64,000 nt of DNA from Chromatiales bacterium (GCA_026989455.1 JALSJH010000009.1:1-64000), one strand, 5' to 3'; shown: positions 1-64,000, numbered from the stretch's first letter. Made by a program: numbers and translations. The notes: a model not told the origin generated them from the letters alone.

Positions 1-141
1 GGAGATCACCCGACCGTTGTCATCAAGGAGGGTGGTCTGGGTGCGACCTTCGGGGCTGGTGCGGGTCCAGGTTTTGCTGGCGGTATCGAAGGTGTTAACG
101 GTGGCTTTGCCGTTAAGGGTGGTGGTGAGGCGGGTGTTTCT
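1..141 (-). pseudogene. RHS-repeat protein fragment (decayed)
   Basis: Read on the minus strand, this stretch translates without a stop into RHS/YD-repeat-like sequence, including NTFDTASKTWTRTSPEGRTQ and TTLLDDNGRVIS. RHS proteins are very large secreted toxins or surface proteins built from such repeats. Only about 45 codons remain before a palindrome and a mobile repeat interrupt the frame. The window edge cuts the other side, so the gene may continue outside. A second, frameshifted RHS piece lies at about 455-570 on the same strand. I read the two as remains of one gene or of an RHS array, broken by repeat insertion. Confidence 0.6.
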
Positions 142-167
142 GGTTCCCACGGTCTTCCGTGGGAACC
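142..167. repeat. Perfect 11-bp palindrome
   Basis: GGTTCCCACGG, a TCTT loop, and CCGTGGGAACC form a perfect hairpin exactly where the RHS-like reading frame ends. It resembles REP-type palindromes. There is no T-tract, so it is not a classic terminator. Confidence 0.6.
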
Positions 168-193
168 CATACCACACATTATTTTTCCACCAC

Positions 194-230
194 CGTACGC
201 ATTCCCACGCAGGAGCGTGGGAACGAGATA
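194..230. repeat. REP-like palindromic repeat, copy 1
   Basis: A 37-base unit centred on TTCCCACGC-AGGA-GCGTGGGAA. It recurs at 601-637 with only a few differences. Its right end merges into the left end of repeat A copy 1. Confidence 0.7.
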
Positions 231-380
231 TCAAGTCATGAATGTTTTATGCTGGCTGAAATCCCCCTCATTTATTCCGAAAATAACACCAATAGAACGG
301 CTGTTACTGCGCATTTCGGAACAAATGAGAACAATTTCTTCTCAGCCTAAATTCATCCAGACTTAATCAGAGATTCCCTA
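219..380. repeat. Repeat family A (MITE-like palindrome), copy 1
   Basis: About 160 bases matching the elements at 846-1008 and, in inverse orientation, 47999-48162. The core reads TCAAGTCATGAATGTTTTAT at the left and ends CTTAATCAGAGATTCCCTA. The left terminal bases have diverged into the adjoining REP-like unit. The element has no meaningful ORF. See copy 3 for the clearest ends and the internal palindrome. Confidence 0.75.
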
Positions 381-454
381 AACGCGATAAGCCTTGCAGA
401 AAACCAGATGCGGCCCCTGCTTCGCCATCTGAAGATAGCGCCTACAAACCATTG

Positions 455-570
455 GTTGGGATGCCGTCAACCTTTTTGCCGTCGATGAGGTGGTTGAGGG
501 TGGTGCCGTTGGGGAGGCTGGCCTGGGTGAGGGTGCTGAGGCGGCCACGGGTCGTAGCTGAAGTTAATCG
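455..570 (-). pseudogene. RHS-repeat protein fragment, frameshifted
   Basis: On the minus strand one frame gives INFSYDP and, after a one-base shift, another gives GRLSTLTQASLPNGTTLNHL followed by IDGKKVDG. This is the pattern of the C-terminal RHS region, where YD repeats lead into an IDG(N)RR-type segment. The shift and the missing residues between IDG and KKV show decay. With the 1-141 fragment it suggests a former RHS gene broken up by repeats. Confidence 0.6.
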
Positions 571-600
571 CCACACATATAAGGGTGGCATCCCCTTTTT

Positions 601-637
601 CGTATGCATTACCACGCGGGAGCGTGGGAACGAGATA
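601..637. repeat. REP-like palindromic repeat, copy 2
   Basis: Second copy of the 37-base unit at 194-230, centred on CCACGC-GGGA-GCGTGG and followed by the same GAACGAGATA. Two copies about 370 bases apart do not make a CRISPR array. Confidence 0.65.
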
Positions 638-642
638 AATCG

Positions 643-668
643 CCCTGACTTAGTCAGAGCTTCCCTAG
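643..668. repeat. Terminal fragment of repeat family A
   Basis: GACTTAGTCAGAGCTTCCCTA matches the right terminus of family A (GACTTGATCAGAGCTTCCTTA in copy 3). It is preceded by AATCGCCCT, also found inside the element, so it looks like an internally deleted copy. The following 175 bases, up to repeat A copy 2, contain nothing I recognise. Confidence 0.5.
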
Positions 669-845
669 CCGGGTATTGCATAAGTTTGCGCAAAAAATCG
701 CGTAAAATATTGGCTTTAGCGGTGAGTTTCCGAAAAAGCACCGTATCTAATGGTTTGCGCAATAGACAACGAGATTGTTTAGAGGATATGCTACCAAGAT
801 TTGGTTGCATAGCGGTAATAGCACCCCCTATGTCGAAAGACTTCT

Positions 846-1008
846 ACAGGAGACTCTAACCAAGTCATGAGTGTTTTATGCTGGCTGAAATCGCCCTCGT
901 TTATCCCGAAAACCGCACCAATAGAGCGACTATTACTGTGCATTTCGGAACAAATGAGAGCCAGTTCCTCTCAGCTTAAATTCATCCAGGCTTAATCAGA
1001 AATCCCCT
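846..1008. repeat. Repeat family A (MITE-like palindrome), copy 2
   Basis: Same orientation as copy 1, with clear similarity along the whole length (CAAGTCATGAGTGTTTTATG to GGCTTAATCAGAAATCCCCT). It ends about 40 bases before the FKBP gene and so forms much of that gene's upstream region. Confidence 0.75.
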
Positions 1009-1050
1009 GGGGATTATGGGTAATCAGGAAACGTTTTGGAGTGATAATTG

Positions 1051-1725
1051 ATGAAAAATAGGTTTTTTTTAGCGCTGCTGCTACTGCTCGCGCTACCACT
1101 ACAGGCAGAGGTAGTACTGGATACTCAAGATAAAAAAATTAGCTATACGGTAGGGCAGCAGATTGGGCAGCAGCTGTTGATGGAAAAGATACCGGTTGAG
1201 CGTGAGGCGCTGTTTAAGGGGATTGCTGATTTTATCGACAGCAATGAGCCGCTGTTGAACGCCTCAATACAGCAGCAAACGGTAGCCGAGTTTAGGGAGC
1301 GCAAACAACGCTTGATAGAAGAGGAGCGCCGGAGAAACCTAGTGCAGGGCCAGGCCTATATGAAGGCCAACGCGACCAAGCGGGGTGTTGAGGTAACAGA
1401 GAGCGGCCTACAGTACCGTATTATTACGCCAGGGTCGGGGCCAAAGCCAAATGCTAAAGACAGTATCCGAGTGCACTATGAAGGTCGGCTGATCGACGGC
1501 ACTGTATTTGATAACAGTTATGCCCGGGGTAGTCCGCTAGTGATGCAGGTTGAGCAAAATATGCCGGGTTGGCAGGAGGTATTGCCGTTGATGTCTGCGG
1601 GTAGCAAGTGGCAGGTGACTATTCCGGCGCACCTTGCCTACGGAGAGAAGGGCTTTGATGAGCAGATTCCACCTAACGCAGTATTAGTTTTTGATATTGA
1701 GCTTTTCGAAGTGCTAGCTCAATAG
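1051..1725 (+). CDS. FKBP-type peptidyl-prolyl cis-trans isomerase (periplasmic)
   Basis: Catalyses cis-trans isomerisation of proline peptide bonds and assists folding, probably in the periplasm. Residues 1-20 form a signal peptide ending in LPLQA. Residues about 25-115 are the alpha-helical FKBP N-terminal dimerisation domain, rich in Q, R and E. Residues about 125-224 are the FKBP catalytic domain, with VHYEGRLIDGTVFDNSY and IPAHLAYGEKG. The length (224 aa) fits the FkpA/Mip family. I chose ATG 1051 over TTG 1048 because a GGAG Shine-Dalgarno lies about 10 bases upstream. A strong bidirectional terminator follows. It could be called fkpA or Mip-like; the sequence alone does not separate them. 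Confidence 0.9.
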   Translation: MKNRFFLALLLLLALPLQAEVVLDTQDKKISYTVGQQIGQQLLMEKIPVEREALFKGIADFIDSNEPLLNASIQQQTVAEFRERKQRLIEEERRRNLVQGQAYMKANATKRGVEVTESGLQYRIITPGSGPKPNAKDSIRVHYEGRLIDGTVFDNSYARGSPLVMQVEQNMPGWQEVLPLMSAGSKWQVTIPAHLAYGEKGFDEQIPPNAVLVFDIELFEVLAQ

Positions 1726-1765
1726 CTTGTGCAGCATATGTGTTTTCTATCCGGGGATTAGGGTT
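1725..1765. repeat. Short dispersed repeat D, copy 1
   Basis: GCTTGTGCAGCATAT-N7-CTATCCGGGG overlaps the FKBP stop region. It matches 39976-40017 (GCTTGTGCAACATAT-N7-CTATCCGGGG) upstream of murJ. Function unknown. Confidence 0.45.
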
Positions 1766-1790
1766 TAACCTTTGGATGGTGTGTTGAGTG

Positions 1791-1828
1791 AAAGCCGGGC
1801 TGAGTGTTTCAGCCCGGCTTTTATCTTT
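1791..1828. terminator. Bidirectional intrinsic terminator
   Basis: AAAGCCGGGCTGA, a GTGTT loop and TCAGCCCGGCTTTT form a 13-bp stem with a T-rich tail on the plus strand and an A-rich flank serving the minus strand. It separates the convergent FKBP and PEP-CTERM genes. Confidence 0.9.
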
Positions 1829-1830
1829 TT

Positions 1831-2661
1831 TTAGGCGCTGTTTTTTCTGGCTCGACCACTGGCAATCAGCCCCAGCAGGCCTGCCATTAGCAACATTAAT
1901 GGTGCAGGGATTGGAACGGAGCTTGCCGGAACGTCCAGCTGCAACCAATCGTTGTTACAATTCGCAACCCAGTGAAGAGAGAAGCCATCATCCATGAAAT
2001 TAGCACCGCCCAGTAGATTAAGGTCGATAACAGCGGAGATGAAGTAGTGCTCATCAGCCGCCCAGTTACCATATCCAGTACCAATTGAGTCGTAGGAGAA
2101 GCTGGTAGCTGCACCGATAAGAGTGCCTGAGGCGACGCTGGTGGGGTGGTCGGTGTCAACTAGTGGGCTGTTAGCGCCTACATAGTTACCAGCCGCATCC
2201 CAAATGCCATTATTCCAACTGCTGACGGCGTACAAATCACCCGCTAAGCCGATGCCAGCGGTTGCCGCGTTATCGGCTGTGGCGCTGGAGGTGACTACAC
2301 CAAACTCATAGTTGCTGTTGGAGCCAATATCGATAGCAATATCACCCGGAGCCCAGCCATCATTTGGGTTTTGCTCGCGCCCGGTCATGACGCCGATATA
2401 GAGGTAGTTGCTATCCCATGTGGTGTAAATGGCTTCCGCATCATAGTCTTGGCCACCGTAACCTGGGTCAAGGAAGTCAGCGTGTTGATCTTCGGTAATA
2501 TAGGTAACGGCGCTATTACCGCTGGAGAGGTCTGAGGAGTTAATCTGCCAATCACTAAAGCTATTAATGGTGGCAGCACTTGCTGGGCTGATGGCTATCA
2601 GTGCGGTACTGAAAACAGATGCGATGACTGGGTTAAGGCGTTTTGATTTGCGTTCTATCAT
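1831..2661 (-). CDS. Secreted protein with VPxPAP/PEP-CTERM-like sorting tail
   Basis: A 276-residue protein of unknown function. Residues 1-29 are a signal peptide ending SPASA. The mature part is acidic, rich in N, D, S and G, and low in lysine, as in surface or extracellular proteins. The C-terminus has SVPIPAPLMLLMAGLLGL, then a basic end RARKNSA. This is the three-part tail of the PEP-CTERM/VPLPA-CTERM exosortase-sorted families (motif, hydrophobic helix, basic residues). No exosortase or PEP-CTERM cluster is visible in this window, so the sorting enzyme must be elsewhere if the tail is used. The 277 bases upstream are AT-rich without recognisable genes. Confidence 0.7.
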   Translation of the reverse strand: MIERKSKRLNPVIASVFSTALIAISPASAATINSFSDWQINSSDLSSGNSAVTYITEDQHADFLDPGYGGQDYDAEAIYTTWDSNYLYIGVMTGREQNPNDGWAPGDIAIDIGSNSNYEFGVVTSSATADNAATAGIGLAGDLYAVSSWNNGIWDAAGNYVGANSPLVDTDHPTSVASGTLIGAATSFSYDSIGTGYGNWAADEHYFISAVIDLNLLGGANFMDDGFSLHWVANCNNDWLQLDVPASSVPIPAPLMLLMAGLLGLIASGRARKNSA

Positions 2662-2938
2662 AATTTATATCCTATTAATTATTAAACGATACTTTAATGG
2701 CTGATTACCACAATTAAAAAATATAAAGCAATTGGCGTGCCATTTTATATTTTTCAAATTTAACAGTGGGTTGTGTTTATTATTTGTTTTTTATATTTAT
2801 ATTTGTAAGGTTTTTCGACGGTGTTTTGGTGGTTATCTGTGTTGCGTGAAGTTTGGTTGGAGGTGCCTTAAAGTTGTGTAAATCCCCTGGGTATAGCCTG
2901 TATACTGTTTGACACACTCATTAGATGAAAGTAGCGCC

Positions 2939-3430
2939 ATGTCTCAGAGATTGACTCACTTCAACAATCAGGGCGATGCCCATATGGTCGATGTCGGTGC
3001 CAAGGCCATTACCCAGCGTATCGCCGTTGCCGAAGGGGCGATTATCATGCTGCCGAAAACCCTCACCATGATCCAACAACAGGGGCACAAAAAAGGTGAT
3101 GTGTTAGCAATTGCCCGTATTGCAGGCATCATGGCCGCTAAAAAAACCCCTGAGTTAATCCCGCTGGCGCATCCCATTGCGCTGAGTGGTATTAACGTAG
3201 AGTTTGAGCTGCAGGGTGATTGTGCCGTGCGCTGTCTTGCCACTGTAAAATGCAGCGGCCAAACAGGGGTGGAGATTGAAGCTCTGAACACCGTGCAGGT
3301 GGCACTGCTGACCATCTACGACATGTGTAAATCTGTGGATAAAGGCATGGAGATTGGCGGGGTTAAACTGCTCACTAAAACAGGCGGTAAATCGGCTGAC
3401 TGGTCACGAGAGAGTGAAAATGCAGATTAA
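2939..3430 (+). CDS. moaC: Cyclic pyranopterin monophosphate synthase MoaC
   Basis: Cytosolic enzyme of molybdenum cofactor synthesis that converts 3',8-cyclo-7,8-dihydro-GTP to cyclic pyranopterin monophosphate. Visible hallmarks are [11 protein letters not shown] near the start, [15 protein letters not shown] with the catalytic lysine pair, and the C-terminal LLTKTGGKS. The 163-residue product has the normal family length. ATG 2939 gives the usual MSQRLTHFN start; the track's TTG at 2909 adds ten unlikely residues. It overlaps moaD by 11 bases, so moaC, moaD and moaE form one operon. moaA and moaB are absent here. Confidence 0.93.
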
Positions 3431-3656
3431 TGTAAAGTACTTTGCCAGCATGCGCGAGCGTATGGGCTGTGCCGAACAGCAAGTTCAAGTGAGTGAGTTG
3501 TCACTGACGGTTGAGAAGTTGTGGCAAGGTTATCTTGCAGATGTACCGTTACCTGTTAATACCTTAGTCGCGGTCAACATGGAGTATTGCGACCTGACAA
3601 CACCACTGGGCGAGGGCGATGAAGTAGCCTTTTTCCCGCCGGTAACCGGCGGCTAA
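3420..3656 (+). CDS. moaD: Molybdopterin synthase sulfur-carrier subunit MoaD
   Basis: Small ubiquitin-like protein (78 aa) that carries a C-terminal thiocarboxylate and donates sulfur to precursor Z within molybdopterin synthase. The sequence ends in PPVTGG, the required di-glycine. The fold start [16 protein letters not shown] is typical. ATG 3420 lies inside the end of moaC, suggesting translational coupling; the ORF track's earlier start at 3354 falls well inside moaC and is not used. moaE begins two bases after the stop. Confidence 0.92.
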
Positions 3657-3657
3657 T

Positions 3658-4107
3658 ATGCCGGTTCTCATTAAACCCCACCGCTTTGACCCCTATGCCG
3701 CCTTGGTTGAATATCAAAAGGGGCTGCGTGCCGGTAGTTATGGTGCCGTAGTGAGTTTCGTGGGGGTAATGCGGGACTTTAACCAGGGAGGTGAGGTCTC
3801 AACCATGACCCTTGAATACTACCCTGGCATGACCGAAAAACAGATCGAACGTAGCTGCCAGATGGCACTGGAAAAGTATTCGATGGATGATGCGCTGGTA
3901 ATTCATCGGGTGGGTGAAATCACACCCGATGAACCGATTGTGCTGGTGGCGGTTTGGTCAGCCCACCGCAGCGCCGCGTTTGACGGTTGTCGCTGTATTA
4001 TCAATGACCTGAAGCAGCACGCGCCCTTCTGGAAAAGCGAGCAGGGTCAGCAAGGCACGCGCTGGGTGGCAACAAATACGCCTGATATCACAAAAGATGA
4101 CACCTGA
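3658..4107 (+). CDS. moaE: Molybdopterin synthase catalytic subunit MoaE
   Basis: Large subunit of molybdopterin synthase (149 aa). With MoaD it inserts two sulfurs into cyclic pyranopterin monophosphate. Recognisable segments are GAVVSFVGVMRDFNQGG, LEYYPGMTEKQIE, HRVGEI, and HRSAAFDGCRCIINDLKQHAPFWKSE, which hold the conserved basic residues. It follows moaD by one base. Downstream, GTCTCC/GGAGAC at about 4161-4183 can form a small hairpin without a T-tract, so termination there is uncertain. Confidence 0.93.
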   Translation: MPVLIKPHRFDPYAALVEYQKGLRAGSYGAVVSFVGVMRDFNQGGEVSTMTLEYYPGMTEKQIERSCQMALEKYSMDDALVIHRVGEITPDEPIVLVAVWSAHRSAAFDGCRCIINDLKQHAPFWKSEQGQQGTRWVATNTPDITKDDT

Positions 4108-4224
4108 TTACCCCTCCAGGGCAATATACCGCTCATTTCTCCCCAGAGTTCCCCTACATGCGTCTCCACACGGGCAGGGAGACGAGAAAACATCGCGCCT
4201 GTCCCTTTTTATCGCGACCGCCCG

Positions 4225-5259
4225 CTATTTTTTACAGTAACCGTTTAACTCGACATAGGCTTTGCCACTGTTGTCGCCATTGCTGTTGGCGACACTGCTG
4301 GCACCCTCCCAATATTTGGGGCCAACCCAAAAGTGGTGTTCGGCTTGCAGCTCTTGATCTTTTACCAGCGGTTCAACAGTCCACTCTTCATTGCCAATGT
4401 TGACTCTCCAGCCGCTTGGATAGGTGCAGCCGGTGCTAGGGCTTGTCCAGTGGTCGAGGATGGTGACGGTGAACTCGTCCGGCCCTAGGTTGCGGGTTTT
4501 GCCATTGGCATCGGTAACCGATGCATAGCTTTCGACTCGGTTCTGTTGGCCGTTGATGTCGTAGAGCATGATCTGGCGATCGTCATCCAGTTCAATGGCG
4601 AACCACTGCCACCCTTGTTCGATTGCTTGGTAGAGTTCGCCATATTGACGATCAAACCAACTGCTTCCCATGACTTTGTAGGATTCACCTTTGATGGTGA
4701 TGGTGCCGGTTGTCTTCATCGACTCCCGTGAGTAGTAATAGGTGAAGCCGCCAAAACGATAGGGGTGCGGCCCGCCGCCATAGTGGATTACCGGCTCTTT
4801 GTCGGCCACTAGCTGCAAATCGAGTATATAGTCGCCCACTTCGCTATGCAGGGTGTCGCTGCCACCGCCACCCACGGCGGTTACTTTGTTCTCCCCTCCA
4901 GAGCTGAGGTTGAATGCGTTGGGTACCCTTTTGGGGAGCGAAAAGGTTCTGACATGCTCTTCAAAGTGGAAGCTATTACCCTCTATGTCGGTGATGGCGG
5001 CTTGAATCAATTGATCCTTGAAGATGAAAAAGCTGTCAAAAGTGAAAAACACCACTTCAAAGCCAAATTTCCTCCCCTCTTCACTCTCTAGGTGGCCGGT
5101 CCAATACCACCACTGCACATTTTCATCTGGCAGAAAGGCATCGTCATGGGGTAGTTGCACTGGGCCGATAAGCCCTTTTTTCGGGGCGAATATCATATAG
5201 AGCACTAGCAGCAGCATAAGCAGCCAGGGGATCCAACACTGGGTGATCTTCTTCAGCAT
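4225..5259 (-). CDS. Lipocalin-like/CrtC-AttH family secreted protein
   Basis: A 344-residue protein with an N-terminal membrane anchor or signal (WIPWLLMLLLVLYMIF). The rest resembles the carotenoid 1,2-hydratase/AttH lipocalin-like family, often annotated as predicted secreted hydrolase. Family features include LPHDDAFLPDENVQWWYWTG near the N-terminus, GFEVVFFTF, GSSWFDRQYG and GWQWFAIELDD. The substrate is unknown; nothing nearby is a carotenoid gene, so a hydratase role is not supported. Its start overlaps the stop of the yihY-like gene (ATGCTGA), indicating translational coupling in one minus-strand operon. Confidence 0.75.
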   Translation of the reverse strand: MLKKITQCWIPWLLMLLLVLYMIFAPKKGLIGPVQLPHDDAFLPDENVQWWYWTGHLESEEGRKFGFEVVFFTFDSFFIFKDQLIQAAITDIEGNSFHFEEHVRTFSLPKRVPNAFNLSSGGENKVTAVGGGGSDTLHSEVGDYILDLQLVADKEPVIHYGGGPHPYRFGGFTYYYSRESMKTTGTITIKGESYKVMGSSWFDRQYGELYQAIEQGWQWFAIELDDDRQIMLYDINGQQNRVESYASVTDANGKTRNLGPDEFTVTILDHWTSPSTGCTYPSGWRVNIGNEEWTVEPLVKDQELQAEHHFWVGPKYWEGASSVANSNGDNSGKAYVELNGYCKK

Positions 5260-6581
5260 TGCGTTATATTCCTTGTGGGTTGAGCGGCCAGCTGTTTTAG
5301 TGTGAGATCAAATAGCGAGTTGGCATTAAATAGTTCCAACGGGTAGCGGCTGGAATATTTTTTCTTGAGTGAGATGGCTTGGCCGTGACTGCGCAGTGCG
5401 TGTAAGACATCGCTGACCATTACCTCATCAAAAGGGCGGGCGGGCAGTAAACGTTCGCCTTTATCATTGCTGCACTCAGTAATGATGTCGGCTTGCTGGA
5501 GTGCGGATAGCAGTGCCGATACCAACGGTGTGGGGACTCCCAACTCATGGCTAATGGATTCCCTGTTATAGGGCGGTAGCTGGCGATAATGACGCTGGCT
5601 GATCAACTGTATCATCAACAAGCCGAGGTGTTCGCGATCCTGGATGCTTATGCTGGCAATATTTGCTTGCTCTGCTTGAGTGGTCGGGTGTTGAAGGTGG
5701 AAGGCGATTGAGCTGCCCACCAGTAAAATTAGCCAGCTAAGGTAGAGCCAGATAATAAATAGGATCAGCGCAGCAAAGGTGGAGTAGATTGCGGCATGTG
5801 AGGCAGAGTTTGCTACAAACGAGGCAAACAGCCAGCCACAGCTTTGCCATAATAGGGCGGCTATTAGCCCCCCTAATAGTGCCGATTTAACCTGCACTCG
5901 AGTATTTGGAATAAATAGGTAGATCAGCGTAAATGCCGTGCTAATCAATAGATAGGGGAGCAGTAGCTGGAGGTGCTGCACTAACCAGCCAATGCCGGGT
6001 TCACTGACCAGCTGTCGCATCAGGGTGGTGCTGAGCATCGAGGCGGTGATGCCGAGGGCGCTAAAAAGTAGAACCGGCCCAACAACAATAACGCTTAAAT
6101 AGTGGCCGAAACGCTGGATAAAGGGGCGTTGTTTAGTGATGTGCCAAGTGTGATTGAACGCCTGCTCGATCTTTTTCATCAATGAGATAACGGTGAAGAT
6201 CAGCAGTGCCAGCCCAAGTGATCCGAGCGCCATGGCGCGGGTGTTATCAACAAATTCGATGATGCGACTGCTGATAATCTCCCCTTGTGCGCCAAGCGGT
6301 GCTAGCAAATTCAGCAGCAGCGGCTCTAGCTGGTTATGCACACCAAAGCCTTTGAGTAGTGAAAAACTGACGGCTAGTAGAGGTACCAATGAGAGTAGCG
6401 TGGTATAAACCAAGCTCATGGCGCGCAGGTTTAACAGGCCGCTGTGAAGCTCGTTTATCACTTGGTAGGCGATGCGAAGTGCTCGAATCACCCCCGCTTT
6501 GGCGGTGGGTAACTGCTCAATGTCTGGCTGCCAGAGCCACGTCAGGAAGCGCTTGTAATGTTTGTCGACCCGCATTCGCAA
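5253..6581 (-). CDS. YihY/UPF0761 family inner-membrane protein
   Basis: A 442-residue protein with about six membrane segments between residues 45 and 300 and a cytoplasmic C-terminal winged-helix-like region. The family hallmark is near the start: LRAMSLVYTTLLSLVPLLAVSFSLLKGFG. The family was once misnamed ribonuclease BN; its transport or envelope role is still unclear. The C-terminal part (residues about 310-440) looks like the DNA-binding-like extension seen in the longer proteobacterial members. It is the first gene of a two-gene unit with the lipocalin-like protein. Confidence 0.87.
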   Translation of the reverse strand: MRMRVDKHYKRFLTWLWQPDIEQLPTAKAGVIRALRIAYQVINELHSGLLNLRAMSLVYTTLLSLVPLLAVSFSLLKGFGVHNQLEPLLLNLLAPLGAQGEIISSRIIEFVDNTRAMALGSLGLALLIFTVISLMKKIEQAFNHTWHITKQRPFIQRFGHYLSVIVVGPVLLFSALGITASMLSTTLMRQLVSEPGIGWLVQHLQLLLPYLLISTAFTLIYLFIPNTRVQVKSALLGGLIAALLWQSCGWLFASFVANSASHAAIYSTFAALILFIIWLYLSWLILLVGSSIAFHLQHPTTQAEQANIASISIQDREHLGLLMIQLISQRHYRQLPPYNRESISHELGVPTPLVSALLSALQQADIITECSNDKGERLLPARPFDEVMVSDVLHALRSHGQAISLKKKYSSRYPLELFNANSLFDLTLKQLAAQPTRNITQC

Positions 6582-6737
6582 TCTATTCTCTCAGCTGCCT
6601 ACCTTTTGAGTTTGTGTGACCCGTGTTGTAATTGCAAGGTTCCGGCGGGGGTGATTGTGTGTTGCATCACCCGATTTCGTTAAACGGGGTGAGATGATTT
6701 GTTCAGAAATCTTTAAAAATGGACGATAAAGGAGGGG

Positions 6738-7184
6738 TTATTTGCCATGTTTGGAGAGGCGCAGCAGTGCCGTTTGCAATGCGGGGTCGCTAACGCTCTC
6801 TGCGAAATTGTGTAACAGCTTGCCGGTTGTTGCAGACATTACGGCGGGCTGTGGTTTTATTTTGCGTGCTAGGTGATGGGATGGGTCAGCTTTGAATTCA
6901 ACGCGACTGATCGCCAAGCCTTGGCTGGTTAAGAGTTGCCGGATGATGGGAGCCAGATACCTTACTTTTCCGAGCCAGCTCGATGAGTCAACCACGATGG
7001 TTGCAACGCCATTTTGAATATTGGCCAGTGCGATGTGGCTGGCAATGGGTTCGCTCAGCGACTGGCGCAACCGCTTGCTTTGCTGATGCAGATAGTCAGC
7101 GTAGCCAAGGAGTGGCTGCAGGGAGGCATCGCCCTCTCTGTTGAGAATTTTGGTTGCCAGCTTGAGGCGGGTCGACTTTTTCAT
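6738..7184 (-). CDS. DUF721 (DciA-like) protein
   Basis: A 148-residue basic protein of the DUF721 family. Some members, called DciA, help load the replicative helicase DnaB. The characteristic segment is LANIQNGVATIVVDSSSWLGKVRYLAP, followed by ISRVEFKADP. I start at ATG 7184 (MKKSTRLKL); the earlier GTG 7232 adds a divergent tail and no Shine-Dalgarno is evident for either. It is divergent from the M23 peptidase upstream of secA, a conserved neighbourhood in gammaproteobacteria. Confidence 0.78.
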   Translation of the reverse strand: MKKSTRLKLATKILNREGDASLQPLLGYADYLHQQSKRLRQSLSEPIASHIALANIQNGVATIVVDSSSWLGKVRYLAPIIRQLLTSQGLAISRVEFKADPSHHLARKIKPQPAVMSATTGKLLHNFAESVSDPALQTALLRLSKHGK

Positions 7185-7265
7185 TTGTATCTGTTGTTGC
7201 CTCTTAAGGGTGAACACAGTTAGAATCACCACAGAATTTTAGTCAAAAAAAATGAAGTGCACACT

Positions 7266-8195
7266 ATGGATATCATTTTACTAACAAAAGGCTTAAGACA
7301 GAAGGGTTCATTGAGTCTGCGTCGATGGCATGTGGCGGGTGTGGGGTTATTGGCCTTCTTGATCGTGCCGCTCGCCGCACTCTATGGTGGGTACTCGCTG
7401 GGGCAGGGAGAGGGTGCTTTAGCTCCTCACTCGATTCAGGCTGAATGGCAACAGAGTCAGCAACAGCAGCAGATGGCGCTGGCCGAGGCAAAGCAACAGG
7501 CACAAGAGAACCTTAATGTATTGGCAATAAAAGTGGGCCAGTTGCAGGCGCATATTATGCGAATTGATGCGCTGGGTGAGCGCTTAACTGAGATGGCAAA
7601 GATTGACAGTGATGAGTTTAATTTCTCAGTTGCCCCCGCCCAAGGCGGCCCTGAACGGGGCGCGATGATGCGTGATACCACGGTGGATGACTTTATTCGC
7701 TCTCTAGATGCGCTATCTCTGAAGCTGGAGCATCGAAACCAGCAGATGAACGTACTGGAAGGTCTGCTGATGAGTCGCAACCTTCAGGAGGAGGTCTCCC
7801 CCCAGGGTCGTCCTGTTATCAAAGGGTGGCTTTCATCTCATTTTGGTGAGCGTACCGATCCCTTTACGGGTAAGCTGGCGCAGCATAATGGCGTTGATTT
7901 TGCAGGGAAAGAGGGCAGTCAAGTGATCTCTGTGGCCGCTGGTGTGATCACCGCTGCGGAAAAGCGCTACGGCTACGGGAATTTGGTTGAAGTTAACCAC
8001 GGCAATGGTTACGTGACTCGTTATGGTCATAACAAATCGTTGCAGGTAAGCGTAGGCCAAGTGGTCAAAAAGGGTGAAGTGTTAGCGCTTATGGGATCAA
8101 CCGGACGTTCAACCGGTCCCCATGTCCATTTTGAGGTGTTACAAAACGGTAATCCTGTTGATCCTGCCAAGTATATTTACACAGCACGCAAATAG
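7266..8195 (+). CDS. M23 family metallopeptidase (LytM domain, membrane-anchored)
   Basis: Predicted peptidoglycan endopeptidase or activator acting in the periplasm (309 aa). Residues about 22-45 form a membrane anchor. Residues 60-165 are a Q/E-rich coiled coil (QQSQQQQQMALAEAKQQAQ). Residues about 195-300 are a LytM/M23 domain with zinc ligands in HNGVDFAGKEG (HxxxD) and GPHVHFEV (HxH), so it looks catalytically competent. ATG 7266 is preferred; GTG 7257 is an alternative three codons earlier. It is divergent from the DUF721 gene and 71 bases upstream of secA. Confidence 0.88.
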   Translation: MDIILLTKGLRQKGSLSLRRWHVAGVGLLAFLIVPLAALYGGYSLGQGEGALAPHSIQAEWQQSQQQQQMALAEAKQQAQENLNVLAIKVGQLQAHIMRIDALGERLTEMAKIDSDEFNFSVAPAQGGPERGAMMRDTTVDDFIRSLDALSLKLEHRNQQMNVLEGLLMSRNLQEEVSPQGRPVIKGWLSSHFGERTDPFTGKLAQHNGVDFAGKEGSQVISVAAGVITAAEKRYGYGNLVEVNHGNGYVTRYGHNKSLQVSVGQVVKKGEVLALMGSTGRSTGPHVHFEVLQNGNPVDPAKYIYTARK

Positions 8196-8266
8196 TCTCT
8201 GACAACCCCTCTTTTTTTTGCTCTAATATGTTCCCATCCTCTAGTGGCAGTTAATGGTTTTATTCA

Positions 8267-11014
8267 ATGATTGGTAAAATACTCAATAAAGTTTTCGGTA
8301 GTCGCAATGATCGCGTACTGAAACAGCTAAAAAAACGTGTCGAGCAGATCAATGCGCTGGAATCTAAGGTCAGTGATTTAAGCGATGAAGAGCTAGGTCA
8401 AAAGAGTGTCGAGTTTAAATCTCGCCTAGAACAGGGTGAGACACTTGAGCAGATTTTGCCGGAAGCCTTTGCCGTGGTGCGCGAATCCAGTAAACGTGTC
8501 TTCAAAATGCGCCACTTCGATGTGCAGCTGATTGGTGGCGTTGTGCTCAATGACGGTAAAATATCGGAGATGCGTACCGGAGAGGGCAAGACCTTGATGT
8601 CTACACTGCCGGTCTATCTCAACGCCCTGACCGGCAAGAGTGTTCATGTGGTTACCGTGAATGACTACCTGGCAAAGCGAGATGCCGAGTGGATGGGGCG
8701 CTTGTATACTTTTTTGGGGTTGAGTACCGGAGTGATCTATTCGGGACAAAGTGCTGAAGAGAAACGAGCCGCCTACCAAGCCGATATCACCTACGGTACT
8801 AATAACGAGTACGGCTTCGACTATCTGCGCGACAACATGGCGTTCTCCATTGAAAACAAAGTACAGCGTGGTTTGGGCTTTGCCGTGGTGGATGAGGTGG
8901 ATTCAATCCTGATTGATGAGGCGCGTACCCCTCTGGTTATTTCCGGCCCTGTCGAGGGTAGCCCGGACATTTACAATAAAATAAACGCACTTATTCCATC
9001 GCTGGTGAAGCAGGAGATGGAAGAGCCTGAGGATGAGGCGGACATCAAGGACTTCACGGTTGATGAAAAAAGCCGCCAGGTTTTTCTGACTGAATTAGGT
9101 CATCAAAAGGCAGAAGACCTTTTAGCGGAAGCGGGAATCCTGCCCGAAGGTGAAAGCCTCTATGATGTCGGTAATATTGGTCTAGTTCATCAGCTGAATG
9201 CCTGCCTGCGCGCACACTATCTCTATCAACGTAATGTGCATTACATTGTGCGTGATAATGAGGCGGTTATTGTCGATGAGTTTACCGGGCGTACCATGTC
9301 CGGACGACGTTGGTCTGAAGGGTTGCACCAAGCGATTGAGGCGAAAGAGGGATTGCCGATTCAGGCAGAGAACCAAACGCTGGCATCGATTACTTTCCAA
9401 AACTATTTCCGGCTCTATGACAAGCTCTCCGGGATGACCGGTACCGCCGATACTGAGGCGTTTGAGCTTCAGGATATCTATGGTCTGGAGGTGGTTGTTA
9501 TCCCAACCAATCGCACCATACGGCGGACTGATCATGGTGATGTGGTCTTCTTATCGAAAGAAGAGAAATACCATGCGGCGGTTGATGAGATTAAAAAGTG
9601 CCAAGCTGCGGGTCAGCCCGTGTTGGTTGGCAGCTCGTCGATAGAGGCCTCAGAGACGCTGGACACGCTGTTGAGTAAGGCCGGTATTAAACATGAAGTG
9701 TTGAATGCCAAGCAGCATGCCCGTGAAGCACAGATCATTGCAGAGGCAGGCCGCCCGGGTGCGGTAACCATCGCCACACACATGGCAGGCCGGGGTACCG
9801 ATATTGTACTGGGTGGTAATTTTGAAGTAGAGATGCAGATGCGCGGTGATGATATTACCGATCAGCAGCGTGAAGAGCTCTACCAAGATTGGCAGCAGCG
9901 CCATGAAGCGGTGATTGCCAGTGGTGGCCTGCATGTTATAGGCACTGAGCGTAATGAATCGCGCCGTGTTGATAATCAGTTGCGTGGCCGTGCAGGGCGA
10001 CAGGGTGACCCGGGCTCCAGCCGATTTTATATCTCAATGGAAGATGATCTGATGCGTATTTTTGCCTCAGACCGTATCGCCAACATGATGCAAAAGTTGG
10101 GGATGCAAGAGGGTGAATCTATCGAACACCCCTGGGTCTCCCGCGCCATTGAAAACTCTCAACGTAAGGTTGAAGGACATAACTTCGATATTCGTAAGCA
10201 GCTGCTTGAGTACGATGATGTCGCAAATGATCAGCGTAAGGTTGTCTACGATCAGCGTGACGAGCTGATGGCGGCGGACGATATCTCCGAGACTATAACC
10301 GAGATGCGTACTTCGGTTATAAATGATGTGATCAGTCGCTTTATTCCCCCTGCAAGCCTTGAAGAGCAGTGGGATATTCCGGCGCTGGAAGAGACGCTTA
10401 AAGAGGATTTTGCAACTGAGCTGGCGATTCAAGATTGGCTGGCAGAGGATGACGACCTGCATGAGGAGCCACTGCGTAAGAGGATTATTGATGAGATAAC
10501 CGCTATTTATGCCGAGAAAGAGGAGCAGGCGGGCAGTGATGTGATGCGCCGCTTCGAGAAAGAGGTGATGCTGAATGTGCTGGATCACCTCTGGAAGGAT
10601 CACCTGGCCGCAATGGATTACCTTCGCCAGGGCATTGGTTTACGCAGTTATGCCGCGAAAAATCCGAAGCAGGAGTATAAGCGTGAAGCTTTTGCACTCT
10701 TCAGCTCACTGCTGGAAAACATTCAGATGGATGTTATTAAAGTACTGAGTCGAGTCAAGTTCTTGTCAGACGAAGATGTGCAGAGGGTTGAAGAGGAGCG
10801 CAGGCAGCGAGATGAGGTGGAGTATAAGCACGACCAGGTAACCGCGATGCAGAGCCAGGTACAAGAGGCGGGTTCGGCCGCTTTTGCCAAGCCAGCAAAG
10901 CGAGCTGAAGAGGCTCAGCCCTATGTTCGCGAAGGCCAGAAAGTGGGTCGAAATGACCCTTGCCCCTGTGGTTCAGGGAAAAAGTATAAACGTTGCCATG
11001 GTGAGCTGGGCTAG
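8267..11014 (+). CDS. secA: Preprotein translocase ATPase SecA
   Basis: Motor ATPase that drives unfolded preproteins through SecYEG at the inner membrane. The 915 residues begin with the conserved [16 protein letters not shown]. Walker A is MRTGEGKTL (residue about 104) and the DEAD-like motif is [17 protein letters not shown]. The preprotein cross-linking domain follows, then the second RecA domain with [10 protein letters not shown]-like [15 protein letters not shown] and the helical wing domain. The C-terminus carries the zinc/SecB-binding motif [14 protein letters not shown]. Length and domain order are complete. It is probably monocistronic, since the next gene is on the opposite strand. 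Confidence 0.98.
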
Positions 11015-11127
11015 TGTTTAGTGCTTTGTAGCCCGCTGTGAGTCTGGGCAGTTTATGAGTTATACGCGCAATCTCACTTCTCTATTGATTTAACTCGTAT
11101 AGCGTCTGGGAGGCGCTGAGTAAGCCA

Positions 11128-11448
11128 TTATTTATACGCTTCATCTATGATAAGCGTATCCTCTTCAAGTGAATATGTTTCGAGGTACTTCACAAGGCGC
11201 ACTCTCTCCTGAGCGGTGAGTGGTGGCTGCAGCTGCAGGTGCTTTTTATCCAGTCCCCGCTCTATCAGCGTGAGTAGGCGCTCCCATTGGTAGTCGTGGT
11301 ATAGCTCTGCGACAACCGGTTTATGACAGCTGCCACAGCGTGTCTGATAAAATGAGAACTCATCTGAGGTCACGGAGGGCGGCGGCGGCCTAAAGCTGCA
11401 CGCGGTGACCATGGCTGCCATTATTGCGAGTGTAACGACCCTTTTCAT
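11128..11448 (-). CDS. Small monohaem c-type cytochrome-like lipoprotein
   Basis: A 106-residue protein with a lipoprotein signal: MKRVVTLAIMAAMVTACS, where the lipobox cysteine follows A. After a proline-rich linker a single haem c motif appears, CGSCH (CxxCH), then a helical segment to the end. A candidate sixth ligand methionine is not obvious, so haem may be high-spin, bis-His or ligated otherwise. It lies 59 bases downstream of the sigma-54 activator on the same strand, so it is likely in one operon with the two-component pair. Function unknown; electron transfer or redox sensing would be inference. Confidence 0.75.
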   Translation of the reverse strand: MKRVVTLAIMAAMVTACSFRPPPPSVTSDEFSFYQTRCGSCHKPVVAELYHDYQWERLLTLIERGLDKKHLQLQPPLTAQERVRLVKYLETYSLEEDTLIIDEAYK

Positions 11449-11507
11449 TTATCATCCTCTAGGGGGAGTATCCCCACTCTTTATCCGAGATTTTTCGTGC
11501 AACGCTC

Positions 11508-12857
11508 TTATTTTATTTTGTATTTTTCCAGGCGGTAATCGAGCGTGTGCCGGCTAATGCCCAGCAGCCGTGCCGCCTGACTCTTGTTGCCTTGTGTTCG
11601 GGCCAGCGCTTGTTCGATTAACTGACGCTCCAGTTCGGCCAAATTAACCCCTTCAGGGGGCAGCTCCCAGCTGTTTGATTGCGTGTTACTGCTGAGATCG
11701 GCTTGTAGCGTCTCAGGGTTTAGCTCTTTATTTGCGTAGAGCAGTACCCAGCGTTCACAGAGGTTTTTCAGTTGGCGCACATTACCTGGCCAGCCAAAAT
11801 TTTCAATCAATTTGGCACCAGCGGGGGTGAATGCGGCGGGCTGTCGGTTGTGACTGGCGGCGGACTGCTCGAGAAACATATTGGCTAGCGGCATAATGTC
11901 TTCTCTACGCTCACGCAGTGCCGGTAGGTGCAGGGTGATGACGCTGAGTCGGTAGTAGAGATCCTCCCGGAATGACCCCTCTTTCATCATGGCGTGTAGA
12001 TCTTTGTGGGTGGCGGCAATAACCCGCACATCAACATGGCGCGGGGCATCGGCTCCAATGGCCTGAATCTCCCCCTCTTGTAGAAAACGCAATAGTTTCA
12101 CTTGCGCACTGAGCGGCAGGTCACCAATCTCATCCAGTAGCAGTGTGCCGTTGTCCGCCGCCGCAATGCGTCCATCCCGTGCTTGGCTTGCGCCGGTAAA
12201 AGCCCCTTTGGTATGTCCAAATAGCTCCGCCTCCACTAGCTGCTCAGGCAGTGCGCCACAATTAACCACAATCCAGGCATTGTCTGCCCGATGTGAATGA
12301 CGGTGAATGCTTTGAGCAAGGTGCTCTTTGCCGGTGCCGGTCTCGCCGTTGATCAAAACATTGGCATCCGTATCCGCAATGCTATGGGCCTGTTGGTAGA
12401 GCAGTTGCATTTTATCCGAGCGGCTCTGTAGCTCTCCATTCTGGGCTGTCTGGAGTGCTTGGCGCAGACGTCTGTTCTCCCCTTTTAGTTTAGCGACCTG
12501 AATAGCGCGCTCCAGGATAGAGAGCACCTGCTCCTCTTTGAAGGGTTTTACCAGAAAATCAAAAGCGCCGGTTTTCATAATATCAACAGCGGCCTCGACA
12601 CTGGCGTAGGCTGTCATGACAATAACCGTGGCGAAGGGGTCGACCTCAAGTACCGATTGCAGTAGTGCATGGCCATCTTGTATCGGCATTCGCAGGTCGG
12701 TGAGCAGTAGGTCAGGTTGTTGTTCTTGGTAGATTTTAAATGCTTCGGCACCGTGGCACGCTTGCAGAACCTGATAACCCGCATCTTCCAATTGAAAGGC
12801 CAGCACTTCACGAATGCCGGGGTCATCGTCTGCAATGAGAATAAGTGGTACTGACAT
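11508..12857 (-). CDS. Sigma-54-dependent response regulator (NtrC family)
   Basis: Transcription activator (449 aa) that remodels sigma-54 RNA polymerase using ATP. The receiver domain (1-120) has the phospho-acceptor in DLLLTDLRMPIQDG. The AAA+ domain (about 140-375) has Walker A GETGTGKE, the sigma-54 contact loop GAFTGA and Walker B LLLDEIGDLP. The C-terminal Fis-type helix-turn-helix ends NKSQAARLLGISRHTLDYRL. All key residues are present. It starts just after the kinase stop (one base between), so the two are coupled. The target genes are unknown; the cytochrome lipoprotein downstream is the only linked candidate. Confidence 0.93.
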   Translation of the reverse strand: MSVPLILIADDDPGIREVLAFQLEDAGYQVLQACHGAEAFKIYQEQQPDLLLTDLRMPIQDGHALLQSVLEVDPFATVIVMTAYASVEAAVDIMKTGAFDFLVKPFKEEQVLSILERAIQVAKLKGENRRLRQALQTAQNGELQSRSDKMQLLYQQAHSIADTDANVLINGETGTGKEHLAQSIHRHSHRADNAWIVVNCGALPEQLVEAELFGHTKGAFTGASQARDGRIAAADNGTLLLDEIGDLPLSAQVKLLRFLQEGEIQAIGADAPRHVDVRVIAATHKDLHAMMKEGSFREDLYYRLSVITLHLPALRERREDIMPLANMFLEQSAASHNRQPAAFTPAGAKLIENFGWPGNVRQLKNLCERWVLLYANKELNPETLQADLSSNTQSNSWELPPEGVNLAELERQLIEQALARTQGNKSQAARLLGISRHTLDYRLEKYKIK

Positions 12858-12858
12858 G

Positions 12859-13971
12859 CTATGCCCTTGGGATAGTTAATGTGAAGCGGGTGACCCCATC
12901 GCTGCTCTGGCAGTCGAGTGTACCATCATGTGATTCGACAATTCTTGCACCAATGGCCAAGCCGAGACCGGTGCCCTCGGCACGGGTGGTGAAAAAGGGA
13001 TCGAAGATGTGTCTTCGGTCATCTTCACTGATGGCTGGCCCATGGTTGCTAATGATGAGGTACCAATTATTCTCATCCAGAGATGAGTTCATGCTGACCG
13101 TGGTGTGAGGGTCTGAAAACTGCAAGGCGTTGAGCACCAGGTTGAGTATGACCCGCTGAAGTTGATCTCGATCACCGTGTATTTTTGTATTTGCAGGGTG
13201 TGCTTGGGTAAATTTGAGTGAGAGACCTTGGCTTTTGGCTTGTGGTTTGGCGGTCTCCAAAACATCATTGCACAAATCGAGTGGGTTGATGGGTTCGAGA
13301 GAGGCTTTGGGTGGCCGGGCATATTGCAGAACATGCTGGGTAATATCGTCTAGGCGAGTAATCTCTTTTTCTAGTCGGCTCAGCAGGGTGGCGGCTCTTT
13401 CCGGGTTGCTGGCAATACTGCGTTTAAGCAGGTCAACCGCCCCTTGCATGCTGGTCAGCGGATTGCGCACCTCATGGGCAATACCGGCGGCCATCTGGCC
13501 GAGTGCCGCCAGTTGTTCGGCACGTCTGGCGCGTTCATAGCTTAGGGTCAGCTCTTGCAGTGCCTGGTCACGCTGTTGTGCGGTGCGGCGGTGACGCTCT
13601 AACTCATCTTTGATTCGATCACTTAGCCAACCGGTTGTCAGGCCAACGACCACCAATAGCACCATGTCGCTGACAACCGGAATACTAAACATATATTCAG
13701 TGTGCAGGTGTGGCAGCAGGTAATGGGGGTAGAGTGCTGCGGCAATAATGGCCACCAGGGTTCCGCCCAGCACGCCTGAGATGAATCCAGCAAGAATAAC
13801 CGGGATGAAGAACAGCTTTTGGGTGACCACCATCAGCAGCGACATATCAGGAATCTGCATGCTGTTGTGTGCAATGGTGATGCTGGCCAAGAGAAGTATG
13901 ATGATGCTCCACTGCACTCTTGGTGAAAAATCAAAAAAGAGGTAAGTGAGTGAACGGAGGTATTTTCTCAT
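12859..13971 (-). CDS. Membrane sensor histidine kinase
   Basis: A 370-residue kinase partnered with the adjoining sigma-54 activator. Residues about 18-125 hold four hydrophobic segments (for example WSIIILLLASITI, FFIPVILAGFISGVLGG, VVSDMVLLVVVGLT) with no large periplasmic domain, so it may sense a membrane or intracellular signal. A coiled coil leads to the H-box GIAHEVRNPLTSM. The ATPase domain has N-box NLVLNALQFSD, IFDPFFTTRAEGTGLGL and a final G-box. The pair is organised like NtrB/ZraS-type systems, but the ligand cannot be inferred. Confidence 0.9.
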   Translation of the reverse strand: MRKYLRSLTYLFFDFSPRVQWSIIILLLASITIAHNSMQIPDMSLLMVVTQKLFFIPVILAGFISGVLGGTLVAIIAAALYPHYLLPHLHTEYMFSIPVVSDMVLLVVVGLTTGWLSDRIKDELERHRRTAQQRDQALQELTLSYERARRAEQLAALGQMAAGIAHEVRNPLTSMQGAVDLLKRSIASNPERAATLLSRLEKEITRLDDITQHVLQYARPPKASLEPINPLDLCNDVLETAKPQAKSQGLSLKFTQAHPANTKIHGDRDQLQRVILNLVLNALQFSDPHTTVSMNSSLDENNWYLIISNHGPAISEDDRRHIFDPFFTTRAEGTGLGLAIGARIVESHDGTLDCQSSDGVTRFTLTIPRA

Positions 13972-14067
13972 GTTGCTCGCTTCTGGCGTGGATAAGGTTT
14001 CTCTGTTCAGTGTATCATTGGTTATTGTTTGGCGATATTTTCACGAGCCTATTTTGAGGAATTGATA

Positions 14068-15288
14068 ATGGCGGTTGGCACCACAGAATTACCCACCATG
14101 CGACCCATTGGCGGCGTGCGTTTGGCCGCGGTGAGTGCGGGGATTAAAAAGCCAGGTCGAGATGATGTGGTTTTGCTTGAACTATCGGAATCGACGCGCT
14201 GTGCGGCGGCTTTTACGCAGAACGCCTTCTGTGCCGCCCCCGTGGTTATCGCCAGGCAGCACCTGAATGCAGCGGCTCCCCGTTATCTGTTGATCAATAC
14301 CGGAAATGCCAATGCGGGTACTGGTGATGCGGGGTTGCAGGCTGCACAGCAGAGTTGCCACTCACTGGCCCGGGCTGCCGGTTGTCGGGATAATCAGGTT
14401 TTACCGTTCTCAACTGGAGTGATTGGTGAGACTCTGCCCGTTGAAAAGATTGAAGCGGTGCTGCCTGAGGCGGTTGCTAAGCTTGATGAGCAGGGCTGGA
14501 AAGAGGCGGCTTGGGGCATTTTGACAACCGATACGGTTGCCAAAGGAGCCTCATTTGAAGTTGATATTGATGGGCATACGGTAACCATTAGTGGAATATC
14601 AAAGGGGTCCGGCATGATCCGCCCGGATATGGCCACCATGCTGGCCTATATTGCCACCGATGCGGCGATTGCCCAGCCACTGTTGACTCAATGCCTAAAA
14701 AATCTGCTTAACCGTTCATTTAACCGGATCACCGTTGATGGTGATACCTCAACTAATGATGCCTGCCTATTGATCGCTTCAGGTGCCAGTACGCTCCCTG
14801 AGCTGAGTGATGAGAGTGATCCTCGATATAAAACACTGTTTTCAGCTTTGAGTGCGGCTTTTGAAACCTTGGCGCAAAAAATTGTCCGTGATGGTGAGGG
14901 TGCAACCAAATTGATTACCGTCGATGTACTTGAAGCGGCCAGTGACGCAGAGGCGCAAGCGGTCGCCTACACAGTGGCGCACTCACCGCTGGTGAAAACT
15001 GCTTTTTTTGCCAGCGATCCAAATTGGGGGCGTATTTTGGCTGCCGTGGGTCGAGCCGGTGTTGAGGCGTTGGTTTTGGAGCAGATCGAGATCTACCTTG
15101 ATGATCTTTGCATCGTGAAAGGTGGGGGCAGAGCCGAGACGTATCGTGAAGAGCTTGGGCAGCAGGTGATGATGGGTGATGAGATTACCATTACCATTAA
15201 GCTGGCGCGGGGTGCTGTGAACTGTACGGTATGGACCTGCGATTTTAGCTACGACTATGTGAAAATAAATGCAGAATATCGAACCTAA
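14068..15288 (+). CDS. argJ: Bifunctional glutamate N-acetyltransferase/amino-acid acetyltransferase ArgJ
   Basis: Arginine biosynthesis enzyme that transfers acetyl from N-acetylornithine to glutamate; some members also use acetyl-CoA. The single chain of 406 aa is cut autocatalytically before the threonine in KGSGMIRPDMATMLAYIATD, giving alpha and beta chains; that motif is intact. ATG 14068 is chosen because TGAGGA lies seven bases upstream and the protein then starts MAVGTTELP. The track's 14029 start has no such support. The end overlaps the Nudix gene by 20 bases. Confidence 0.95.
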   Translation: MAVGTTELPTMRPIGGVRLAAVSAGIKKPGRDDVVLLELSESTRCAAAFTQNAFCAAPVVIARQHLNAAAPRYLLINTGNANAGTGDAGLQAAQQSCHSLARAAGCRDNQVLPFSTGVIGETLPVEKIEAVLPEAVAKLDEQGWKEAAWGILTTDTVAKGASFEVDIDGHTVTISGISKGSGMIRPDMATMLAYIATDAAIAQPLLTQCLKNLLNRSFNRITVDGDTSTNDACLLIASGASTLPELSDESDPRYKTLFSALSAAFETLAQKIVRDGEGATKLITVDVLEAASDAEAQAVAYTVAHSPLVKTAFFASDPNWGRILAAVGRAGVEALVLEQIEIYLDDLCIVKGGGRAETYREELGQQVMMGDEITITIKLARGAVNCTVWTCDFSYDYVKINAEYRT

Positions 15289-16246
15289 GCGGAGTAGAGA
15301 AAAAAAGAGCACTCATGTGGCGGTGGGTGTTATTGGCAACGATAAAGGCGAAGTTTTAATCGCTCAACGCCACGTGCACCAGCATCAAGGGGGGTGTTGG
15401 GAGTTTCCGGGAGGCAAGGTTGAGTTCAATGAAAGTGTAGAGCAGGCGCTCTATCGAGAGCTACATGAAGAGCTATCAATAGAGGCGATGCAGGCGACTC
15501 CTCTGATCACCATTCCGTTTGAGTATCCAGCGTATCATGTCATATTGGATGTTTGGCGAGTGACTGCCTACAACGGAGTGCCGCGTGGCTGTGAGGGGCA
15601 GCCGCTCGCTTGGGTCAGCGTGGATCAACTGGATGAATTCTCCTTTCCAGAGGCCAATCGAGCCATTATTAGCGCGATACGACTCCCTTCACGCTATTTG
15701 ATTACCGGTAGTCCGGCGGATAACCCCGAGTTGTTTATGCAGCGGCTTGAAAAAGCACTGAAACGAGGGCGTACACTGGTTCAACTACGGGCAAAAACAT
15801 TGAGTGATCAGGCGTTTCTCTCTTTGGCCGAGCGGGTTGTTGCACGGTGTCATTACTATGGTGCGAAATTGTTGTTGAATGGTGATCCGTCACTCATGGC
15901 AGCGTTGCCGGAGGTGGACGGGATTCAACTCTCCAGCCAGCGTAGTTGTGGGTTTAGTGAGCGCCCCATTGCGGCAGATAAGCTGCTGGGGGTCTCCTGC
16001 CACACGCTGGAGCAACTTCAGCATGCGGTGAAGATTGATGCAGACTTTGCACTGCTTTCACCAGTGCTGCAAACCGCAACCCATCCAGATGCAGTGCCAC
16101 TTGGCTGGCAGCAGTTTGCAGCACTGGTTGAGCAAATACCGCTACCGGTCTATGCCTTGGGTGGTATGAATATCTCTCTGGAAAATAAAGCACACCAACA
16201 GGGCGGGCAGGGTATTGCAGCAATCAGTGCTTTATGGGATGTGTGA
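15269..16246 (+). CDS. Nudix hydrolase fused to ThiE/TenI-like domain (MutT-like)
   Basis: Two-domain protein (325 aa). Residues about 15-135 are a MutT-type Nudix domain with an intact Nudix box, GGKVEFNESVEQALYRELHEEL, expected to hydrolyse oxidised dGTP or related nucleotides. Residues about 145-325 resemble the thiamine-phosphate synthase (TIM-barrel) family, with LLLNGDPSLM, DGIQLSSQ and YALGGMN. This fusion is common in gammaproteobacteria, usually after argJ, and the barrel's catalytic role there is unclear. It overlaps argJ by 20 bases, suggesting co-translation. The convergent yacG lies head-on immediately after. Confidence 0.9.
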   Translation: MQNIEPKRSREKKSTHVAVGVIGNDKGEVLIAQRHVHQHQGGCWEFPGGKVEFNESVEQALYRELHEELSIEAMQATPLITIPFEYPAYHVILDVWRVTAYNGVPRGCEGQPLAWVSVDQLDEFSFPEANRAIISAIRLPSRYLITGSPADNPELFMQRLEKALKRGRTLVQLRAKTLSDQAFLSLAERVVARCHYYGAKLLLNGDPSLMAALPEVDGIQLSSQRSCGFSERPIAADKLLGVSCHTLEQLQHAVKIDADFALLSPVLQTATHPDAVPLGWQQFAALVEQIPLPVYALGGMNISLENKAHQQGGQGIAAISALWDV

Positions 16247-16429
16247 TTATGACTCGTTATCAAGTGGGTTAACGGCAGCAGGCTCACCCTTGATTCGATG
16301 CCCTTCACTTGCCCACTCACCCAGGTCAATTAATTTACAGCGCTCACTGCAAAAGGGCCGCCAGTGCGATTCGGCTTCCCATTTGACACTCTTTTGACAG
16401 GTGGGGCATTTTACTTGGGTGATGCTCAT
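16247..16429 (-). CDS. yacG: DNA gyrase inhibitor / zinc protein YacG
   Basis: A 60-residue zinc-binding protein. Four cysteines are arranged as CPTC near the N-terminus and FCSERC at residues about 27-32, then the family signature [14 protein letters not shown]. In E. coli YacG binds GyrB and inhibits supercoiling. Its start overlaps the stop of zapD (ATGA). It abuts the Nudix gene tail-to-tail with no gap, leaving no room for a terminator. Confidence 0.93.
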
Positions 16430-17193
16430 AATCCGCTCAGTGTAAGTTGAAAGTTAACAGGTTTGTGTACTTGTTGAGGGCGTGAGGTGATCGATGCCTC
16501 CATAAAGCGAACCGTGAAGCGGTGGCGACCACCACTCACCTCTGGAAAGGTATTATCCTCTGGGTTGACGCCGATTCTAATCATTTGATAGTGATTGCTG
16601 CTCTCCAGCGCCTGTTGGAAAAAACCATTGTCGGCCACTTTTTTCTGCGGTGAGGCGCTTTCACGCATAAGCTTGATCAGCAGGTCATTGGCGTGGCGCA
16701 CCGGGCGTAGAAGTTGATGCCACAGCTTAAGATCGTATTGGCGGTTTTCAACCGATTGCTCCAGCCAAAAATGGAGCATCGGCAAGTCAAAGTCACAGGT
16801 GCCCCCGGCAATGGCTGAGCGCTGCTTGATATTGTTGATTAGCTCGTTTTGACGTAACTCCTGTCCCAGCACACCACTGATTCCAATCAGTTGATCAGAG
16901 TAACTATCTAACTGCTGCAGAATGGTATCCAGTTGTTTTTTATCGACCTCTGGTCGCTCTTTTAGCTGGGACAGCGCATTGCCTTGGCGCTCCATCTCTT
17001 TGATATATTCGGTTTTCAAGTCTGCGCGGTTAAGTACCTCGAGAATATCGATTAGCGAATTGAGGGCACCACGGCTATCCCAGCAGGTCTGGCCCGCAAG
17101 AAAGTGATCACTCTGTTGAAAGAGTAGCTCCAGACGGAGCAAGGTACGTACTCGTTCATTGAGAGGTTGTTCGTAGTAGACCATTTTTTGCAC
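16426..17193 (-). CDS. zapD: Cell division protein ZapD
   Basis: FtsZ-associated protein (255 aa) that cross-links FtsZ filaments at the division ring. Family segments include [19 protein letters not shown] at the start, [14 protein letters not shown] in the middle, and [14 protein letters not shown] near the end. The conserved minus-strand order coaE-zapD-yacG is kept, although 226 bases separate coaE and zapD. That gap is AT-rich with short palindromic AAATTTTAAATTT-like pieces but no gene that I can see. Confidence 0.92.
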
Positions 17194-17419
17194 AAAGTTA
17201 TCCGGTGGCGAAGCAATTTGTGCGATTGTCTAACACTTTGGGGCTTCTGACAAATGCTTGTCACCTAAATCCTGCAACTGTTCACTCTCACTCAGCGCAA
17301 GCTCTCGATCCGTATCGAAATTTTAAATTTTCGTCAATCACAATAAGGATTGCGCTCAAATTTAAAATTCCGCTACAAATCAATATCTTGCACTGCGCAA
17401 GCATGATCACTTGCAGGAT

Positions 17420-18022
17420 CTAGGTGTCTGCCAGTTTCAAGTATTTCAGGTGCAGTTGTTGTACTTTTTCTTGCAGATCATCGATGCTGCCACTGTTCTC
17501 AATGGTGTCGTCTGCCGCTTGCAGGCGATCTTGCCGACTCATTTGTGAGCCAAGAATGGCTCTAGCTGATTTTTCATCAATATGGTCTCTCAGCATGGTG
17601 CGTTGTAGTTGCTGCTGCACCGGAGTATCAATAACTAAAACCCGCTCGACTGCACTCTGCCAGTGGTTCTCCAGTAGCAGCGGAATGCTCAAGATACAGT
17701 AGGGGGCGTTGTGGGATGCATCACTGCTTTTTTCCAGTATCCGCTGTCGAATGAGTGGGTGCAGAATGGCCTCTAGTTGCTGACGTTTTTCCGGGTTGGA
17801 GAAGATGATTTCACGCAGCTCTCGGCGCTTTAGCTGGCCACTGTTGTCGACTATTTGCCCACCAAACAGTCTGCTTATCTCCGGTAGGGCAGGTTGCCCA
17901 GGAGCCGTCACCTCCCGGGCAATCAGGTCGGCATCAATAATGGGTATGCCCAGTGAGGAGAAGAGCTCTGTTACCGTGGTTTTTCCTGAGCCAATACCAC
18001 CGGTTAAACCTATTTTTAGCAT
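17420..18022 (-). CDS. coaE: Dephospho-CoA kinase CoaE
   Basis: Final step of coenzyme A synthesis, phosphorylating the 3'-hydroxyl of dephospho-CoA (200 aa). The P-loop is GLTGGIGSGKTTV at the N-terminus, followed by PIIDADLIAREV, the HPLIR segment and the lid DHIDEKSARAILGSQMS. The real start is ATG 18022; the ORF track extends to 18133 through repeat C and the end of pilD, which is not plausible coding. The gene lies downstream of pilD in the usual order, separated by a mini repeat C. Confidence 0.95.
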   Translation of the reverse strand: MLKIGLTGGIGSGKTTVTELFSSLGIPIIDADLIAREVTAPGQPALPEISRLFGGQIVDNSGQLKRRELREIIFSNPEKRQQLEAILHPLIRQRILEKSSDASHNAPYCILSIPLLLENHWQSAVERVLVIDTPVQQQLQRTMLRDHIDEKSARAILGSQMSRQDRLQAADDTIENSGSIDDLQEKVQQLHLKYLKLADT

Positions 18023-18072
18023 GCTGAGAACTCTGCAGGTTAGTACAGCGACAATATAACATGGTCGCTGTA

Positions 18073-18120
18073 CTAGGAGCTTTTCCGTAGTAGGCTCTTT
18101 CTTCTCGGACAGCCTCCTAG
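18073..18120. repeat. Repeat family C, 48-bp mini-derivative
   Basis: On the minus strand it reads CTAGGAGGCTGTCCGAGAAG, then AAAGAGCCTACTACGGAAAA, then GCTCCTAG. The first 40 bases match the left end of the full repeat C at 46047-46212, followed by a terminal CTAG. It is thus an internally deleted copy between pilD and coaE. The CTAGG end supplies the TAG stop codon of pilD (18117-18119). It lacks a T-tract. Confidence 0.75.
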
Positions 18121-18995
18121 GCCAGCCCTGCAAACTCCAGATAAGCCTGGTTGATTTCAGCTCCCCAGATAAGCGTTATCCAACCGGCGGCGGCCAGATA
18201 GGGGCCGAAGGGAATGGGGATATTGCGATCCCGGCCTCGGGTGAGGATTAGCGTAATACCAACCACTGCGCCCACAATGCTGGAGAGTAGAATAATCACC
18301 GGCAATAGTTGCCAGCCCATCCAAGCACCCAGTACTGCCAGCAGCTTGAAATCACCGTAGCCCATCCCCTCTTTTCCGGTGAGTAGTTTGAAGAGCCAGT
18401 AGACCGACCAGAGAACCAGATAGCCTGCGGCGGCACCGATCAGGCTAGCGTGGCTATCCACAAATACCCCCGCCAGGCTAATGAGCAGCCCAAGCCACAG
18501 CAGTGGCAGGGTGATGTTGTCCGGCAGTAGTTGATGATCAAAATCGATCATGGTCAGGGCAATTAAAGACCAGCTGAAAACCATCGCCGCAAGCGCTTGC
18601 CAGCCGGCACCAAAATGCCAGGCAACGATAGCTGTCATCATAGCGCAGACTAACTCAATGATCGGGTAGCGAATGGCGATTGGGTTTTGGCATGAGCTGC
18701 ACTTGCCACGCAGTAGAAGGTAACTGATTAGCGGGATATTCTCCCATGCACGAATCTTGTGATTGCAGTGTGGGCAACGTGATGCTGGGGAGGCGAGGTT
18801 GAAAGGGGTGGCTACTTTTTGCTCTGTATTGGGCTCTAGCAGCGTGAGGCATTGGCTGCGCCACTCGTTCTCCATCATTTTGGGTAGACGATGGATAACC
18901 ACATTTAGAAAACTACCCACCAATAAGCCCAGTATGGCACTGAGTGCGATAAAAAGGCCGGGGTTTTGTTGCAGTGGCTCGAAGATGGCGTGCAT
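18117..18995 (-). CDS. pilD: Prepilin leader peptidase / N-methyltransferase PilD
   Basis: Inner-membrane aspartyl protease (292 aa) that removes leader peptides from type IV prepilins and methylates the new N-terminus. Residues about 15-35 are the first membrane segment. The cytoplasmic loop carries a four-cysteine zinc site (CPHC and CSSC). The two catalytic aspartates lie in MIDFDHQLLPD and GMGYGDFKLLAVLGAW. The stop codon TAG falls within the end of a mini repeat C, so the natural C-terminus may have been altered by that insertion. It is two bases after pilC. Confidence 0.95.
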   Translation of the reverse strand: MHAIFEPLQQNPGLFIALSAILGLLVGSFLNVVIHRLPKMMENEWRSQCLTLLEPNTEQKVATPFNLASPASRCPHCNHKIRAWENIPLISYLLLRGKCSSCQNPIAIRYPIIELVCAMMTAIVAWHFGAGWQALAAMVFSWSLIALTMIDFDHQLLPDNITLPLLWLGLLISLAGVFVDSHASLIGAAAGYLVLWSVYWLFKLLTGKEGMGYGDFKLLAVLGAWMGWQLLPVIILLSSIVGAVVGITLILTRGRDRNIPIPFGPYLAAAGWITLIWGAEINQAYLEFAGLA

Positions 18996-18997
18996 CG

Positions 18998-20227
18998 CTA
19001 GACAACGGCTCCCATTTTGAAAATAGGCAGGTACATAGCGATAACCAATCCACCAATGATGATGCCCAGAAAGGCCATGATGAGTGGCTCCAACAGACTG
19101 GTGAGTCCGTCAACTGCATCATCTACCTCGGCTTCATAGAAGTCGGCAATCTTCTCCAACATCCCATCCAGCGCACCGGTCTCTTCGCCAATTGAAACCA
19201 TCTGCAATACCATGTTGGGGAAAAGCTCGGCTTGGCGCATACAAACGGTCAGCTGCTGGCCAGTGGCGACCTCATCACGCATCACCGCAATGGCTTCACC
19301 ATAAAGGCTGTTACCCACGGTGCCGGATACGGTATCCATCGCCTCTACCAGAGGCACGCCTGCGGCAAACATGGTTGAGAGGGTGCGAGCAAAGCGTGCA
19401 ATGATCGATTTTTCCAGAATATTGCCAACGATGGGAAGCTTCAGAACAATGCGATCGAGTAAGCGATTAAATTGTTTGGAGTTCTCTTTCAATTTTTTTA
19501 AAACGATGGCCGCGATGACGATGATGCCGAAGACAAGGTACCAGGTCTCCTGAAGAAGCTCGGAGAGGTCAACGACAAACTGGGTCATTGCAGGGAGTTC
19601 ACCGCCGAAGTTTTCAAACATTGACTGGAACTGGGGAACCACAAAAATAAGTAGAATCGCGGTCACTACAAAGGCGATCACCATCACCGCAATGGGATAG
19701 AACATGGCGCTTTTAACTTTCGACTTGATCGCTTCGCTTTTTTCCATATAGGTGGCGAGTCGGTGCAGTAAGCCTTCAAGAATACCCGCCTGTTCACCCG
19801 CAGCCACCAGGTTGCAAAACAGCGTATCAAACTGCTTTGGGTGTTTCGAAAGTGCCTCTCCAAGGGATAATCCACCTTCGATGTCGCTTTTTACCAGTAG
19901 TAGCAGTGCCTGCATCGAGGGGTTGTCATGTCCCTTGGCGACGATTTCGAATGACTGTACCAGTGGCACGCCGGCAGACATCATAGTGGCCAGTTGTCGC
20001 GCAAAGATGGTGATATCTTTGGTGGTTATTTTTCTTTTTGCTCCAGAACCGCCAAACAAAGGCTTTGGCTTCTTTTTCACCTTGATGGGCTTTATTCCTT
20101 GGCGGCGAAGCTCAGCTTTAATCAGTGCAATGGATGCGCCGTCCATTACCCCCTTAACGGGGTGGCCATTTTTGTTAATACCTTCCCAGGTGAAAGATCC
20201 TGATGGTTTTTTAGCATCTTTGGCCAT
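18998..20227 (-). CDS. pilC: Type IV pilus inner-membrane platform protein PilC
   Basis: Polytopic platform protein (409 aa) coupling the PilB and PilT motors to pilus assembly. It has the two repeated GspF/PilC cytoplasmic domains: TTKDITIFARQLATMMSAGVPLVQSF and, later, IARFARTLSTMFAAGVPLVEAM. Three membrane segments are visible, including FYPIAVMVIAFVVTAILLIFVV and a C-terminal LIMAFLGIIIGGLVIAMYLPIF. Start ATG 20227 has AAGGA about 12 bases upstream. It sits between pilB and pilD with very short gaps, so pilB, pilC and pilD form one operon. Confidence 0.96.
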   Translation of the reverse strand: MAKDAKKPSGSFTWEGINKNGHPVKGVMDGASIALIKAELRRQGIKPIKVKKKPKPLFGGSGAKRKITTKDITIFARQLATMMSAGVPLVQSFEIVAKGHDNPSMQALLLLVKSDIEGGLSLGEALSKHPKQFDTLFCNLVAAGEQAGILEGLLHRLATYMEKSEAIKSKVKSAMFYPIAVMVIAFVVTAILLIFVVPQFQSMFENFGGELPAMTQFVVDLSELLQETWYLVFGIIVIAAIVLKKLKENSKQFNRLLDRIVLKLPIVGNILEKSIIARFARTLSTMFAAGVPLVEAMDTVSGTVGNSLYGEAIAVMRDEVATGQQLTVCMRQAELFPNMVLQMVSIGEETGALDGMLEKIADFYEAEVDDAVDGLTSLLEPLIMAFLGIIIGGLVIAMYLPIFKMGAVV

Positions 20228-20232
20228 GATGA

Positions 20233-21951
20233 TTAATCCTTGGTTACGCGGTTGATTTCTTCAAGGCTGGTGAGACCCTGCAAAACTTTTTTCAAGCCGG
20301 ACTCTCTGAGGTCAGAAATCTTTTCGACTTTGGCCTGGTCAGCAATTTGGATGGCGTTTCCCCCCTCCATTATGATGCGACCGATCTGATCTGAAATGGG
20401 CATTACCTGGTAGATACCCACGCGGCCCTTGTAGCCGTCACTACAGTGATCACAGCCCACCTGTTTATAGATGGTAATCTCTTTGGTTTGTACTTTGCTG
20501 ACCTGCTCAGTTGTAAAGCCTTCATCCAGTAAGGTTTCAGAAGGAATGTCGGCCGGTTGTTTGCATTTTTCGCAAATACGCCGTGCTAGGCGTTGGGCAA
20601 TAATGAGTGTAACAGCTGAAGCAATATTGAAGGGTGCGATGCCCATATTCATCATGCGCGAGAGTGTTTGCGGGGCATCATTGGTATGCAGGGTGGAGAG
20701 TACCAAGTGACCCGTTTGAGCCGCTTTGATGGCGATTCCGGCGGTTTCGAGGTCTCGTATTTCACCTACCATAATTACATCGGGATCCTGACGCAAAAAA
20801 GCCCTGAGAGCCACCGAAAAGGTGAGTCCTACTTTTTCATGAACATTAACTTGGTTGATGCCATAGAGGTTGATTTCAGCCGGGTCTTCAGCGGTGGAGA
20901 TATTACGGTCTTCGGTATTTAAGATATTGAGGCCGGTATAGAGAGAGACGGTTTTACCACTGCCGGTGGGGCCAGTGACCAGAATCATGCCATAAGGCTT
21001 GGCCAGAGCATCCAGATAGAGTTGCTTTTGATCCGGCTCATAGCCGAGGGCTTCGATGCCGAGGCTGGCGCTGCTCGGGTCGAGGATCCGCATCACAATT
21101 TTTTCACCAAACAGTGTCGGGCAGGTGTTAACACGAAAGTCGATGGCGCGGTTTTTAGAGAGCTTCATTTTAATCCGGCCATCCTGCGGAATACGTCGCT
21201 CGGAGACATCCAGTGAGGCCATCACTTTTATTCGGGCCGAGACCCGTCCCGCCAGCGCGATGGGTGGTTGAGCCAGCTCATGCAGCATACCGTCGATGCG
21301 TAGACGAACGCGGAACTGCTTTTCATAGGGTTCAAAGTGAATATCTGAAGCGCCCTTATTGATGGCATCAAGCAGCACTTTGTGAACAAAACGCACCACC
21401 GGGGCATCATCAATATCGACATCGGTACTGGTATCGGCTTCCTCATCGCCAGAGCTGATATCGAGATTATCAAGGTCGCTATCACCAAAATCGGCCAGCG
21501 AGGTATCGGAGGCTTCGAGCATCTCATCGATACGCTGCTGCAACTTGTCATCTTCAACCAGGATCGACTCAATGGCCAGTCCGGTATTGAATTTTATCTC
21601 ATCGATCGCCTGGGTATCGGTTGGGTCGGAGACGGCAACAAAGAGGTAGTTGCCGCGCTTGCTGATGGGCAGGCCACGGTGCTGGCTAATTAACTTAGGA
21701 TCAACCAGCTTAATGATATCAATATTGATATCAACCTCGTTGATATCCAACAATGGCATACCAAACTCATTCGATGCTAGCTGAGCTAGGTTTAAGCTGG
21801 AGACGATGTTTTCCATGGCAAGATGGTTTACCAGTGTCCGTTTCGCTTCCTGCGCATCGTGTTGCGCTTTTTGCGCAGCGGCTTCGTCAATCAGGCCGTC
21901 CAGTACAAGCCGGCGCGCCAAGCCGCTAAGTCTTATTTGTTTGCTGCTCAT
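20233..21951 (-). CDS. pilB: Type IV pilus extension ATPase PilB
   Basis: Hexameric ATPase (572 aa) powering pilus extension. Residues 1-150 form the MshEN/GspE N-terminal domain, which in some relatives binds c-di-GMP. The ATPase domain has Walker A GPTGSGKTVS, Walker B-like VIMVGEIRDLETA and the His box region TGHLVLSTLHTND. A four-cysteine zinc site (CEKC, CDHC) is present near residue 465. ATG 21951 (MSSKQIRLSG) is preferred over GTG 21957. Repeat B copy 1 lies 34 bases upstream, so any promoter may be in or beyond it. Confidence 0.96.
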   Translation of the reverse strand: MSSKQIRLSGLARRLVLDGLIDEAAAQKAQHDAQEAKRTLVNHLAMENIVSSLNLAQLASNEFGMPLLDINEVDINIDIIKLVDPKLISQHRGLPISKRGNYLFVAVSDPTDTQAIDEIKFNTGLAIESILVEDDKLQQRIDEMLEASDTSLADFGDSDLDNLDISSGDEEADTSTDVDIDDAPVVRFVHKVLLDAINKGASDIHFEPYEKQFRVRLRIDGMLHELAQPPIALAGRVSARIKVMASLDVSERRIPQDGRIKMKLSKNRAIDFRVNTCPTLFGEKIVMRILDPSSASLGIEALGYEPDQKQLYLDALAKPYGMILVTGPTGSGKTVSLYTGLNILNTEDRNISTAEDPAEINLYGINQVNVHEKVGLTFSVALRAFLRQDPDVIMVGEIRDLETAGIAIKAAQTGHLVLSTLHTNDAPQTLSRMMNMGIAPFNIASAVTLIIAQRLARRICEKCKQPADIPSETLLDEGFTTEQVSKVQTKEITIYKQVGCDHCSDGYKGRVGIYQVMPISDQIGRIIMEGGNAIQIADQAKVEKISDLRESGLKKVLQGLTSLEEINRVTKD

Positions 21952-21984
21952 ATACACTTCTATGTGAGGTTTTAAATGATAGTT

Positions 21985-22128
21985 TGTAACGACTCGGCGT
22001 ATTCATCTTTTACTTCAACTCGTCGTCGTTCTCGTACTTAGTCAGCCACATATCTTTATGTGCCTTCACTTTTATTGTACGAAAACGTATCAATTTGAAG
22101 GAAAATATAAACATGCTGAATGGGTACG
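21985..22128. repeat. Repeat family B (MITE-like), copy 1
   Basis: Starts GTAACGACTCGGCGTATTCA and ends AAACATGCTGAATGGGTACG. It is related to the copies at 27502-27622 and 60188-60325, and is the most diverged of the three. It lies between pilB and the glycan block. The remaining bases to 22274 hold nothing I recognise. Confidence 0.75.
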
Positions 22129-22274
22129 ATAATCTTTTCAGTATACGTGCTGCGACTGCATATTACACGCCTAGTACATCAACCACTCTATTATTGGCGG
22201 GTCAACGTTTCTGTTTGCTGCTTGGGGAGGTTATCGGCGCTTGCGGAAAAAAGTAAATGCTCTTACTCCCTCCA

Positions 22275-23207
22275 TTAACCTACATTTTTCTCTGCTCTGT
22301 TTCGGGAGCAAATAATAACCGTGGCGGCACTTAGAAGTGAGACCAGCAGTGCGACCCCACGGGCGGTGAGTGCGGCGGCAACACCCGCTTCAAAATTTCC
22401 GTGTAGCAGCGAGGTGAAGAAGCCACTGAGCAGTTCTGATACCCCCATATTTCCAGGGATTATATTAATCACCAGCGAGATAAACTTGAGTGATGTGTAG
22501 AGCATTATAAGCTCGGCACTTACGGGGACATTGAATGTTGTAAAAAGAATCGCAAACAACAGTGCGTTGCTCATAAGAATGGCAAGATTAATGAGTGAGC
22601 TTGAAGCTAACAGGCGGCGGTTGCGAGCTAACCGAAAAAAAGCAGTGGCTAATGATTTGAGCCATGGCTGGGTTACGCTTGTAATAAGGTGGTGCTGAAA
22701 GTGCCAAACTAAGGTCAGCAGGATTGGCAGTATCAGGAGTATGCCGAGCGGGTAGGCTAGGTAGTCAGAGTTTTGTTTATAAAGATAAACAGAGAGCGCA
22801 ATCAGTGCAACCAGCGTGAAACAGCTGAGGCGGATGATAAGCTGAAACCCGGCAATGGCAACGGTGTCGCTGTAGTCGATATTATGTTGTTTTTTGAGAT
22901 AGAGGCTTTTGAGTGCAGTGCCCCCCTGTGCAGGGAGTAGCATGTTGGCGGTGCTGCTAAGAATGCCCACGGGAAGCCAGGTTCGCCATGATAGCTGTGT
23001 GCCAAGGCAGGAGAGCATGAGCGGTAGCAATACCGTCTGCAAGCCGAGCTGAATGACGGTGAGCAGGAGCAGTGCGGCAATGGTTGATGCGGGCAGCTCG
23101 ATAACCGGTTGGAAGAGTTCACGAATACTCCAAGCGTAGCCGAGGATCACTAGCCACAGCACGATACTGACTATCTTTGTTGCGGCTGGTGTGAGAGAAA
23201 ACGTCAT
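22275..23207 (-). CDS. Flippase-like integral membrane protein (UPF0104/LPG synthase TM family)
   Basis: A 310-residue protein with about eight membrane segments, matching the AglD/UPF0104 family also found as the transmembrane half of lysylphosphatidylglycerol synthase. Typical features are LLPAQGGTALKSLYLKKQ in a loop and NIIPGNMGVSEL near the end. Members lie in glycolipid and polysaccharide loci and may move or bind lipid-linked sugars, but no reaction is established for this type. It is the last gene of the minus-strand glycan block. Confidence 0.8.
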   Translation of the reverse strand: MTFSLTPAATKIVSIVLWLVILGYAWSIRELFQPVIELPASTIAALLLLTVIQLGLQTVLLPLMLSCLGTQLSWRTWLPVGILSSTANMLLPAQGGTALKSLYLKKQHNIDYSDTVAIAGFQLIIRLSCFTLVALIALSVYLYKQNSDYLAYPLGILLILPILLTLVWHFQHHLITSVTQPWLKSLATAFFRLARNRRLLASSSLINLAILMSNALLFAILFTTFNVPVSAELIMLYTSLKFISLVINIIPGNMGVSELLSGFFTSLLHGNFEAGVAAALTARGVALLVSLLSAATVIICSRNRAEKNVG

Positions 23208-23223
23208 CTTTTTTAAGGAGCCC

Positions 23224-24348
23224 CTAATCCAGGTGGTTCAGCGATTTGAAATGCGCTGTTAAAGATTCCATTTGAGTTAAATAGTAGCTGAACGCCTGCT
23301 GTTTTTGGTCAAGAATCGCCTGGGAGTGTGCCGCAATATCCATATTTTCAAGCCACTTTATGGCACACGCCTCTCCCTCGCTGTTATCAACTGGAAGTTG
23401 ATTCAAGGTTGACATTCTCAGACCGTGCCATAGTTGAAATGTAGGCAGTCCAAGGGAGCAGGCGGCGACGCAGCCATGCAGTCGGGTGGAGAGTATGGCA
23501 TCAAACTGCTGGTATGTTTCAAGGAGTGATTCACCACTGCTGATGATGTTTATTTTTGTGCGGGAGGCCACTGTTTTTAAATATTCAGCATCTCTTTTTG
23601 AGTGGCAAATTAGCTCGACATTTGTAAAGTGTTGCTGAACTTTGTGAAAAGTATTTATCGCATATTCGAAGCCCGACCTATCCATACGAATCAGGTTGCT
23701 ATGGGGAGCCTGCAGCGTGATGCCAATTTTATTAAGCGAGTGGCGTGGTGTTGTTTGGTCGGAGCAGAAGAAGGCAGGGCAGGGAGCCTGTTGGGGTTGA
23801 TAGAGGGTAAAGCAGCTTGCAGTCTGCGGGTCTCGCACGATAAAAAGTTCGGTGAGTTCGCGCAGTATCTGGTCAATTTTGTGTGTGGCAACCGGGGGTT
23901 TGGAGCTACCCACGCCCAAAAATGCGCAGTGAATACGCTGTTTGAGAATATGGCGTAGTAGCGGATCATTGCTGCGGTCGGTTTGTCGCAGTCGTAGTAT
24001 TCGGGCAAAAAAACGGCCGCTATAGGGGCCTTTTAACAGATCACCTAAGCTTGGGAATTCTGAGCACCACTCAGGTGTGCCTGCAAAAATAACGTAGTCA
24101 AGCGCTTGCTTTTGATTGTCGCTCAGGGCATCTATGCGCTGCTGTTTATGGATGGGGTTGCGGTCGTAGATTCTCTTCTGATAATGGATGCCAGCAGCAG
24201 CCAGCAGGCGCTCGATACCCATCAGAATCACCTCATCTCCGGGATTAAATCCTTGTGTGGTTGAAAATAGAATAGTGGGCAATTTAGGCATGGGGTGGTT
24301 GTGGTCATTCGAGTTAAGATTGTTTGCTTTGCGCAGAGAAGTAGACAT
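23224..24348 (-). CDS. Polysaccharide pyruvyl transferase family protein
   Basis: A 374-residue enzyme candidate that would add a pyruvate ketal from phosphoenolpyruvate to a sugar, or a relative with another acceptor. It opens LPTILFSTTQGFNPGDEVILMG, the N-terminal glycine-rich family motif, and has the conserved ILSTRLHGCVAACSLGLPTF with the STRLHG signature. Two starts are possible. ATG 24348 has a strong GGGAGAGG upstream and overlaps the end of the FkbM gene by 35 bases; ATG 24291 (MPKLPT) removes 19 poorly conserved residues. The track's 24546 start lies deep in the neighbouring gene and is rejected. Confidence 0.75.
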   Translation of the reverse strand: MSTSLRKANNLNSNDHNHPMPKLPTILFSTTQGFNPGDEVILMGIERLLAAAGIHYQKRIYDRNPIHKQQRIDALSDNQKQALDYVIFAGTPEWCSEFPSLGDLLKGPYSGRFFARILRLRQTDRSNDPLLRHILKQRIHCAFLGVGSSKPPVATHKIDQILRELTELFIVRDPQTASCFTLYQPQQAPCPAFFCSDQTTPRHSLNKIGITLQAPHSNLIRMDRSGFEYAINTFHKVQQHFTNVELICHSKRDAEYLKTVASRTKINIISSGESLLETYQQFDAILSTRLHGCVAACSLGLPTFQLWHGLRMSTLNQLPVDNSEGEACAIKWLENMDIAAHSQAILDQKQQAFSYYLTQMESLTAHFKSLNHLD

Positions 24349-25261
24349 TGGCACCCTCTCCCACATCGTTAGCGAAGTGGCCGCTGCATCGCTTGCTGCC
24401 ATCACTCTCAATGATATGGTAATGGTAACCGAAATCCTTGAGTAAAGCCCAAAGTTGTTCTGGTGAGTAGTCGAAACGTGCTGTCCAGAGTGGGTTAACC
24501 TCGAGTAGCAGCTCTGGTTGGTGTGATTTAAGCAGCTTGTTGGCACCTTTTAACACTAACATCTCCGCGCCCTCTACATCGCACTTAATAAGATTAATTG
24601 AGGTGATGCCATGGCGCTCTATATATTGATCGAGGGTAGTGGCCTCTACGGGGGTTCCTTTTGCGGGCGAACGACCATGGGGCCGAATGATGTGGTTGAG
24701 TGGATGCCCCAGTTGCTGGGTGCTGAATATCTCGCTGCCACAGTGGTCACTCACCACCTGTTGGTTTAGCTTGATTTGTGATTTGAACTGATTACGCTCA
24801 ATATTTTTGTCTATATTACGATAGGCGAAGTCGCCCGGCTCAAAAGCGTGGATGCTGATGTCGGAATAGCGATGGGCGGCTTGCAGTGAGAACCAACCAA
24901 TATTGGCGCCAATATCAATGAAGGTGCTGTTGTTGTTGAGTTGTTCGAGCAGTCGTTGGGTGATTTCGGGTTCATACTCACCACGGTAGATGCAAGGCTC
25001 AACCCCGGCTCCGGGGATTTCAGTGATATATCGTATCTCCAGCCCATTGGGCAGGGTCACCCACGCCTCTCCCGCCTCGAAAATGACTTTTTTGAGTGTA
25101 TGTTTTTGGCCGATATTGCACCCCTGCTTCATCCACTCAGTGAGGTCAAATTGCTGGCTTCTTTCAGGGTCAAACAGGGCGGCATAGAGCCTTCGCAGCG
25201 GCGTGAACTGTTTTAGCCTGTTTGCCAGCGCGTGGCGTAATGATTTAAATCTATATTTCAT
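24314..25261 (-). CDS. FkbM family methyltransferase
   Basis: SAM-dependent methyltransferase (315 aa), probably O-methylating a sugar or lipid-linked glycan. The SAM-binding motif is TFIDIGANIGWFSLQAAHRY (residues about 115-135), followed by IHAFEPGDFAYRNIDKNI. The family's later motif is INLIKCDVEGAEMLVLKGA. The N-terminal 60 residues are basic and less conserved. It is three bases after the GT9 gene in a tightly packed operon. The acceptor is unknown. Confidence 0.85.
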   Translation of the reverse strand: MKYRFKSLRHALANRLKQFTPLRRLYAALFDPERSQQFDLTEWMKQGCNIGQKHTLKKVIFEAGEAWVTLPNGLEIRYITEIPGAGVEPCIYRGEYEPEITQRLLEQLNNNSTFIDIGANIGWFSLQAAHRYSDISIHAFEPGDFAYRNIDKNIERNQFKSQIKLNQQVVSDHCGSEIFSTQQLGHPLNHIIRPHGRSPAKGTPVEATTLDQYIERHGITSINLIKCDVEGAEMLVLKGANKLLKSHQPELLLEVNPLWTARFDYSPEQLWALLKDFGYHYHIIESDGSKRCSGHFANDVGEGANVYFSAQSKQS

Positions 25262-25264
25262 CGG

Positions 25265-26323
25265 TTATTCAGTATTTTTCAGCGGTGGAAGGCGATTATA
25301 GACCTGTTGAGGGGTAATGTGCTTGAGGCACTCTCTATCGGGGCAGCGTATGGCTTTCTCTGGGTTCATCTGGTTATCGAAGCAGGGACGGCAGGGCAGC
25401 TCACTCTCCAGCACCATAGCACCGTTGAGTGCCGGGCCGGTGAGTGCGGCAGAGGTAGGCCCATAGAGAGCGAGCGTGGGAACCTTCATGACAGCTGATA
25501 AATTGGCAATACCGCTGTCATTGCCCACCACGGCGTGTGCTTGAGAGATGAGAGCCAGTGCATCGAGCATTGAGGTTTTATCCACTAGGTTTATAACACT
25601 CTCTTGTTGGGATATACGGCGGACAATCTTTTGCGCTTGCGCTTGGTCATCACCGCCACCACCGAGTATGACCCATTGAAAGTCGGCCCCTAAATTGACC
25701 AGTTCGGCGTAGTGGCTGGCAGGCCAAAATCGCCACGCTGCATTTCGCCCACCCCCCACACCCAGCACAATGTAGGGGCGGGTAATCTTATGCTGTTGCA
25801 GTAAGCGGGTGACATCATCCATTTTATGGCTGGGCATAAAGGGGGGAGAGGCGAGTAGTTGATATTGTGGCTCAGGGGCATAGCGCTGGTGTAGGGTGAG
25901 GCGGCTCTGCTCGTCACCGGCATCAACGGGTCTATTGATGGCTGATTTTTGCAGCCAGTTGGTTTGTGTGTGAATACCCACTCTCTGGTGGCAGCTAGAC
26001 AAGCGGGCGAGGAGCAGCATATCAGGTTGATTAGATAAAAAACTGATCACGACGGCTTGATAATGCCCTTCTCTGACCGCTTGAAGGCGCTTTAGCCAGC
26101 GAAACAGGTAGCGGATGAGGCCAAAGCCTCGAAACTGGCGCTCTAAATAGTGAATATCCCCAATCAGTTCGTTGTGTGAAAGTAGCTCATTGCCTGCGTT
26201 GGGGTAGGGGATGATCAGGTCAACTTTCTCTGCATCGTATTTAGCCAGCAGTGCTTTTAACGAGGGATAGATAAAGCACCAGTCGCCAATACCCGAAGGG
26301 CCAAGATAGAGGATTTTTTTCAT
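25265..26323 (-). CDS. Glycosyltransferase family 9 (heptosyltransferase-like)
   Basis: GT-B glycosyltransferase (352 aa) of the LPS heptosyltransferase family. N-terminal motif: MKKILYLGPSGIGDWCFIYP; nucleotide-sugar binding motif near residue 265: AVVGNDSGIANLSAVMKVPT, then LYGPTS. The C-terminal CRPC/C-rich segment (PCRPCFDNQ, RCPDRECL) is typical of the family. It could transfer heptose or another sugar onto a surface glycan. ATG 26323 overlaps the upstream gene's stop by four bases (ATGA); the track's 26383 start is internal to that gene. Confidence 0.85.
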   Translation of the reverse strand: MKKILYLGPSGIGDWCFIYPSLKALLAKYDAEKVDLIIPYPNAGNELLSHNELIGDIHYLERQFRGFGLIRYLFRWLKRLQAVREGHYQAVVISFLSNQPDMLLLARLSSCHQRVGIHTQTNWLQKSAINRPVDAGDEQSRLTLHQRYAPEPQYQLLASPPFMPSHKMDDVTRLLQQHKITRPYIVLGVGGGRNAAWRFWPASHYAELVNLGADFQWVILGGGGDDQAQAQKIVRRISQQESVINLVDKTSMLDALALISQAHAVVGNDSGIANLSAVMKVPTLALYGPTSAALTGPALNGAMVLESELPCRPCFDNQMNPEKAIRCPDRECLKHITPQQVYNRLPPLKNTE

Positions 26324-27501
26324 GAAAGCAGTTGCTTGCAGTACTGCTGGCTGGCCAGTGCCCGCGCCATCCAGCCATTGCACCAGCGCAATAGCGTGAA
26401 GCGTTTGGTGAAGTGCTTGGTCTGCTGATAATAGAAGCGCCCCTCGGGGTGGTACATATTGTCCAGGGTCCAGCGGGTGATCTTTTCTGCCAAACCTGGG
26501 TACTCTTTTTCGTGGCGCGCAAAGGTGAGGATGCCTTGGGCGGCACCGTGAATGTCGTGGGGGAAATCCACATCGTGCATCCAGCGGGGGGAGCCGTCCG
26601 GATTGAAGAGTTTCTCGGCGTAGAATGTCAGGCCATTATCATAGCTTCTCTGCCACTGATAATCGTTTGTCGCATCCATGTAGCGCTGCAGAGCGTCGAG
26701 GATGAAGCCGGTGTGGTAGTTGTCGTGGCTGATGCGTGAATCGCTGGGTGGGTCGGTGTACCACCAGGCGTGATAATCGGTCTGTTGGTTGATCACATAG
26801 CGCACTAGGCGTTCAGCGGTTTGTAGGTGTTCACTTTGGTTGCTAAGGGCGCTGTATTGGGCGATGACGGTGCCGATCAAAATGCTGACATCCATAACCC
26901 GCATACTCATGGGCATCGGCATGTACCCAAGGCAGAGTTCATCGGCTTGATCTTTGAGAGGGGTCAGGTCATTGAGTAGAAACTGAATGGTGCTGGCAAC
27001 GACCTCCAGGTAGTGAGGGTTTTGGCTGCATCGATACCCCTCTAAAAACGCCTCGCAGACAAAACAGCTGACCACGGCATTGGGGGTGTTGGTGGGGGCG
27101 TAAAAGCCCGGGTCTTGCCACGGATAATGGTAGCCCCAACAGCTGCCTGACCAGTTGCCGGGTGAGCGGTTCTGCTCTATCAGTGTCAGCAGTTGTTCAG
27201 CTTCAGCACGGTGTTGTGGGTTGTTTGAGATCCGATATCGATCAAACAAGCCCATGGCAAAGAGTGCCAGCCCCTTGGGGTTATATACTTTGGGGTTAAG
27301 CAGTAGAGGCCGCAGGTTGATCGGCGAGCGCATCACCCCTTGAATGGCGACCAAACGAGGCCATTTTGACCAGCCAAGGGTGGCTTTGAGTAGTGGACTG
27401 TTGAGTCCGTCATGCTTGTTGTAGCCACGCCACGCTTGCTGGCGGCTATAGTCATAGAGCTGGTCGAGTACCGTCTCTATCTCTCTATTATCAATCGGCA
27501 T
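26320..27501 (-). CDS. Predicted alpha/alpha-toroid protein of glycan locus, function unknown
   Basis: A 393-residue protein without signal peptide or membrane helices. Repeated helical pairs rich in W, Y and H (for example NWSGSCWGYHYPWQDPGF, YHAWWYTDPPSDSRISHDNYH, PRWMHDVDFPHDIHGAAQG) suggest an alpha/alpha-barrel fold as in glycoside hydrolases, epimerases or terpene cyclases. I cannot assign an activity. Related proteins in polysaccharide clusters are often mis-annotated. Its ATG abuts repeat B copy 2, so its leader is entirely repeat sequence and no Shine-Dalgarno is evident (GAGTCGTTACG precedes ATG). It overlaps GT9 by four bases. Confidence 0.6.
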   Translation of the reverse strand: MPIDNREIETVLDQLYDYSRQQAWRGYNKHDGLNSPLLKATLGWSKWPRLVAIQGVMRSPINLRPLLLNPKVYNPKGLALFAMGLFDRYRISNNPQHRAEAEQLLTLIEQNRSPGNWSGSCWGYHYPWQDPGFYAPTNTPNAVVSCFVCEAFLEGYRCSQNPHYLEVVASTIQFLLNDLTPLKDQADELCLGYMPMPMSMRVMDVSILIGTVIAQYSALSNQSEHLQTAERLVRYVINQQTDYHAWWYTDPPSDSRISHDNYHTGFILDALQRYMDATNDYQWQRSYDNGLTFYAEKLFNPDGSPRWMHDVDFPHDIHGAAQGILTFARHEKEYPGLAEKITRWTLDNMYHPEGRFYYQQTKHFTKRFTLLRWCNGWMARALASQQYCKQLLS

Positions 27502-27622
27502 CGTAACGACTCAGCGTATTCATCTTTTGCCCCAACTCTTGGTTGTTTTTGTACTCAATCGGTCACCTAGCGTGCGAAAATGCCTCGATTTGAGGCGAAA
27601 TCTAAACACGCTAACAGTTACG
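27502..27622. repeat. Repeat family B (MITE-like), copy 2
   Basis: Ends CGTAACGACTCAGCGTATT and AACACGCTAACAGTTACG, which are imperfect inverted repeats of each other with CGTAAC at both tips. The outer bases provide the asnB stop codon (TAA at 27618-27620 on the minus strand) and abut the ATG of the next gene. The whole asnB-toroid intergenic space is this element. Confidence 0.85.
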
Positions 27623-29474
27623 TTGTTTTATCTTCAAACTGCATCATCCACATATGGGTCAATAACATAAGGTAAAGCATGAAATAATGCCAGCGTAGTC
27701 CGGTGCGCGGCGGCTGCTTTTGTACCCAATCGATAAAGGTGTAGTTAAACAGTCCATGCCGCTCGGTGATCTCCCGGCTTAACCAGCGGTTGGCAAGTGG
27801 CTTGAGCTGCTGATGAAAGAAGTGTGGTGAGTCCAGTTGGAAGCCGCTCTTAGGGCGGTGCAGAATTTCAGCGGGTAGCAGCCCTTTTACGACCTGGCGC
27901 AGATACCCTTTGGCTCCTCCTCTCATGAGTTGTTCGAGGCTGAATTGCTGCATGTGGGCAATCAAGGGCGCATCTACAAATGGCGTGCGTACCTCAAGCC
28001 CCACCGCCATGCTGACACGATCCTCCTGCCAGAGTAGATCATTGACCATTTTGTTGTGCAGCTCAAATTTCGCCATTGAGGCGATAGGCGATTCTGTTTT
28101 GGGCCAGCGCTGTTCAAGCTGTTCAAAGCTGTTTTCGAGTGGTTGATCTAACATCCTCGGGCCGTAGATCCGCTGGCGCATGGTGGGGTCATCCCACACA
28201 TTGCGCAGCAGGCCGTAGAGCTGCGGCCAATTGCCCAGCTGTTGTAGCATCTGCATCGCCCTTTGCGGCTCACTCCACGGGGTGCGTTGCAGGGTGTTTA
28301 TCAAGCGGTTGCCCATCGCACCCAACGGGCGGCTGGCCAGCCTGGGAAGCCAGCGGCTGAGGCTTTGGCACTGGCTAAATATTTTATGGGCATTGTAGCC
28401 GAGAAACAGCTCATCGCCGCCTAAACCTGAAAGCACCACCTTAACCTCTTTGCTGGCCAGTTGCGCCAGCTGACTCACTTGCAGGGCGTTGACCTTCGGT
28501 GTCTCCAGGTGCCAGACCAGATTCAGCAGCTGTTGCTCCAGGTTGCCGCCAATTTCAGCTTGTTGATTCTGAATGCCTAATAGTCGAGCTGTGCTGGCGG
28601 CATTGATCGCTTCGTTTGGATCATCACCCACCGCAAGGGTAAAGCTGCGTAGCGGCTGTTGCTGTACGGCAATGGCGGCGATAGTGGCTGAATCAATGCC
28701 ACCAGAGAGGTAACAGGCCACCTCTACATCGGATGTGAGGTGTTGCTCTACGCTGTTACGCAGCTGTGAAAGGGTGTCGCTGGTGGGGGTTGTGGGCGTT
28801 GTGGTGGCAGGAATCAAGTGCTGTTGCAACGGGCGGCTGGGCTGCCAACTCAATACGCTGCCCGCTGCTAGTTGTGATACCCCTTCAAACAGGCTTAGCT
28901 CTCCGGGTAGGTAACGGAAATTCATAAGCTGGTGCAGCGCATTATGGTTGAGTTGGCTCTGTTGTGGCTGGCAAGCGGGCAGTGCCTTGGCTTCTGAGGC
29001 GAAGTAGAGCTGATCACCTTGGTGTTGAATAAACAGTGGTTTGATACCTTGCGGGTCACGCACCAGAAAACCCTGTTTGAGCTGGTTGTCCCACAGGGCG
29101 AAACTATACATGCCGCGTAACTGTGCAAACCCCTGCCACCCTTTTGCACGATAGAGTTCGAGAATCACCTCAGTATCGGAGTGGTGTTGAAAGGTGTGGC
29201 CTTGTGCCGTTAGGGTTTTGCGTAGTGTTTGATAGTTGTAGATTTCACCGTTAAAGCTGATGCAGTAGCGCCCATCATGGCTTGGCATTGGTTGTTGGCC
29301 GCCATCGGGGTCGATAATGGCCAGGCGACAGTGGCCGAGCGCGGCGTGGTCAAACAGTACTGCCCCCTCACCATCTGGGCCTCGATGGCGCAGGGTGTGT
29401 ACCATCGATTTCAGTGCGGCCACTGTATTGGCGTGGATCGGGGCAGCGGAAAACCAGCCGGCAATGCCACACAT
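27618..29474 (-). CDS. asnB: Asparagine synthase (glutamine-hydrolysing), glycan-locus type
   Basis: Amidotransferase of 618 aa. The class II glutaminase domain starts MCGIAGWFSA with catalytic Cys2, followed by HRGPDGEGA, LAIIDPDGGQQPM and SFNGEIYN. The synthetase domain has the pyrophosphate loop YLSGGIDSATIAA and LSGLGGDELFLGYN. Members in polysaccharide loci may amidate sugar acids rather than make free asparagine; the position suggests, but does not prove, such a role. Its last codons and stop come from repeat B copy 2, so the C-terminus may be shortened or altered. One base separates it from the DUF354 gene. Confidence 0.9.
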   Translation of the reverse strand: MCGIAGWFSAAPIHANTVAALKSMVHTLRHRGPDGEGAVLFDHAALGHCRLAIIDPDGGQQPMPSHDGRYCISFNGEIYNYQTLRKTLTAQGHTFQHHSDTEVILELYRAKGWQGFAQLRGMYSFALWDNQLKQGFLVRDPQGIKPLFIQHQGDQLYFASEAKALPACQPQQSQLNHNALHQLMNFRYLPGELSLFEGVSQLAAGSVLSWQPSRPLQQHLIPATTTPTTPTSDTLSQLRNSVEQHLTSDVEVACYLSGGIDSATIAAIAVQQQPLRSFTLAVGDDPNEAINAASTARLLGIQNQQAEIGGNLEQQLLNLVWHLETPKVNALQVSQLAQLASKEVKVVLSGLGGDELFLGYNAHKIFSQCQSLSRWLPRLASRPLGAMGNRLINTLQRTPWSEPQRAMQMLQQLGNWPQLYGLLRNVWDDPTMRQRIYGPRMLDQPLENSFEQLEQRWPKTESPIASMAKFELHNKMVNDLLWQEDRVSMAVGLEVRTPFVDAPLIAHMQQFSLEQLMRGGAKGYLRQVVKGLLPAEILHRPKSGFQLDSPHFFHQQLKPLANRWLSREITERHGLFNYTFIDWVQKQPPRTGLRWHYFMLYLMLLTHMWMMQFEDKTT

Positions 29475-29475
29475 G

Positions 29476-30540
29476 TTACGGCTCCAACGTGGATTGGTAG
29501 TGTTGCAGGGGGGCCGGAAAGGTGGTGATGCAGTGCGTTACAAACTGAGCAACATCGATGGTTTCATCCAGTAGTTGCTGGCGGGCTTGTTGCCAGTGGC
29601 TTTTAGGGTGGGCTAACAGCTCATCAATACACGTTTCAAGAGCAGGCCACTCAATAGTGTGCAGGTTTTTGACCAGACCAAATCGGTGCTCTTGTTGTGT
29701 GGTGTAGCCGCGCCCGGTCTCTGCGGCATAAATAGCCGGTACCCCCAGTACCGCACACTCCGAGGCCATGGTTGCGCTCTCGCCAATAAACAGCGTGCTG
29801 AAAGCCATCACATGGTGCACTTGGTTGATATCACCCTGATAACGGAGTGGCTCCATTGCCGGGCTGAGCGGTGCTTCAGAGGAGATTAACACCTTGCCAA
29901 GGGGGGTAAGTTTATTGATCAACTTTTCCAGTAGTACCTCACTCCAACCATTTTCACCCACGTCATGATTGGCCTGCCAGGAGACCAGACGCAGAAAGAA
30001 GGTGTTACCTTGATTGCTCAGGCCGTTTGCAATGGCCACTTCACGCTCAGCGGTGAAGTGATTGGGGTGTAGATAGCTGAGTTCATGATAGCCGTGATAG
30101 CGAATATGGCGACGCTTGGGCAGCCAGGCGTGGTAGCAATCGGGCACGATCACCGCAGAGGCGAGCGGGTAGGTGATGGCGTTTTGCAGGGTGGCATTCT
30201 CTGTGTCATAAAAGACCAGTGACGGCACGCCGGTCAGCTTGCCCACATGGGCGATAAAAACCCCGCCAATCGCCGCCATCACATCAGGGCGGCTCTTCTT
30301 TACCACCTTTAATAGTGCCAGATCCCGACAGACCAACTCCTTGCCCAGCGAAAAGAGTCCGCCCTTACCTAAGGCGGAGAGCGGGTGGTGCTCCAGCCCC
30401 ATGCCATCCAGCAGTTCCAGTGCGCACTCTTTATCGCGGCTGGTGATGATGATCTCATGCCCTGCGGCTTGCAACAGCTGGATTGGCCGCTGAAAGAAGT
30501 GAACATGAGCGGGGTGGCCAATATCAATTAACACCCTCAT
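29476..30540 (-). CDS. DUF354 family protein (GT-B-like)
   Basis: A 354-residue protein of the DUF354 family, predicted to have the GT-B fold of UDP-sugar transferases and epimerases. It begins MRVLIDIGHPAHVHFFQRPI, which is the family hallmark, followed by SRDKECALELLD and DVMAAIGGVFIAHVGKLTGVPSLVFYDTE. The C-terminal nucleotide-binding region includes FIGESATMASECAVLGVPAIY. The donor and acceptor are unknown. It overlaps the GT2 gene by four bases (ATGA) and precedes asnB by one base. Confidence 0.83.
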   Translation of the reverse strand: MRVLIDIGHPAHVHFFQRPIQLLQAAGHEIIITSRDKECALELLDGMGLEHHPLSALGKGGLFSLGKELVCRDLALLKVVKKSRPDVMAAIGGVFIAHVGKLTGVPSLVFYDTENATLQNAITYPLASAVIVPDCYHAWLPKRRHIRYHGYHELSYLHPNHFTAEREVAIANGLSNQGNTFFLRLVSWQANHDVGENGWSEVLLEKLINKLTPLGKVLISSEAPLSPAMEPLRYQGDINQVHHVMAFSTLFIGESATMASECAVLGVPAIYAAETGRGYTTQQEHRFGLVKNLHTIEWPALETCIDELLAHPKSHWQQARQQLLDETIDVAQFVTHCITTFPAPLQHYQSTLEP

Positions 30541-31391
30541 TTGCGGTTTTTATCCTGATAGAGCAGTGCGGTGATCTGCTCAGAAATCAGCCCGATCAGA
30601 AAAATAATCACCGCACTACTCAGCAGCATGGCGCTCATATTGGTAAAGCGACCTTCGGTGAAAAAAGTGTAAGCGTAATAACTTAAACCAATCGCGCCGT
30701 GCAGCAGGCTAATGGGAATAAACAGTTTGAGTGGCGAGTAGAGGGTGCCTACCTTGAAAATGATTAATAGAAAACGTACCCCGTCGCGCCAGATGTTAAT
30801 GTGGCTTTTGCCCTTGCGTTGTTGCACCTCAATCGGCAGATAGGCCACCGCATAACCGGCACGAAAGAAAGCCATGGTGCTGGTGGTGGGGTATGAGAAG
30901 CCGTTGGGTAGTAGATGCAGAAACTCACGAAACTTATCGGCGCGTACCGCACGAAAGCCGGAGGTGAGATCTTTTATGGTGTGCCCGGTCATCCAACTGG
31001 CCAGTTTGTTATAGGTGGTATTCGCCAGCAACCGGGCAAGCCCCGCCTGCCCTTTGCGGTCACGGGCACCCACCACCATATCGTAGCCCTGATCCAGCTT
31101 ATCCAATAGTGGCTGAATCTCTTCAGGCTGGTGCTGCCCGTCGGCATCCATAAACAGCAAAATATTCCCCGAGGCAGCGCGTGCGCCAGATTTTATGGCG
31201 GCACCATTGCCCATGGCGTAGGGGTGGCTGATGCACTTGACGTTGTTGTCAGCACAAATTTCTGTGGTGTTGTCGGTTGAGCCGTCATTGACAATGATAA
31301 TTTCAGCATCAGGCTGGGTTTTCAGGAGTAGCGGAAGAAGGTGTTGTAGCGAGGTGGCTTCATTTTTGGCGGGGATCACAATGCTGATCAT
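30537..31391 (-). CDS. Glycosyltransferase family 2 with two C-terminal membrane helices
   Basis: A 284-residue GT-A enzyme like polyprenyl-phosphate sugar transferases (DPM1/GtrB-like). The catalytic domain begins ISIVIPAKNEATSLQHLLP. The DxD motif is LLFMDADGQHQPEE, and later VVGARDRKG, SGFRAVRADKFREF. Two hydrophobic segments near residues 215-270 (LFIPISLLHGAIGLSYYAY, AMLLSSAVIIFLIGLIS) anchor it. It probably starts a glycan by making a lipid-linked sugar or extends a chain. First gene of the glycan operon on the minus strand. Confidence 0.85.
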   Translation of the reverse strand: MISIVIPAKNEATSLQHLLPLLLKTQPDAEIIIVNDGSTDNTTEICADNNVKCISHPYAMGNGAAIKSGARAASGNILLFMDADGQHQPEEIQPLLDKLDQGYDMVVGARDRKGQAGLARLLANTTYNKLASWMTGHTIKDLTSGFRAVRADKFREFLHLLPNGFSYPTTSTMAFFRAGYAVAYLPIEVQQRKGKSHINIWRDGVRFLLIIFKVGTLYSPLKLFIPISLLHGAIGLSYYAYTFFTEGRFTNMSAMLLSSAVIIFLIGLISEQITALLYQDKNRK

Positions 31392-31482
31392 GCTCTATCC
31401 ATCTAAATCATTTTCGCCCATGTTATCATTTTTTTCTCCGTAAGGGTGAGAGGGGTTGCTTGGGTTGTATCATCTCTAATAA

Positions 31483-31514
31483 TAAAAAAGCCCCGCTCAG
31501 CTGAGCGGGGCTTC
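31483..31514 (-). terminator. Intrinsic terminator of pilA
   Basis: AGCCCCGCTCAG/CTGAGCGGGGCT is a perfect 12-bp stem at 31489-31512. On the minus strand it is followed by TTTTTATTATT. It lies just after the pilA stop and insulates the glycan block from pilA transcription. Confidence 0.9.
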
Positions 31515-31538
31515 GAGTCGCCGGCTTTGGCTTCTTTG

Positions 31539-31976
31539 TTATAAGTTGTTCTTCTCTATATCTCTAAGTGCCGCAGGATTGGTGACGGTTGTGGTGTTGC
31601 GCCAGGTAATGCTGCTGGCACCGACCGTGGGGGTGAATGTGATGGTTAGCCCATCAACACCCGCGCCAATGCCTGTTTCCAGCGTCGCTACGATGACTCC
31701 ATCTGCTACAGTAGCGCCGGCGACCTCTGTGGTTGGGGTAAAGTCAGGAATGTTGACAGTGCCGGTATCGCAAGTATCCGGTACTCCACCCGCTTCCTGG
31801 ATGCAAACAGAAACTGCAGTTTTAAGGCTGCCCACAGAACTCATGGCGTTACCAACTTTCGCTTTGATGGTGTAGTCCGAATAGGCAGGAATGGCTACGG
31901 CGGCCAGTATGCCGATGATCGCGACGACGATCATGAGTTCGATGAGGGTGAAGCCTTGTTGTTTTTTTATGATCAT
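31539..31976 (-). CDS. pilA: Major type IV pilin PilA
   Basis: Type IVa prepilin (145 aa). The short basic leader MIIKKQQG is cut by PilD before F in [29 protein letters not shown]-type sequence ([15 protein letters not shown]), with the conserved Glu5 of the mature protein. Two cysteines (CIQEAGG and DTC) could form a disulfide, closer together than in Pseudomonas PilA, where the pair bounds a C-terminal loop. It is monocistronic: a sigma-54 promoter motif lies upstream and a terminator follows. The neighbouring pilSR pair supports this identity rather than a minor pilin. Confidence 0.9.
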
Positions 31977-32092
31977 GATGTGTTCTCCACGGTGTTGTTT
32001 AATTCAAAAGTATCTACTTGCCCTCAGAGACTGCTTTAACCTTTTGGGGGGCAGTGACTTCGGAATCGGCTGATTGCCTTGCTTGTGTAAGC

Positions 32093-32108
32093 TGCATTCA
32101 GTGTGCCA
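32093..32108 (-). promoter_or_regulatory. Sigma-54 promoter of pilA
   Basis: On the minus strand TGGCAC-ACTGA-ATGCA matches TGGCAC-N5-TTGCW with GG and GC in correct register. It lies about 117 bases before the pilA ATG. PilS and PilR are encoded next door; PilR is a sigma-54 activator. The remaining bases from 32109 to 32313 hold no gene and could carry PilR sites, which I cannot delimit. Confidence 0.8.
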
Positions 32109-32313
32109 AGTTGTCTTTTTGAAATCAAATGTTTTGTTTTATTTTGAGAACGCTTTCTTTTTCAGGGTGTTGTATCTATTTTATTGTTTGATTTCTATTG
32201 CGATCTATTGGTATTGATGTTAGATGATGTGACCATTTTTGTCAGCATTCGCCCTGCTGTGACTCTACTTTGAAAGGGGGTGACCCTCTATTTTATGGTA
32301 TTTGTTGTGGTAT

Positions 32314-33696
32314 TTATTCCATGTCGAGTTTTTTCAGGCGATAGCGCAGGGCGCGGAAGGTGATGCCGAGTAGTTCGGCGGCTTTGGTTTTGTTGTGGCG
32401 GGTTTTTTCCAGTGCTTTTTGTATCAGCTCTCGCTCGATGGACTCCAGGTGCTCTTCCAACAGAATGTTGTCATTGGCTGCCGTCGCGGTGACGGCCTGT
32501 TGCGGTGGTGGAGTGGTCTCTGTGGCGGTCTCGAGTGGGCTCGATCTCTCAGCTTGTTGCGGTAGTTGCAGGTCACTGAGAATGATCTCCTCTCCTTCGC
32601 AGAGGGTGAGGGCGCGTTCAAGAATGTTTTCCAGTTCGCGGACGTTGCCGGGAAAGTGATATTGATAGAGTGCTTGCTTCGCTTGTTCAGTGAGTTGTGG
32701 CGGAGCGATCTCTATCTGTTGGGCCAATTTTTTGATGATGTGCTCTGCCAGTTGTGGAATATCCTGTTGACGCTCACGCAGCGGAGGAACCCGCAACTCA
32801 ATCACATTGAGCCGATAGAAGAGATCTTGGCGAAACTTTCCGGCCTCTACCAGTTGGGCGAGATCTTTGTGGGTGGCGCAGAGAATGCGTACATCGGTGG
32901 ATAGCTCTTTGTCACCCCCTACGGGGCGTACCGCCTTTTCCTGAATGGCTCGCAGCAGTTTTACCTGCATGTGAAACGGCAGGTCGGCAACCTCATCTAA
33001 AAAGAGTGTGCCGCCATCGGCAGAGAGGAAAAGCCCCTGTTTGTCGGCAATAGCGCCGGTGAAGCTGCCCTTTTTGTGGCCAAAAAATTCACTCTCCATC
33101 AGCTCGCCGGGTATTGCGCCACAGTTGACGGGGATGAAGGGGCCTTCGCTGCGAGGCCCCTTGTCGTGTATGAGTCGGGCCACCAGCTCCTTGCCGGTGC
33201 CTGATTCACCGCTAACATAAACCGGCGCCTGGCTGCGCGAGAGTTTGGCAATCATCGAGCGAGTGGTGCGCATGACGCTTGACTCGCCGAGCAGGGTATC
33301 TCGCGAGCGCCGATCTTTATCCGAGGTATTATTCAGTTTGAGTGCTGATTTGACCAGGTTGCGCAAAATGGGTAGTTCAATCGGCTTTGATACAAAGTCG
33401 AACGCACCGTATTTAAGTGCTTGTACTGCCGACTCGACGTTGCCGTGAGCGGTGATTACCGCACACGGCATCTCCGGGGCTTTCAGTTGCAGGTGCTCTA
33501 CTAGGCTGAGTCCATTGCCATCGGGTAGCCGCATATCGGTGAGGCAGATATGGAATTTATGTTTTTGTAGCAGGTTGTAAGCCTCTTTGAGTGTGGCGGC
33601 GGTGAAGGATTCGATGCCCATGCGCCCTAGGGTCAGCATCATCAGTTCACGAATGTCGGGTTCATCATCAACAATTAAGGCTAGGTGGTTGCTCAT
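32314..33696 (-). CDS. pilR: Type IV pilus sigma-54 response regulator PilR
   Basis: NtrC-family activator (460 aa) controlling pilA with sigma-54. The receiver domain has the phospho-acceptor in CLTDMRLPDGNG. The AAA+ domain has Walker A GESGTGKE, the sigma-54 loop in the form GSFTGA (HKKGSFTGAIADKQG, a pattern I recall from PilR rather than the usual GAFTGA), and Walker B LFLDEVADLP. The C-terminal helix-turn-helix ends NKTKAAELLGITFRALRYRL. The ATGA overlap with pilS indicates coupling. The pilA sigma-54 promoter lies directly downstream. Confidence 0.93.
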   Translation of the reverse strand: MSNHLALIVDDEPDIRELMMLTLGRMGIESFTAATLKEAYNLLQKHKFHICLTDMRLPDGNGLSLVEHLQLKAPEMPCAVITAHGNVESAVQALKYGAFDFVSKPIELPILRNLVKSALKLNNTSDKDRRSRDTLLGESSVMRTTRSMIAKLSRSQAPVYVSGESGTGKELVARLIHDKGPRSEGPFIPVNCGAIPGELMESEFFGHKKGSFTGAIADKQGLFLSADGGTLFLDEVADLPFHMQVKLLRAIQEKAVRPVGGDKELSTDVRILCATHKDLAQLVEAGKFRQDLFYRLNVIELRVPPLRERQQDIPQLAEHIIKKLAQQIEIAPPQLTEQAKQALYQYHFPGNVRELENILERALTLCEGEEIILSDLQLPQQAERSSPLETATETTPPPQQAVTATAANDNILLEEHLESIERELIQKALEKTRHNKTKAAELLGITFRALRYRLKKLDME

Positions 33697-35291
33697 AGTC
33701 TCTGCTGTGTGGTGTCCAGGTTGCTGAAGGTGATTCGGAAGCGAGCGCCGCTGTTACTCTTTATATAGTCTAGCGTTGCATGATTGCATTCGCATAATTC
33801 TCTCGCAATGTAGAGGCCGAGTCCAGTGCCGCTGTTTTCTGTGGTGTAGAAGGGTTCGAAGATGTGTTCTGCATCCGCTGGGCTAATGCCGGGGCCATGG
33901 TCCTCTATATCGAGATAGGGGCGCTGGTGGGCGGGTGATATGCCATAGTGCAGCTCTACTTTAGGAGCCTTGGGGTAGTTACGGCTGTGGTGTATGGCGT
34001 TATTGCAGAGGTTGGAGACGATCTGGTAGAGGTGGGTTGGATCCACGGCGATGGTTTCACTGCTGTTGATGTGGATTGCAATATCGTTGGTGTCGATTTG
34101 GTTGCTGCTGGTGAGCTCGTCTAAAAAGCTTGCGAGCCACTCATTCATGGCGATGGTGGTTGGCTTGAACTCTTCACGTCGGCTCAGCTGTAAAATGCTC
34201 TCAATGATGGTGTTCATGCGGTTGGAGTGGTTGCTGATGATTTCGATCAGACGCTTATCCTCTTGCTCCAACGCCGGGGACTCATCCAGCAGCTGGGCGG
34301 CGTGGCTGATGGCCCCCAGCGGGTTGCGGATTTCATGGGCAATGCTGGCAGTTAGCTGGCCAAGGGAGGCGAGCTTAAGGTGTTGGACCCGCTGGGAGAG
34401 GGCGGAGCTGTCTTCTAGGAAAATAATGGTGCCGTGTTCTACTTGGCTGCCCAACAGCTTGAAGTGGGCGCTTATTTCCGTGCTGTTTTGTGCTGTTTTG
34501 AAAGGGCTGTCGGGCTGCTGCTTTGTCTCTGCCCAGTGCTGGTAGTGATGCTGTAACGAATCGGATAGCTGGTTGAGTTGGCTGCTTTTGTTCGGCTGCC
34601 CCAAGAGTTGCAAGGCGGTTTGATTGATCAGGCGGACCTGTTGGTTGTTGTCGATCACCAGAACACCCGACTGTAATAGCTGCATGACATGTTGATTCAG
34701 CTGCGCGAGATTGGCCAGATCGATGCCTCGCTGTTCGGCCAGCTGTTCGCTCTCTTTTAATCGGCGGTTAAGGGCGGCGCTGAGTAGGGCCACCGCAAAA
34801 AAAGTAGCGCCCAGTAGGCCAGCTTGTGTGTAGTTGACACTGATTTGGTCAATCAGCTGGCTGTAGCTTCGCTCCCCTAGAAGAGCCAGCGTGGCGAAGG
34901 AGGCGATAAAGGTGGCACCCCGTTCAGGCAGTAGTAGCGCGGTGCCGATAATGGTTATGATGAGCAGTATTTCAAGAGAACCCTCGCCACTGTTAAGGGC
35001 GTGAGTCAGTGTGGTGATGGCGATGATGTCGATGATGGCATAAAGATAGACCTGGGTGCCAAAGCGGGGCCACTGTTTGTGAATGGCGATTGAGCTGGCC
35101 ACCGAAAAGAGTAGGAACAGCAGGCTGGCATTTTGGAAGAGCGCTGAGTGCGTTGTCTGCAGGGTGCTATTTGCGGTGGGAAGTAGCGTTAATCCGAAAA
35201 GTGTTGTTGCCAGTATGATGCGGAAGATGTTGAACAGGCGCAGGGTGCGCCAGCGATCTGTTTGCGATGGCGCTATTGCCGGGTGAGGCAC
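33693..35291 (-). CDS. pilS: Type IV pilus sensor histidine kinase PilS
   Basis: Membrane kinase (532 aa) that controls PilR. The first 190 residues carry about six hydrophobic segments, then a PAS-like domain (residues about 200-305, VLVIDNNQQVRLINQTALQLLG). H-box: IAHEIRNPLGAISHAAQLL; N-box NLCNNAIHHS; G-box SGTGLGLYIAREL. GTG 35291 is the start, overlapping the ispB stop by one base (TAGTG). Translation is therefore probably coupled to ispB, an unusual link between pilus signalling and isoprenoid synthesis. Confidence 0.9.
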   Translation of the reverse strand: MPHPAIAPSQTDRWRTLRLFNIFRIILATTLFGLTLLPTANSTLQTTHSALFQNASLLFLLFSVASSIAIHKQWPRFGTQVYLYAIIDIIAITTLTHALNSGEGSLEILLIITIIGTALLLPERGATFIASFATLALLGERSYSQLIDQISVNYTQAGLLGATFFAVALLSAALNRRLKESEQLAEQRGIDLANLAQLNQHVMQLLQSGVLVIDNNQQVRLINQTALQLLGQPNKSSQLNQLSDSLQHHYQHWAETKQQPDSPFKTAQNSTEISAHFKLLGSQVEHGTIIFLEDSSALSQRVQHLKLASLGQLTASIAHEIRNPLGAISHAAQLLDESPALEQEDKRLIEIISNHSNRMNTIIESILQLSRREEFKPTTIAMNEWLASFLDELTSSNQIDTNDIAIHINSSETIAVDPTHLYQIVSNLCNNAIHHSRNYPKAPKVELHYGISPAHQRPYLDIEDHGPGISPADAEHIFEPFYTTENSGTGLGLYIARELCECNHATLDYIKSNSGARFRITFSNLDTTQQRL

Positions 35292-36292
35292 TAGTAGCGA
35301 CGTCCCACGCTAAAATCAAGCAGCTGATTAAGTGCGCCGCGAAACGGAGAGTCAGGCAGGTGAGTGAGTGATTCTCTGGCAACTCCAGCTTGGCGCTGGG
35401 CGATTTCAGCGGTGTAGTCGATTGCCCCAGTTGCAGTGATCGCTTCACTCACTTGGTCAATTAAACTGCGGTCACCATTAATGATGGCGTTGCGAATAGT
35501 CTCCCGCTGTTGTTCGGTGCCAGTGCGCATGGCATATATCAAGGGGAGGGTGGGCTTGCCTTCGGCGAGGTCGTCGCCTACATTTTTGCCCATCTCTTCA
35601 GCGGTGGCGCTGTAATCCAGTACATCATCTACCAATTGATAAGCGATGCCTAGGTGCAGGCCAAAATCAGCCATCGCTTTCTCTTGTGCTGGGGTGCTGT
35701 TGCTGACCACTGCGCCCAGTTGTGTTGCTGCTTCAAATAGTTTGGCTGTCTTGCAGCGGTTGGCCGCCATATAGCGCTCTTCGCTGGTGTCTGGGTTGCG
35801 GCTGTTGAGTAGCTGCATCACCTCACCCTCAGCAATAGTGTTGGTGGTGTGAGACATGATCTCCATAACGCGCATACGGTTGAGCGATACCATCATTTCA
35901 AAGGCGCGGGAGTAGAGGAAGTCGCCCACCAATACGCTGGCCTGGTCACCCCAGATGGCATTGGCGGTTTCTGAGCCGCGACGCAGCAGCGAGCTGTCTA
36001 CCACATCATCGTGCAGCAGTGTGGCGGTATGAATGAACTCGACAATGGTCGCCAGGTTGATATGCTCGCTGCCTTGGTAGCCAAGGGCGCGAGCAGTCAG
36101 CAGCAGCAGCATTGGGCGCAGACGTTTGCCACCGCTATTTATAATGTGGTGGCCCAGCTGGTTGATGAGTGCAACATCAGAGTGCAGGCTATCTGTGATC
36201 AGTTGATCAACCGAATGGCGCTCCTCTTCGATTAGCGCCTGTATTTCAGTTAGCTCACGATCGTGCTGTTTTATGGTAAGTGTGTCAGACAT
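35291..36292 (-). CDS. ispB: Octaprenyl diphosphate synthase IspB
   Basis: Trans-prenyltransferase (333 aa) making the ubiquinone or menaquinone side chain from FPP and IPP. The first aspartate-rich motif is LLHDDVVDSSLLRRG and the second is YQLVDDVLDYS; GGKRLRPMLLLL is also typical. The order ispB divergent from rplU-rpmA is conserved in gammaproteobacteria. The chain length of the product (often C40) cannot be read from the sequence with certainty. Confidence 0.93.
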   Translation of the reverse strand: MSDTLTIKQHDRELTEIQALIEEERHSVDQLITDSLHSDVALINQLGHHIINSGGKRLRPMLLLLTARALGYQGSEHINLATIVEFIHTATLLHDDVVDSSLLRRGSETANAIWGDQASVLVGDFLYSRAFEMMVSLNRMRVMEIMSHTTNTIAEGEVMQLLNSRNPDTSEERYMAANRCKTAKLFEAATQLGAVVSNSTPAQEKAMADFGLHLGIAYQLVDDVLDYSATAEEMGKNVGDDLAEGKPTLPLIYAMRTGTEQQRETIRNAIINGDRSLIDQVSEAITATGAIDYTAEIAQRQAGVARESLTHLPDSPFRGALNQLLDFSVGRRY

Positions 36293-36431
36293 TAAAATAT
36301 ATTCATAATCTGGCTGTTGTTTGAGTCGATAAATCTACCTTGCCCAATCTCAGGATGCAAACGCTATCGCATTTATTCTGTGATTTTGAATGGGGTTTTA
36401 CCCTGATGATGAATTATATAGCGTAAATAAT

Positions 36432-36460
36432 TTGACGGCTGTGGCAGATGTGGTTAAACT
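36432..36460 (+). promoter_or_regulatory. Sigma-70 promoter of rplU-rpmA
   Basis: TTGACG, a 17-base spacer and TAAACT lie 87 bases before rplU. The other bases between ispB and rplU show no gene; an autoregulatory L21 leader is possible but not demonstrable here. Confidence 0.65.
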
Positions 36461-36546
36461 TTGCCGCCTCGAATACGTATGGTTTATAAGTTTACGCATT
36501 GCGCAGCCTAATTGAGGTGGTGCGGGTGCAGAGTTGGAGATTTAAC

Positions 36547-36858
36547 ATGTACGCTGTAATCAAGACCGGCGGAAAGCAATATAAAGTATCTGAAGGCGAA
36601 ACCCTGAAGATTGAAAAACTGACTGCTGAGGTAGGTGGTACAGTGGCATTTGATGACGTTTTACTGGTTGCCGACGGTGAAGATATCAAAGTGGGCACCC
36701 CTCGAGTAGAGGGTGGCAAGGTAAGTGCTACTGTGGTTTCCCATGGTCGCGGCAAGAAAGTGATGATTATCAAGTTCAAGCGCCGTAAGCACTACCGTAA
36801 GCAGGCGGGTCATCGCCAGTCATATACTGAGGTCCAGATTACCGGAATCTCGGCTTAA
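36547..36858 (+). CDS. rplU: 50S ribosomal protein L21
   Basis: Ribosomal protein bL21 (103 aa), which binds 23S rRNA. It begins [20 protein letters not shown] and has the conserved [16 protein letters not shown] near the end. The correct start is ATG 36547, since the track's 36499 start adds 16 residues before the canonical MYAVI. The first gene of rplU-rpmA, followed by a terminator after rpmA. Confidence 0.97.
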
Positions 36859-36880
36859 CTAATTTGTAAGGGGTTTAGCA

Positions 36881-37138
36881 ATGGCACATAAGAAAGCGGG
36901 TGGTAGTACTCGTAACGGTCGCGATTCTGTCTCCAAACGCTTGGGTGTCAAGCGTTTTGGCGGTCAAGTGGTGGCTGCTGGTAACATTCTGATCCGTCAG
37001 CGTGGCACACATTTCCACCCGGGTCTGAATGTCGGCATTGGTAAAGATGATACACTTTTTGCAAAGGCAGATGGTCGTGTTGTTTTTGAAGTGAAAGGCC
37101 CTAAAAATCGCAAGTTTGTGAGCGTATTGGCGGCTTAG
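36881..37138 (+). CDS. rpmA: 50S ribosomal protein L27
   Basis: Ribosomal protein bL27 (85 aa), whose N-terminus reaches the peptidyl-transferase centre. Sequence [20 protein letters not shown] followed by [17 protein letters not shown] is characteristic. Preceded by an AAGGGG Shine-Dalgarno. An intrinsic terminator follows 26 bases after the stop. Confidence 0.97.
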
Positions 37139-37163
37139 ATAGAAAAGCGTGATTCTGAAAAAG

Positions 37164-37193
37164 AAGCCCTGCCTTTTTGGTGGGGCTTTTTTG
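37164..37193 (+). terminator. Intrinsic terminator after rpmA
   Basis: AGCCCTGCC, TTTTT loop, GGTGGGGCT with a G-T pair or two, then TTTTTT. It separates rplU-rpmA from obgE-proB. Confidence 0.85.
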
Positions 37194-37210
37194 TTATTTC
37201 AGCCCTATAA

Positions 37211-39419
<2,209 letters not shown>

Positions 39420-39435
39420 GCGGGGTTGTTTGCAG

Positions 39436-39470
39436 GCATAAAAAAACCCGCGATGCGGGTTTTTTTATGC
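39436..39470. terminator. Perfect bidirectional terminator (proB / rpsT)
   Basis: GCATAAAAAAACCCGC, GAT loop, GCGGGTTTTTTTATGC: a 16-bp perfect stem with T-tracts on both strands between convergent proB and rpsT. Confidence 0.93.
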
Positions 39471-39485
39471 GCAGCTTCTATTTTA

Positions 39486-39749
39486 CTAAGCTGCAGATTT
39501 GATGCGTGCATTGAGGCGGCTCTTGGTGCGAGCGGCTTTGTTTGCATGGATCAAGCCCTTGCGAGCGGCCTTGTCAATCGCAGGTGCTGCGGCCTTGTAA
39601 GCGCTTTCAGCGAGTGCTTTATCACCACCGTCCAGGGCTTTTAGCACTTTCTTGATGGTAGTGCGCATCTCACTGCGTTGAGAAGCGTTCAATTGACGAC
39701 TCTTCTCTGCCTGGCGGGCACGTTTTTTAGCTTGTGCTGAATTTGCCAA
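39486..39749 (-). CDS. rpsT: 30S ribosomal protein S20
   Basis: Ribosomal protein bS20 (87 aa), lysine- and alanine-rich. It starts MANSAQAKKRARQAEKSRQL and ends ARTKSRLNARIKSAA, the usual family pattern. It is divergent from murJ, as in many gammaproteobacteria. A TTGACA-N17-CATATT promoter lies 58 bases upstream of the start. Confidence 0.96.
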   Translation of the reverse strand: MANSAQAKKRARQAEKSRQLNASQRSEMRTTIKKVLKALDGGDKALAESAYKAAAPAIDKAARKGLIHANKAARTKSRLNARIKSAA

Positions 39750-39806
39750 AGGTCTACTCCTAAAATTTTCCGTTGAATATTGTTCGATCGATACCGAAGG
39801 TCGGCT

Positions 39807-39835
39807 AATATGCGTCCTTTTTACTGGTTTGTCAA
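39807..39835 (-). promoter_or_regulatory. Sigma-70 promoter of rpsT
   Basis: On the minus strand TTGACA, 17 bases, CATATT. It is the only consensus-like -35/-10 pair found between rpsT and murJ. Confidence 0.7.
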
Positions 39836-39906
39836 CGTTGTCACCGATTTTTTATCCCTACCCCCTGGATGGGAATGAGAGGTAATTTGTAACATATTGA
39901 TTTAAC

Positions 39907-39963
39907 AGCAAAACAAAAAACAGGAGCCGCGTCTATTGGTTCGGCGCTATTTTTTGTTTTGCT
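39907..39963. repeat. Long inverted repeat between rpsT and murJ
   Basis: AGCAAAACAAAAAA pairs perfectly with TTTTTTGTTTTGCT, and the inner GGAGCCG pairs with CGGCGCT with one mismatch. Loop about 12 bases. It would form a strong hairpin but lacks a following T-tract beyond its own arm. It could be an element of its own or a transcription barrier. Confidence 0.65.
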
Positions 39964-39975
39964 ATGGGATCAAGC

Positions 39976-40017
39976 GCTTGTGCAACATATCATGTCTCTA
40001 TCCGGGGGTTTGGGATT
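39976..40017. repeat. Short dispersed repeat D, copy 2
   Basis: GCTTGTGCAACATAT-N7-CTATCCGGGG matches 1725-1765. It adjoins the long hairpin upstream of murJ. Two copies only in this window. Confidence 0.45.
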
Positions 40018-40102
40018 ATCATCACCATCGATAAATTGATGGAGTCTGGTATCGTATAGGCTGTTTTTATTCAATGCCCAATCTATTTTATAAGGCTAAC
40101 AA

Positions 40103-41683
40103 GTGAGTTTGAAGCTTCTGCGTTCTGCGGCGACAGTGAGTGCTGTGACGATGATATCCCGGGTGCTCGGTTTTGTGCGGGATATATTGATCGCACGCCT
40201 TTTCGGCGCGGATGCAGGTACCGATGCCTTCTTGGTGGCGTTTAAAATCCCCAATTTTTTACGTCGACTGTTTGCTGAAGGGGCATTCTCCCAAGCCTTT
40301 ATTCCCGTGTTATCCGAATACAAGGAGGCGCGAGGCAAAGAGGCGGTGCGTGAGTTGGTGCAGCGTACCGCAGGTACGCTGGGTGGTGTGCTTTTTCTGG
40401 TGAGTCTGCTGGGTGTGATTGCGGCACCCCTGCTGATTTTACTGTTTGCACCGGGTTTTGCCGGTGATGAGTATAAGCATGGGCTCGCGTCAGATATGTT
40501 GATGCTGACTTTCCCCTATATCTTTTTTATCTCGCTGGTGGCGCTGGCTGGTGGGGTATTAAATACCTTTGGCCGCTTTGGTGTGCCCGCGTTTACACCG
40601 GTATTCCTTAATTTGAGCCTGATTGGCTGTGCGGTATGGCTTGCTCCCCATATGCAGGAGCCAATCACCGCCCTTGCCTGGGGAGTGCTGATTGCCGGTG
40701 TTGCCCAGCTGCTATTTCAAATTCCCTTTTTGATGCGCCTCGGTGTCTTTGGACTGCCCAAATGGGGTGGCCAAGATGAGGGTGTGAAGCGGATAATGAC
40801 CTTGATGATTCCGGCCATTATTGGGGTCTCGGTAGTTCAGATTAACCTGTTGTTTGATACTATCATCGCCTCTTTTTTAGTGACCGGCAGCGTCTCGTGG
40901 CTCTACTACTCTGACCGTTTGGTAGAGTTTCCCCTGGGTGTGTTTGGCATTGCGTTGGCCACGGTGGTGTTGCCGATGCTTTCAAAACAGGTGGCCCGTG
41001 AGGATGAGAGTGGCTTTTCGGAGACTATGGATTGGTCACTGCGTTGGGTGTTTTTGATTGCGGTTCCTGCCACGCTGGGGCTGGTAATGATGGCGGGGCC
41101 GATGCTTGCGACACTGTTTTTCTATGGTGCATTTAACGAGAACGACCTTGAAATGGCGAGCTTGAGTATGATGGCATATGGCAGTGGATTGTTGGGCTTT
41201 ATTCTGGTCAAGGTGTTGGCTCCTGGGTTCTATGCTCGCCAAGATACCAAAACACCGGTGAAGATAGCGATTAAGGCGGTGTTAATTGGCATGTTGCTGA
41301 ATGTGCTATTTGTGGTGCCTATGGTGTGGTTTGATATTGCAGGTGCCCATGCCGGACTGGCGTTGGCGACAGCTTGTACAGCCTTTATCAATGCGGGCTT
41401 GCTCTATTATCTGTTACGCAAAGAGCAGATTTTTGTATTGCAAAGTGGCTGGAGAAGCTTTCTGCTGAAGGTAGCGACAGCGGCATTGGTGATGAGCGCG
41501 CTGCTCTACTTCTATTCGCCTGCACTTGAGCAGTGGATGGCGTGGGGGGGATGGCATCGTGCGGGGTGGTTGCTTTTCTGGGTAACAGCGGGCATGGCAA
41601 GCTACTTTTCAACCCTGTTATTGCTGGGTGTTCGGGTTAAAGATCTACTGGGACGGCCAAAAAACAGTGTTTCTGGCGGTTAA
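40103..41683 (+). CDS. murJ: Lipid II flippase MurJ (MviN)
   Basis: Integral membrane protein (526 aa) of the MOP superfamily, expected to flip lipid II for peptidoglycan synthesis. Fourteen hydrophobic segments are plausible. Family features include SRVLGFVRDILIARLFGA near the N-terminus, AFKIPNFLRRLFAEGAFSQAF and the later RQDTKTPVKIA. GTG 40103 is the start (MSLKLLRSAA), preceded by AAGG. It is divergent from rpsT and followed by ribF in the usual order. Confidence 0.95.
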   Translation: MSLKLLRSAATVSAVTMISRVLGFVRDILIARLFGADAGTDAFLVAFKIPNFLRRLFAEGAFSQAFIPVLSEYKEARGKEAVRELVQRTAGTLGGVLFLVSLLGVIAAPLLILLFAPGFAGDEYKHGLASDMLMLTFPYIFFISLVALAGGVLNTFGRFGVPAFTPVFLNLSLIGCAVWLAPHMQEPITALAWGVLIAGVAQLLFQIPFLMRLGVFGLPKWGGQDEGVKRIMTLMIPAIIGVSVVQINLLFDTIIASFLVTGSVSWLYYSDRLVEFPLGVFGIALATVVLPMLSKQVAREDESGFSETMDWSLRWVFLIAVPATLGLVMMAGPMLATLFFYGAFNENDLEMASLSMMAYGSGLLGFILVKVLAPGFYARQDTKTPVKIAIKAVLIGMLLNVLFVVPMVWFDIAGAHAGLALATACTAFINAGLLYYLLRKEQIFVLQSGWRSFLLKVATAALVMSALLYFYSPALEQWMAWGGWHRAGWLLFWVTAGMASYFSTLLLLGVRVKDLLGRPKNSVSGG

Positions 41684-41763
41684 AGTGACGCGGGGGGTTA
41701 AGTTGTAGTGGCTGCTGCTGTTATACTCGCTCCTTTCTTTTTATATAGGTCTCGTTTAAGTAT

Positions 41764-42717
41764 ATGGAGCTGATTCGTGGATTACATAATCTACGTGACC
41801 GACATCGCGGTTGCGTGTTAACGATTGGTAATTTTGATGGCGTGCACCTTGGTCACCAATCGGTGTTGGGGCGCTTGGCTGAAAAAGCGGCTGAGCTGGA
41901 CCTGCCCGCAGTGGTGATGATTTTTGAACCCCAGCCACAAGAGTTTTTTGCGCCTAGTGATGCCCCAGCGCGGTTGAATCGACTGCGTGAAAAATTGATG
42001 TCATTTACACGCTTCGCTGTCGACCGGGTGGTCTGCATTCATTTTGATCAGCGATTCTCTGAAATGACAGCTGAGCAGTTTATTGATCTGCTGGTGCATA
42101 AGCTGGGTGTGCGTTATCTGGTAGTGGGTGATGATTTTCGTTTTGGACACCAACGCCGAGGGGACTTTTCAATGTTGCAGAGTGCTGGACGTGATCATGG
42201 CTTTGATGTGGTCAATATGCACACCTGTAATATTGATCAGAGCCGCATTAGCAGCACCCGTCTGCGAGACTCTTTGCAGCAGGGCGACCTGCAAAAGGCC
42301 AAAAAGTTGTTAGGTCGCCCCTATCGAATCTGTGGGCGTATTGCCCATGGCGATAAACGTGGTCGCCAATTGGGGTTTCCCACAGCAAACGTGCATCTGC
42401 ACCGTATTTCAGTGCCGCTGCAAGGGGTGTTTGCGGTGGAGGTGTTCGGCCTTGAGGGAGAACCATTGGCCGGTGTGGCCAATATCGGTACCCGTCCCAC
42501 GGTGGGTGGTGGTTGCCAACCGATTTTAGAGATACATCTGCTGGACTTCTCCCGGGAGATCTACGGGCGTTATGTCCAAGTTGATATTTTGTGCAAAATA
42601 CGCCAAGAGCAGCGTTTTGAATCACTGGATGCGTTGAAAGCGCAGATTGATTGTGATGTCACTACGGCAAAAACATTTTTTAGTAACCATCACCAGCCTG
42701 TTGAGCTGGGCGCATAA
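41764..42717 (+). CDS. ribF: Bifunctional riboflavin kinase/FAD synthetase RibF
   Basis: Makes FMN and FAD (317 aa). The N-terminal nucleotidyltransferase domain has LTIGNFDGVHLGHQ and later SSTRLRDSLQQGDL. The C-terminal kinase domain has GRPYRICGRIAHGDKRGRQLGFPTAN. Both domains look intact. It lies between murJ and ileS, the conserved arrangement. Confidence 0.95.
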   Translation: MELIRGLHNLRDRHRGCVLTIGNFDGVHLGHQSVLGRLAEKAAELDLPAVVMIFEPQPQEFFAPSDAPARLNRLREKLMSFTRFAVDRVVCIHFDQRFSEMTAEQFIDLLVHKLGVRYLVVGDDFRFGHQRRGDFSMLQSAGRDHGFDVVNMHTCNIDQSRISSTRLRDSLQQGDLQKAKKLLGRPYRICGRIAHGDKRGRQLGFPTANVHLHRISVPLQGVFAVEVFGLEGEPLAGVANIGTRPTVGGGCQPILEIHLLDFSREIYGRYVQVDILCKIRQEQRFESLDALKAQIDCDVTTAKTFFSNHHQPVELGA

Positions 42718-42738
42718 AGCGTTAAAAGAGAGACGGAT

Positions 42739-45558
42739 GTGAGCGACTATAAAGCAACCTTGAATTTACCAAAAACAGATTTCCCGATGCGGGGTAATCT
42801 GGCTAATCGTGAGCCTGAGTTCCTTAAGCGCTGGGCGGCTCAGGATCTCTATGCCAAGCAGCGATCTGCCGGGCAAGGGCGACCTCAATTTATTCTGCAT
42901 GATGGCCCGCCCTATGCGAATGGCAATATTCATATTGGTCATGCGGTTAATAAGGTGCTGAAAGATATTATTATCAAATCAAAGGTGATGAGCGGCTTTG
43001 ATGCCCCTTTTGTGCCGGGCTGGGACTGCCATGGTTTGCCGATTGAGTTAATGGTTGAAAAGAAGGTGGGTAAAGCGGGCCACAAAGTAGATGCGAAAAC
43101 TTTCCGCCAGAAGTGCCGTGAGTATGCAGCCAAGCAGGTGAATGGCCAGCGTGAAGATTTCAAACGTCTGGGTATCTTTGCCGAGTGGGAGAACCCCTAT
43201 CTGACCATGGACTTCAAATTTGAAGCCGATATTATCCGCGCGCTGGGCAAGATTGTTGAGAATGGCCATCTGCACAAAGGCTCCAAGCCGGTTCACTGGT
43301 GTGTCGACTGCGGCTCTGCACTGGCGGAGGCTGAGGTGGAGTATGAAGATAAAACTTCGCCGGCAATTGATGTGCGCTTTAGTGTGGTCGACGATGCCGA
43401 CTTTTTGAGTCGCTGTAGCCATGTGGAGGGTCATGAGGGGCATGGCGTAATATCTACGGTTATTTGGACCACAACACCGTGGACATTGCCCGCCAATCAG
43501 GCGGTCTCACTTAATCCCGAGTTTGAATATGCGGTGGTACAGACACCCAATGAGCGACTGCTGCTGGCAGAGAGCTTGCTGAAAGATGTGATGGCTCGTT
43601 ATGAGATCGATGAGTACCGTGTGATTGCATATTGCAAGGGATCTGATTTAGAGGGTATTAAGTTACAACACCCCTTCAGCGATCGCGAAGTACCGATTAT
43701 TGTGGGTGATCATGTGACATCTGAGGCGGGCACCGGCGCGGTGCATACCGCACCGGGACATGGCCAGGATGATTATGTGGTGGCATCACGGTATGGGCTG
43801 GCGGTGGTTAATCCGGTGGGTGGAGATGGTAAGTTCTTGCCGGATACCGAGCACTTTGCCGGGCAGCATGTTTTTAAGGCCAATGACAGCGTATTGGAGC
43901 TGTTAAAAGCGAAGGGGAAGTTGATACGTGCAGAGGCAATACGCCATAGCTATCCCCACTGCTGGCGACACAAAACACCGATTATTTTTCGCGCTACTCC
44001 ACAGTGGTTTATCAGTATGCAGCAAAATGGCCTGCGTGATACCGCGCAAGCTGAAATTCAGAAAACAGAGTGGCTGCCTGAGTGGGGTAAAGCGCGTATT
44101 GAAGGAATGGTGAATAATCGCCCTGACTGGTGCATCTCCCGCCAGCGGACTTGGGGTGTGCCGATTGCGCTTTTTGTCCATAAAGAGAGCCAGGCACTGC
44201 ACCCAGATAGCGCAAAGTTGATCGAGCAGGTGGCTCTCCGGGTTGAAACGCAGGGGATCGATGGCTGGTTCGAAATGGATGCCGCGGAACTGCTGGGCGA
44301 AGAGGCAGCTCAGTATGAAAAAGTGACCGATACCCTCGATGTCTGGTTTGATTCAGGGGTGACTCACCATGCGGTGCTGGCACGTCGTGATGGGTTGGCT
44401 TATCCGGCAGATCTCTACTTGGAAGGTTCAGACCAGCACCGTGGTTGGTTTCAGTCATCACTGCTGACCTCTGTGGCTATTAATGGCCAAGCTCCCTATA
44501 AATCGGTGCTGACTCACGGCTTTACTGTGGATGCTAAAGGGCAGAAGATGTCCAAGTCCAAGGGTAATGTGGTCGCACCTCAAAAAGTGGTTAATAACCT
44601 GGGTGCCGACGTATTGCGCTTGTGGGTTGCGGCGACGGATTACCGTGGTGAAATGACCGTCTCCGATGAGATTCTCAAACGCACCTCAGACACTTACCGC
44701 CGAATCCGTAACACCGCACGCTTTCTGCTGGCTAATTTGAATGGCTTTGATCCAGCAACCGATAAGCTGCAACCCTCAGAGATGATTGCTCTGGATCGCT
44801 GGGTGATTGAGCGTACAGCACAGCTCCAACTCGAGCTGCAGGATGCTTACAATAAATATGAGTTTCATCACATCTACCAGAAAGTACAAAACTTCTGCTC
44901 AGTAGATATGGGTTCATTCTATCTGGATGTGGTGAAAGATCGCCAATACACCACCCAGGCAGACTCTATCGCTCGCCGCAGCTGTCAGACTGCACTCTAT
45001 CATGTGGTTGAGGCGCTCTCTCGCTGGCTGGCACCGATTTTAAGCTTTACCGCCGAGGAGATTTATCAGCACATTCCCGGTAAACGCAGTGAGAGTGTCT
45101 TTCTGGAGCAGTGGTATTGTCTGCCTGAGACGGGTGAACAGGCGATGGACAGTGAATTCTGGAGCCAGGTGATTGCCATCCGAGTAGCGGTGACTAAGGC
45201 GCTGGAGCCATTGCGTGAATCGAAAGCGATAGGCTCATCACTGGATGCTGAGGTTGACCTCTACTGTGGTCGCGAAATCTATGATCGACTCGCCTTGCTG
45301 GATGATGAGCTTCGCTTCGCGTTGATCACCTCCTATGCGCGTATTCACACCACAGAGACCATACCCAGCCACTCAACCCACATTACGTTAGAGAGCAATG
45401 ATGAGCTGTGGATTGTGACGAAAGCATCGACACACGCCAAATGCGGGCGCTGCTGGCACCACCGTGAAGAGGTCGGCAGCCATGCTGAACACCCCGAGCT
45501 GTGCAGCCGCTGTATTGAGAACGTGGCAGGCGAGGGGGAGCAGCGTCAATATGCTTAA
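42739..45558 (+). CDS. ileS: Isoleucyl-tRNA synthetase
   Basis: Class I synthetase (939 aa) charging tRNA-Ile. HIGH motif: [36 protein letters not shown]. The editing domain ([27 protein letters not shown]) is complete. The C-terminal zinc site has [12 protein letters not shown] and CSRC. GTG 42739 is the start. It overlaps lspA by eight bases. Confidence 0.97.
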
Positions 45559-46033
45559 GTGGTTGTGGCTAACGGCACTGATTTTTACGCTGGATCTGGC
45601 GACTAAGTTTTGGGTCTCCAGCACTCTGTCGCTTTATGAGGTGATTCCGGTGACCTCCTTTTTCAATATCGTACTGGCACACAATAGTGGCGCCGCTTTT
45701 AGTTTTTTGGCCGATGCCGGTGGCTGGCAACGCTGGTTTTTTACCGCTATTGCGCTGCTGGTCAGTGTGGTGATTGTGGTGTGGCTTAAACGCCTTCCGG
45801 TTAATGAAAAGCTTCAGGCGGTCGGACTGGCATCTATACTCGGTGGTGCGCTGGGCAATGTCTTTGATCGGATTGCACACGGCTACGTGGTGGATTTCCT
45901 CGATTTTCACTATAAAAGCTACCACTGGCCCGCCTTTAATGTGGCCGACATGGCGATTATGATGGGTGCCGCTCTACTTATTTGGCACACTATTTTTTGT
46001 TCGCAGGAAGTTGGAAAGTCTGAGGTTAAATGA
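45551..46033 (+). CDS. lspA: Lipoprotein signal peptidase LspA
   Basis: Inner-membrane aspartyl protease (160 aa) that cuts prolipoprotein signal peptides. Four membrane segments; catalytic aspartates in [20 protein letters not shown] and [12 protein letters not shown] 45551 is inside the end of ileS; the track's 45464 start reads into ileS and is rejected. In relatives the order is lspA-fkpB-ispH; here fkpB is not found. Confidence 0.95.
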
Positions 46034-46046
46034 TTTATTAGCTTCC

Positions 46047-46212
46047 CTAGGAGCCTGTCCGAGAATAGAAGATCTACTACGGAAAAGCCCTTTTGGCTCA
46101 TTTCTACGCTCATTTTCGTTAAATATGAACAACTATTTGCCTTAAATGACGAAAAAATGGACTCAAAATGGCTTTCCCTCGCTACGACCCCTATTCTCGG
46201 ACAAGCTCCTAG
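46047..46212. repeat. Repeat family C (MITE-like), full copy
   Basis: A 166-bp element bounded by CTAGGAGCCTGTCCGAGAATAG and its inverse, CTATTCTCGGACAAGCTCCTAG (21 of 22 match). The interior encodes no protein of note. It lies 13 bases after lspA and before the toxin-antitoxin module. A 48-bp deletion derivative occurs at 18073-18120. I find no transposase in this window. Confidence 0.88.
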
Positions 46213-46302
46213 ACAGGGGCAATGAAGTTCGAACTGTACGATGAAATGTTAGCTGAACGTGGCCAATAAGATTGTATTTTTTTTGAAATTAAAGAGGACA
46301 CT

Positions 46303-46548
46303 ATGAAAATTAAAGCCAGTTCCATTCCGATAGAGTTATTGAATCGTATCAAAAATCCAGACCCGATCGCAGGTGAAGATATTTTGATTGAAAATGATGA
46401 CGGGTCATTATTAGGTGTTATTTTGCAGCCAAAGGCATATGAGTTCTTTCTTGAGAAAATTGAAGAGAGAGAAGATGCGTTGGATAGTTCATTAAATGAG
46501 CCTTACGATAAAAACTCCAAAACTTTAGATGACCTGTTAGGAGAATAA
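46303..46548 (+). CDS. Predicted antitoxin of a RelE/ParE-type module
   Basis: An 81-residue, acidic protein with an N-terminal segment (MKIKASSIPIELLNRIKNPD, GEDILIENDDGSLLGVILQPKAYEFFLEK) that looks like Phd/YefM-type antitoxins, and a C-terminal tail EPYDKNSKTLDDLLGE typical of toxin-binding tails. A strong AGAGGA Shine-Dalgarno precedes it. It is followed within four bases by a second small ORF and then the toxin. The region is visibly AT-rich compared with lspA and ispH, suggesting acquisition. Confidence 0.7.
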   Translation: MKIKASSIPIELLNRIKNPDPIAGEDILIENDDGSLLGVILQPKAYEFFLEKIEEREDALDSSLNEPYDKNSKTLDDLLGE

Positions 46549-46551
46549 AAT

Positions 46552-46698
46552 ATGAATGGCCATGAAAATCAAAAAGAGACAGAGGAAGAAAAAGAAAAAA
46601 GAATGAACCAGGAAGCGACAATGGAGAAGTTGAAAACGCCTAACCATAACATCAAACAACTAAAAACATTGGAAGAGCTTTTAAGGGAGAAGCGTTGA
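46552..46698 (+). CDS. 48-residue ORF inside toxin-antitoxin module
   Basis: Not in the ORF track because of its length. ATG to TGA, 48 residues, very charged: ETEEEKEKR then a tail KQLKTLEELLREKR. A strong TAGGAGA Shine-Dalgarno lies eight bases upstream, and its TGA overlaps the toxin ATG (TGATG). The tail resembles that of the preceding antitoxin (KTLDDLLGE), so it may be a second toxin-binding peptide or an antitoxin fragment. Function unknown. Confidence 0.55.
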   Translation: MNGHENQKETEEEKEKRMNQEATMEKLKTPNHNIKQLKTLEELLREKR

Positions 46699-46952
46699 TG
46701 TATACAGTTCGTTTTTCAAAAAAGGCTGAGAAAGCTCTTAATAAAATAGATCATGTTATGAAGCGTCGAGTTTTACAGAAAATAGAAAATATTACAGCTA
46801 GCCCAAAAAACGGGCCAAATATTAAAAAAATACAAGGGTTTTATGATCGCTATCGTTACAGAATAGGTGATTTCAGAGTGATCTATGAGGTCATCGATTC
46901 TGACTTAGTGGTATGGGTATTGGAATCTGACTGGCGTGGCAACATTTACTAA
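46698..46952 (+). CDS. RelE/ParE family toxin
   Basis: An 84-residue basic protein with the RelE/ParE superfamily pattern MYTVRFSKKAEKALNKID at the start, the middle NGPNIKKIQGFYDRYRYRIGDFRVIYEV and a C-terminal VVWVLESDWRGNIY. RelE members cleave mRNA on the ribosome; ParE members poison gyrase; the sequence alone does not settle which. ATG 46698 overlaps the previous stop and has AAGGGAG upstream. No terminator is obvious before ispH. Confidence 0.82.
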   Translation: MYTVRFSKKAEKALNKIDHVMKRRVLQKIENITASPKNGPNIKKIQGFYDRYRYRIGDFRVIYEVIDSDLVVWVLESDWRGNIY

Positions 46953-47055
46953 CCATTTACACCGGTTTTTTTGTGAAATTCACATGTTGAATTAATATCT
47001 TACAAGATATTTTCGCGTATTTATGAGCTATCTGAGTTAATTTGAGTAACAAACA

Positions 47056-47991
47056 ATGAAAGTCATTCTCGCTAACCCTCGCGGCTTCTGTGCTGGTGTT
47101 GACCGTGCTATCGAAATTGTCGAAAAGGCGTTGGAGATCTATGGGGCTCCCACCTATGTGCGCCACGAAGTGGTGCATAATCGTTTTGTGGTTGAGAGTC
47201 TGAAGGCGAAAGGGGCGATCTTTGTTCAGGAGGTGGATCAGGTGCCGGATGACAATCTGGTGATCTTCTCAGCCCACGGTGTTTCGCAACAGGTACGCAA
47301 AGAGGCGAAGCAGCGTGGTTTGCGGATCTTGGATGCCACCTGTCCGCTGGTTACCAAAGTGCACTTAGAGGTGATGCGATACGCCAAAGATAAACGGGAT
47401 GTGGTGTTGATTGGCCATGCCGGTCACCCGGAAGTTGAAGGCACCATGGGTCAATATAAGGGCGCTGGAGAGATGTACTTGGTGGAGACCCCGGAGGATG
47501 TTGCTAAGCTTAAAGTGGCAGACGGTGAAAACCTTGCCTTTGTTACTCAGACCACACTCTCCATGGATGATGCCATGGTGGTGATTGAGGCGCTGCGCCA
47601 GCATTTTCCGACAATTATTGGCCCGAAAAAAGATGATGTCTGTTATGCCACCCAGAATCGTCAGGATGCGGTGAAGCGTCTGGCAAAAAACTGTGACCTG
47701 GTGCTGGTAGTCGGCTCACCCAATAGCTCTAATTCAAACCGCTTGCGGGAAGTGGCCGAGCGCCACGGAATTTCTGCCTACCTGATCGATAACGCAGATG
47801 AAATTGATGCCCGCTGGTTGGAAGGCAAGCTGTGTGTGGGGGTCACCGCAGGTGCATCGGCTCCTGAGGTGTTGGTGGTGGCGGTTATCGATAAACTGAA
47901 GAGCCTGGGTGCAACGTCGGTGAAAAGTGACAATGGCGAGCCAGAGACGATTGAGTTTCCCATTCCCAGGGAACTCACCGCGAGAGGTTAA
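47056..47991 (+). CDS. ispH: 4-hydroxy-3-methylbut-2-enyl diphosphate reductase IspH
   Basis: Final step of the MEP isoprenoid pathway; a [4Fe-4S] enzyme (311 aa). The three cluster cysteines lie in [26 protein letters not shown] and [23 protein letters not shown] and [15 protein letters not shown] are the other hallmarks. It is normally preceded by lspA and fkpB. Repeat A copy 3 follows eight bases after its stop, between ispH and the convergent pilV. Confidence 0.96.
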
Positions 47992-47998
47992 ATCGCAC

Positions 47999-48162
47999 TA
48001 AGGAATCTCGGATTAAGTCTGGATGAATTTAGGCTGAGAGGAAATTGCTCTCATTAGTTCCGAAATGCGTAGTAATAGCTGTTCTATTGGTGCAATTTTC
48101 GGGACTAATGAGGGCGATTTCAGCCAGCATAAAATATTCATGACTTGATCAGAGCTTCCTTA
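47999..48162. repeat. Repeat family A (MITE-like palindrome), copy 3
   Basis: Ends TAAGGAATCTCGGATTAAGTC and the inverse of TAAGGAAGCTCTGATCAAGTC (17 of 21 match). The inner part is also palindromic: GCTCTCATTAGTTCCGAAA pairs with TTTCGGGACTAATGAGGGC. The whole 164 bp is therefore an imperfect inverted repeat. It lies between convergent ispH and pilV and is inverted relative to copies 1 and 2. It may act as a transcription barrier; no conventional terminator is present there. Confidence 0.85.
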
Positions 48163-48166
48163 AAGG

Positions 48167-48619
48167 TCATGGATCGATTAACCGGGCACTCTCCATAAAC
48201 GAGGATGAGCTGATCTGGGTGACGAGTTGAATAGAGGTATTCTCGCTCACACCACCTGTGGCAGAGGTGTAATCATCCCACTCTACGGTCACCTCAATAG
48301 TGGCTCCTGTACCACTTCTGGTGATTTCCCAAGTCCGCATATAGTGCTCATTGATACCCGCCTGCACCGCCCCGTTAATCGTATCTGACCCACCTGCTAG
48401 AAGTGCGAAGTCGTGACTTCTCAAACGCTCTATTTTATCCTGAGCCAGATTGATTGCGATGGTTCTGTTTTTGGCCAGCGCGCTGCTTTGTATCAGCTGA
48501 CCCTGGAACTTAGCCATGGCCATTAAGCCGGTAGAGAGAATCACCAGTGTGATCAATACCTCAAGCAGTGAAAAGCCTTGTTTTTTATGGTGACTGCTAG
48601 TGAGTAAACTTATCGACAT
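48167..48619 (-). CDS. pilV: Type IV minor pilin PilV
   Basis: Minor prepilin (150 aa) needed to prime pilus assembly. The leader ends KKQG, then FSLLEVLITLVILSTGLMAMAKFQ, the class III signal with Glu5. The rest matches PilV (IQSSALAKNRTIAINLAQDKIERLRS). ATG 48619 avoids the long overlap with pilX that the track's 48649 would make. Last gene of the minor-pilin operon. Confidence 0.88.
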   Translation of the reverse strand: MSISLLTSSHHKKQGFSLLEVLITLVILSTGLMAMAKFQGQLIQSSALAKNRTIAINLAQDKIERLRSHDFALLAGGSDTINGAVQAGINEHYMRTWEITRSGTGATIEVTVEWDDYTSATGGVSENTSIQLVTQISSSSFMESARLIDP

Positions 48620-48633
48620 GCCAGACCCCGGGT

Positions 48634-49704
48634 TTAAAAGTCGCGCCAACCACCGGCAACTCGAGCAACCGGACCGACGGCCTTGCCCACATTGTTCAAA
48701 ATAGCAGGCTTATAGTGGATGCAGAGCACCTCATTCGCTAAAAAATCACCTTCAACAACCATCGCACCATTGATTGTAGCCGCGCCTCCATCTGTATGGA
48801 AGTTGCCAGAGGTGTAGATGAGCCCATTGTAAACAGCATTTCCTGCCATGGTGAGGTCGCCATCAACAACCATTAAAATAGGTTTGCCAGCGGTGCCAAG
48901 CACGCCGTTTCCCGCTATTCTAATATCACCCTCAAACCACGCAATACCACCCGCTGTATCGATGAAATACCCCGCACTACAGTGACTACAGGCAATCTTA
49001 GTAGCCATCTCTTTGAGTTCGGTTTTGCTCATCTTGAAGGTGCTGTTAAAGAGTGACTCTGGGCTTGTGGATCTGTTTTGTGCAGAGAGTGTAATGCGGC
49101 TGTTTTTGCAGTCGGGTTCACTGGCAGGGAGAGATGTTTCCAGGGTGGTTTTTGTGGTTGAAATAGCCTCACTATTATTGGCTTGGCGCAACTTTGGTAG
49201 CGTAACATTGCCCCCAGTGATGAGTCCTTCGCTGGGTACATTCATCGCCAGTGGTAGTAGTTGAATGGTTTGGCTGATGGTTTTTGTGCTGCTGTTGTCA
49301 TCAGACTGGCCAGTGGCGGTGATAACGATCAGCTGAGTGTCGTGTTGAATAGGGTTTGAGTAGCTTATGTGGTAACTGGCGTTATTGGAAAGCACTACGC
49401 TGGGCTGAATCAGCTTATTGCTGTCGATAAACCCATCCGCATCACTCACCTCATTACCATCCGCAAGCAGAGTTCTGTTGGCAACGGTTTGCAGTTCAGT
49501 GATCGCAGCCTCCAATCCGGCCTGAGCAGCTTCATAGGCAAGTTTGCTACGATAATCATTAGCCGCTATTTGAGTCTCTATCACTGTGTTTTGTGCGGCG
49601 TAGAGCGTCATCATGGTGATGGAGAATAGCAGAATAAGGGAGATCATCAGTGTGGCGACGCCCCGTTGTTTTTGTGCGCTCTGTTGCTGTTTCAAAAACA
49701 TCAT
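48634..49704 (-). CDS. pilX: Type IV pilus assembly protein PilX
   Basis: A 356-residue PilX-like protein. The N-terminus has KQRGVATLMISLILLFSITMMTLYAAQ, the PilX form of the prepilin leader (RGVATLM rather than GFTLIE), then IETQIAANDYRSKLAYEAAQAGLEAAI. It is longer than many PilX proteins, with a beta-helical-looking C-terminal half (NAVYNGLIYTSGNFHTDGGAATINGAMVVEGDF). It overlaps pilW by four bases (ATGA). No pilY1 follows. Confidence 0.83.
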   Translation of the reverse strand: MMFLKQQQSAQKQRGVATLMISLILLFSITMMTLYAAQNTVIETQIAANDYRSKLAYEAAQAGLEAAITELQTVANRTLLADGNEVSDADGFIDSNKLIQPSVVLSNNASYHISYSNPIQHDTQLIVITATGQSDDNSSTKTISQTIQLLPLAMNVPSEGLITGGNVTLPKLRQANNSEAISTTKTTLETSLPASEPDCKNSRITLSAQNRSTSPESLFNSTFKMSKTELKEMATKIACSHCSAGYFIDTAGGIAWFEGDIRIAGNGVLGTAGKPILMVVDGDLTMAGNAVYNGLIYTSGNFHTDGGAATINGAMVVEGDFLANEVLCIHYKPAILNNVGKAVGPVARVAGGWRDF

Positions 49705-50432
49705 ATGCCAACCTCACAGGCTACGCCTGGGCAATAGCGGTGGTTAGCGATATGGGTGGTGTTTTGCAGGGTGGATGAAACAGTGGGGTCATTGGCGAGT
49801 TGGCCGCTGAGGGTGATGGTAATGACTCGAATAGAGAGTACGCCATTGGCCGTTGCTACAGTGCGACTGCTTGTAGCATCGAACGATAGCTGGGTTATGT
49901 TGCTCATAAGCGGGTTGCTTAAGCGCCGCCAGCCACCCGCTGCGCAGCCTGCACCGGAAAAGCGCCGGGCAATGAAGCCAATACCATCATCGCTGATATG
50001 GCGTTTGTAACCGTAGTTTTCGCTGGTCTGAACAATCCCATCAGGTGTTGCTGGGTTAGCGCCATTTTCATAATCATAGCTAAACAGAACGCAGTCGTTG
50101 GCTTGCAGGTTGCGGCCTATTTCGATCGGTGAAAAAGGATTGATCTGATGGGTGCAACCGGCACTCACTGCGGCAGTGGCTGAGAGGTTTCTTGCTGCCA
50201 AGGTGCAGTGTGCATCGCGGAAGTAACCGGCACGACGAAGGTCGCTGCTGATCAACTCCATGATGCTTCGCATCTCCTGGTGGAGTCGGGTGGTTTGTAG
50301 CGCGGAGCGGTTGGTGGCCACACTGTTTACAAACAGTGTGATAATGGTGCTGATTACCGTGAGCCCTAGCAGCATGGCAATCATCAGCTCAACTAGGGTA
50401 ACGCCCCGCTGGTTTTTAAGGGTGATAAGCAT
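49701..50432 (-). CDS. pilW: Type IV minor pilin PilW
   Basis: Minor prepilin (243 aa). Leader LITLKNQRG, then VTLVELMIAMLLGLTVISTIITLFVNS. PilW features: HQEMRSIMELISSDLRRAGYFRDA. ATG 50432 has an AGGAGGA-type Shine-Dalgarno; the track's 50540 is too far upstream. It overlaps pilX by four bases and follows fimT after 135 bases of non-coding DNA. Confidence 0.87.
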   Translation of the reverse strand: MLITLKNQRGVTLVELMIAMLLGLTVISTIITLFVNSVATNRSALQTTRLHQEMRSIMELISSDLRRAGYFRDAHCTLAARNLSATAAVSAGCTHQINPFSPIEIGRNLQANDCVLFSYDYENGANPATPDGIVQTSENYGYKRHISDDGIGFIARRFSGAGCAAGGWRRLSNPLMSNITQLSFDATSSRTVATANGVLSIRVITITLSGQLANDPTVSSTLQNTTHIANHRYCPGVACEVGI

Positions 50433-50567
50433 GGGTAATCCTCCTTGATTACTCACTATTTGCATCCATGCAAAGTAGATTAGATAATTCAATCCACAGC
50501 TAAGAATAGAACATATTTCCCCTGGTGACTCAAGTTTCAATATCGGGACAGATAGGAGACGTCCATT

Positions 50568-51053
50568 TTATTGCTTGATCAGATCAGGGAAGCCGAGGGC
50601 ATCGACGACTATTTGGTAGGTTATTCCATTATTTGTGAGCCGATAGCGGCCAGCGCGAGTGCCTCCCCGGGTGCCCGAAAATGTAACCGAGTGATTGGCA
50701 AATGTTGAGCTGAGTTGGACGTTTTTGAAGTGGCTGCTGTGGGTGACTCTGCTGGGGATGTTGTCTATGCGGCACTGTTCAGCGACAGTGCAGTCGCAAC
50801 GACCACTATCTGATTGCGCGTAACACCAGGATTTATCTTCGGAGATAGTGGCAGAAAGTGTGATGCGGGTATGGCGTTTAATCGCCTCACTGCGGGTCAG
50901 TTGTAACGCGGCATAAAAACGCTCTGCCGCCCCTTGAAGGCGCTGTTTGTCGATGATGTTGCTAAAGGCCGGAGCCGATACAGAGGCAATAATCGCAATA
51001 ATGCCGATCGTTATTAGCAGCTCAGCCAGCGTGACTCCATGCTCTTTGTTCAT
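50568..51053 (-). CDS. Minor pilin FimT/GspH family
   Basis: A prepilin of 161 aa with leader MNKEHG, then VTLAELLITIGIIAIIASVSAPAFSNII and the GspH/FimT pattern AAERFYAALQLTRSEAIKRH. Four cysteines (CYAQ, CDCT, CRID) could form disulfides. An AGGGAGG Shine-Dalgarno lies 7 bases upstream. First of the minus-strand minor-pilin set, divergent from pilE. GspH or FimT naming cannot be separated by sequence alone. Confidence 0.83.
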   Translation of the reverse strand: MNKEHGVTLAELLITIGIIAIIASVSAPAFSNIIDKQRLQGAAERFYAALQLTRSEAIKRHTRITLSATISEDKSWCYAQSDSGRCDCTVAEQCRIDNIPSRVTHSSHFKNVQLSSTFANHSVTFSGTRGGTRAGRYRLTNNGITYQIVVDALGFPDLIKQ

Positions 51054-51207
51054 CGTTTGCCTCCCTGGCGATGTGACTCGATTATAATAGTACAGAAATA
51101 TTGCGCTGTAATGCTCAAGTATTATTCTACTTTTGTCGATTACGGTAGTTAGTCCACCTGTTGCTTGTTATTGAGTAATGTTAATGCTGTTTTATCGGGG
51201 AGTGTTT

Positions 51208-51621
51208 ATGCGAAGTGTTCAAAATCAGCAGGGGTTTACGTTGATTGAATTGATGGTTTCGGTGGCGATTGTGGCGATCATTGCATCCATTGCTTACCCC
51301 GCTTATACCGACTCGGTGTTAAGGTCTGGGCGGGCGGATGCGACCACCGCACTACTTCAGTTACAGATGGATCAAGAGAAACATCGGGCTAATAACCCAA
51401 CTTACGCGACGGCGGTCACCGGTGGCGGAGAACTTGGGTTGAGCTGGTCAAGTGATGTCACTGCAAAAGGTTATTATACCCTTGCCATCGCTGCCGCTGA
51501 TGCCGCCACATTTACCGCAACGGCTACGGTCGTTACCGGAACCCGTCAGGAGGCGGATACCGCCTGTGAAATCATTACGATTGATCAGGATGGAGCCGCA
51601 GGGGATCTGGATTGCTGGTAG
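51208..51621 (+). CDS. pilE: Type IV pilin PilE-like
   Basis: Prepilin of 137 aa on the plus strand, divergent from the minor-pilin operon. Leader MRSVQNQQG, then [37 protein letters not shown], which matches the PilE/minor pilin class. Shine-Dalgarno GGGGAG precedes ATG 51208. Its last 47 bases overlap the end of rnfE on the other strand. PilE usually closes a pilVWX-pilY1-pilE operon, so its divergent position is a rearrangement. Confidence 0.85.
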
Positions 51622-52282
51622 CAAGGGTTGCTTCTGTTCTCTTGCGCTTGCTTTGATCCAGCCAGTTTTTTGCCGCAATTAATAGCCCCAGACCAATAAA
51701 GGCACCTGGGGGGAGAATTGCCAGCAAAAATCCTTGGTAGTCATCAAACAGGGTGATGGTGAGCCAGGCAGCCCCACTACCAAACATTAAATGAGCCTGA
51801 TCAAAGAGCGTGCCTTGCCCCAGCAACTCCCGCAGTGCCCCCAATACCACCAGTACTGCCATAAAGCCCAAGCCCATCATTAAACCGTCCCAGAGTGCAT
51901 AGCCGGGGCTGTTTTTAGAGGCGAATGCTTCTGCGCGGGCGATGATTGCGCAGTTGGTGACGATGAGCGGGATAAAGATGCCGAGTATTTTGTGTAGATC
52001 GTGCATGAAGGCACTCATCAGCAGATCGATTGCGGTGACAAATGAGGCGATGATCATGACAAAAACCGGCACCCGCACTTCAGGCCTAACCCAGTAACGA
52101 ATCAGCGAGACGGTGAGGTTGGAGCAGAGCAGCACCAGCAAGGTCGCCAAACCCAGGCCGAGTCCGTTGATGGTGTTATTGCTCACCGCCAGCAGCGGGC
52201 AGAGCCCCAGCAGTTGAACAAAGGCGACATTGTTTTGCCATAATCCTTGTTCGGCAATATCCCGATAGCTGGTGTTACTCAC
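51575..52282 (-). CDS. rnfE: Rnf electron transport complex subunit RnfE/RsxE
   Basis: Integral membrane subunit (235 aa) with six membrane segments, paired with RnfA. Features: [64 protein letters not shown], and [21 protein letters not shown]. The tail ([25 protein letters not shown]) extends antisense through the end of pilE. The Rnf complex links ferredoxin and NADH to ion transport. It overlaps rnfG by eight bases. Confidence 0.95.
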
Positions 52283-52922
52283 GGCTCTCTACCTCGCGGG
52301 GCATGGATGGGGTGTTGAAAATCATCTCTCGGTGTTGCTGGAAATACTTTAGCGTATGGTGAACCGCCTTCACGATGGCGCGAGGGGTAATGGTGGCACC
52401 GGTGAACTGATCAAAAACCCCGCCATCCTTTTCTACCCGCCACTGTTCACTGCTTAGCGTGGAGAGCGAGTGGTTGTTAAAACTCAAAATCCAGTCAGAA
52501 CGCTGAGCCTCAATATCATCACCCAGTCCGGGGGTCTCATGGTGTTGAAGAACCCGCACACCTGCCAAACTGCCATCGTAGTTGATCGCCACCAGCAGCT
52601 TGATCGCCCCGCCGTAGCCATTGGGTGCAATAGAGGTGAACAGTGCGGCAACTGGCTCTCCTGATTTGCGGGCACGGTATACTCGAGTGGGTTTGTGGCT
52701 ACCGAGCAGCGCTTTATCGGTGACCTCGATCACATCATGATAGAGGTCGTTGTCGCACCGCTCATGTGGAACCAGCTCATGCAGGCTGCGCAGCAGTGCT
52801 TCGCGGTGTGCTTGTTCGATTCGCTCTTCAGTCGCTTCGTAAGTCACCGCAACCAAGGTGCTGCCAATAATCGCAAATCCGCCAAGAATCGCGCCGGTAA
52901 TGAGTATCTGCCTCACGATCAT
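52275..52922 (-). CDS. rnfG: Rnf complex FMN-carrying subunit RnfG
   Basis: Periplasmic-facing flavoprotein (215 aa) with an N-terminal membrane anchor ([24 protein letters not shown]). The FMN_bind domain carries the covalent flavin threonine in [16 protein letters not shown] (SGAT-like motif). Features such as [22 protein letters not shown] also match. It overlaps rnfD by four bases and rnfE by eight. Confidence 0.94.
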
Positions 52923-53959
52923 GAGTTTCGACCCCTGCCAAATACTCTAGGTTGGGTGTAGTAGTCGAGGGTAGGTGCCAGCATGTTCATCAACAATACT
53001 GCAAAGGCAACACCCTCCGGGTAGCCTCCCCAGCTGCGAATAATGTAAACCAATATGCCGATGCCGATGCCAAAGAGGATGCGGCCCCGATTGGTGGTAC
53101 TGGCAGTAACCGGGTCGGTGGCGATAAAAAATGCCCCCAGCATTGCGCCGCCACTGAGCAGGTGAAAGAGTGGGCTGGCGTAGCGCTCAGAGTCGATGAG
53201 CCAGAACACGCCCGCAATTAAGGCAAGGCTGGCAAGCATCGCCACAGGTATGTGCCAGTGAATCACTTTTTTGTAGATTAACCAGCAGCCGCCCACCAAA
53301 AAGGCGAGATTGATCCACTCCCAGCCTGATCCGGCCAGTTGCCCAAAAATTGTGTTGTCATGGATGATCTCGCTGATGACGTGGTTCTGTGTTAGCTGGG
53401 TTTTGAGGTGATCAAGGGGGGTTGCCATCGAGATGGCATCCGGGTTAATGCCGTTGGCTAATGTCCCCGTTAGAGTCGCCGAGAGTGCTCCAACGAAGCT
53501 GATGCTCTCTCCGCTGATGGCTTCGGGTGGCAACCAGGTGGTCACCTCGCGGGGAAAAGAGATTAGCACCACCACATAGCCAATCATCGCTGGGTTGAAG
53601 GGGTTGAAACCCAAGCCACCATAAAGGTGCTTGGCAAATACGATGGCAAAAAAAACAGCGACGACTAATAGCCACCAGGGAGCCAGTGGTGGCAAGGCCA
53701 GTGCCAGTAAAACGGCGGTTAAAACCGCGCTGAAATCACCCAGATTAGACCCCAGTGGTCGTTTGCGCAGCCGTAACGCGATGGCTTCGAATGTGAGTGC
53801 CGCCAGTACCGCAATGAGGATGTTGACAATAATGCCCCAGCCGAAAAAAACAACATAGAGGGTAATCGCCGGAAGCAGTGCCCACAATACGCGTTGCATC
53901 AGTTGGCTTAGCTGATCACCTGAATGAATATGGGGCGAGCTGGGTGTGTTGAGCTGCAT
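52919..53959 (-). CDS. rnfD: Rnf complex membrane subunit RnfD
   Basis: Polytopic flavin-binding subunit (346 aa). Family features: SPHIHSGDQLSQLMQRVLWALLPA, LTAVLLALALPPLAPWWL, FAKHLYGGLGFNPFNPAMIGYVV and ISMATPLDHLKT, where the threonine is the likely FMN attachment site. Near the end, ISFNGGYP-like RSWGGYPEGVAFAVLLMNMLAP. It is immediately downstream of rnfC (one base) in order A, B, C, D, G, E. Confidence 0.95.
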   Translation of the reverse strand: MQLNTPSSPHIHSGDQLSQLMQRVLWALLPAITLYVVFFGWGIIVNILIAVLAALTFEAIALRLRKRPLGSNLGDFSAVLTAVLLALALPPLAPWWLLVVAVFFAIVFAKHLYGGLGFNPFNPAMIGYVVVLISFPREVTTWLPPEAISGESISFVGALSATLTGTLANGINPDAISMATPLDHLKTQLTQNHVISEIIHDNTIFGQLAGSGWEWINLAFLVGGCWLIYKKVIHWHIPVAMLASLALIAGVFWLIDSERYASPLFHLLSGGAMLGAFFIATDPVTASTTNRGRILFGIGIGILVYIIRSWGGYPEGVAFAVLLMNMLAPTLDYYTQPRVFGRGRNS

Positions 53960-55534
53960 TTAGGTATTTCCCCCGGATTCTGGTTTTTCGGGGCTGGCTT
54001 CTGCCGCCTGTTGTTTTTTTGCCTTGACCCGCGCCATAGCGTCTTCTATCGCCTGCTTTTTGTCACTGTTTTCACTGTTGTTGGCCGCCACCTTGGCGGC
54101 TTTTGCTTTGTGGCGGGCCTTTTTTTCAGCCTTTTCTCGTTCGATGCGGAGCTGGCGGAATTGATGGCGCTCTTTAGCCAGTTCAGCCTGCTTTTTCTCC
54201 TGCTCGGCTTGCCAGATTGAGGTCTTGGCAAAGCGGAAATACTGCACTAAGGGGATCTGGCTGGGGCAGACATAATCACAACAGCCACACTCGATGCAAT
54301 CAAATAGATTGTAGTCCTGCACTTTATCAAAATCTTTGGCGCGACTGTGCCAGTAGAGTTGTTGTGGTAACAGGTTAATCGGGCAGACATCGGCACAGCT
54401 TCCACAGCGAATACAGGCGTGGGCTTGCTGTTTGTCGAGCAGGGGCACGGTTTTTTTATCGGTTACCAGCAGGCAGTTACTGGTTTTTATCAGTGGTATT
54501 TCAACGGAGTTGAGGGAAAAGCCCATCATCGGGCCGCCGTGAATAATGCGCTCCACAGATGACTCTTCAACGCCCGCTTGAGCTAACAACTCAGCGGCAC
54601 TGATACCGAATGGAATCTCATAATTGGCAGGTTTTTTTAGAGCGCCGGTAACGGTGGTGATGCGGCTGATCAGCGGCTCCCCTAGGCAGATGGCGCGGTA
54701 TACGGCGGCGGCTGTCCCGACATTATGCACCACCACCCGTTTTTCGATAGGCAGCGCTTTGGGGGGGATCTCTTTGCCGGTTAATATTTTGATCAGCTGT
54801 TTTTCACCGCCGGTTGGATAGCGTGTGGGCACCTCGATGACCTCAACCTCAACCGCAAGTTCCTTTATGGCACCGCGCAGTGCAGCGGCGGCTTCGGGCT
54901 TATTATCTTCAATGCCGATAACGCAGTTTTTTGCGACCAGCGCATGTTTCATGATCATTAACCCTTTAATGATCTCTAAAGGGCGTTCCCTCATTAATAT
55001 ATCGTCACAGGTGATATAGGGCTCACACTCCGCGCCATTCAAAATAAGGGTTTCGACCACTCGGTCGTTGCCGAGAGTCAACTTTAGAAAGCTTGGGAAG
55101 CCAGCGCCGCCTAACCCGACCACTCCGGCGTTACGAATGTAATCACGGATCTGATCCGGTGAGTAGTCGTGACAATCACCCACTGGTTTGCGGTGGTCAC
55201 ACCAGGCATCGTTGCCATCGGTTTCAATGACGATGCAGGGCGCTTTTAACCCAGAGGGGTGAGGGATTGCATATTCGCCGATCTCAATAACCCTGCCTGA
55301 CGTGGGGGCGTGTACCGGCGCACTAATGAGGCTGGCCGCCTTGGCAATCATCTGCCCTTTGAGTACCGAGTCACCCACCTCAACAATGGGGGTTGAAGGG
55401 GTGCCAATATGTTGCTGTAGTGGCAGCGTCAGGCGTTGGGGCAGTGCCGCTTTCTGGATCGGCAGGCGGGTGCTCTGTTGTTTATGTTCAGGGAGTTTGA
55501 CTCCGCCCTTATATTGGAACAACTGGCGAATCAC
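53960..55534 (-). CDS. rnfC: Rnf complex NADH-binding subunit RnfC
   Basis: Soluble subunit (524 aa) with FMN/NADH-binding fold and two [4Fe-4S] ferredoxin motifs: [12 protein letters not shown] and [12 protein letters not shown]. Other features: [33 protein letters not shown]. The C-terminal tail is rich in K, A and E ([11 protein letters not shown]), as in Rnf of gammaproteobacteria. The start is GTG 55534 ([11 protein letters not shown]), which overlaps rnfB by four bases; the track's 55615 start is inside rnfB. Confidence 0.94.
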
Positions 55535-56082
55535 TTGCGCGCCTCCAGTGTGTGAATGGGGTAGGGCCATTTCCAGTTCTGTGCGGTCTGCTTTACCGGC
55601 TGCATGACGATGCAATCAACCGGGCAGGGGGGAATGCAGAGCTCGCAGCCCGTGCACTCTGATTCGATGACGGTGTGCATCTGCTTGGCAGCTCCCAGAA
55701 TGGCATCGACCGGGCAAGCTTGTATGCAGAGGGTGCAGCCAATGCAGGTATCTTCAATGATAAAGGCGACGGTCGCCTCAGGTTCGGCCTCATGTTCGGT
55801 GCCGAGTGGTTGAGGGTCGACACCGAGCAGGTCGGCCAGAGCCAGCATGGTGGCTTCTCCACCGGGCGGGCACTGGTTGATGTTAGCTTCGCCACTGGCG
55901 ATGGCTTCGGCATAAGGGCGGCAACCAGGGTAGGAGCACTGTCCGCACTGGGTTTGCGGCAGTACATTGTCGATTTGATCAACAATGGGATCACCCTCTA
56001 CTTTAAAGCGAATAGCGGCATAGCCGAGAATCAGCCCAAAAACAGTGGCCAGCAGCGTGAGTATGATAATGGCTGTTAGCAC
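55531..56082 (-). CDS. rnfB: Rnf complex iron-sulfur subunit RnfB
   Basis: Electron-entry subunit (183 aa). A membrane anchor at residues 3-26, a [4Fe-4S] domain [16 protein letters not shown], and two ferredoxin motifs [16 protein letters not shown] and [16 protein letters not shown]. All 12 expected cysteines are present. It sits between rnfA and rnfC with a four-base overlap to rnfC. Confidence 0.95.
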
Positions 56083-56086
56083 GCGA

Positions 56087-56668
56087 CTATCCCTTCACCA
56101 GGCCAGAAAAGCCCATAAAGGCCAGCGACATGAAGCCTGCGGTGATCAGTGCGATCGGTGCGCCACGAAATATTTCGGGCACATCGGCAACTGCGATGCG
56201 CTCGCGAATGGCGGAAAAGAGGATCAAAACCAGCGAAAATCCAACCGCAGCACCAAAGCCATAAATTGCCGATTGCAGGAAGGTCATCTCCTCCTGAATG
56301 ATCAGCAATGCAACCCCCAGTACCGCGCAGTTGGTAGTGATCAGTGGCAGAAAGATACCGAGCACCTGATAGAGCAGCGGACTGGTTTTGTGCACCACCA
56401 TTTCGGTAAACTGAACCAGTGCCGCAATCACCAGTATAAAGGCGATGGTGCGTAGAAACTCAAGCCCAAAAGGGATTAGCAGATAGGTGTTTATCAAATA
56501 ACTGCATACGGAAGAGAGGGTTAATACGAAAGTGGTGGCCAGCGCCATGCCGGTGGCGGTCTCCAGTTTGCGAGAAACGCCCATGAAGGGGCATAGGCCA
56601 AGGAACTTGACCAAGACGAAGTTGTTGACCAAGACAGTGCTGACTAAAATCAGCAAGTACTCTGTCAT
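56087..56668 (-). CDS. rnfA: Rnf complex membrane subunit RnfA
   Basis: Polytopic subunit (193 aa), paralogue of RnfE, with about six membrane segments. Features: [36 protein letters not shown] and [29 protein letters not shown]. First gene of rnfABCDGE. The upstream gap to metG holds the metG terminator on the same strand; an rnf promoter should lie there but I cannot point to one. Confidence 0.95.
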
Positions 56669-56831
56669 CTGTGCAGCTCCCCACTCTCTTCAGGTTGAGC
56701 GCTCTGTACGATTCATATTTTCGCTTTGTTGGAGCGAAAACTATTGTTCGTGCAAAGTCCCCAGGTTATGTGAATTCTCATTTTGCCGTTATCTGTCGAC
56801 TGTCGCAAAGCAATGTTTTATATGAGCCTAT

Positions 56832-56862
56832 AAAAAAGCCCATAACATTTTTTTATGGCCTT
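56832..56862 (-). terminator. Intrinsic terminator of metG
   Basis: On the minus strand GGCCATAA, a short A-rich loop, TTATGGGC and then TTTTTTA. It lies about 30 bases after the metG stop. Confidence 0.8.
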
Positions 56863-56889
56863 GATAAAAGTAAGGCGGGTTGGTGGTGA

Positions 56890-58923
56890 CTATTTTACCT
56901 GCATGCCCGGTTGAGCACCTTCATCAGGGCTGAGAATCCACAGCTCTTCACCGCCTGGCCCGGCTGCAAGCACCATTCCCTCCGATAGGCCAAAGCGCAT
57001 CTTTCTCGGGGCAAGGTTGGCCACCACTACCGTTAATTTTCCTTTCAGCTGCTCGGGTGTGTAGGCTGACTTTATACCGGCGAAGACAGTGCGGCTCTCA
57101 CCGCCAATGTCGAGCGTTAGTTGCAGTAGCTTATCGGCTTTTTCGACCCGTTCAGCGGCAACGATTCTGGCAATGCGCAGGTCGATTTTGGCGAAATCAT
57201 CAAAGCTGATCTCCTCTTTGATTGGGTTCTCAGTGAGAGGGCCTGTGGGTGCGGGTGGGGTGATCGCTTGCATATGTTGTTGCGACGCTGCCAGCATCGC
57301 ATCCACTTTATCTCTCTCTACCCGAGTCATCAGCGGTTTAAACTTGTTGATCTCATGGCCAAGTAATGGATTTTTTATCTCACGCCAAAGTATTTCACCG
57401 CTATTCAGAAACAGTTCTGACTTTTCGGTGGTCACCGGCAGTACTGGTTTGAGGTAGCCTATAATGACCCGGAATAGGTTGATGCCCATTGAGCAGATGG
57501 CGTGTAGCTGCTCATCTTCGCCCTCTTTTTTGGCCACCACCCACGGCTGTTGTTCATCAATATACTGATTTGCTTTGTCTGCCAGCGCCATGATGCTGCG
57601 CATAGCGTGACCAAATTCACGATTCTCATATTGGCTGGCGATGGTGTCGCCCTGGGCGATAAACTCAGCGAAAAGTGCTGGCTCACTGAGGTTTTCGGTG
57701 AGTCTGTTGTTGAAGCGTTTGCGGATGAACCCCGCACAACGACTGGCGATATTGACCACCTTTCCAACCAAGTCTGAGTTGACTCTTAACATGAAGTCTT
57801 CCATGTTCAGGTCCATGTCGCTCAGGTCACTGCCCATTTTTGCCGCCAGGTAATAGCGCAGATGCTCCGGATTAAGATGCTCCAAATAGGTGCGCGCCAT
57901 AATAAAGGTGCCACGGGATTTGGACATTTTAGCACCGTTGACCGTCAGAAAGCCGTGACAAAAGACTGCAGTAGGGGTGCGTAAATTGGCACCCTTTAGC
58001 ATGGCGGGCCAAAACAGGGTGTGAAAGTAGGCAATATCTTTACCGATGAAATGGTAAAGCTCAGCTTTACTCTCTGGCCCCCAAAAGTCATCAAAGTTAA
58101 GGTCGTCCCGTTGTGCGCAGAGGTTTTTGAAGCTGGCCATGTAGCCCACTGGGGCATCTAGCCACACATAGAAGTATTTACCGGGTTGGTCTGGAATCTC
58201 AAAGCCGAAGTAGGGAGCATCACGGGAGATGTCCCACTCTTGCAGGCCGCCTTCGAACCATTCGTTGAGTTTATTGGCCACCTCTTTCTGTACGTGCCCC
58301 TCGGTCGACCAGTGCTTTAACATGGTCTCGAAATCGCCCAGCTTGAAAAAGAAGTGCTCGGACTCTTTCTCGATAGGCTTGGCTCCGGAAAGTGCAGAGA
58401 CGGCATTTTTTAGTTCAGTGGGTGAGTAGCTGGCACCGCACGCCTCACAGTTGTCACCGTATTGATCGGCTGCGCCACATTTTGGGCACTCACCTTTGAT
58501 AAAGCGATCGGGTAGGAACATCTCTTTTTCTGGATCATAGGCCTGCTTGATTACCCGGCTATTGATATGTCCCGCCTCACGCAGGCGCGTGTAGATCATG
58601 GCAGAGAGTGTTTTGTTCTCTTCTGAATGGGTGCTGTGGTAGTTGTCAAAACCGATGGAGAAGCCCGCAAAGTCGGCCTGATGCTCACGTTTACTCTTTT
58701 CGATCAGCTGCTCCGGGGTGATGCCTTCCTTTTGCGCGCGCAGCATGATGGGAGTGCCGTGGGCATCATCGGCACAGACAAAAATAGAGTGATGGCCGCG
58801 CATCTTTTGGAAGCGGTTCCAGATGTCAGTCTGGATATGCTCTAGCATGTGACCCAAGTGGATGGGGCCGTTGGCGTAGGGCAGGGCGCTGGTAATCAGG
58901 ATGGTTCTGCTTTGATTGCTCAT
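56890..58923 (-). CDS. metG: Methionyl-tRNA synthetase MetG
   Basis: Class I synthetase (677 aa). HIGH region: [21 protein letters not shown]; zinc knuckle [19 protein letters not shown] with four cysteines; [16 protein letters not shown]. The C-terminal OB-fold tRNA-binding domain (residues about 575-677) starts [23 protein letters not shown], giving the dimeric form. Divergent from mrp, the order seen in many gammaproteobacteria. Confidence 0.97.
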
Positions 58924-59108
58924 GGTTTGGCTGTTCTTCTGTGGCGTTAGGCGTTCGCCTTTGTGTGGCTATCCGCGTAAAGCGTGCAATTTTGCAATAA
59001 ATCTACAAGTTTTGCACCGCTTTCGGGTAATATTGCGATTAATTGTGTAGATGGTGAGCTTTGTGCTGAAATCATGAGTTGTACCAAATATCTTGCCCCG
59101 GAGGTTTT

Positions 59109-60191
59109 ATGAGCAGTATTCAGCAGTCACAAGTCGAACAGGCTTTGGCGACCTATATCGACCCCTATTTGAAGCGAGACCTGCTCTCTGTCGGTGCTCT
59201 GAAGGGTGTGGAGATCGATGGGGAAAAGGTTCGTTTAAGCCTTGAGCTGGGCTTTCCTTGTGTGGGCCATCATGCGGCATTAGTTGATGGCATAACGGCC
59301 GCCTTACACGGATTTTCTGATGTTTCAGTGTCAATAACCACTAAAATCACCAGCCACTCTGTGCAGCGTGGTGTGACACCCCTGCCGGGGGTGAAAAATA
59401 TTATTGCTATTGCTTCGGGTAAAGGTGGGGTAGGGAAATCAACCACGGCGGTTAATCTGGCGCTGGCGCTTAAGCTGGAAGGTGCCAAGGTGGGTATTCT
59501 GGATGCGGATATTTATGGACCCAGTCAGCCTATGATGCTGGGGTGTCACCAGCGCCCACAATACGCTGAAGGCGAAAAAATGAAACCTTTGGTAAGTCAC
59601 GGTATTGAGTCGATGTCGATTGGTTATTTAATCGATGAAGATACGCCAATGGTGTGGCGTGGTCCTATGGTTGTTTCAGCGTTGCAGCAGCTGTTAAACG
59701 ATACCGCGTGGCAGGAGCTTGACTATTTGATTATCGACTTGCCTCCGGGTACTGGAGATATTCAGTTAACGCTGGCACAGAAGGTGCCGGTTACCGGTTC
59801 CGTGATTGTGACGACACCGCAGGATATTGCGTTGTTGGACGCACGCAAGGCGATCAGCATGTTTGAAAAGGTGTCGGTGCCGGTGATGGGTATTATTGAA
59901 AATATGAGTACCCATGTCTGTAGCCATTGCGGCCACGAAGAGCCTATTTTTGGTGAGGGTGGGGCTGCGCGTATGGCTGAGCAGTATGGTGTCGAAGTGC
60001 TGGGTTCCATGCCGCTGGATATTCGTATTCGCGAAAACCTTGATAGAGGGATGCCAACAGTGGCGGTTGAGCCTGATGGTGAGTTAGGCCTGCGCTATCG
60101 TGAGATGGCGCGTCGTATTTCGGCGCTTATCGCCTTAATGGGTAAGGATTACTCATCGAAGTTCCCCAAAATCGTGATACAAAATAAGTAA
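59109..60191 (+). CDS. mrp: Iron-sulfur cluster carrier ATPase Mrp/ApbC
   Basis: P-loop NTPase (360 aa) that carries Fe-S clusters to apoproteins. Residues 1-95 form the MIP18/DUF59 N-terminal domain; the ATPase has ASGKGGVGKSTTAVNLA (deviant Walker A). DADIYGPSQPMMLG and LPPGTGDIQLTLAQKVP are family hallmarks. The CxxC cluster site is CSHCGHEE. ATG 59109 has GGAGG seven bases upstream. Its TAA stop lies in the terminal bases of repeat B copy 3 (AAGTAACGACTC), so the natural end may have been replaced. Confidence 0.95.
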   Translation: MSSIQQSQVEQALATYIDPYLKRDLLSVGALKGVEIDGEKVRLSLELGFPCVGHHAALVDGITAALHGFSDVSVSITTKITSHSVQRGVTPLPGVKNIIAIASGKGGVGKSTTAVNLALALKLEGAKVGILDADIYGPSQPMMLGCHQRPQYAEGEKMKPLVSHGIESMSIGYLIDEDTPMVWRGPMVVSALQQLLNDTAWQELDYLIIDLPPGTGDIQLTLAQKVPVTGSVIVTTPQDIALLDARKAISMFEKVSVPVMGIIENMSTHVCSHCGHEEPIFGEGGAARMAEQYGVEVLGSMPLDIRIRENLDRGMPTVAVEPDGELGLRYREMARRISALIALMGKDYSSKFPKIVIQNK

Positions 60192-60325
60192 CGACTCAGC
60201 GTATTCATCTTTTGCTGCAACGCTTGGTTATTTTTGTACTCAATCGGCCATATATTTCCTATATGCTCCCTCTTTGCGTGCGAAAATGTCTCGATTTGAG
60301 GGGAATTTAAACACGCTGAATAGTC
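60188..60325. repeat. Repeat family B (MITE-like), copy 3
   Basis: Begins GTAACGACTCAGCGTATTCA and ends AAACACGCTGAATAGTC. The first bases supply the TAA stop of mrp. The full element fills the space between mrp and dcd. It contains an imperfect internal stem (CTCAATCGG and CTCGATTTGAG). Confidence 0.82.
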
Positions 60326-60356
60326 AGCAAAATAATTAATAGAGAGGGCCGAGTTG

Positions 60357-60923
60357 ATGAGCATTAAGTCAGACAAGTGGATCCGTCGCATGGCAAAGAG
60401 CGATGGCATGATTGAGCCGTTTGAACCGGGCCAAGTGCGAGAGGAGAATGGGCAGCGCATTATCTCTTATGGCACCTCTAGCTATGGCTACGATGTGCGC
60501 TGCTCTGATGAGTTTAAGATCTTCACCAACATTAACTCCGCGATTGTCGATCCAAAAAACTTCGATGAGAACAGCTTTGTGGATGTGCAGTCTGATGTCT
60601 GCATTATTCCGCCAAATTCATTTGCGCTGGCGCGAACAGTCGAGTATTTCCGCATTCCCCGTAGTGTCTTAACGATTTGCCTAGGGAAATCAACCTATGC
60701 CCGCTGCGGTATTATCGTCAATGTTACGCCGCTGGAGCCAGAGTGGGAGGGGCATGTGACGCTGGAGTTCTCGAATACCACACCACTGCCCGCCAAAATA
60801 TATGCTAATGAAGGTGTCGCGCAGATGTTGTTTTACGAATCCGATGAGGTTTGCGATGTGTCGTATAAGGATCGCGGTGGTAAATACCAAGGTCAGCGAG
60901 GCGTTACACTGCCAAAGGCGTAA
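60357..60923 (+). CDS. dcd: dCTP deaminase Dcd
   Basis: Deaminates dCTP to dUTP for dTMP synthesis (188 aa). Family features: [65 protein letters not shown] with the catalytic Glu region, and [15 protein letters not shown] 60357 follows an AGAGAGG Shine-Dalgarno; the track's TTG is one codon earlier. It follows mrp with repeat B copy 3 between them, so they may share a transcript only across the element. Confidence 0.95.
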
Positions 60924-60973
60924 TCACTATTTGTTGAATAGTCTGGTTTGTTAGTCATTTTTATACTCTTCTA

Positions 60974-61003
60974 TTGTGGTCAGCGGGGAACTGCTGCTAT
61001 ACT
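60974..61003 (+). promoter_or_regulatory. Candidate sigma-70 promoter of rimP leader
   Basis: TTGTGG, 18 bases, TATACT. It stands before a structured leader of about 240 bases upstream of rimP. Confidence 0.55.
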
Positions 61004-61009
61004 GCGCCA

Positions 61010-61160
61010 CCATTGAAGTGCGGGCTCCCTCTGGGAAAGATAGTAACGCACTTGGAGTCGTCTGACGGGGTGATGGCAGTATGCTCGGTGATGATGTCGT
61101 TGTAGTATCGCTTTTGCGACTAATTTAAGACTCAGAGGCCCCGTCATGGGGCTTTTTGTT
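61010..61160 (+). ncRNA. Candidate structured leader or small RNA upstream of rimP
   Basis: Between a promoter-like site and terminator 1 lies about 150 bases without a gene. AAGTGCG near 61015 can pair with CGCACTT at about 61048, and other short stems are visible. It ends at a strong hairpin plus TTTTT. I do not recognise it as a tRNA, 6S, 4.5S or RNase P RNA. It may be a short leader RNA from the rimP-nusA-infB promoter or an independent small RNA. Confidence 0.35.
61136..61158 (+). terminator. Intrinsic terminator 1 in rimP leader
   Basis: GGCCCC, loop GTCAT, GGGGC, then TTTTTG (AGGCCCCGTCATGGGGCTTT). Confidence 0.8.
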
Positions 61161-61201
61161 AGCTGCAGGGAAGCCTGCTGGCTATATAGAGTTGTAATAG
61201 G

Positions 61202-61227
61202 TGGGCCATTGGCCCATTTTTTGTTTT
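61202..61227 (+). terminator. Intrinsic terminator 2 in rimP leader
   Basis: TGGGCC, ATT loop, GGCCCA, then TTTTTTG. It lies 15-40 bases before the rimP start, so readthrough or antitermination is needed to express the operon from an upstream promoter. Confidence 0.75.
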
Positions 61228-61241
61228 TGAAGGTGGCCGTT

Positions 61242-61697
61242 GTGCGTAAAGCATCTGATAAGTTATACGAAATAATTACCCCGGTAGTTGAAGCACTTGG
61301 CTATGAGCTGGTGGGTATTGAGTATATTTCTCAGGGAAAACACTCGGTGCTGCGGCTCTATATCGATAGTGAAAAAGGTATCGTTGTCGATGACTGCGCT
61401 GAGGTGAGCCACCAGGTGAGTGGTGTGCTGGATGTCGAAGACCCCGTTAAGGGCGTTTACCATCTGGAGGTCTCCTCACCGGGTTTGGACAGGCCGCTAT
61501 TTAACGAAGAGCATTATGAGCGTTTTGCGGGACATCAAGCCAAAATACAGCTAACCGCGCCGCTGAATGGGCGGCGTAAGTTTCAAGGTGTTTTGCTTGG
61601 TTTGAAAGCGGGTGGAGTGGCAATTGTTGTAGATGATACTGAATATCTACTGCCCTTTGCTTCTATAGATAAAGCGAATTTGGTCCCCGAATTCTGA
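61242..61697 (+). CDS. rimP: Ribosome maturation factor RimP
   Basis: Cytosolic factor (151 aa) for 30S assembly. Features: LYEIITPVVEALGYELVGIEY, LRLYIDSEKGIVVDDCAEVSHQV, YHLEVSSPGLDRPL. GTG 61242 is chosen (VRKASDKLYE), with AAGG upstream; the track's 61146 start reads through the leader hairpins. First gene of rimP-nusA-infB. Confidence 0.92.
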   Translation: MRKASDKLYEIITPVVEALGYELVGIEYISQGKHSVLRLYIDSEKGIVVDDCAEVSHQVSGVLDVEDPVKGVYHLEVSSPGLDRPLFNEEHYERFAGHQAKIQLTAPLNGRRKFQGVLLGLKAGGVAIVVDDTEYLLPFASIDKANLVPEF

Positions 61698-61722
61698 TAT
61701 TGAGGCCGCTGGAGGCAGTGAT

Positions 61723-63219
61723 ATGAGTAAAGAGATTTTGATGGTTGTTGATGCCGTTTCCAATGAGAAGGGTGTTGAGAGCGAAATCATATTTGAGGCA
61801 ATTGAAGCGGCGCTGGCGATGGCGACCAAAAGGCTTCATAGCGAAGATATGAATATTGAAGTGGTCATTGATCGTAAGAGTGGTGACTACGAAACTTTTC
61901 GCGTGTGGAACGTGGTTGACTATCCTGATCTAGAAGATCCTGAAAGTGAACTGACCATGGTTGATGCAGTCGATTACGACGAAAATGCTCAGGTGGGTGA
62001 TGTCATCAAAGAGCCTATGGAGTCTGTTGAGTTTGGGCGTATTGCAGCGCAGACAGCCAAGCAGGTGATTGTGCAGAAGGTTCGTGAAGCTGAGCGTGCG
62101 CAAATTGTAGAGCTGTATGAGCACCGCAAGGGTGAGTTGATTACCGGTGTGGTTAAGCGCCTTGATAAAGGCGGTGTCATACTGGATATGGGTAACCACG
62201 CTGAGGCGAGCATTACCCGGGAAAATATGATTCCCCGTGAGGCGGTTCGTCCAGGTGATCGAATTAGAGGCTTGCTTTTTGATGTGCGCGCCGAGAGTCG
62301 TGGCCCGCTACTACATGTGAGTCGCAGCCACCCCGACCTTTTAATCGAGCTGTTTAAGCTGGAAGTTCCGGAAGTGGGTGATGATGTGATTAGCATCATC
62401 AGTGCGGCCAGAGACCCCGGTGTACGCGCTAAAATAGCGGTGCGTAGTAACGATGATCGAATTGATCCGGTGGGGGCTTGTGTCGGTATGCGAGGCTCTC
62501 GTGTGCAGTCGGTCTCTAACGAGTTAGCGGGTGAGCGGGTTGATATCATTCTGTGGGATGAAAACCCTGCGCAGTTTGTTATTAACGCAATGTCTCCAGC
62601 TGAAGTGAGTTCAATCGTTGTTGATGAAGATGCGCACAGCATGGACATTGCGGTGGTTGATGAGCAGCTCTCACAAGCGATTGGCCGTAATGGACAAAAT
62701 ATCAGGTTGGCGACAGAGCTGACCGGGTGGACGCTGAATGTGATGGGTGAATCACAGGCGGCTGAGCAGAGTGAGATGGAAGCAAAGGCCGCGCAGGCGC
62801 TGTTTGTTGATAAGCTCGATGCAGATGAAGATGTGGCGGCAATTTTGTATCAGGAAGGCTTTAGTAGTATTGAAGAGATTGCCTATGTGCCCCATGCCGA
62901 GTTGCTGGAAATTGAAGAGTTTGATGAAGATATTGTTGATGAACTGCGTAATCGTGCTCGAGATGTCCTGCTGACCCAGGATATTTCAAAAGAGGAGCAT
63001 GCTGATGATAAACCAGGCGTAATAGAGTTGATCGATTTGGAGGGTATGGATGAGGCGCTCTACCAGCTGTTAACCGCTCGCGGTATCAATAGTTGGGAAG
63101 AATTGGCGGAACTCTCCATAGATGATTTTGATGATGTAGACGGTGTTGATGAAACACGTGCGGGTGCCTTGATTATGGCCGCTCGCGCACCATGGTTTGC
63201 AGAAGAGAGCAATAAATAA
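61723..63219 (+). CDS. nusA: Transcription termination/antitermination factor NusA
   Basis: RNA-polymerase-binding factor (498 aa). N-terminal domain 1-125, S1 domain about 130-200 (RGELITGVVKRLDKGGVILDM-like), KH1 and KH2 to about 345 (VGACVGMRGSRVQSVSNELAGERVDI and AIGRNGQNIRLATELTGW). Two C-terminal acidic repeats, the first around LYQEGFSSIEEIAYVP and the second around LTARGINSWEELAELS. This is the full enterobacterial-type layout. Shine-Dalgarno GGAGGCAG precedes ATG 61723. Confidence 0.96.
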   Translation: MSKEILMVVDAVSNEKGVESEIIFEAIEAALAMATKRLHSEDMNIEVVIDRKSGDYETFRVWNVVDYPDLEDPESELTMVDAVDYDENAQVGDVIKEPMESVEFGRIAAQTAKQVIVQKVREAERAQIVELYEHRKGELITGVVKRLDKGGVILDMGNHAEASITRENMIPREAVRPGDRIRGLLFDVRAESRGPLLHVSRSHPDLLIELFKLEVPEVGDDVISIISAARDPGVRAKIAVRSNDDRIDPVGACVGMRGSRVQSVSNELAGERVDIILWDENPAQFVINAMSPAEVSSIVVDEDAHSMDIAVVDEQLSQAIGRNGQNIRLATELTGWTLNVMGESQAAEQSEMEAKAAQALFVDKLDADEDVAAILYQEGFSSIEEIAYVPHAELLEIEEFDEDIVDELRNRARDVLLTQDISKEEHADDKPGVIELIDLEGMDEALYQLLTARGINSWEELAELSIDDFDDVDGVDETRAGALIMAARAPWFAEESNK

Positions 63220-63240
63220 GTAGCTCAAGGGGTAGGTGTT

Positions 63241-64000
63241 ATGTCTAGCGTAACAGTCAAACAATTTGCTGAGGCAGTCTCTGTTCCGGTTGAACGATTA
63301 CTTTCTCAGTTGTCAGAGGCTGGGTTGTCAGCTGAGACAGCGGACGCGTTGATTAGTGATGATGAGAAGGTTCTTTTGCTGGATTTTTTGCGCAAAAGTG
63401 GTGATGGAGTGAAAGAAAAGGCAGTTTCATCGCCTAAGAAAATCACGCTTAATCGCAAATCGACCAGTGAGCTGCGCCAGTCATCATCCCAAGGTGGTCG
63501 TTCAAAGACGGTCAGTGTTGAGGTGCGTAAAAAACGTACCTACGTCAAGCGCAGTGCGGCGGTAGATGAAACACCGACACCTAGCCCAGAAGAGAGCTCT
63601 GTTGAAACAGTCGCAGAGGTTGTTGCAAAGCCACCCGAGCCAGAAAAATCTGAAGAGACGCTGAAGCAAGAGATGCGTGAACGTGCCATTGAGCAGGCGC
63701 GTGTCACTGCGGCGACAGAGGCCAGTAAGAAGGCTAAGCTGAAAGGCGATGTGCTTGAAGAGGTGCGTCGACTCGCCGCTGAAGAGTCGAACCGTAAAAA
63801 GGCAGAGGAGGAGGCGCGCCTGTTGATTGAAGCGCGTAACGCCGTTAAGAGCACGGCAGCGCCTGCATCCGAGAAAAAAGCGGATGACACTAACCCGCGC
63901 AACAATAAGCGCAGGGGTAAGGGTGGCGATCGTGAAACCAAGTATGGCCGCAAAGAGCTGCATGTGGCAAAAGGCAAATCGGGTCGACGTGGTGGCAAGA
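63241..64000 (+). CDS. infB: Translation initiation factor IF-2 (5' part, cut by window end)
   Basis: The first 253 codons of infB, running off the window. The N-terminal IF2-associated domain is visible: [37 protein letters not shown], and [10 protein letters not shown] long low-complexity charged stretch follows, with KRTYVKRSA and [21 protein letters not shown], then basic RR and GG-rich sequence ([28 protein letters not shown]) before the G domain, which is outside. It starts 21 bases after nusA and is not in the ORF track because it lacks a stop here. Confidence 0.93.

Follow-up and report, generated by a model that had tools for sequence, protein, structure and literature searches.

Gene content of the pilA–pilB interval

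The window (the whole stretch of Chromatiales bacterium DNA analysed, 64,000 nucleotides) carries eight glycan ORFs on the minus strand at 22275-31391, with pilA on one side and pilBCD on the other, as the original prediction claimed. In the order of transcription, Pfam analysis gave GT2, DUF354, AsnB, a toroid protein with no family, GT9, FkbM methyltransferase, pyruvyltransferase, and LPG_synthase_TM. The description of these genes as tightly packed was borne out after reassessment of the starts (GT9 at ~26323, pyruvyltransferase at ~24291): overlaps or spacings below 25 bp were observed at six of the seven junctions, and the widest junction, AsnB/toroid, measured 116 bp. The GC content of the block (~0.47-0.56) was ordinary and the same as that of the window, and an Rfam search of the 17-37 kb region found no structured RNA.

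GT2 (30537..31391, PF00535; all block genes are on the minus strand) is a predicted polyprenyl-phosphate sugar synthase, and hydropathy showed two membrane segments at its C-terminal end. Its NCBIfam matches were Haloferax AglJ (the best), PgfS, and PpgS, all below cut-off. The DUF354 protein (29476..30540, PF04007), a predicted GT-B-type glycan enzyme, is followed by an AsnB-like glutamine amidotransferase (27618..29474; PF00733/PF13537; TIGR01536, 390.7 bits); in relatives, DUF354 lies nearly always immediately 5′ of AsnB. The AsnB-like protein begins with MCGIAGW and so keeps Cys2. Beyond the toroid gene (26320..27501) follow a GT9 heptosyltransferase-like glycosyltransferase (25265..26323, PF01075; start moved from 26383), an FkbM-family methyltransferase (24314..25261; PF05050, TIGR01444), and a polysaccharide pyruvyl transferase (23224..24291, PF04230; start moved from 24546). 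The last gene (22275..23207) encodes an LPG_synthase_TM/TIGR00374-like membrane protein, a candidate flippase (PF03706, 75.7 bits; TIGR00374 below cut-off), whose family also supplied 3 of 40 cargo proteins at other loci. Haloferax AglD also has an LPG_synthase_TM-like region; however, AglJ/AglD N-glycosylation is archaeal and dolichol-based, and the block has no AglB-like oligosaccharyltransferase.

On the flanks, pilA (31539..31976, minus strand; PF00114, N_methyl) encodes the major type IV pilin, the proposed acceptor, and pilB (20233..21957, minus strand; TIGR02538, 851.3 bits) closes the block at the other end. pilR (32314-33696) and pilS (33693-35291), both on the minus strand, were assigned by position and by the recurring gene order in relatives. 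GT2 lies 147 bp downstream of pilA, and an intrinsic terminator (31490..31511, minus strand; GCCCCGCTCAGCTGAGCGGGGC followed by a T-run) stands between the two. All three genus members, including G001 and G002, showed a strong intrinsic terminator 3′ of pilA before the next gene. When stems were allowed to extend into the T-tract, terminators were detected in 19 of 40 pilin/GT-C gaps of relatives, compared with 1 of 800 shuffles. In Pseudomonas pilin-accessory cassettes, an intrinsic terminator after pilA tunes accessory expression (PMC11841053); we propose that the terminator in the window is likewise an attenuator of read-through into the block. A sigma-54-like promoter (32093..32108, minus strand; TGGCACACTGAATGCA, two mismatches to consensus) was located 117 bp 5′ of pilA, beside pilR. 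As the pattern scan of the window gave no enrichment for such sites, its support is positional.

The toroid sequence had no match in Pfam, NCBIfam, or any PDB chain. An AlphaFold2 model built from 27 sequences reached a pLDDT of 93.5, replacing a four-sequence model (66.5), and the best Foldseek matches were (alpha/alpha)6 sugar epimerases (cellobiose/glucose 2-epimerases) and GH76, with TM ~0.63 and ~12% identity. The model thus agrees with the predicted alpha/alpha-toroid fold. Assignment as an AGE/cellobiose 2-epimerase or as GH76 was rejected, as the match is one of fold and no sequence-level family match accompanies it. Judged by its model, the protein is an orphan within the (alpha/alpha)6 fold; its polar residues include many invariant ones, among them KHD, WGYxYPW, DNYHT, and DxHG. 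From its fold and its neighbours, our guess would be that it acts on, or epimerises, a glycan intermediate.

The toroid was sought in 84,980 species genomes, which gave 27 loci. Outside the PVC group there are 22 of these, 20 of them with AsnB beside the toroid, and most of the 22 also carry GT2 and pilA or pilB. The five PVC loci hold diverged toroid copies (38-41%) without type IV pilus context, so that AsnB-toroid appears to be a general glycan module recruited to pilA.

Conservation of the block and the nature of repeat B

The original prediction held that the block had been inserted between pilA and pilBCD, and noted repeat B both on its pilB side and within it. Both repeat copies are real and showed 79% identity over 67 bp. 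The 67-bp query gave ~39 matches across the 2.37-Mb genome, and alignment of 26 copies defined a dispersed MITE of ~146 bp full length (140-150 bp). Its terminal inverted repeats are GTAACTAYTCAGCG / CGCTGAGTAGTTAC, and its target duplications are 8 bp long and perfect where readable, with CTCAATTC on both sides in locus L018 and CACATTTT in L008. The GTAA ends and the 8-bp duplications, as in the IS66 family, would suggest an IS66 origin, but no IS66 transposase was found in the genome.

In the 26-copy alignment, the copy inside the block (27503..27621, minus strand, 119 bp) lies between AsnB and the toroid gene, and its site is empty in G001 and G002. In these two genomes the AsnB stop and the toroid start overlap; in the window the MITE splits the two genes, and AsnB takes its stop codon from the end of the element. 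The second aligned copy (21986..22127, minus strand, ~142 bp) lies upstream of pilB, with an empty site in G002. G001 has a MITE copy of its own, between the pyruvyltransferase and flippase genes. Because the matching sites are empty in genus mates, the repeat B copies are later arrivals and not insertion edges.

The block itself is shared. G001 and G002 carry all eight genes in identical order at the identical site, with 70-92% protein identity. The distant MAG locus L100, whose PilB is only 57% identical, likewise has all eight, unchanged in order, plus a GT-C gene (pilS-pilR-pilA-GT-C-GT2-DUF354-AsnB-toroid-GT9-FkbM-pyruvyltransferase-flippase-pilB-pilC-pilD); its protein identities were 42% for GT9, 36% for FkbM, 45% for the pyruvyltransferase, and 26% for the flippase. 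Many further gammaproteobacterial MAGs have the GT2-DUF354-AsnB-toroid core beside pilA, pilB, or both. The toroid was absent from G003, the sole sampled family member of another genus (86% complete).

A recent genomic island lying between pilBCD and pilA and bounded by repeat B would fit the two repeat copies and the relatives in which pilA directly adjoins pilB. It has next to no probability, however, given the block common to all sampled genus members and to L100, the ordinary base composition, and the dispersed MITE with its empty sites in sister species. The empty sites and the syntenic block rule out a recent insertion with repeat B as its boundary; of the two island features looked for (unusual composition; no copy in close relatives), neither was found for the block. 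The expected direct pilA-pilB adjacency is true of L060, L072, L080, and L083, but it is only one of several states. Occurrence of the same block at this position throughout the class, which had been named as evidence against an insertion, held for the address and for GT2, both widespread, whereas the remaining cargo varies. The block is one version of a sugar-gene set at a conserved pilA-pilB address, and not a stray insertion.

Toroid identities exceeded those of PilB in L096 and L100 (64-73% vs 57-61%), which may hint at horizontal transfer of the core cassette; L058 points in the opposite direction (56% vs 66%).

The GT-C/TPR gene and its linkage to pilin and GT2

In relatives, ~2.3 kb separate pilA from GT2, compared with 147 bp in the window. 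This gap encodes a membrane protein of ~650 residues with many membrane segments and a TPR-like tail, and the usual order is pilS-pilR-pilA-[GT-C/TPR]-GT2-[variable glycan genes]-pilB. The invariant motifs of the GT-C are DD after the first membrane segment, RP, KE, and EHR.Y. No Pfam or NCBIfam glycosyltransferase model matched it. Among five GT-C proteins, Pfam TMTC_DUF1736 gave no match at E<=0.1, and TPR matches were clear in L068 and weak in the others.

The linkage was surveyed in 276 gammaproteobacterial genomes of at least 90% completeness (GT2 at E<=1e-60, GT-C at E<=1e-40). GT2 was found in 73 genomes and GT-C in 76, and both occurred together in 71, where ~20 would be expected under independence; counted per genus, GT2 was present in 61 of 215 and GT-C in 63 of 215. 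Forty GT2 loci were then fetched regardless of pilins. Pilin, GT-C, and GT2 stood in this order on one strand in 29 of them, and three more had a pilin somewhere on the locus; of the remaining eight, three end at a contig edge less than 3 kb upstream of GT2. The control gave one pilin motif in 200 kb. Of the block genes, GT2 has the closest association with pilA class-wide. Between 0.5 and ~13 kb separate GT2 from pilB, and the cargo of this gap consists mainly of glycosyltransferases, methyltransferases, LPG_synthase_TM, and Wzx-like proteins. The pilA-pilB gap is one address with exchangeable glycan cargo.

One surveyed genome, G037, had stops in the GT2, GT-C, and PilB frames alike, as if its locus were decaying as a unit.

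The window's genome contains exactly one GT-C homologue, on another contig, and its start overlaps a UDP-glucose 6-dehydrogenase gene. G002 has the same gene pair, and in G001 the GT-C stands alone at a different place. Identity between the genus GT-Cs and their cis-encoded counterparts is only ~23-30%. A 69-sequence tree places the genus GT-Cs in a clade (support 0.98) with the GT-Cs of L057, L064, and L115. Of these, the L057 copy (same family) neighbours pilB, the L064 copy lies in the pilA-pilB gap, and the L115 copy follows a pilin gene. Since the genus GT-C is encoded away from pilA and is this distant from the cis copies, we infer its pairing with the block.

The cis GT-C may instead have been lost in this genus and the system be decaying or uncoupled, with the trans GT-C serving another acceptor and no transfer of the lipid-linked glycan to pilin. 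The short pilA-GT2 gap (147 bp to roughly 0.5 kb in the window's genome, G001, and G002), in which no GT-C remnant was recognised, is in line with this, as is the trans GT-C neighbourhood, which differs between the first and last of these genomes and G001. But none of the eight genes is disrupted and all are well conserved in the three species, each genus member retains its single GT-C, and this GT-C groups with pilin- or pilB-linked copies; decay is therefore quite improbable.

Proposed pathway and comparison with known systems

The observed gene content, order, conservation, co-occurrence, and trans-encoded GT-C lead us to read the block as cargo of a pilin-glycosylation locus between pilA and pilB, with the GT-C acting in trans; we give this reading a probability of roughly 0.6. 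The best-supported model would be a three-component-like system formed by a GT2 donor synthase, an LPG-TM flippase, and the GT-C. GT2/flippase/GT-C systems are established for O-antigen side chains (PMC11127046), where GtrA/GtrB/Gtr and the polyprenyl-P-ribose system with GT136 likewise combine a GT2 polyprenyl-phosphate synthase, a flippase, and a GT-C. Here a GT2 with C-terminal membrane segments is present, and the GT-C has the acidic DD motif of the first extracytoplasmic loop and is genomically linked to GT2. In those systems the acceptors are O-antigen backbones, whereas pilin is proposed here; the candidate flippase here is LPG_synthase_TM, and the extra glycosyltransferases suggest an oligosaccharide.

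The enzymatic steps and the identity of the sugar are read from sequence as follows. Weak read-through of the pilA terminator would carry the transcript into the block. GT2 would load undecaprenyl phosphate with a sugar, and DUF354 and GT9 would lengthen the glycan, which the AsnB-like enzyme, the toroid protein, FkbM, and the pyruvyltransferase may decorate. The LPG_synthase_TM protein would flip the lipid-linked glycan into the periplasm, where the GT-C/TPR transferase would join it to PilA either ahead of pilus assembly or as it proceeds. The extra glycosyltransferases and modifying enzymes together imply an oligosaccharide. DUF354, AsnB, and the toroid protein probably make an amidated uronic-acid glycan, the AsnB-like protein being the proposed amidating enzyme; an AsnB-family amidotransferase and a UDP-glucuronate supply suggest, by inference, such an amidated uronic acid. 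PilA is the putative acceptor on the basis of linkage and of GT-C clade membership.

The same genes might instead build or decorate a surface polysaccharide (LPS core or exopolysaccharide), in which case the proximity of pilA would reflect co-regulation or chance. GT9, FkbM, pyruvyltransferase, and AsnB are families typical of LPS/EPS loci, PVC-group MAGs have the AsnB-toroid pair with no pilus genes, and the GT-C lies outside the locus in the window's genus. We nevertheless consider this reading unlikely, given how pilin, GT-C, and GT2 are coupled throughout the class and what the 99%-complete genome contains. No Wzx (PF01943) was found in it, and no Wzy_C ligase or polymerase (PF04932) or PglL-type enzyme above cut-off. 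This weighs against a Wzx/Wzy/WaaL O-antigen role, and the Wzy_C result also weighs against PglL or TfpO as the transferase. The single weak Wzy_C match is an RND efflux pump, and a PglL- or WaaL-type enzyme was rejected on this ground. The earlier suggestion that the block may modify pilin gains support from GT2 and GT-C beside pilA, as well as from the absence of the canonical O-antigen genes searched for.

Pilin glycosylation from the pilA-pilB gap would have parallels in Pseudomonas. In the pilA-tfpO and pilA-tfpW cassettes (PMC11841053, PMC12369383), the glycosyltransferase gene likewise lies directly 3′ of pilA behind an intrinsic terminator, and differing cassettes share one address. 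TfpW is a GT-C arabinosyltransferase acting on pilin (PMC11841053), beside which the present GT-C is set by description only. In contrast to the Pseudomonas cassettes, the GT-C here has a TPR tail and pairs with GT2 in relatives, the pilA-pilB gap is occupied by several genes of a glycan pathway, and the genus GT-C is encoded in trans.

The eukaryotic O-mannosyltransferases TMTC1-4 combine GT-C with TPR and carry motifs that include M1, M2, M4, and M7 (PMC7801869), which the DD, RP, KE, and EHR.Y motifs of the GT-C resemble. The TMTC motifs read DD, YRP, KE(T/Q), and ERxxY; the GT-C has EHR.Y instead of ERxxY. It has no Pfam TMTC match, and the organisms and the acceptor are others, so the likeness is one of architecture and motifs. 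Cyanobacterial Ogt (Synpcc7942_0051) is a TPR glycosyltransferase whose gene often lies beside pilA and which is reported to affect PilA glycosylation (PMC12288463, PMC9260433). The GT-C shares with it, by description only, TPR and the pilA neighbourhood, but Ogt is annotated with an O-GlcNAc transferase domain.

Pilin-accessory glycosylation is known as a kind, and GT-C/TPR with GT2 and multi-gene cargo in the pilA-pilB gap is a variant of it. In the literature searched, whose coverage leaves aside most subscription papers and preprints, we found no description of a pilA-linked GT-C/TPR + GT2 locus in gammaproteobacteria; as this coverage is partial and TfpW was compared by description, we claim no priority. 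It is possible, and we put it forward tentatively, that the GT-C/TPR protein and its Und-P sugar synthase form an apparently undescribed, TMTC-like class of pilin O-glycosyltransferase that is widespread in gammaproteobacteria and would put lineage-specific oligosaccharides on PilA from an exchangeable slot between pilA and pilB.

If this reading of the locus is right, pilin-linked glycosylation loci built to a single architecture would be present in about a quarter of the sampled gammaproteobacterial genomes, and the glycan that coats the pili could be predicted from the genes in the pilA-pilB gap. The GT-C/GT2 pair would be a candidate new transferase for glycoengineering, and the toroid protein would stand for an orphan enzyme family whose pathway context is clear. 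Pilus glycans of Pseudomonas reportedly stop pilus-specific phages (PMC11841053), so the variation in cargo may be a record of pressure from phages.

MITE copies and base composition

The MITE copies in the window were located at approximately 21986-22127, 27503-27621 and 60188-60330. The element was about 140-150 bp long, carried GTAAC at its ends with target duplications of 8 bp, and gave about 39 matches across the genome. The MITE was mobile after the species diverged. No IS66 transposase to mobilise it was found in the genome. GC content dipped to 0.366 at 46001-47000, and the rest of the window remained at 0.46-0.57.

Predicted glycan genes outside the window

The sole GT-C/TPR (membrane glycosyltransferase) gene of the window's own genome overlapped a UDP-glucose 6-dehydrogenase gene (locus L122, 6771-9808, contig C1). 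Several genomes showed tandem GT-C copies adjoining the pilin gene (loci L067, L125, L126, and L153). Diverged toroid-AsnB pairs were observed in PVC-group bacteria without any pilus context (loci L116-L120).

Pilin divergence and possible joint decay

A second minor-pilin-like region was observed at 48167-56000, with pilin-like genes at 48167-48577 and 51232-51621. In a further genome, G037, the GT2, GT-C, and PilB frames all contained in-frame stops (loci L073 and L045), which suggests that pili and glycosylation are decaying jointly there. PilA (31539-31976) showed 66-71% identity among genus members, whereas PilB of the same members showed 88-96%; this difference suggests that PilA is diversifying fast within the genus.
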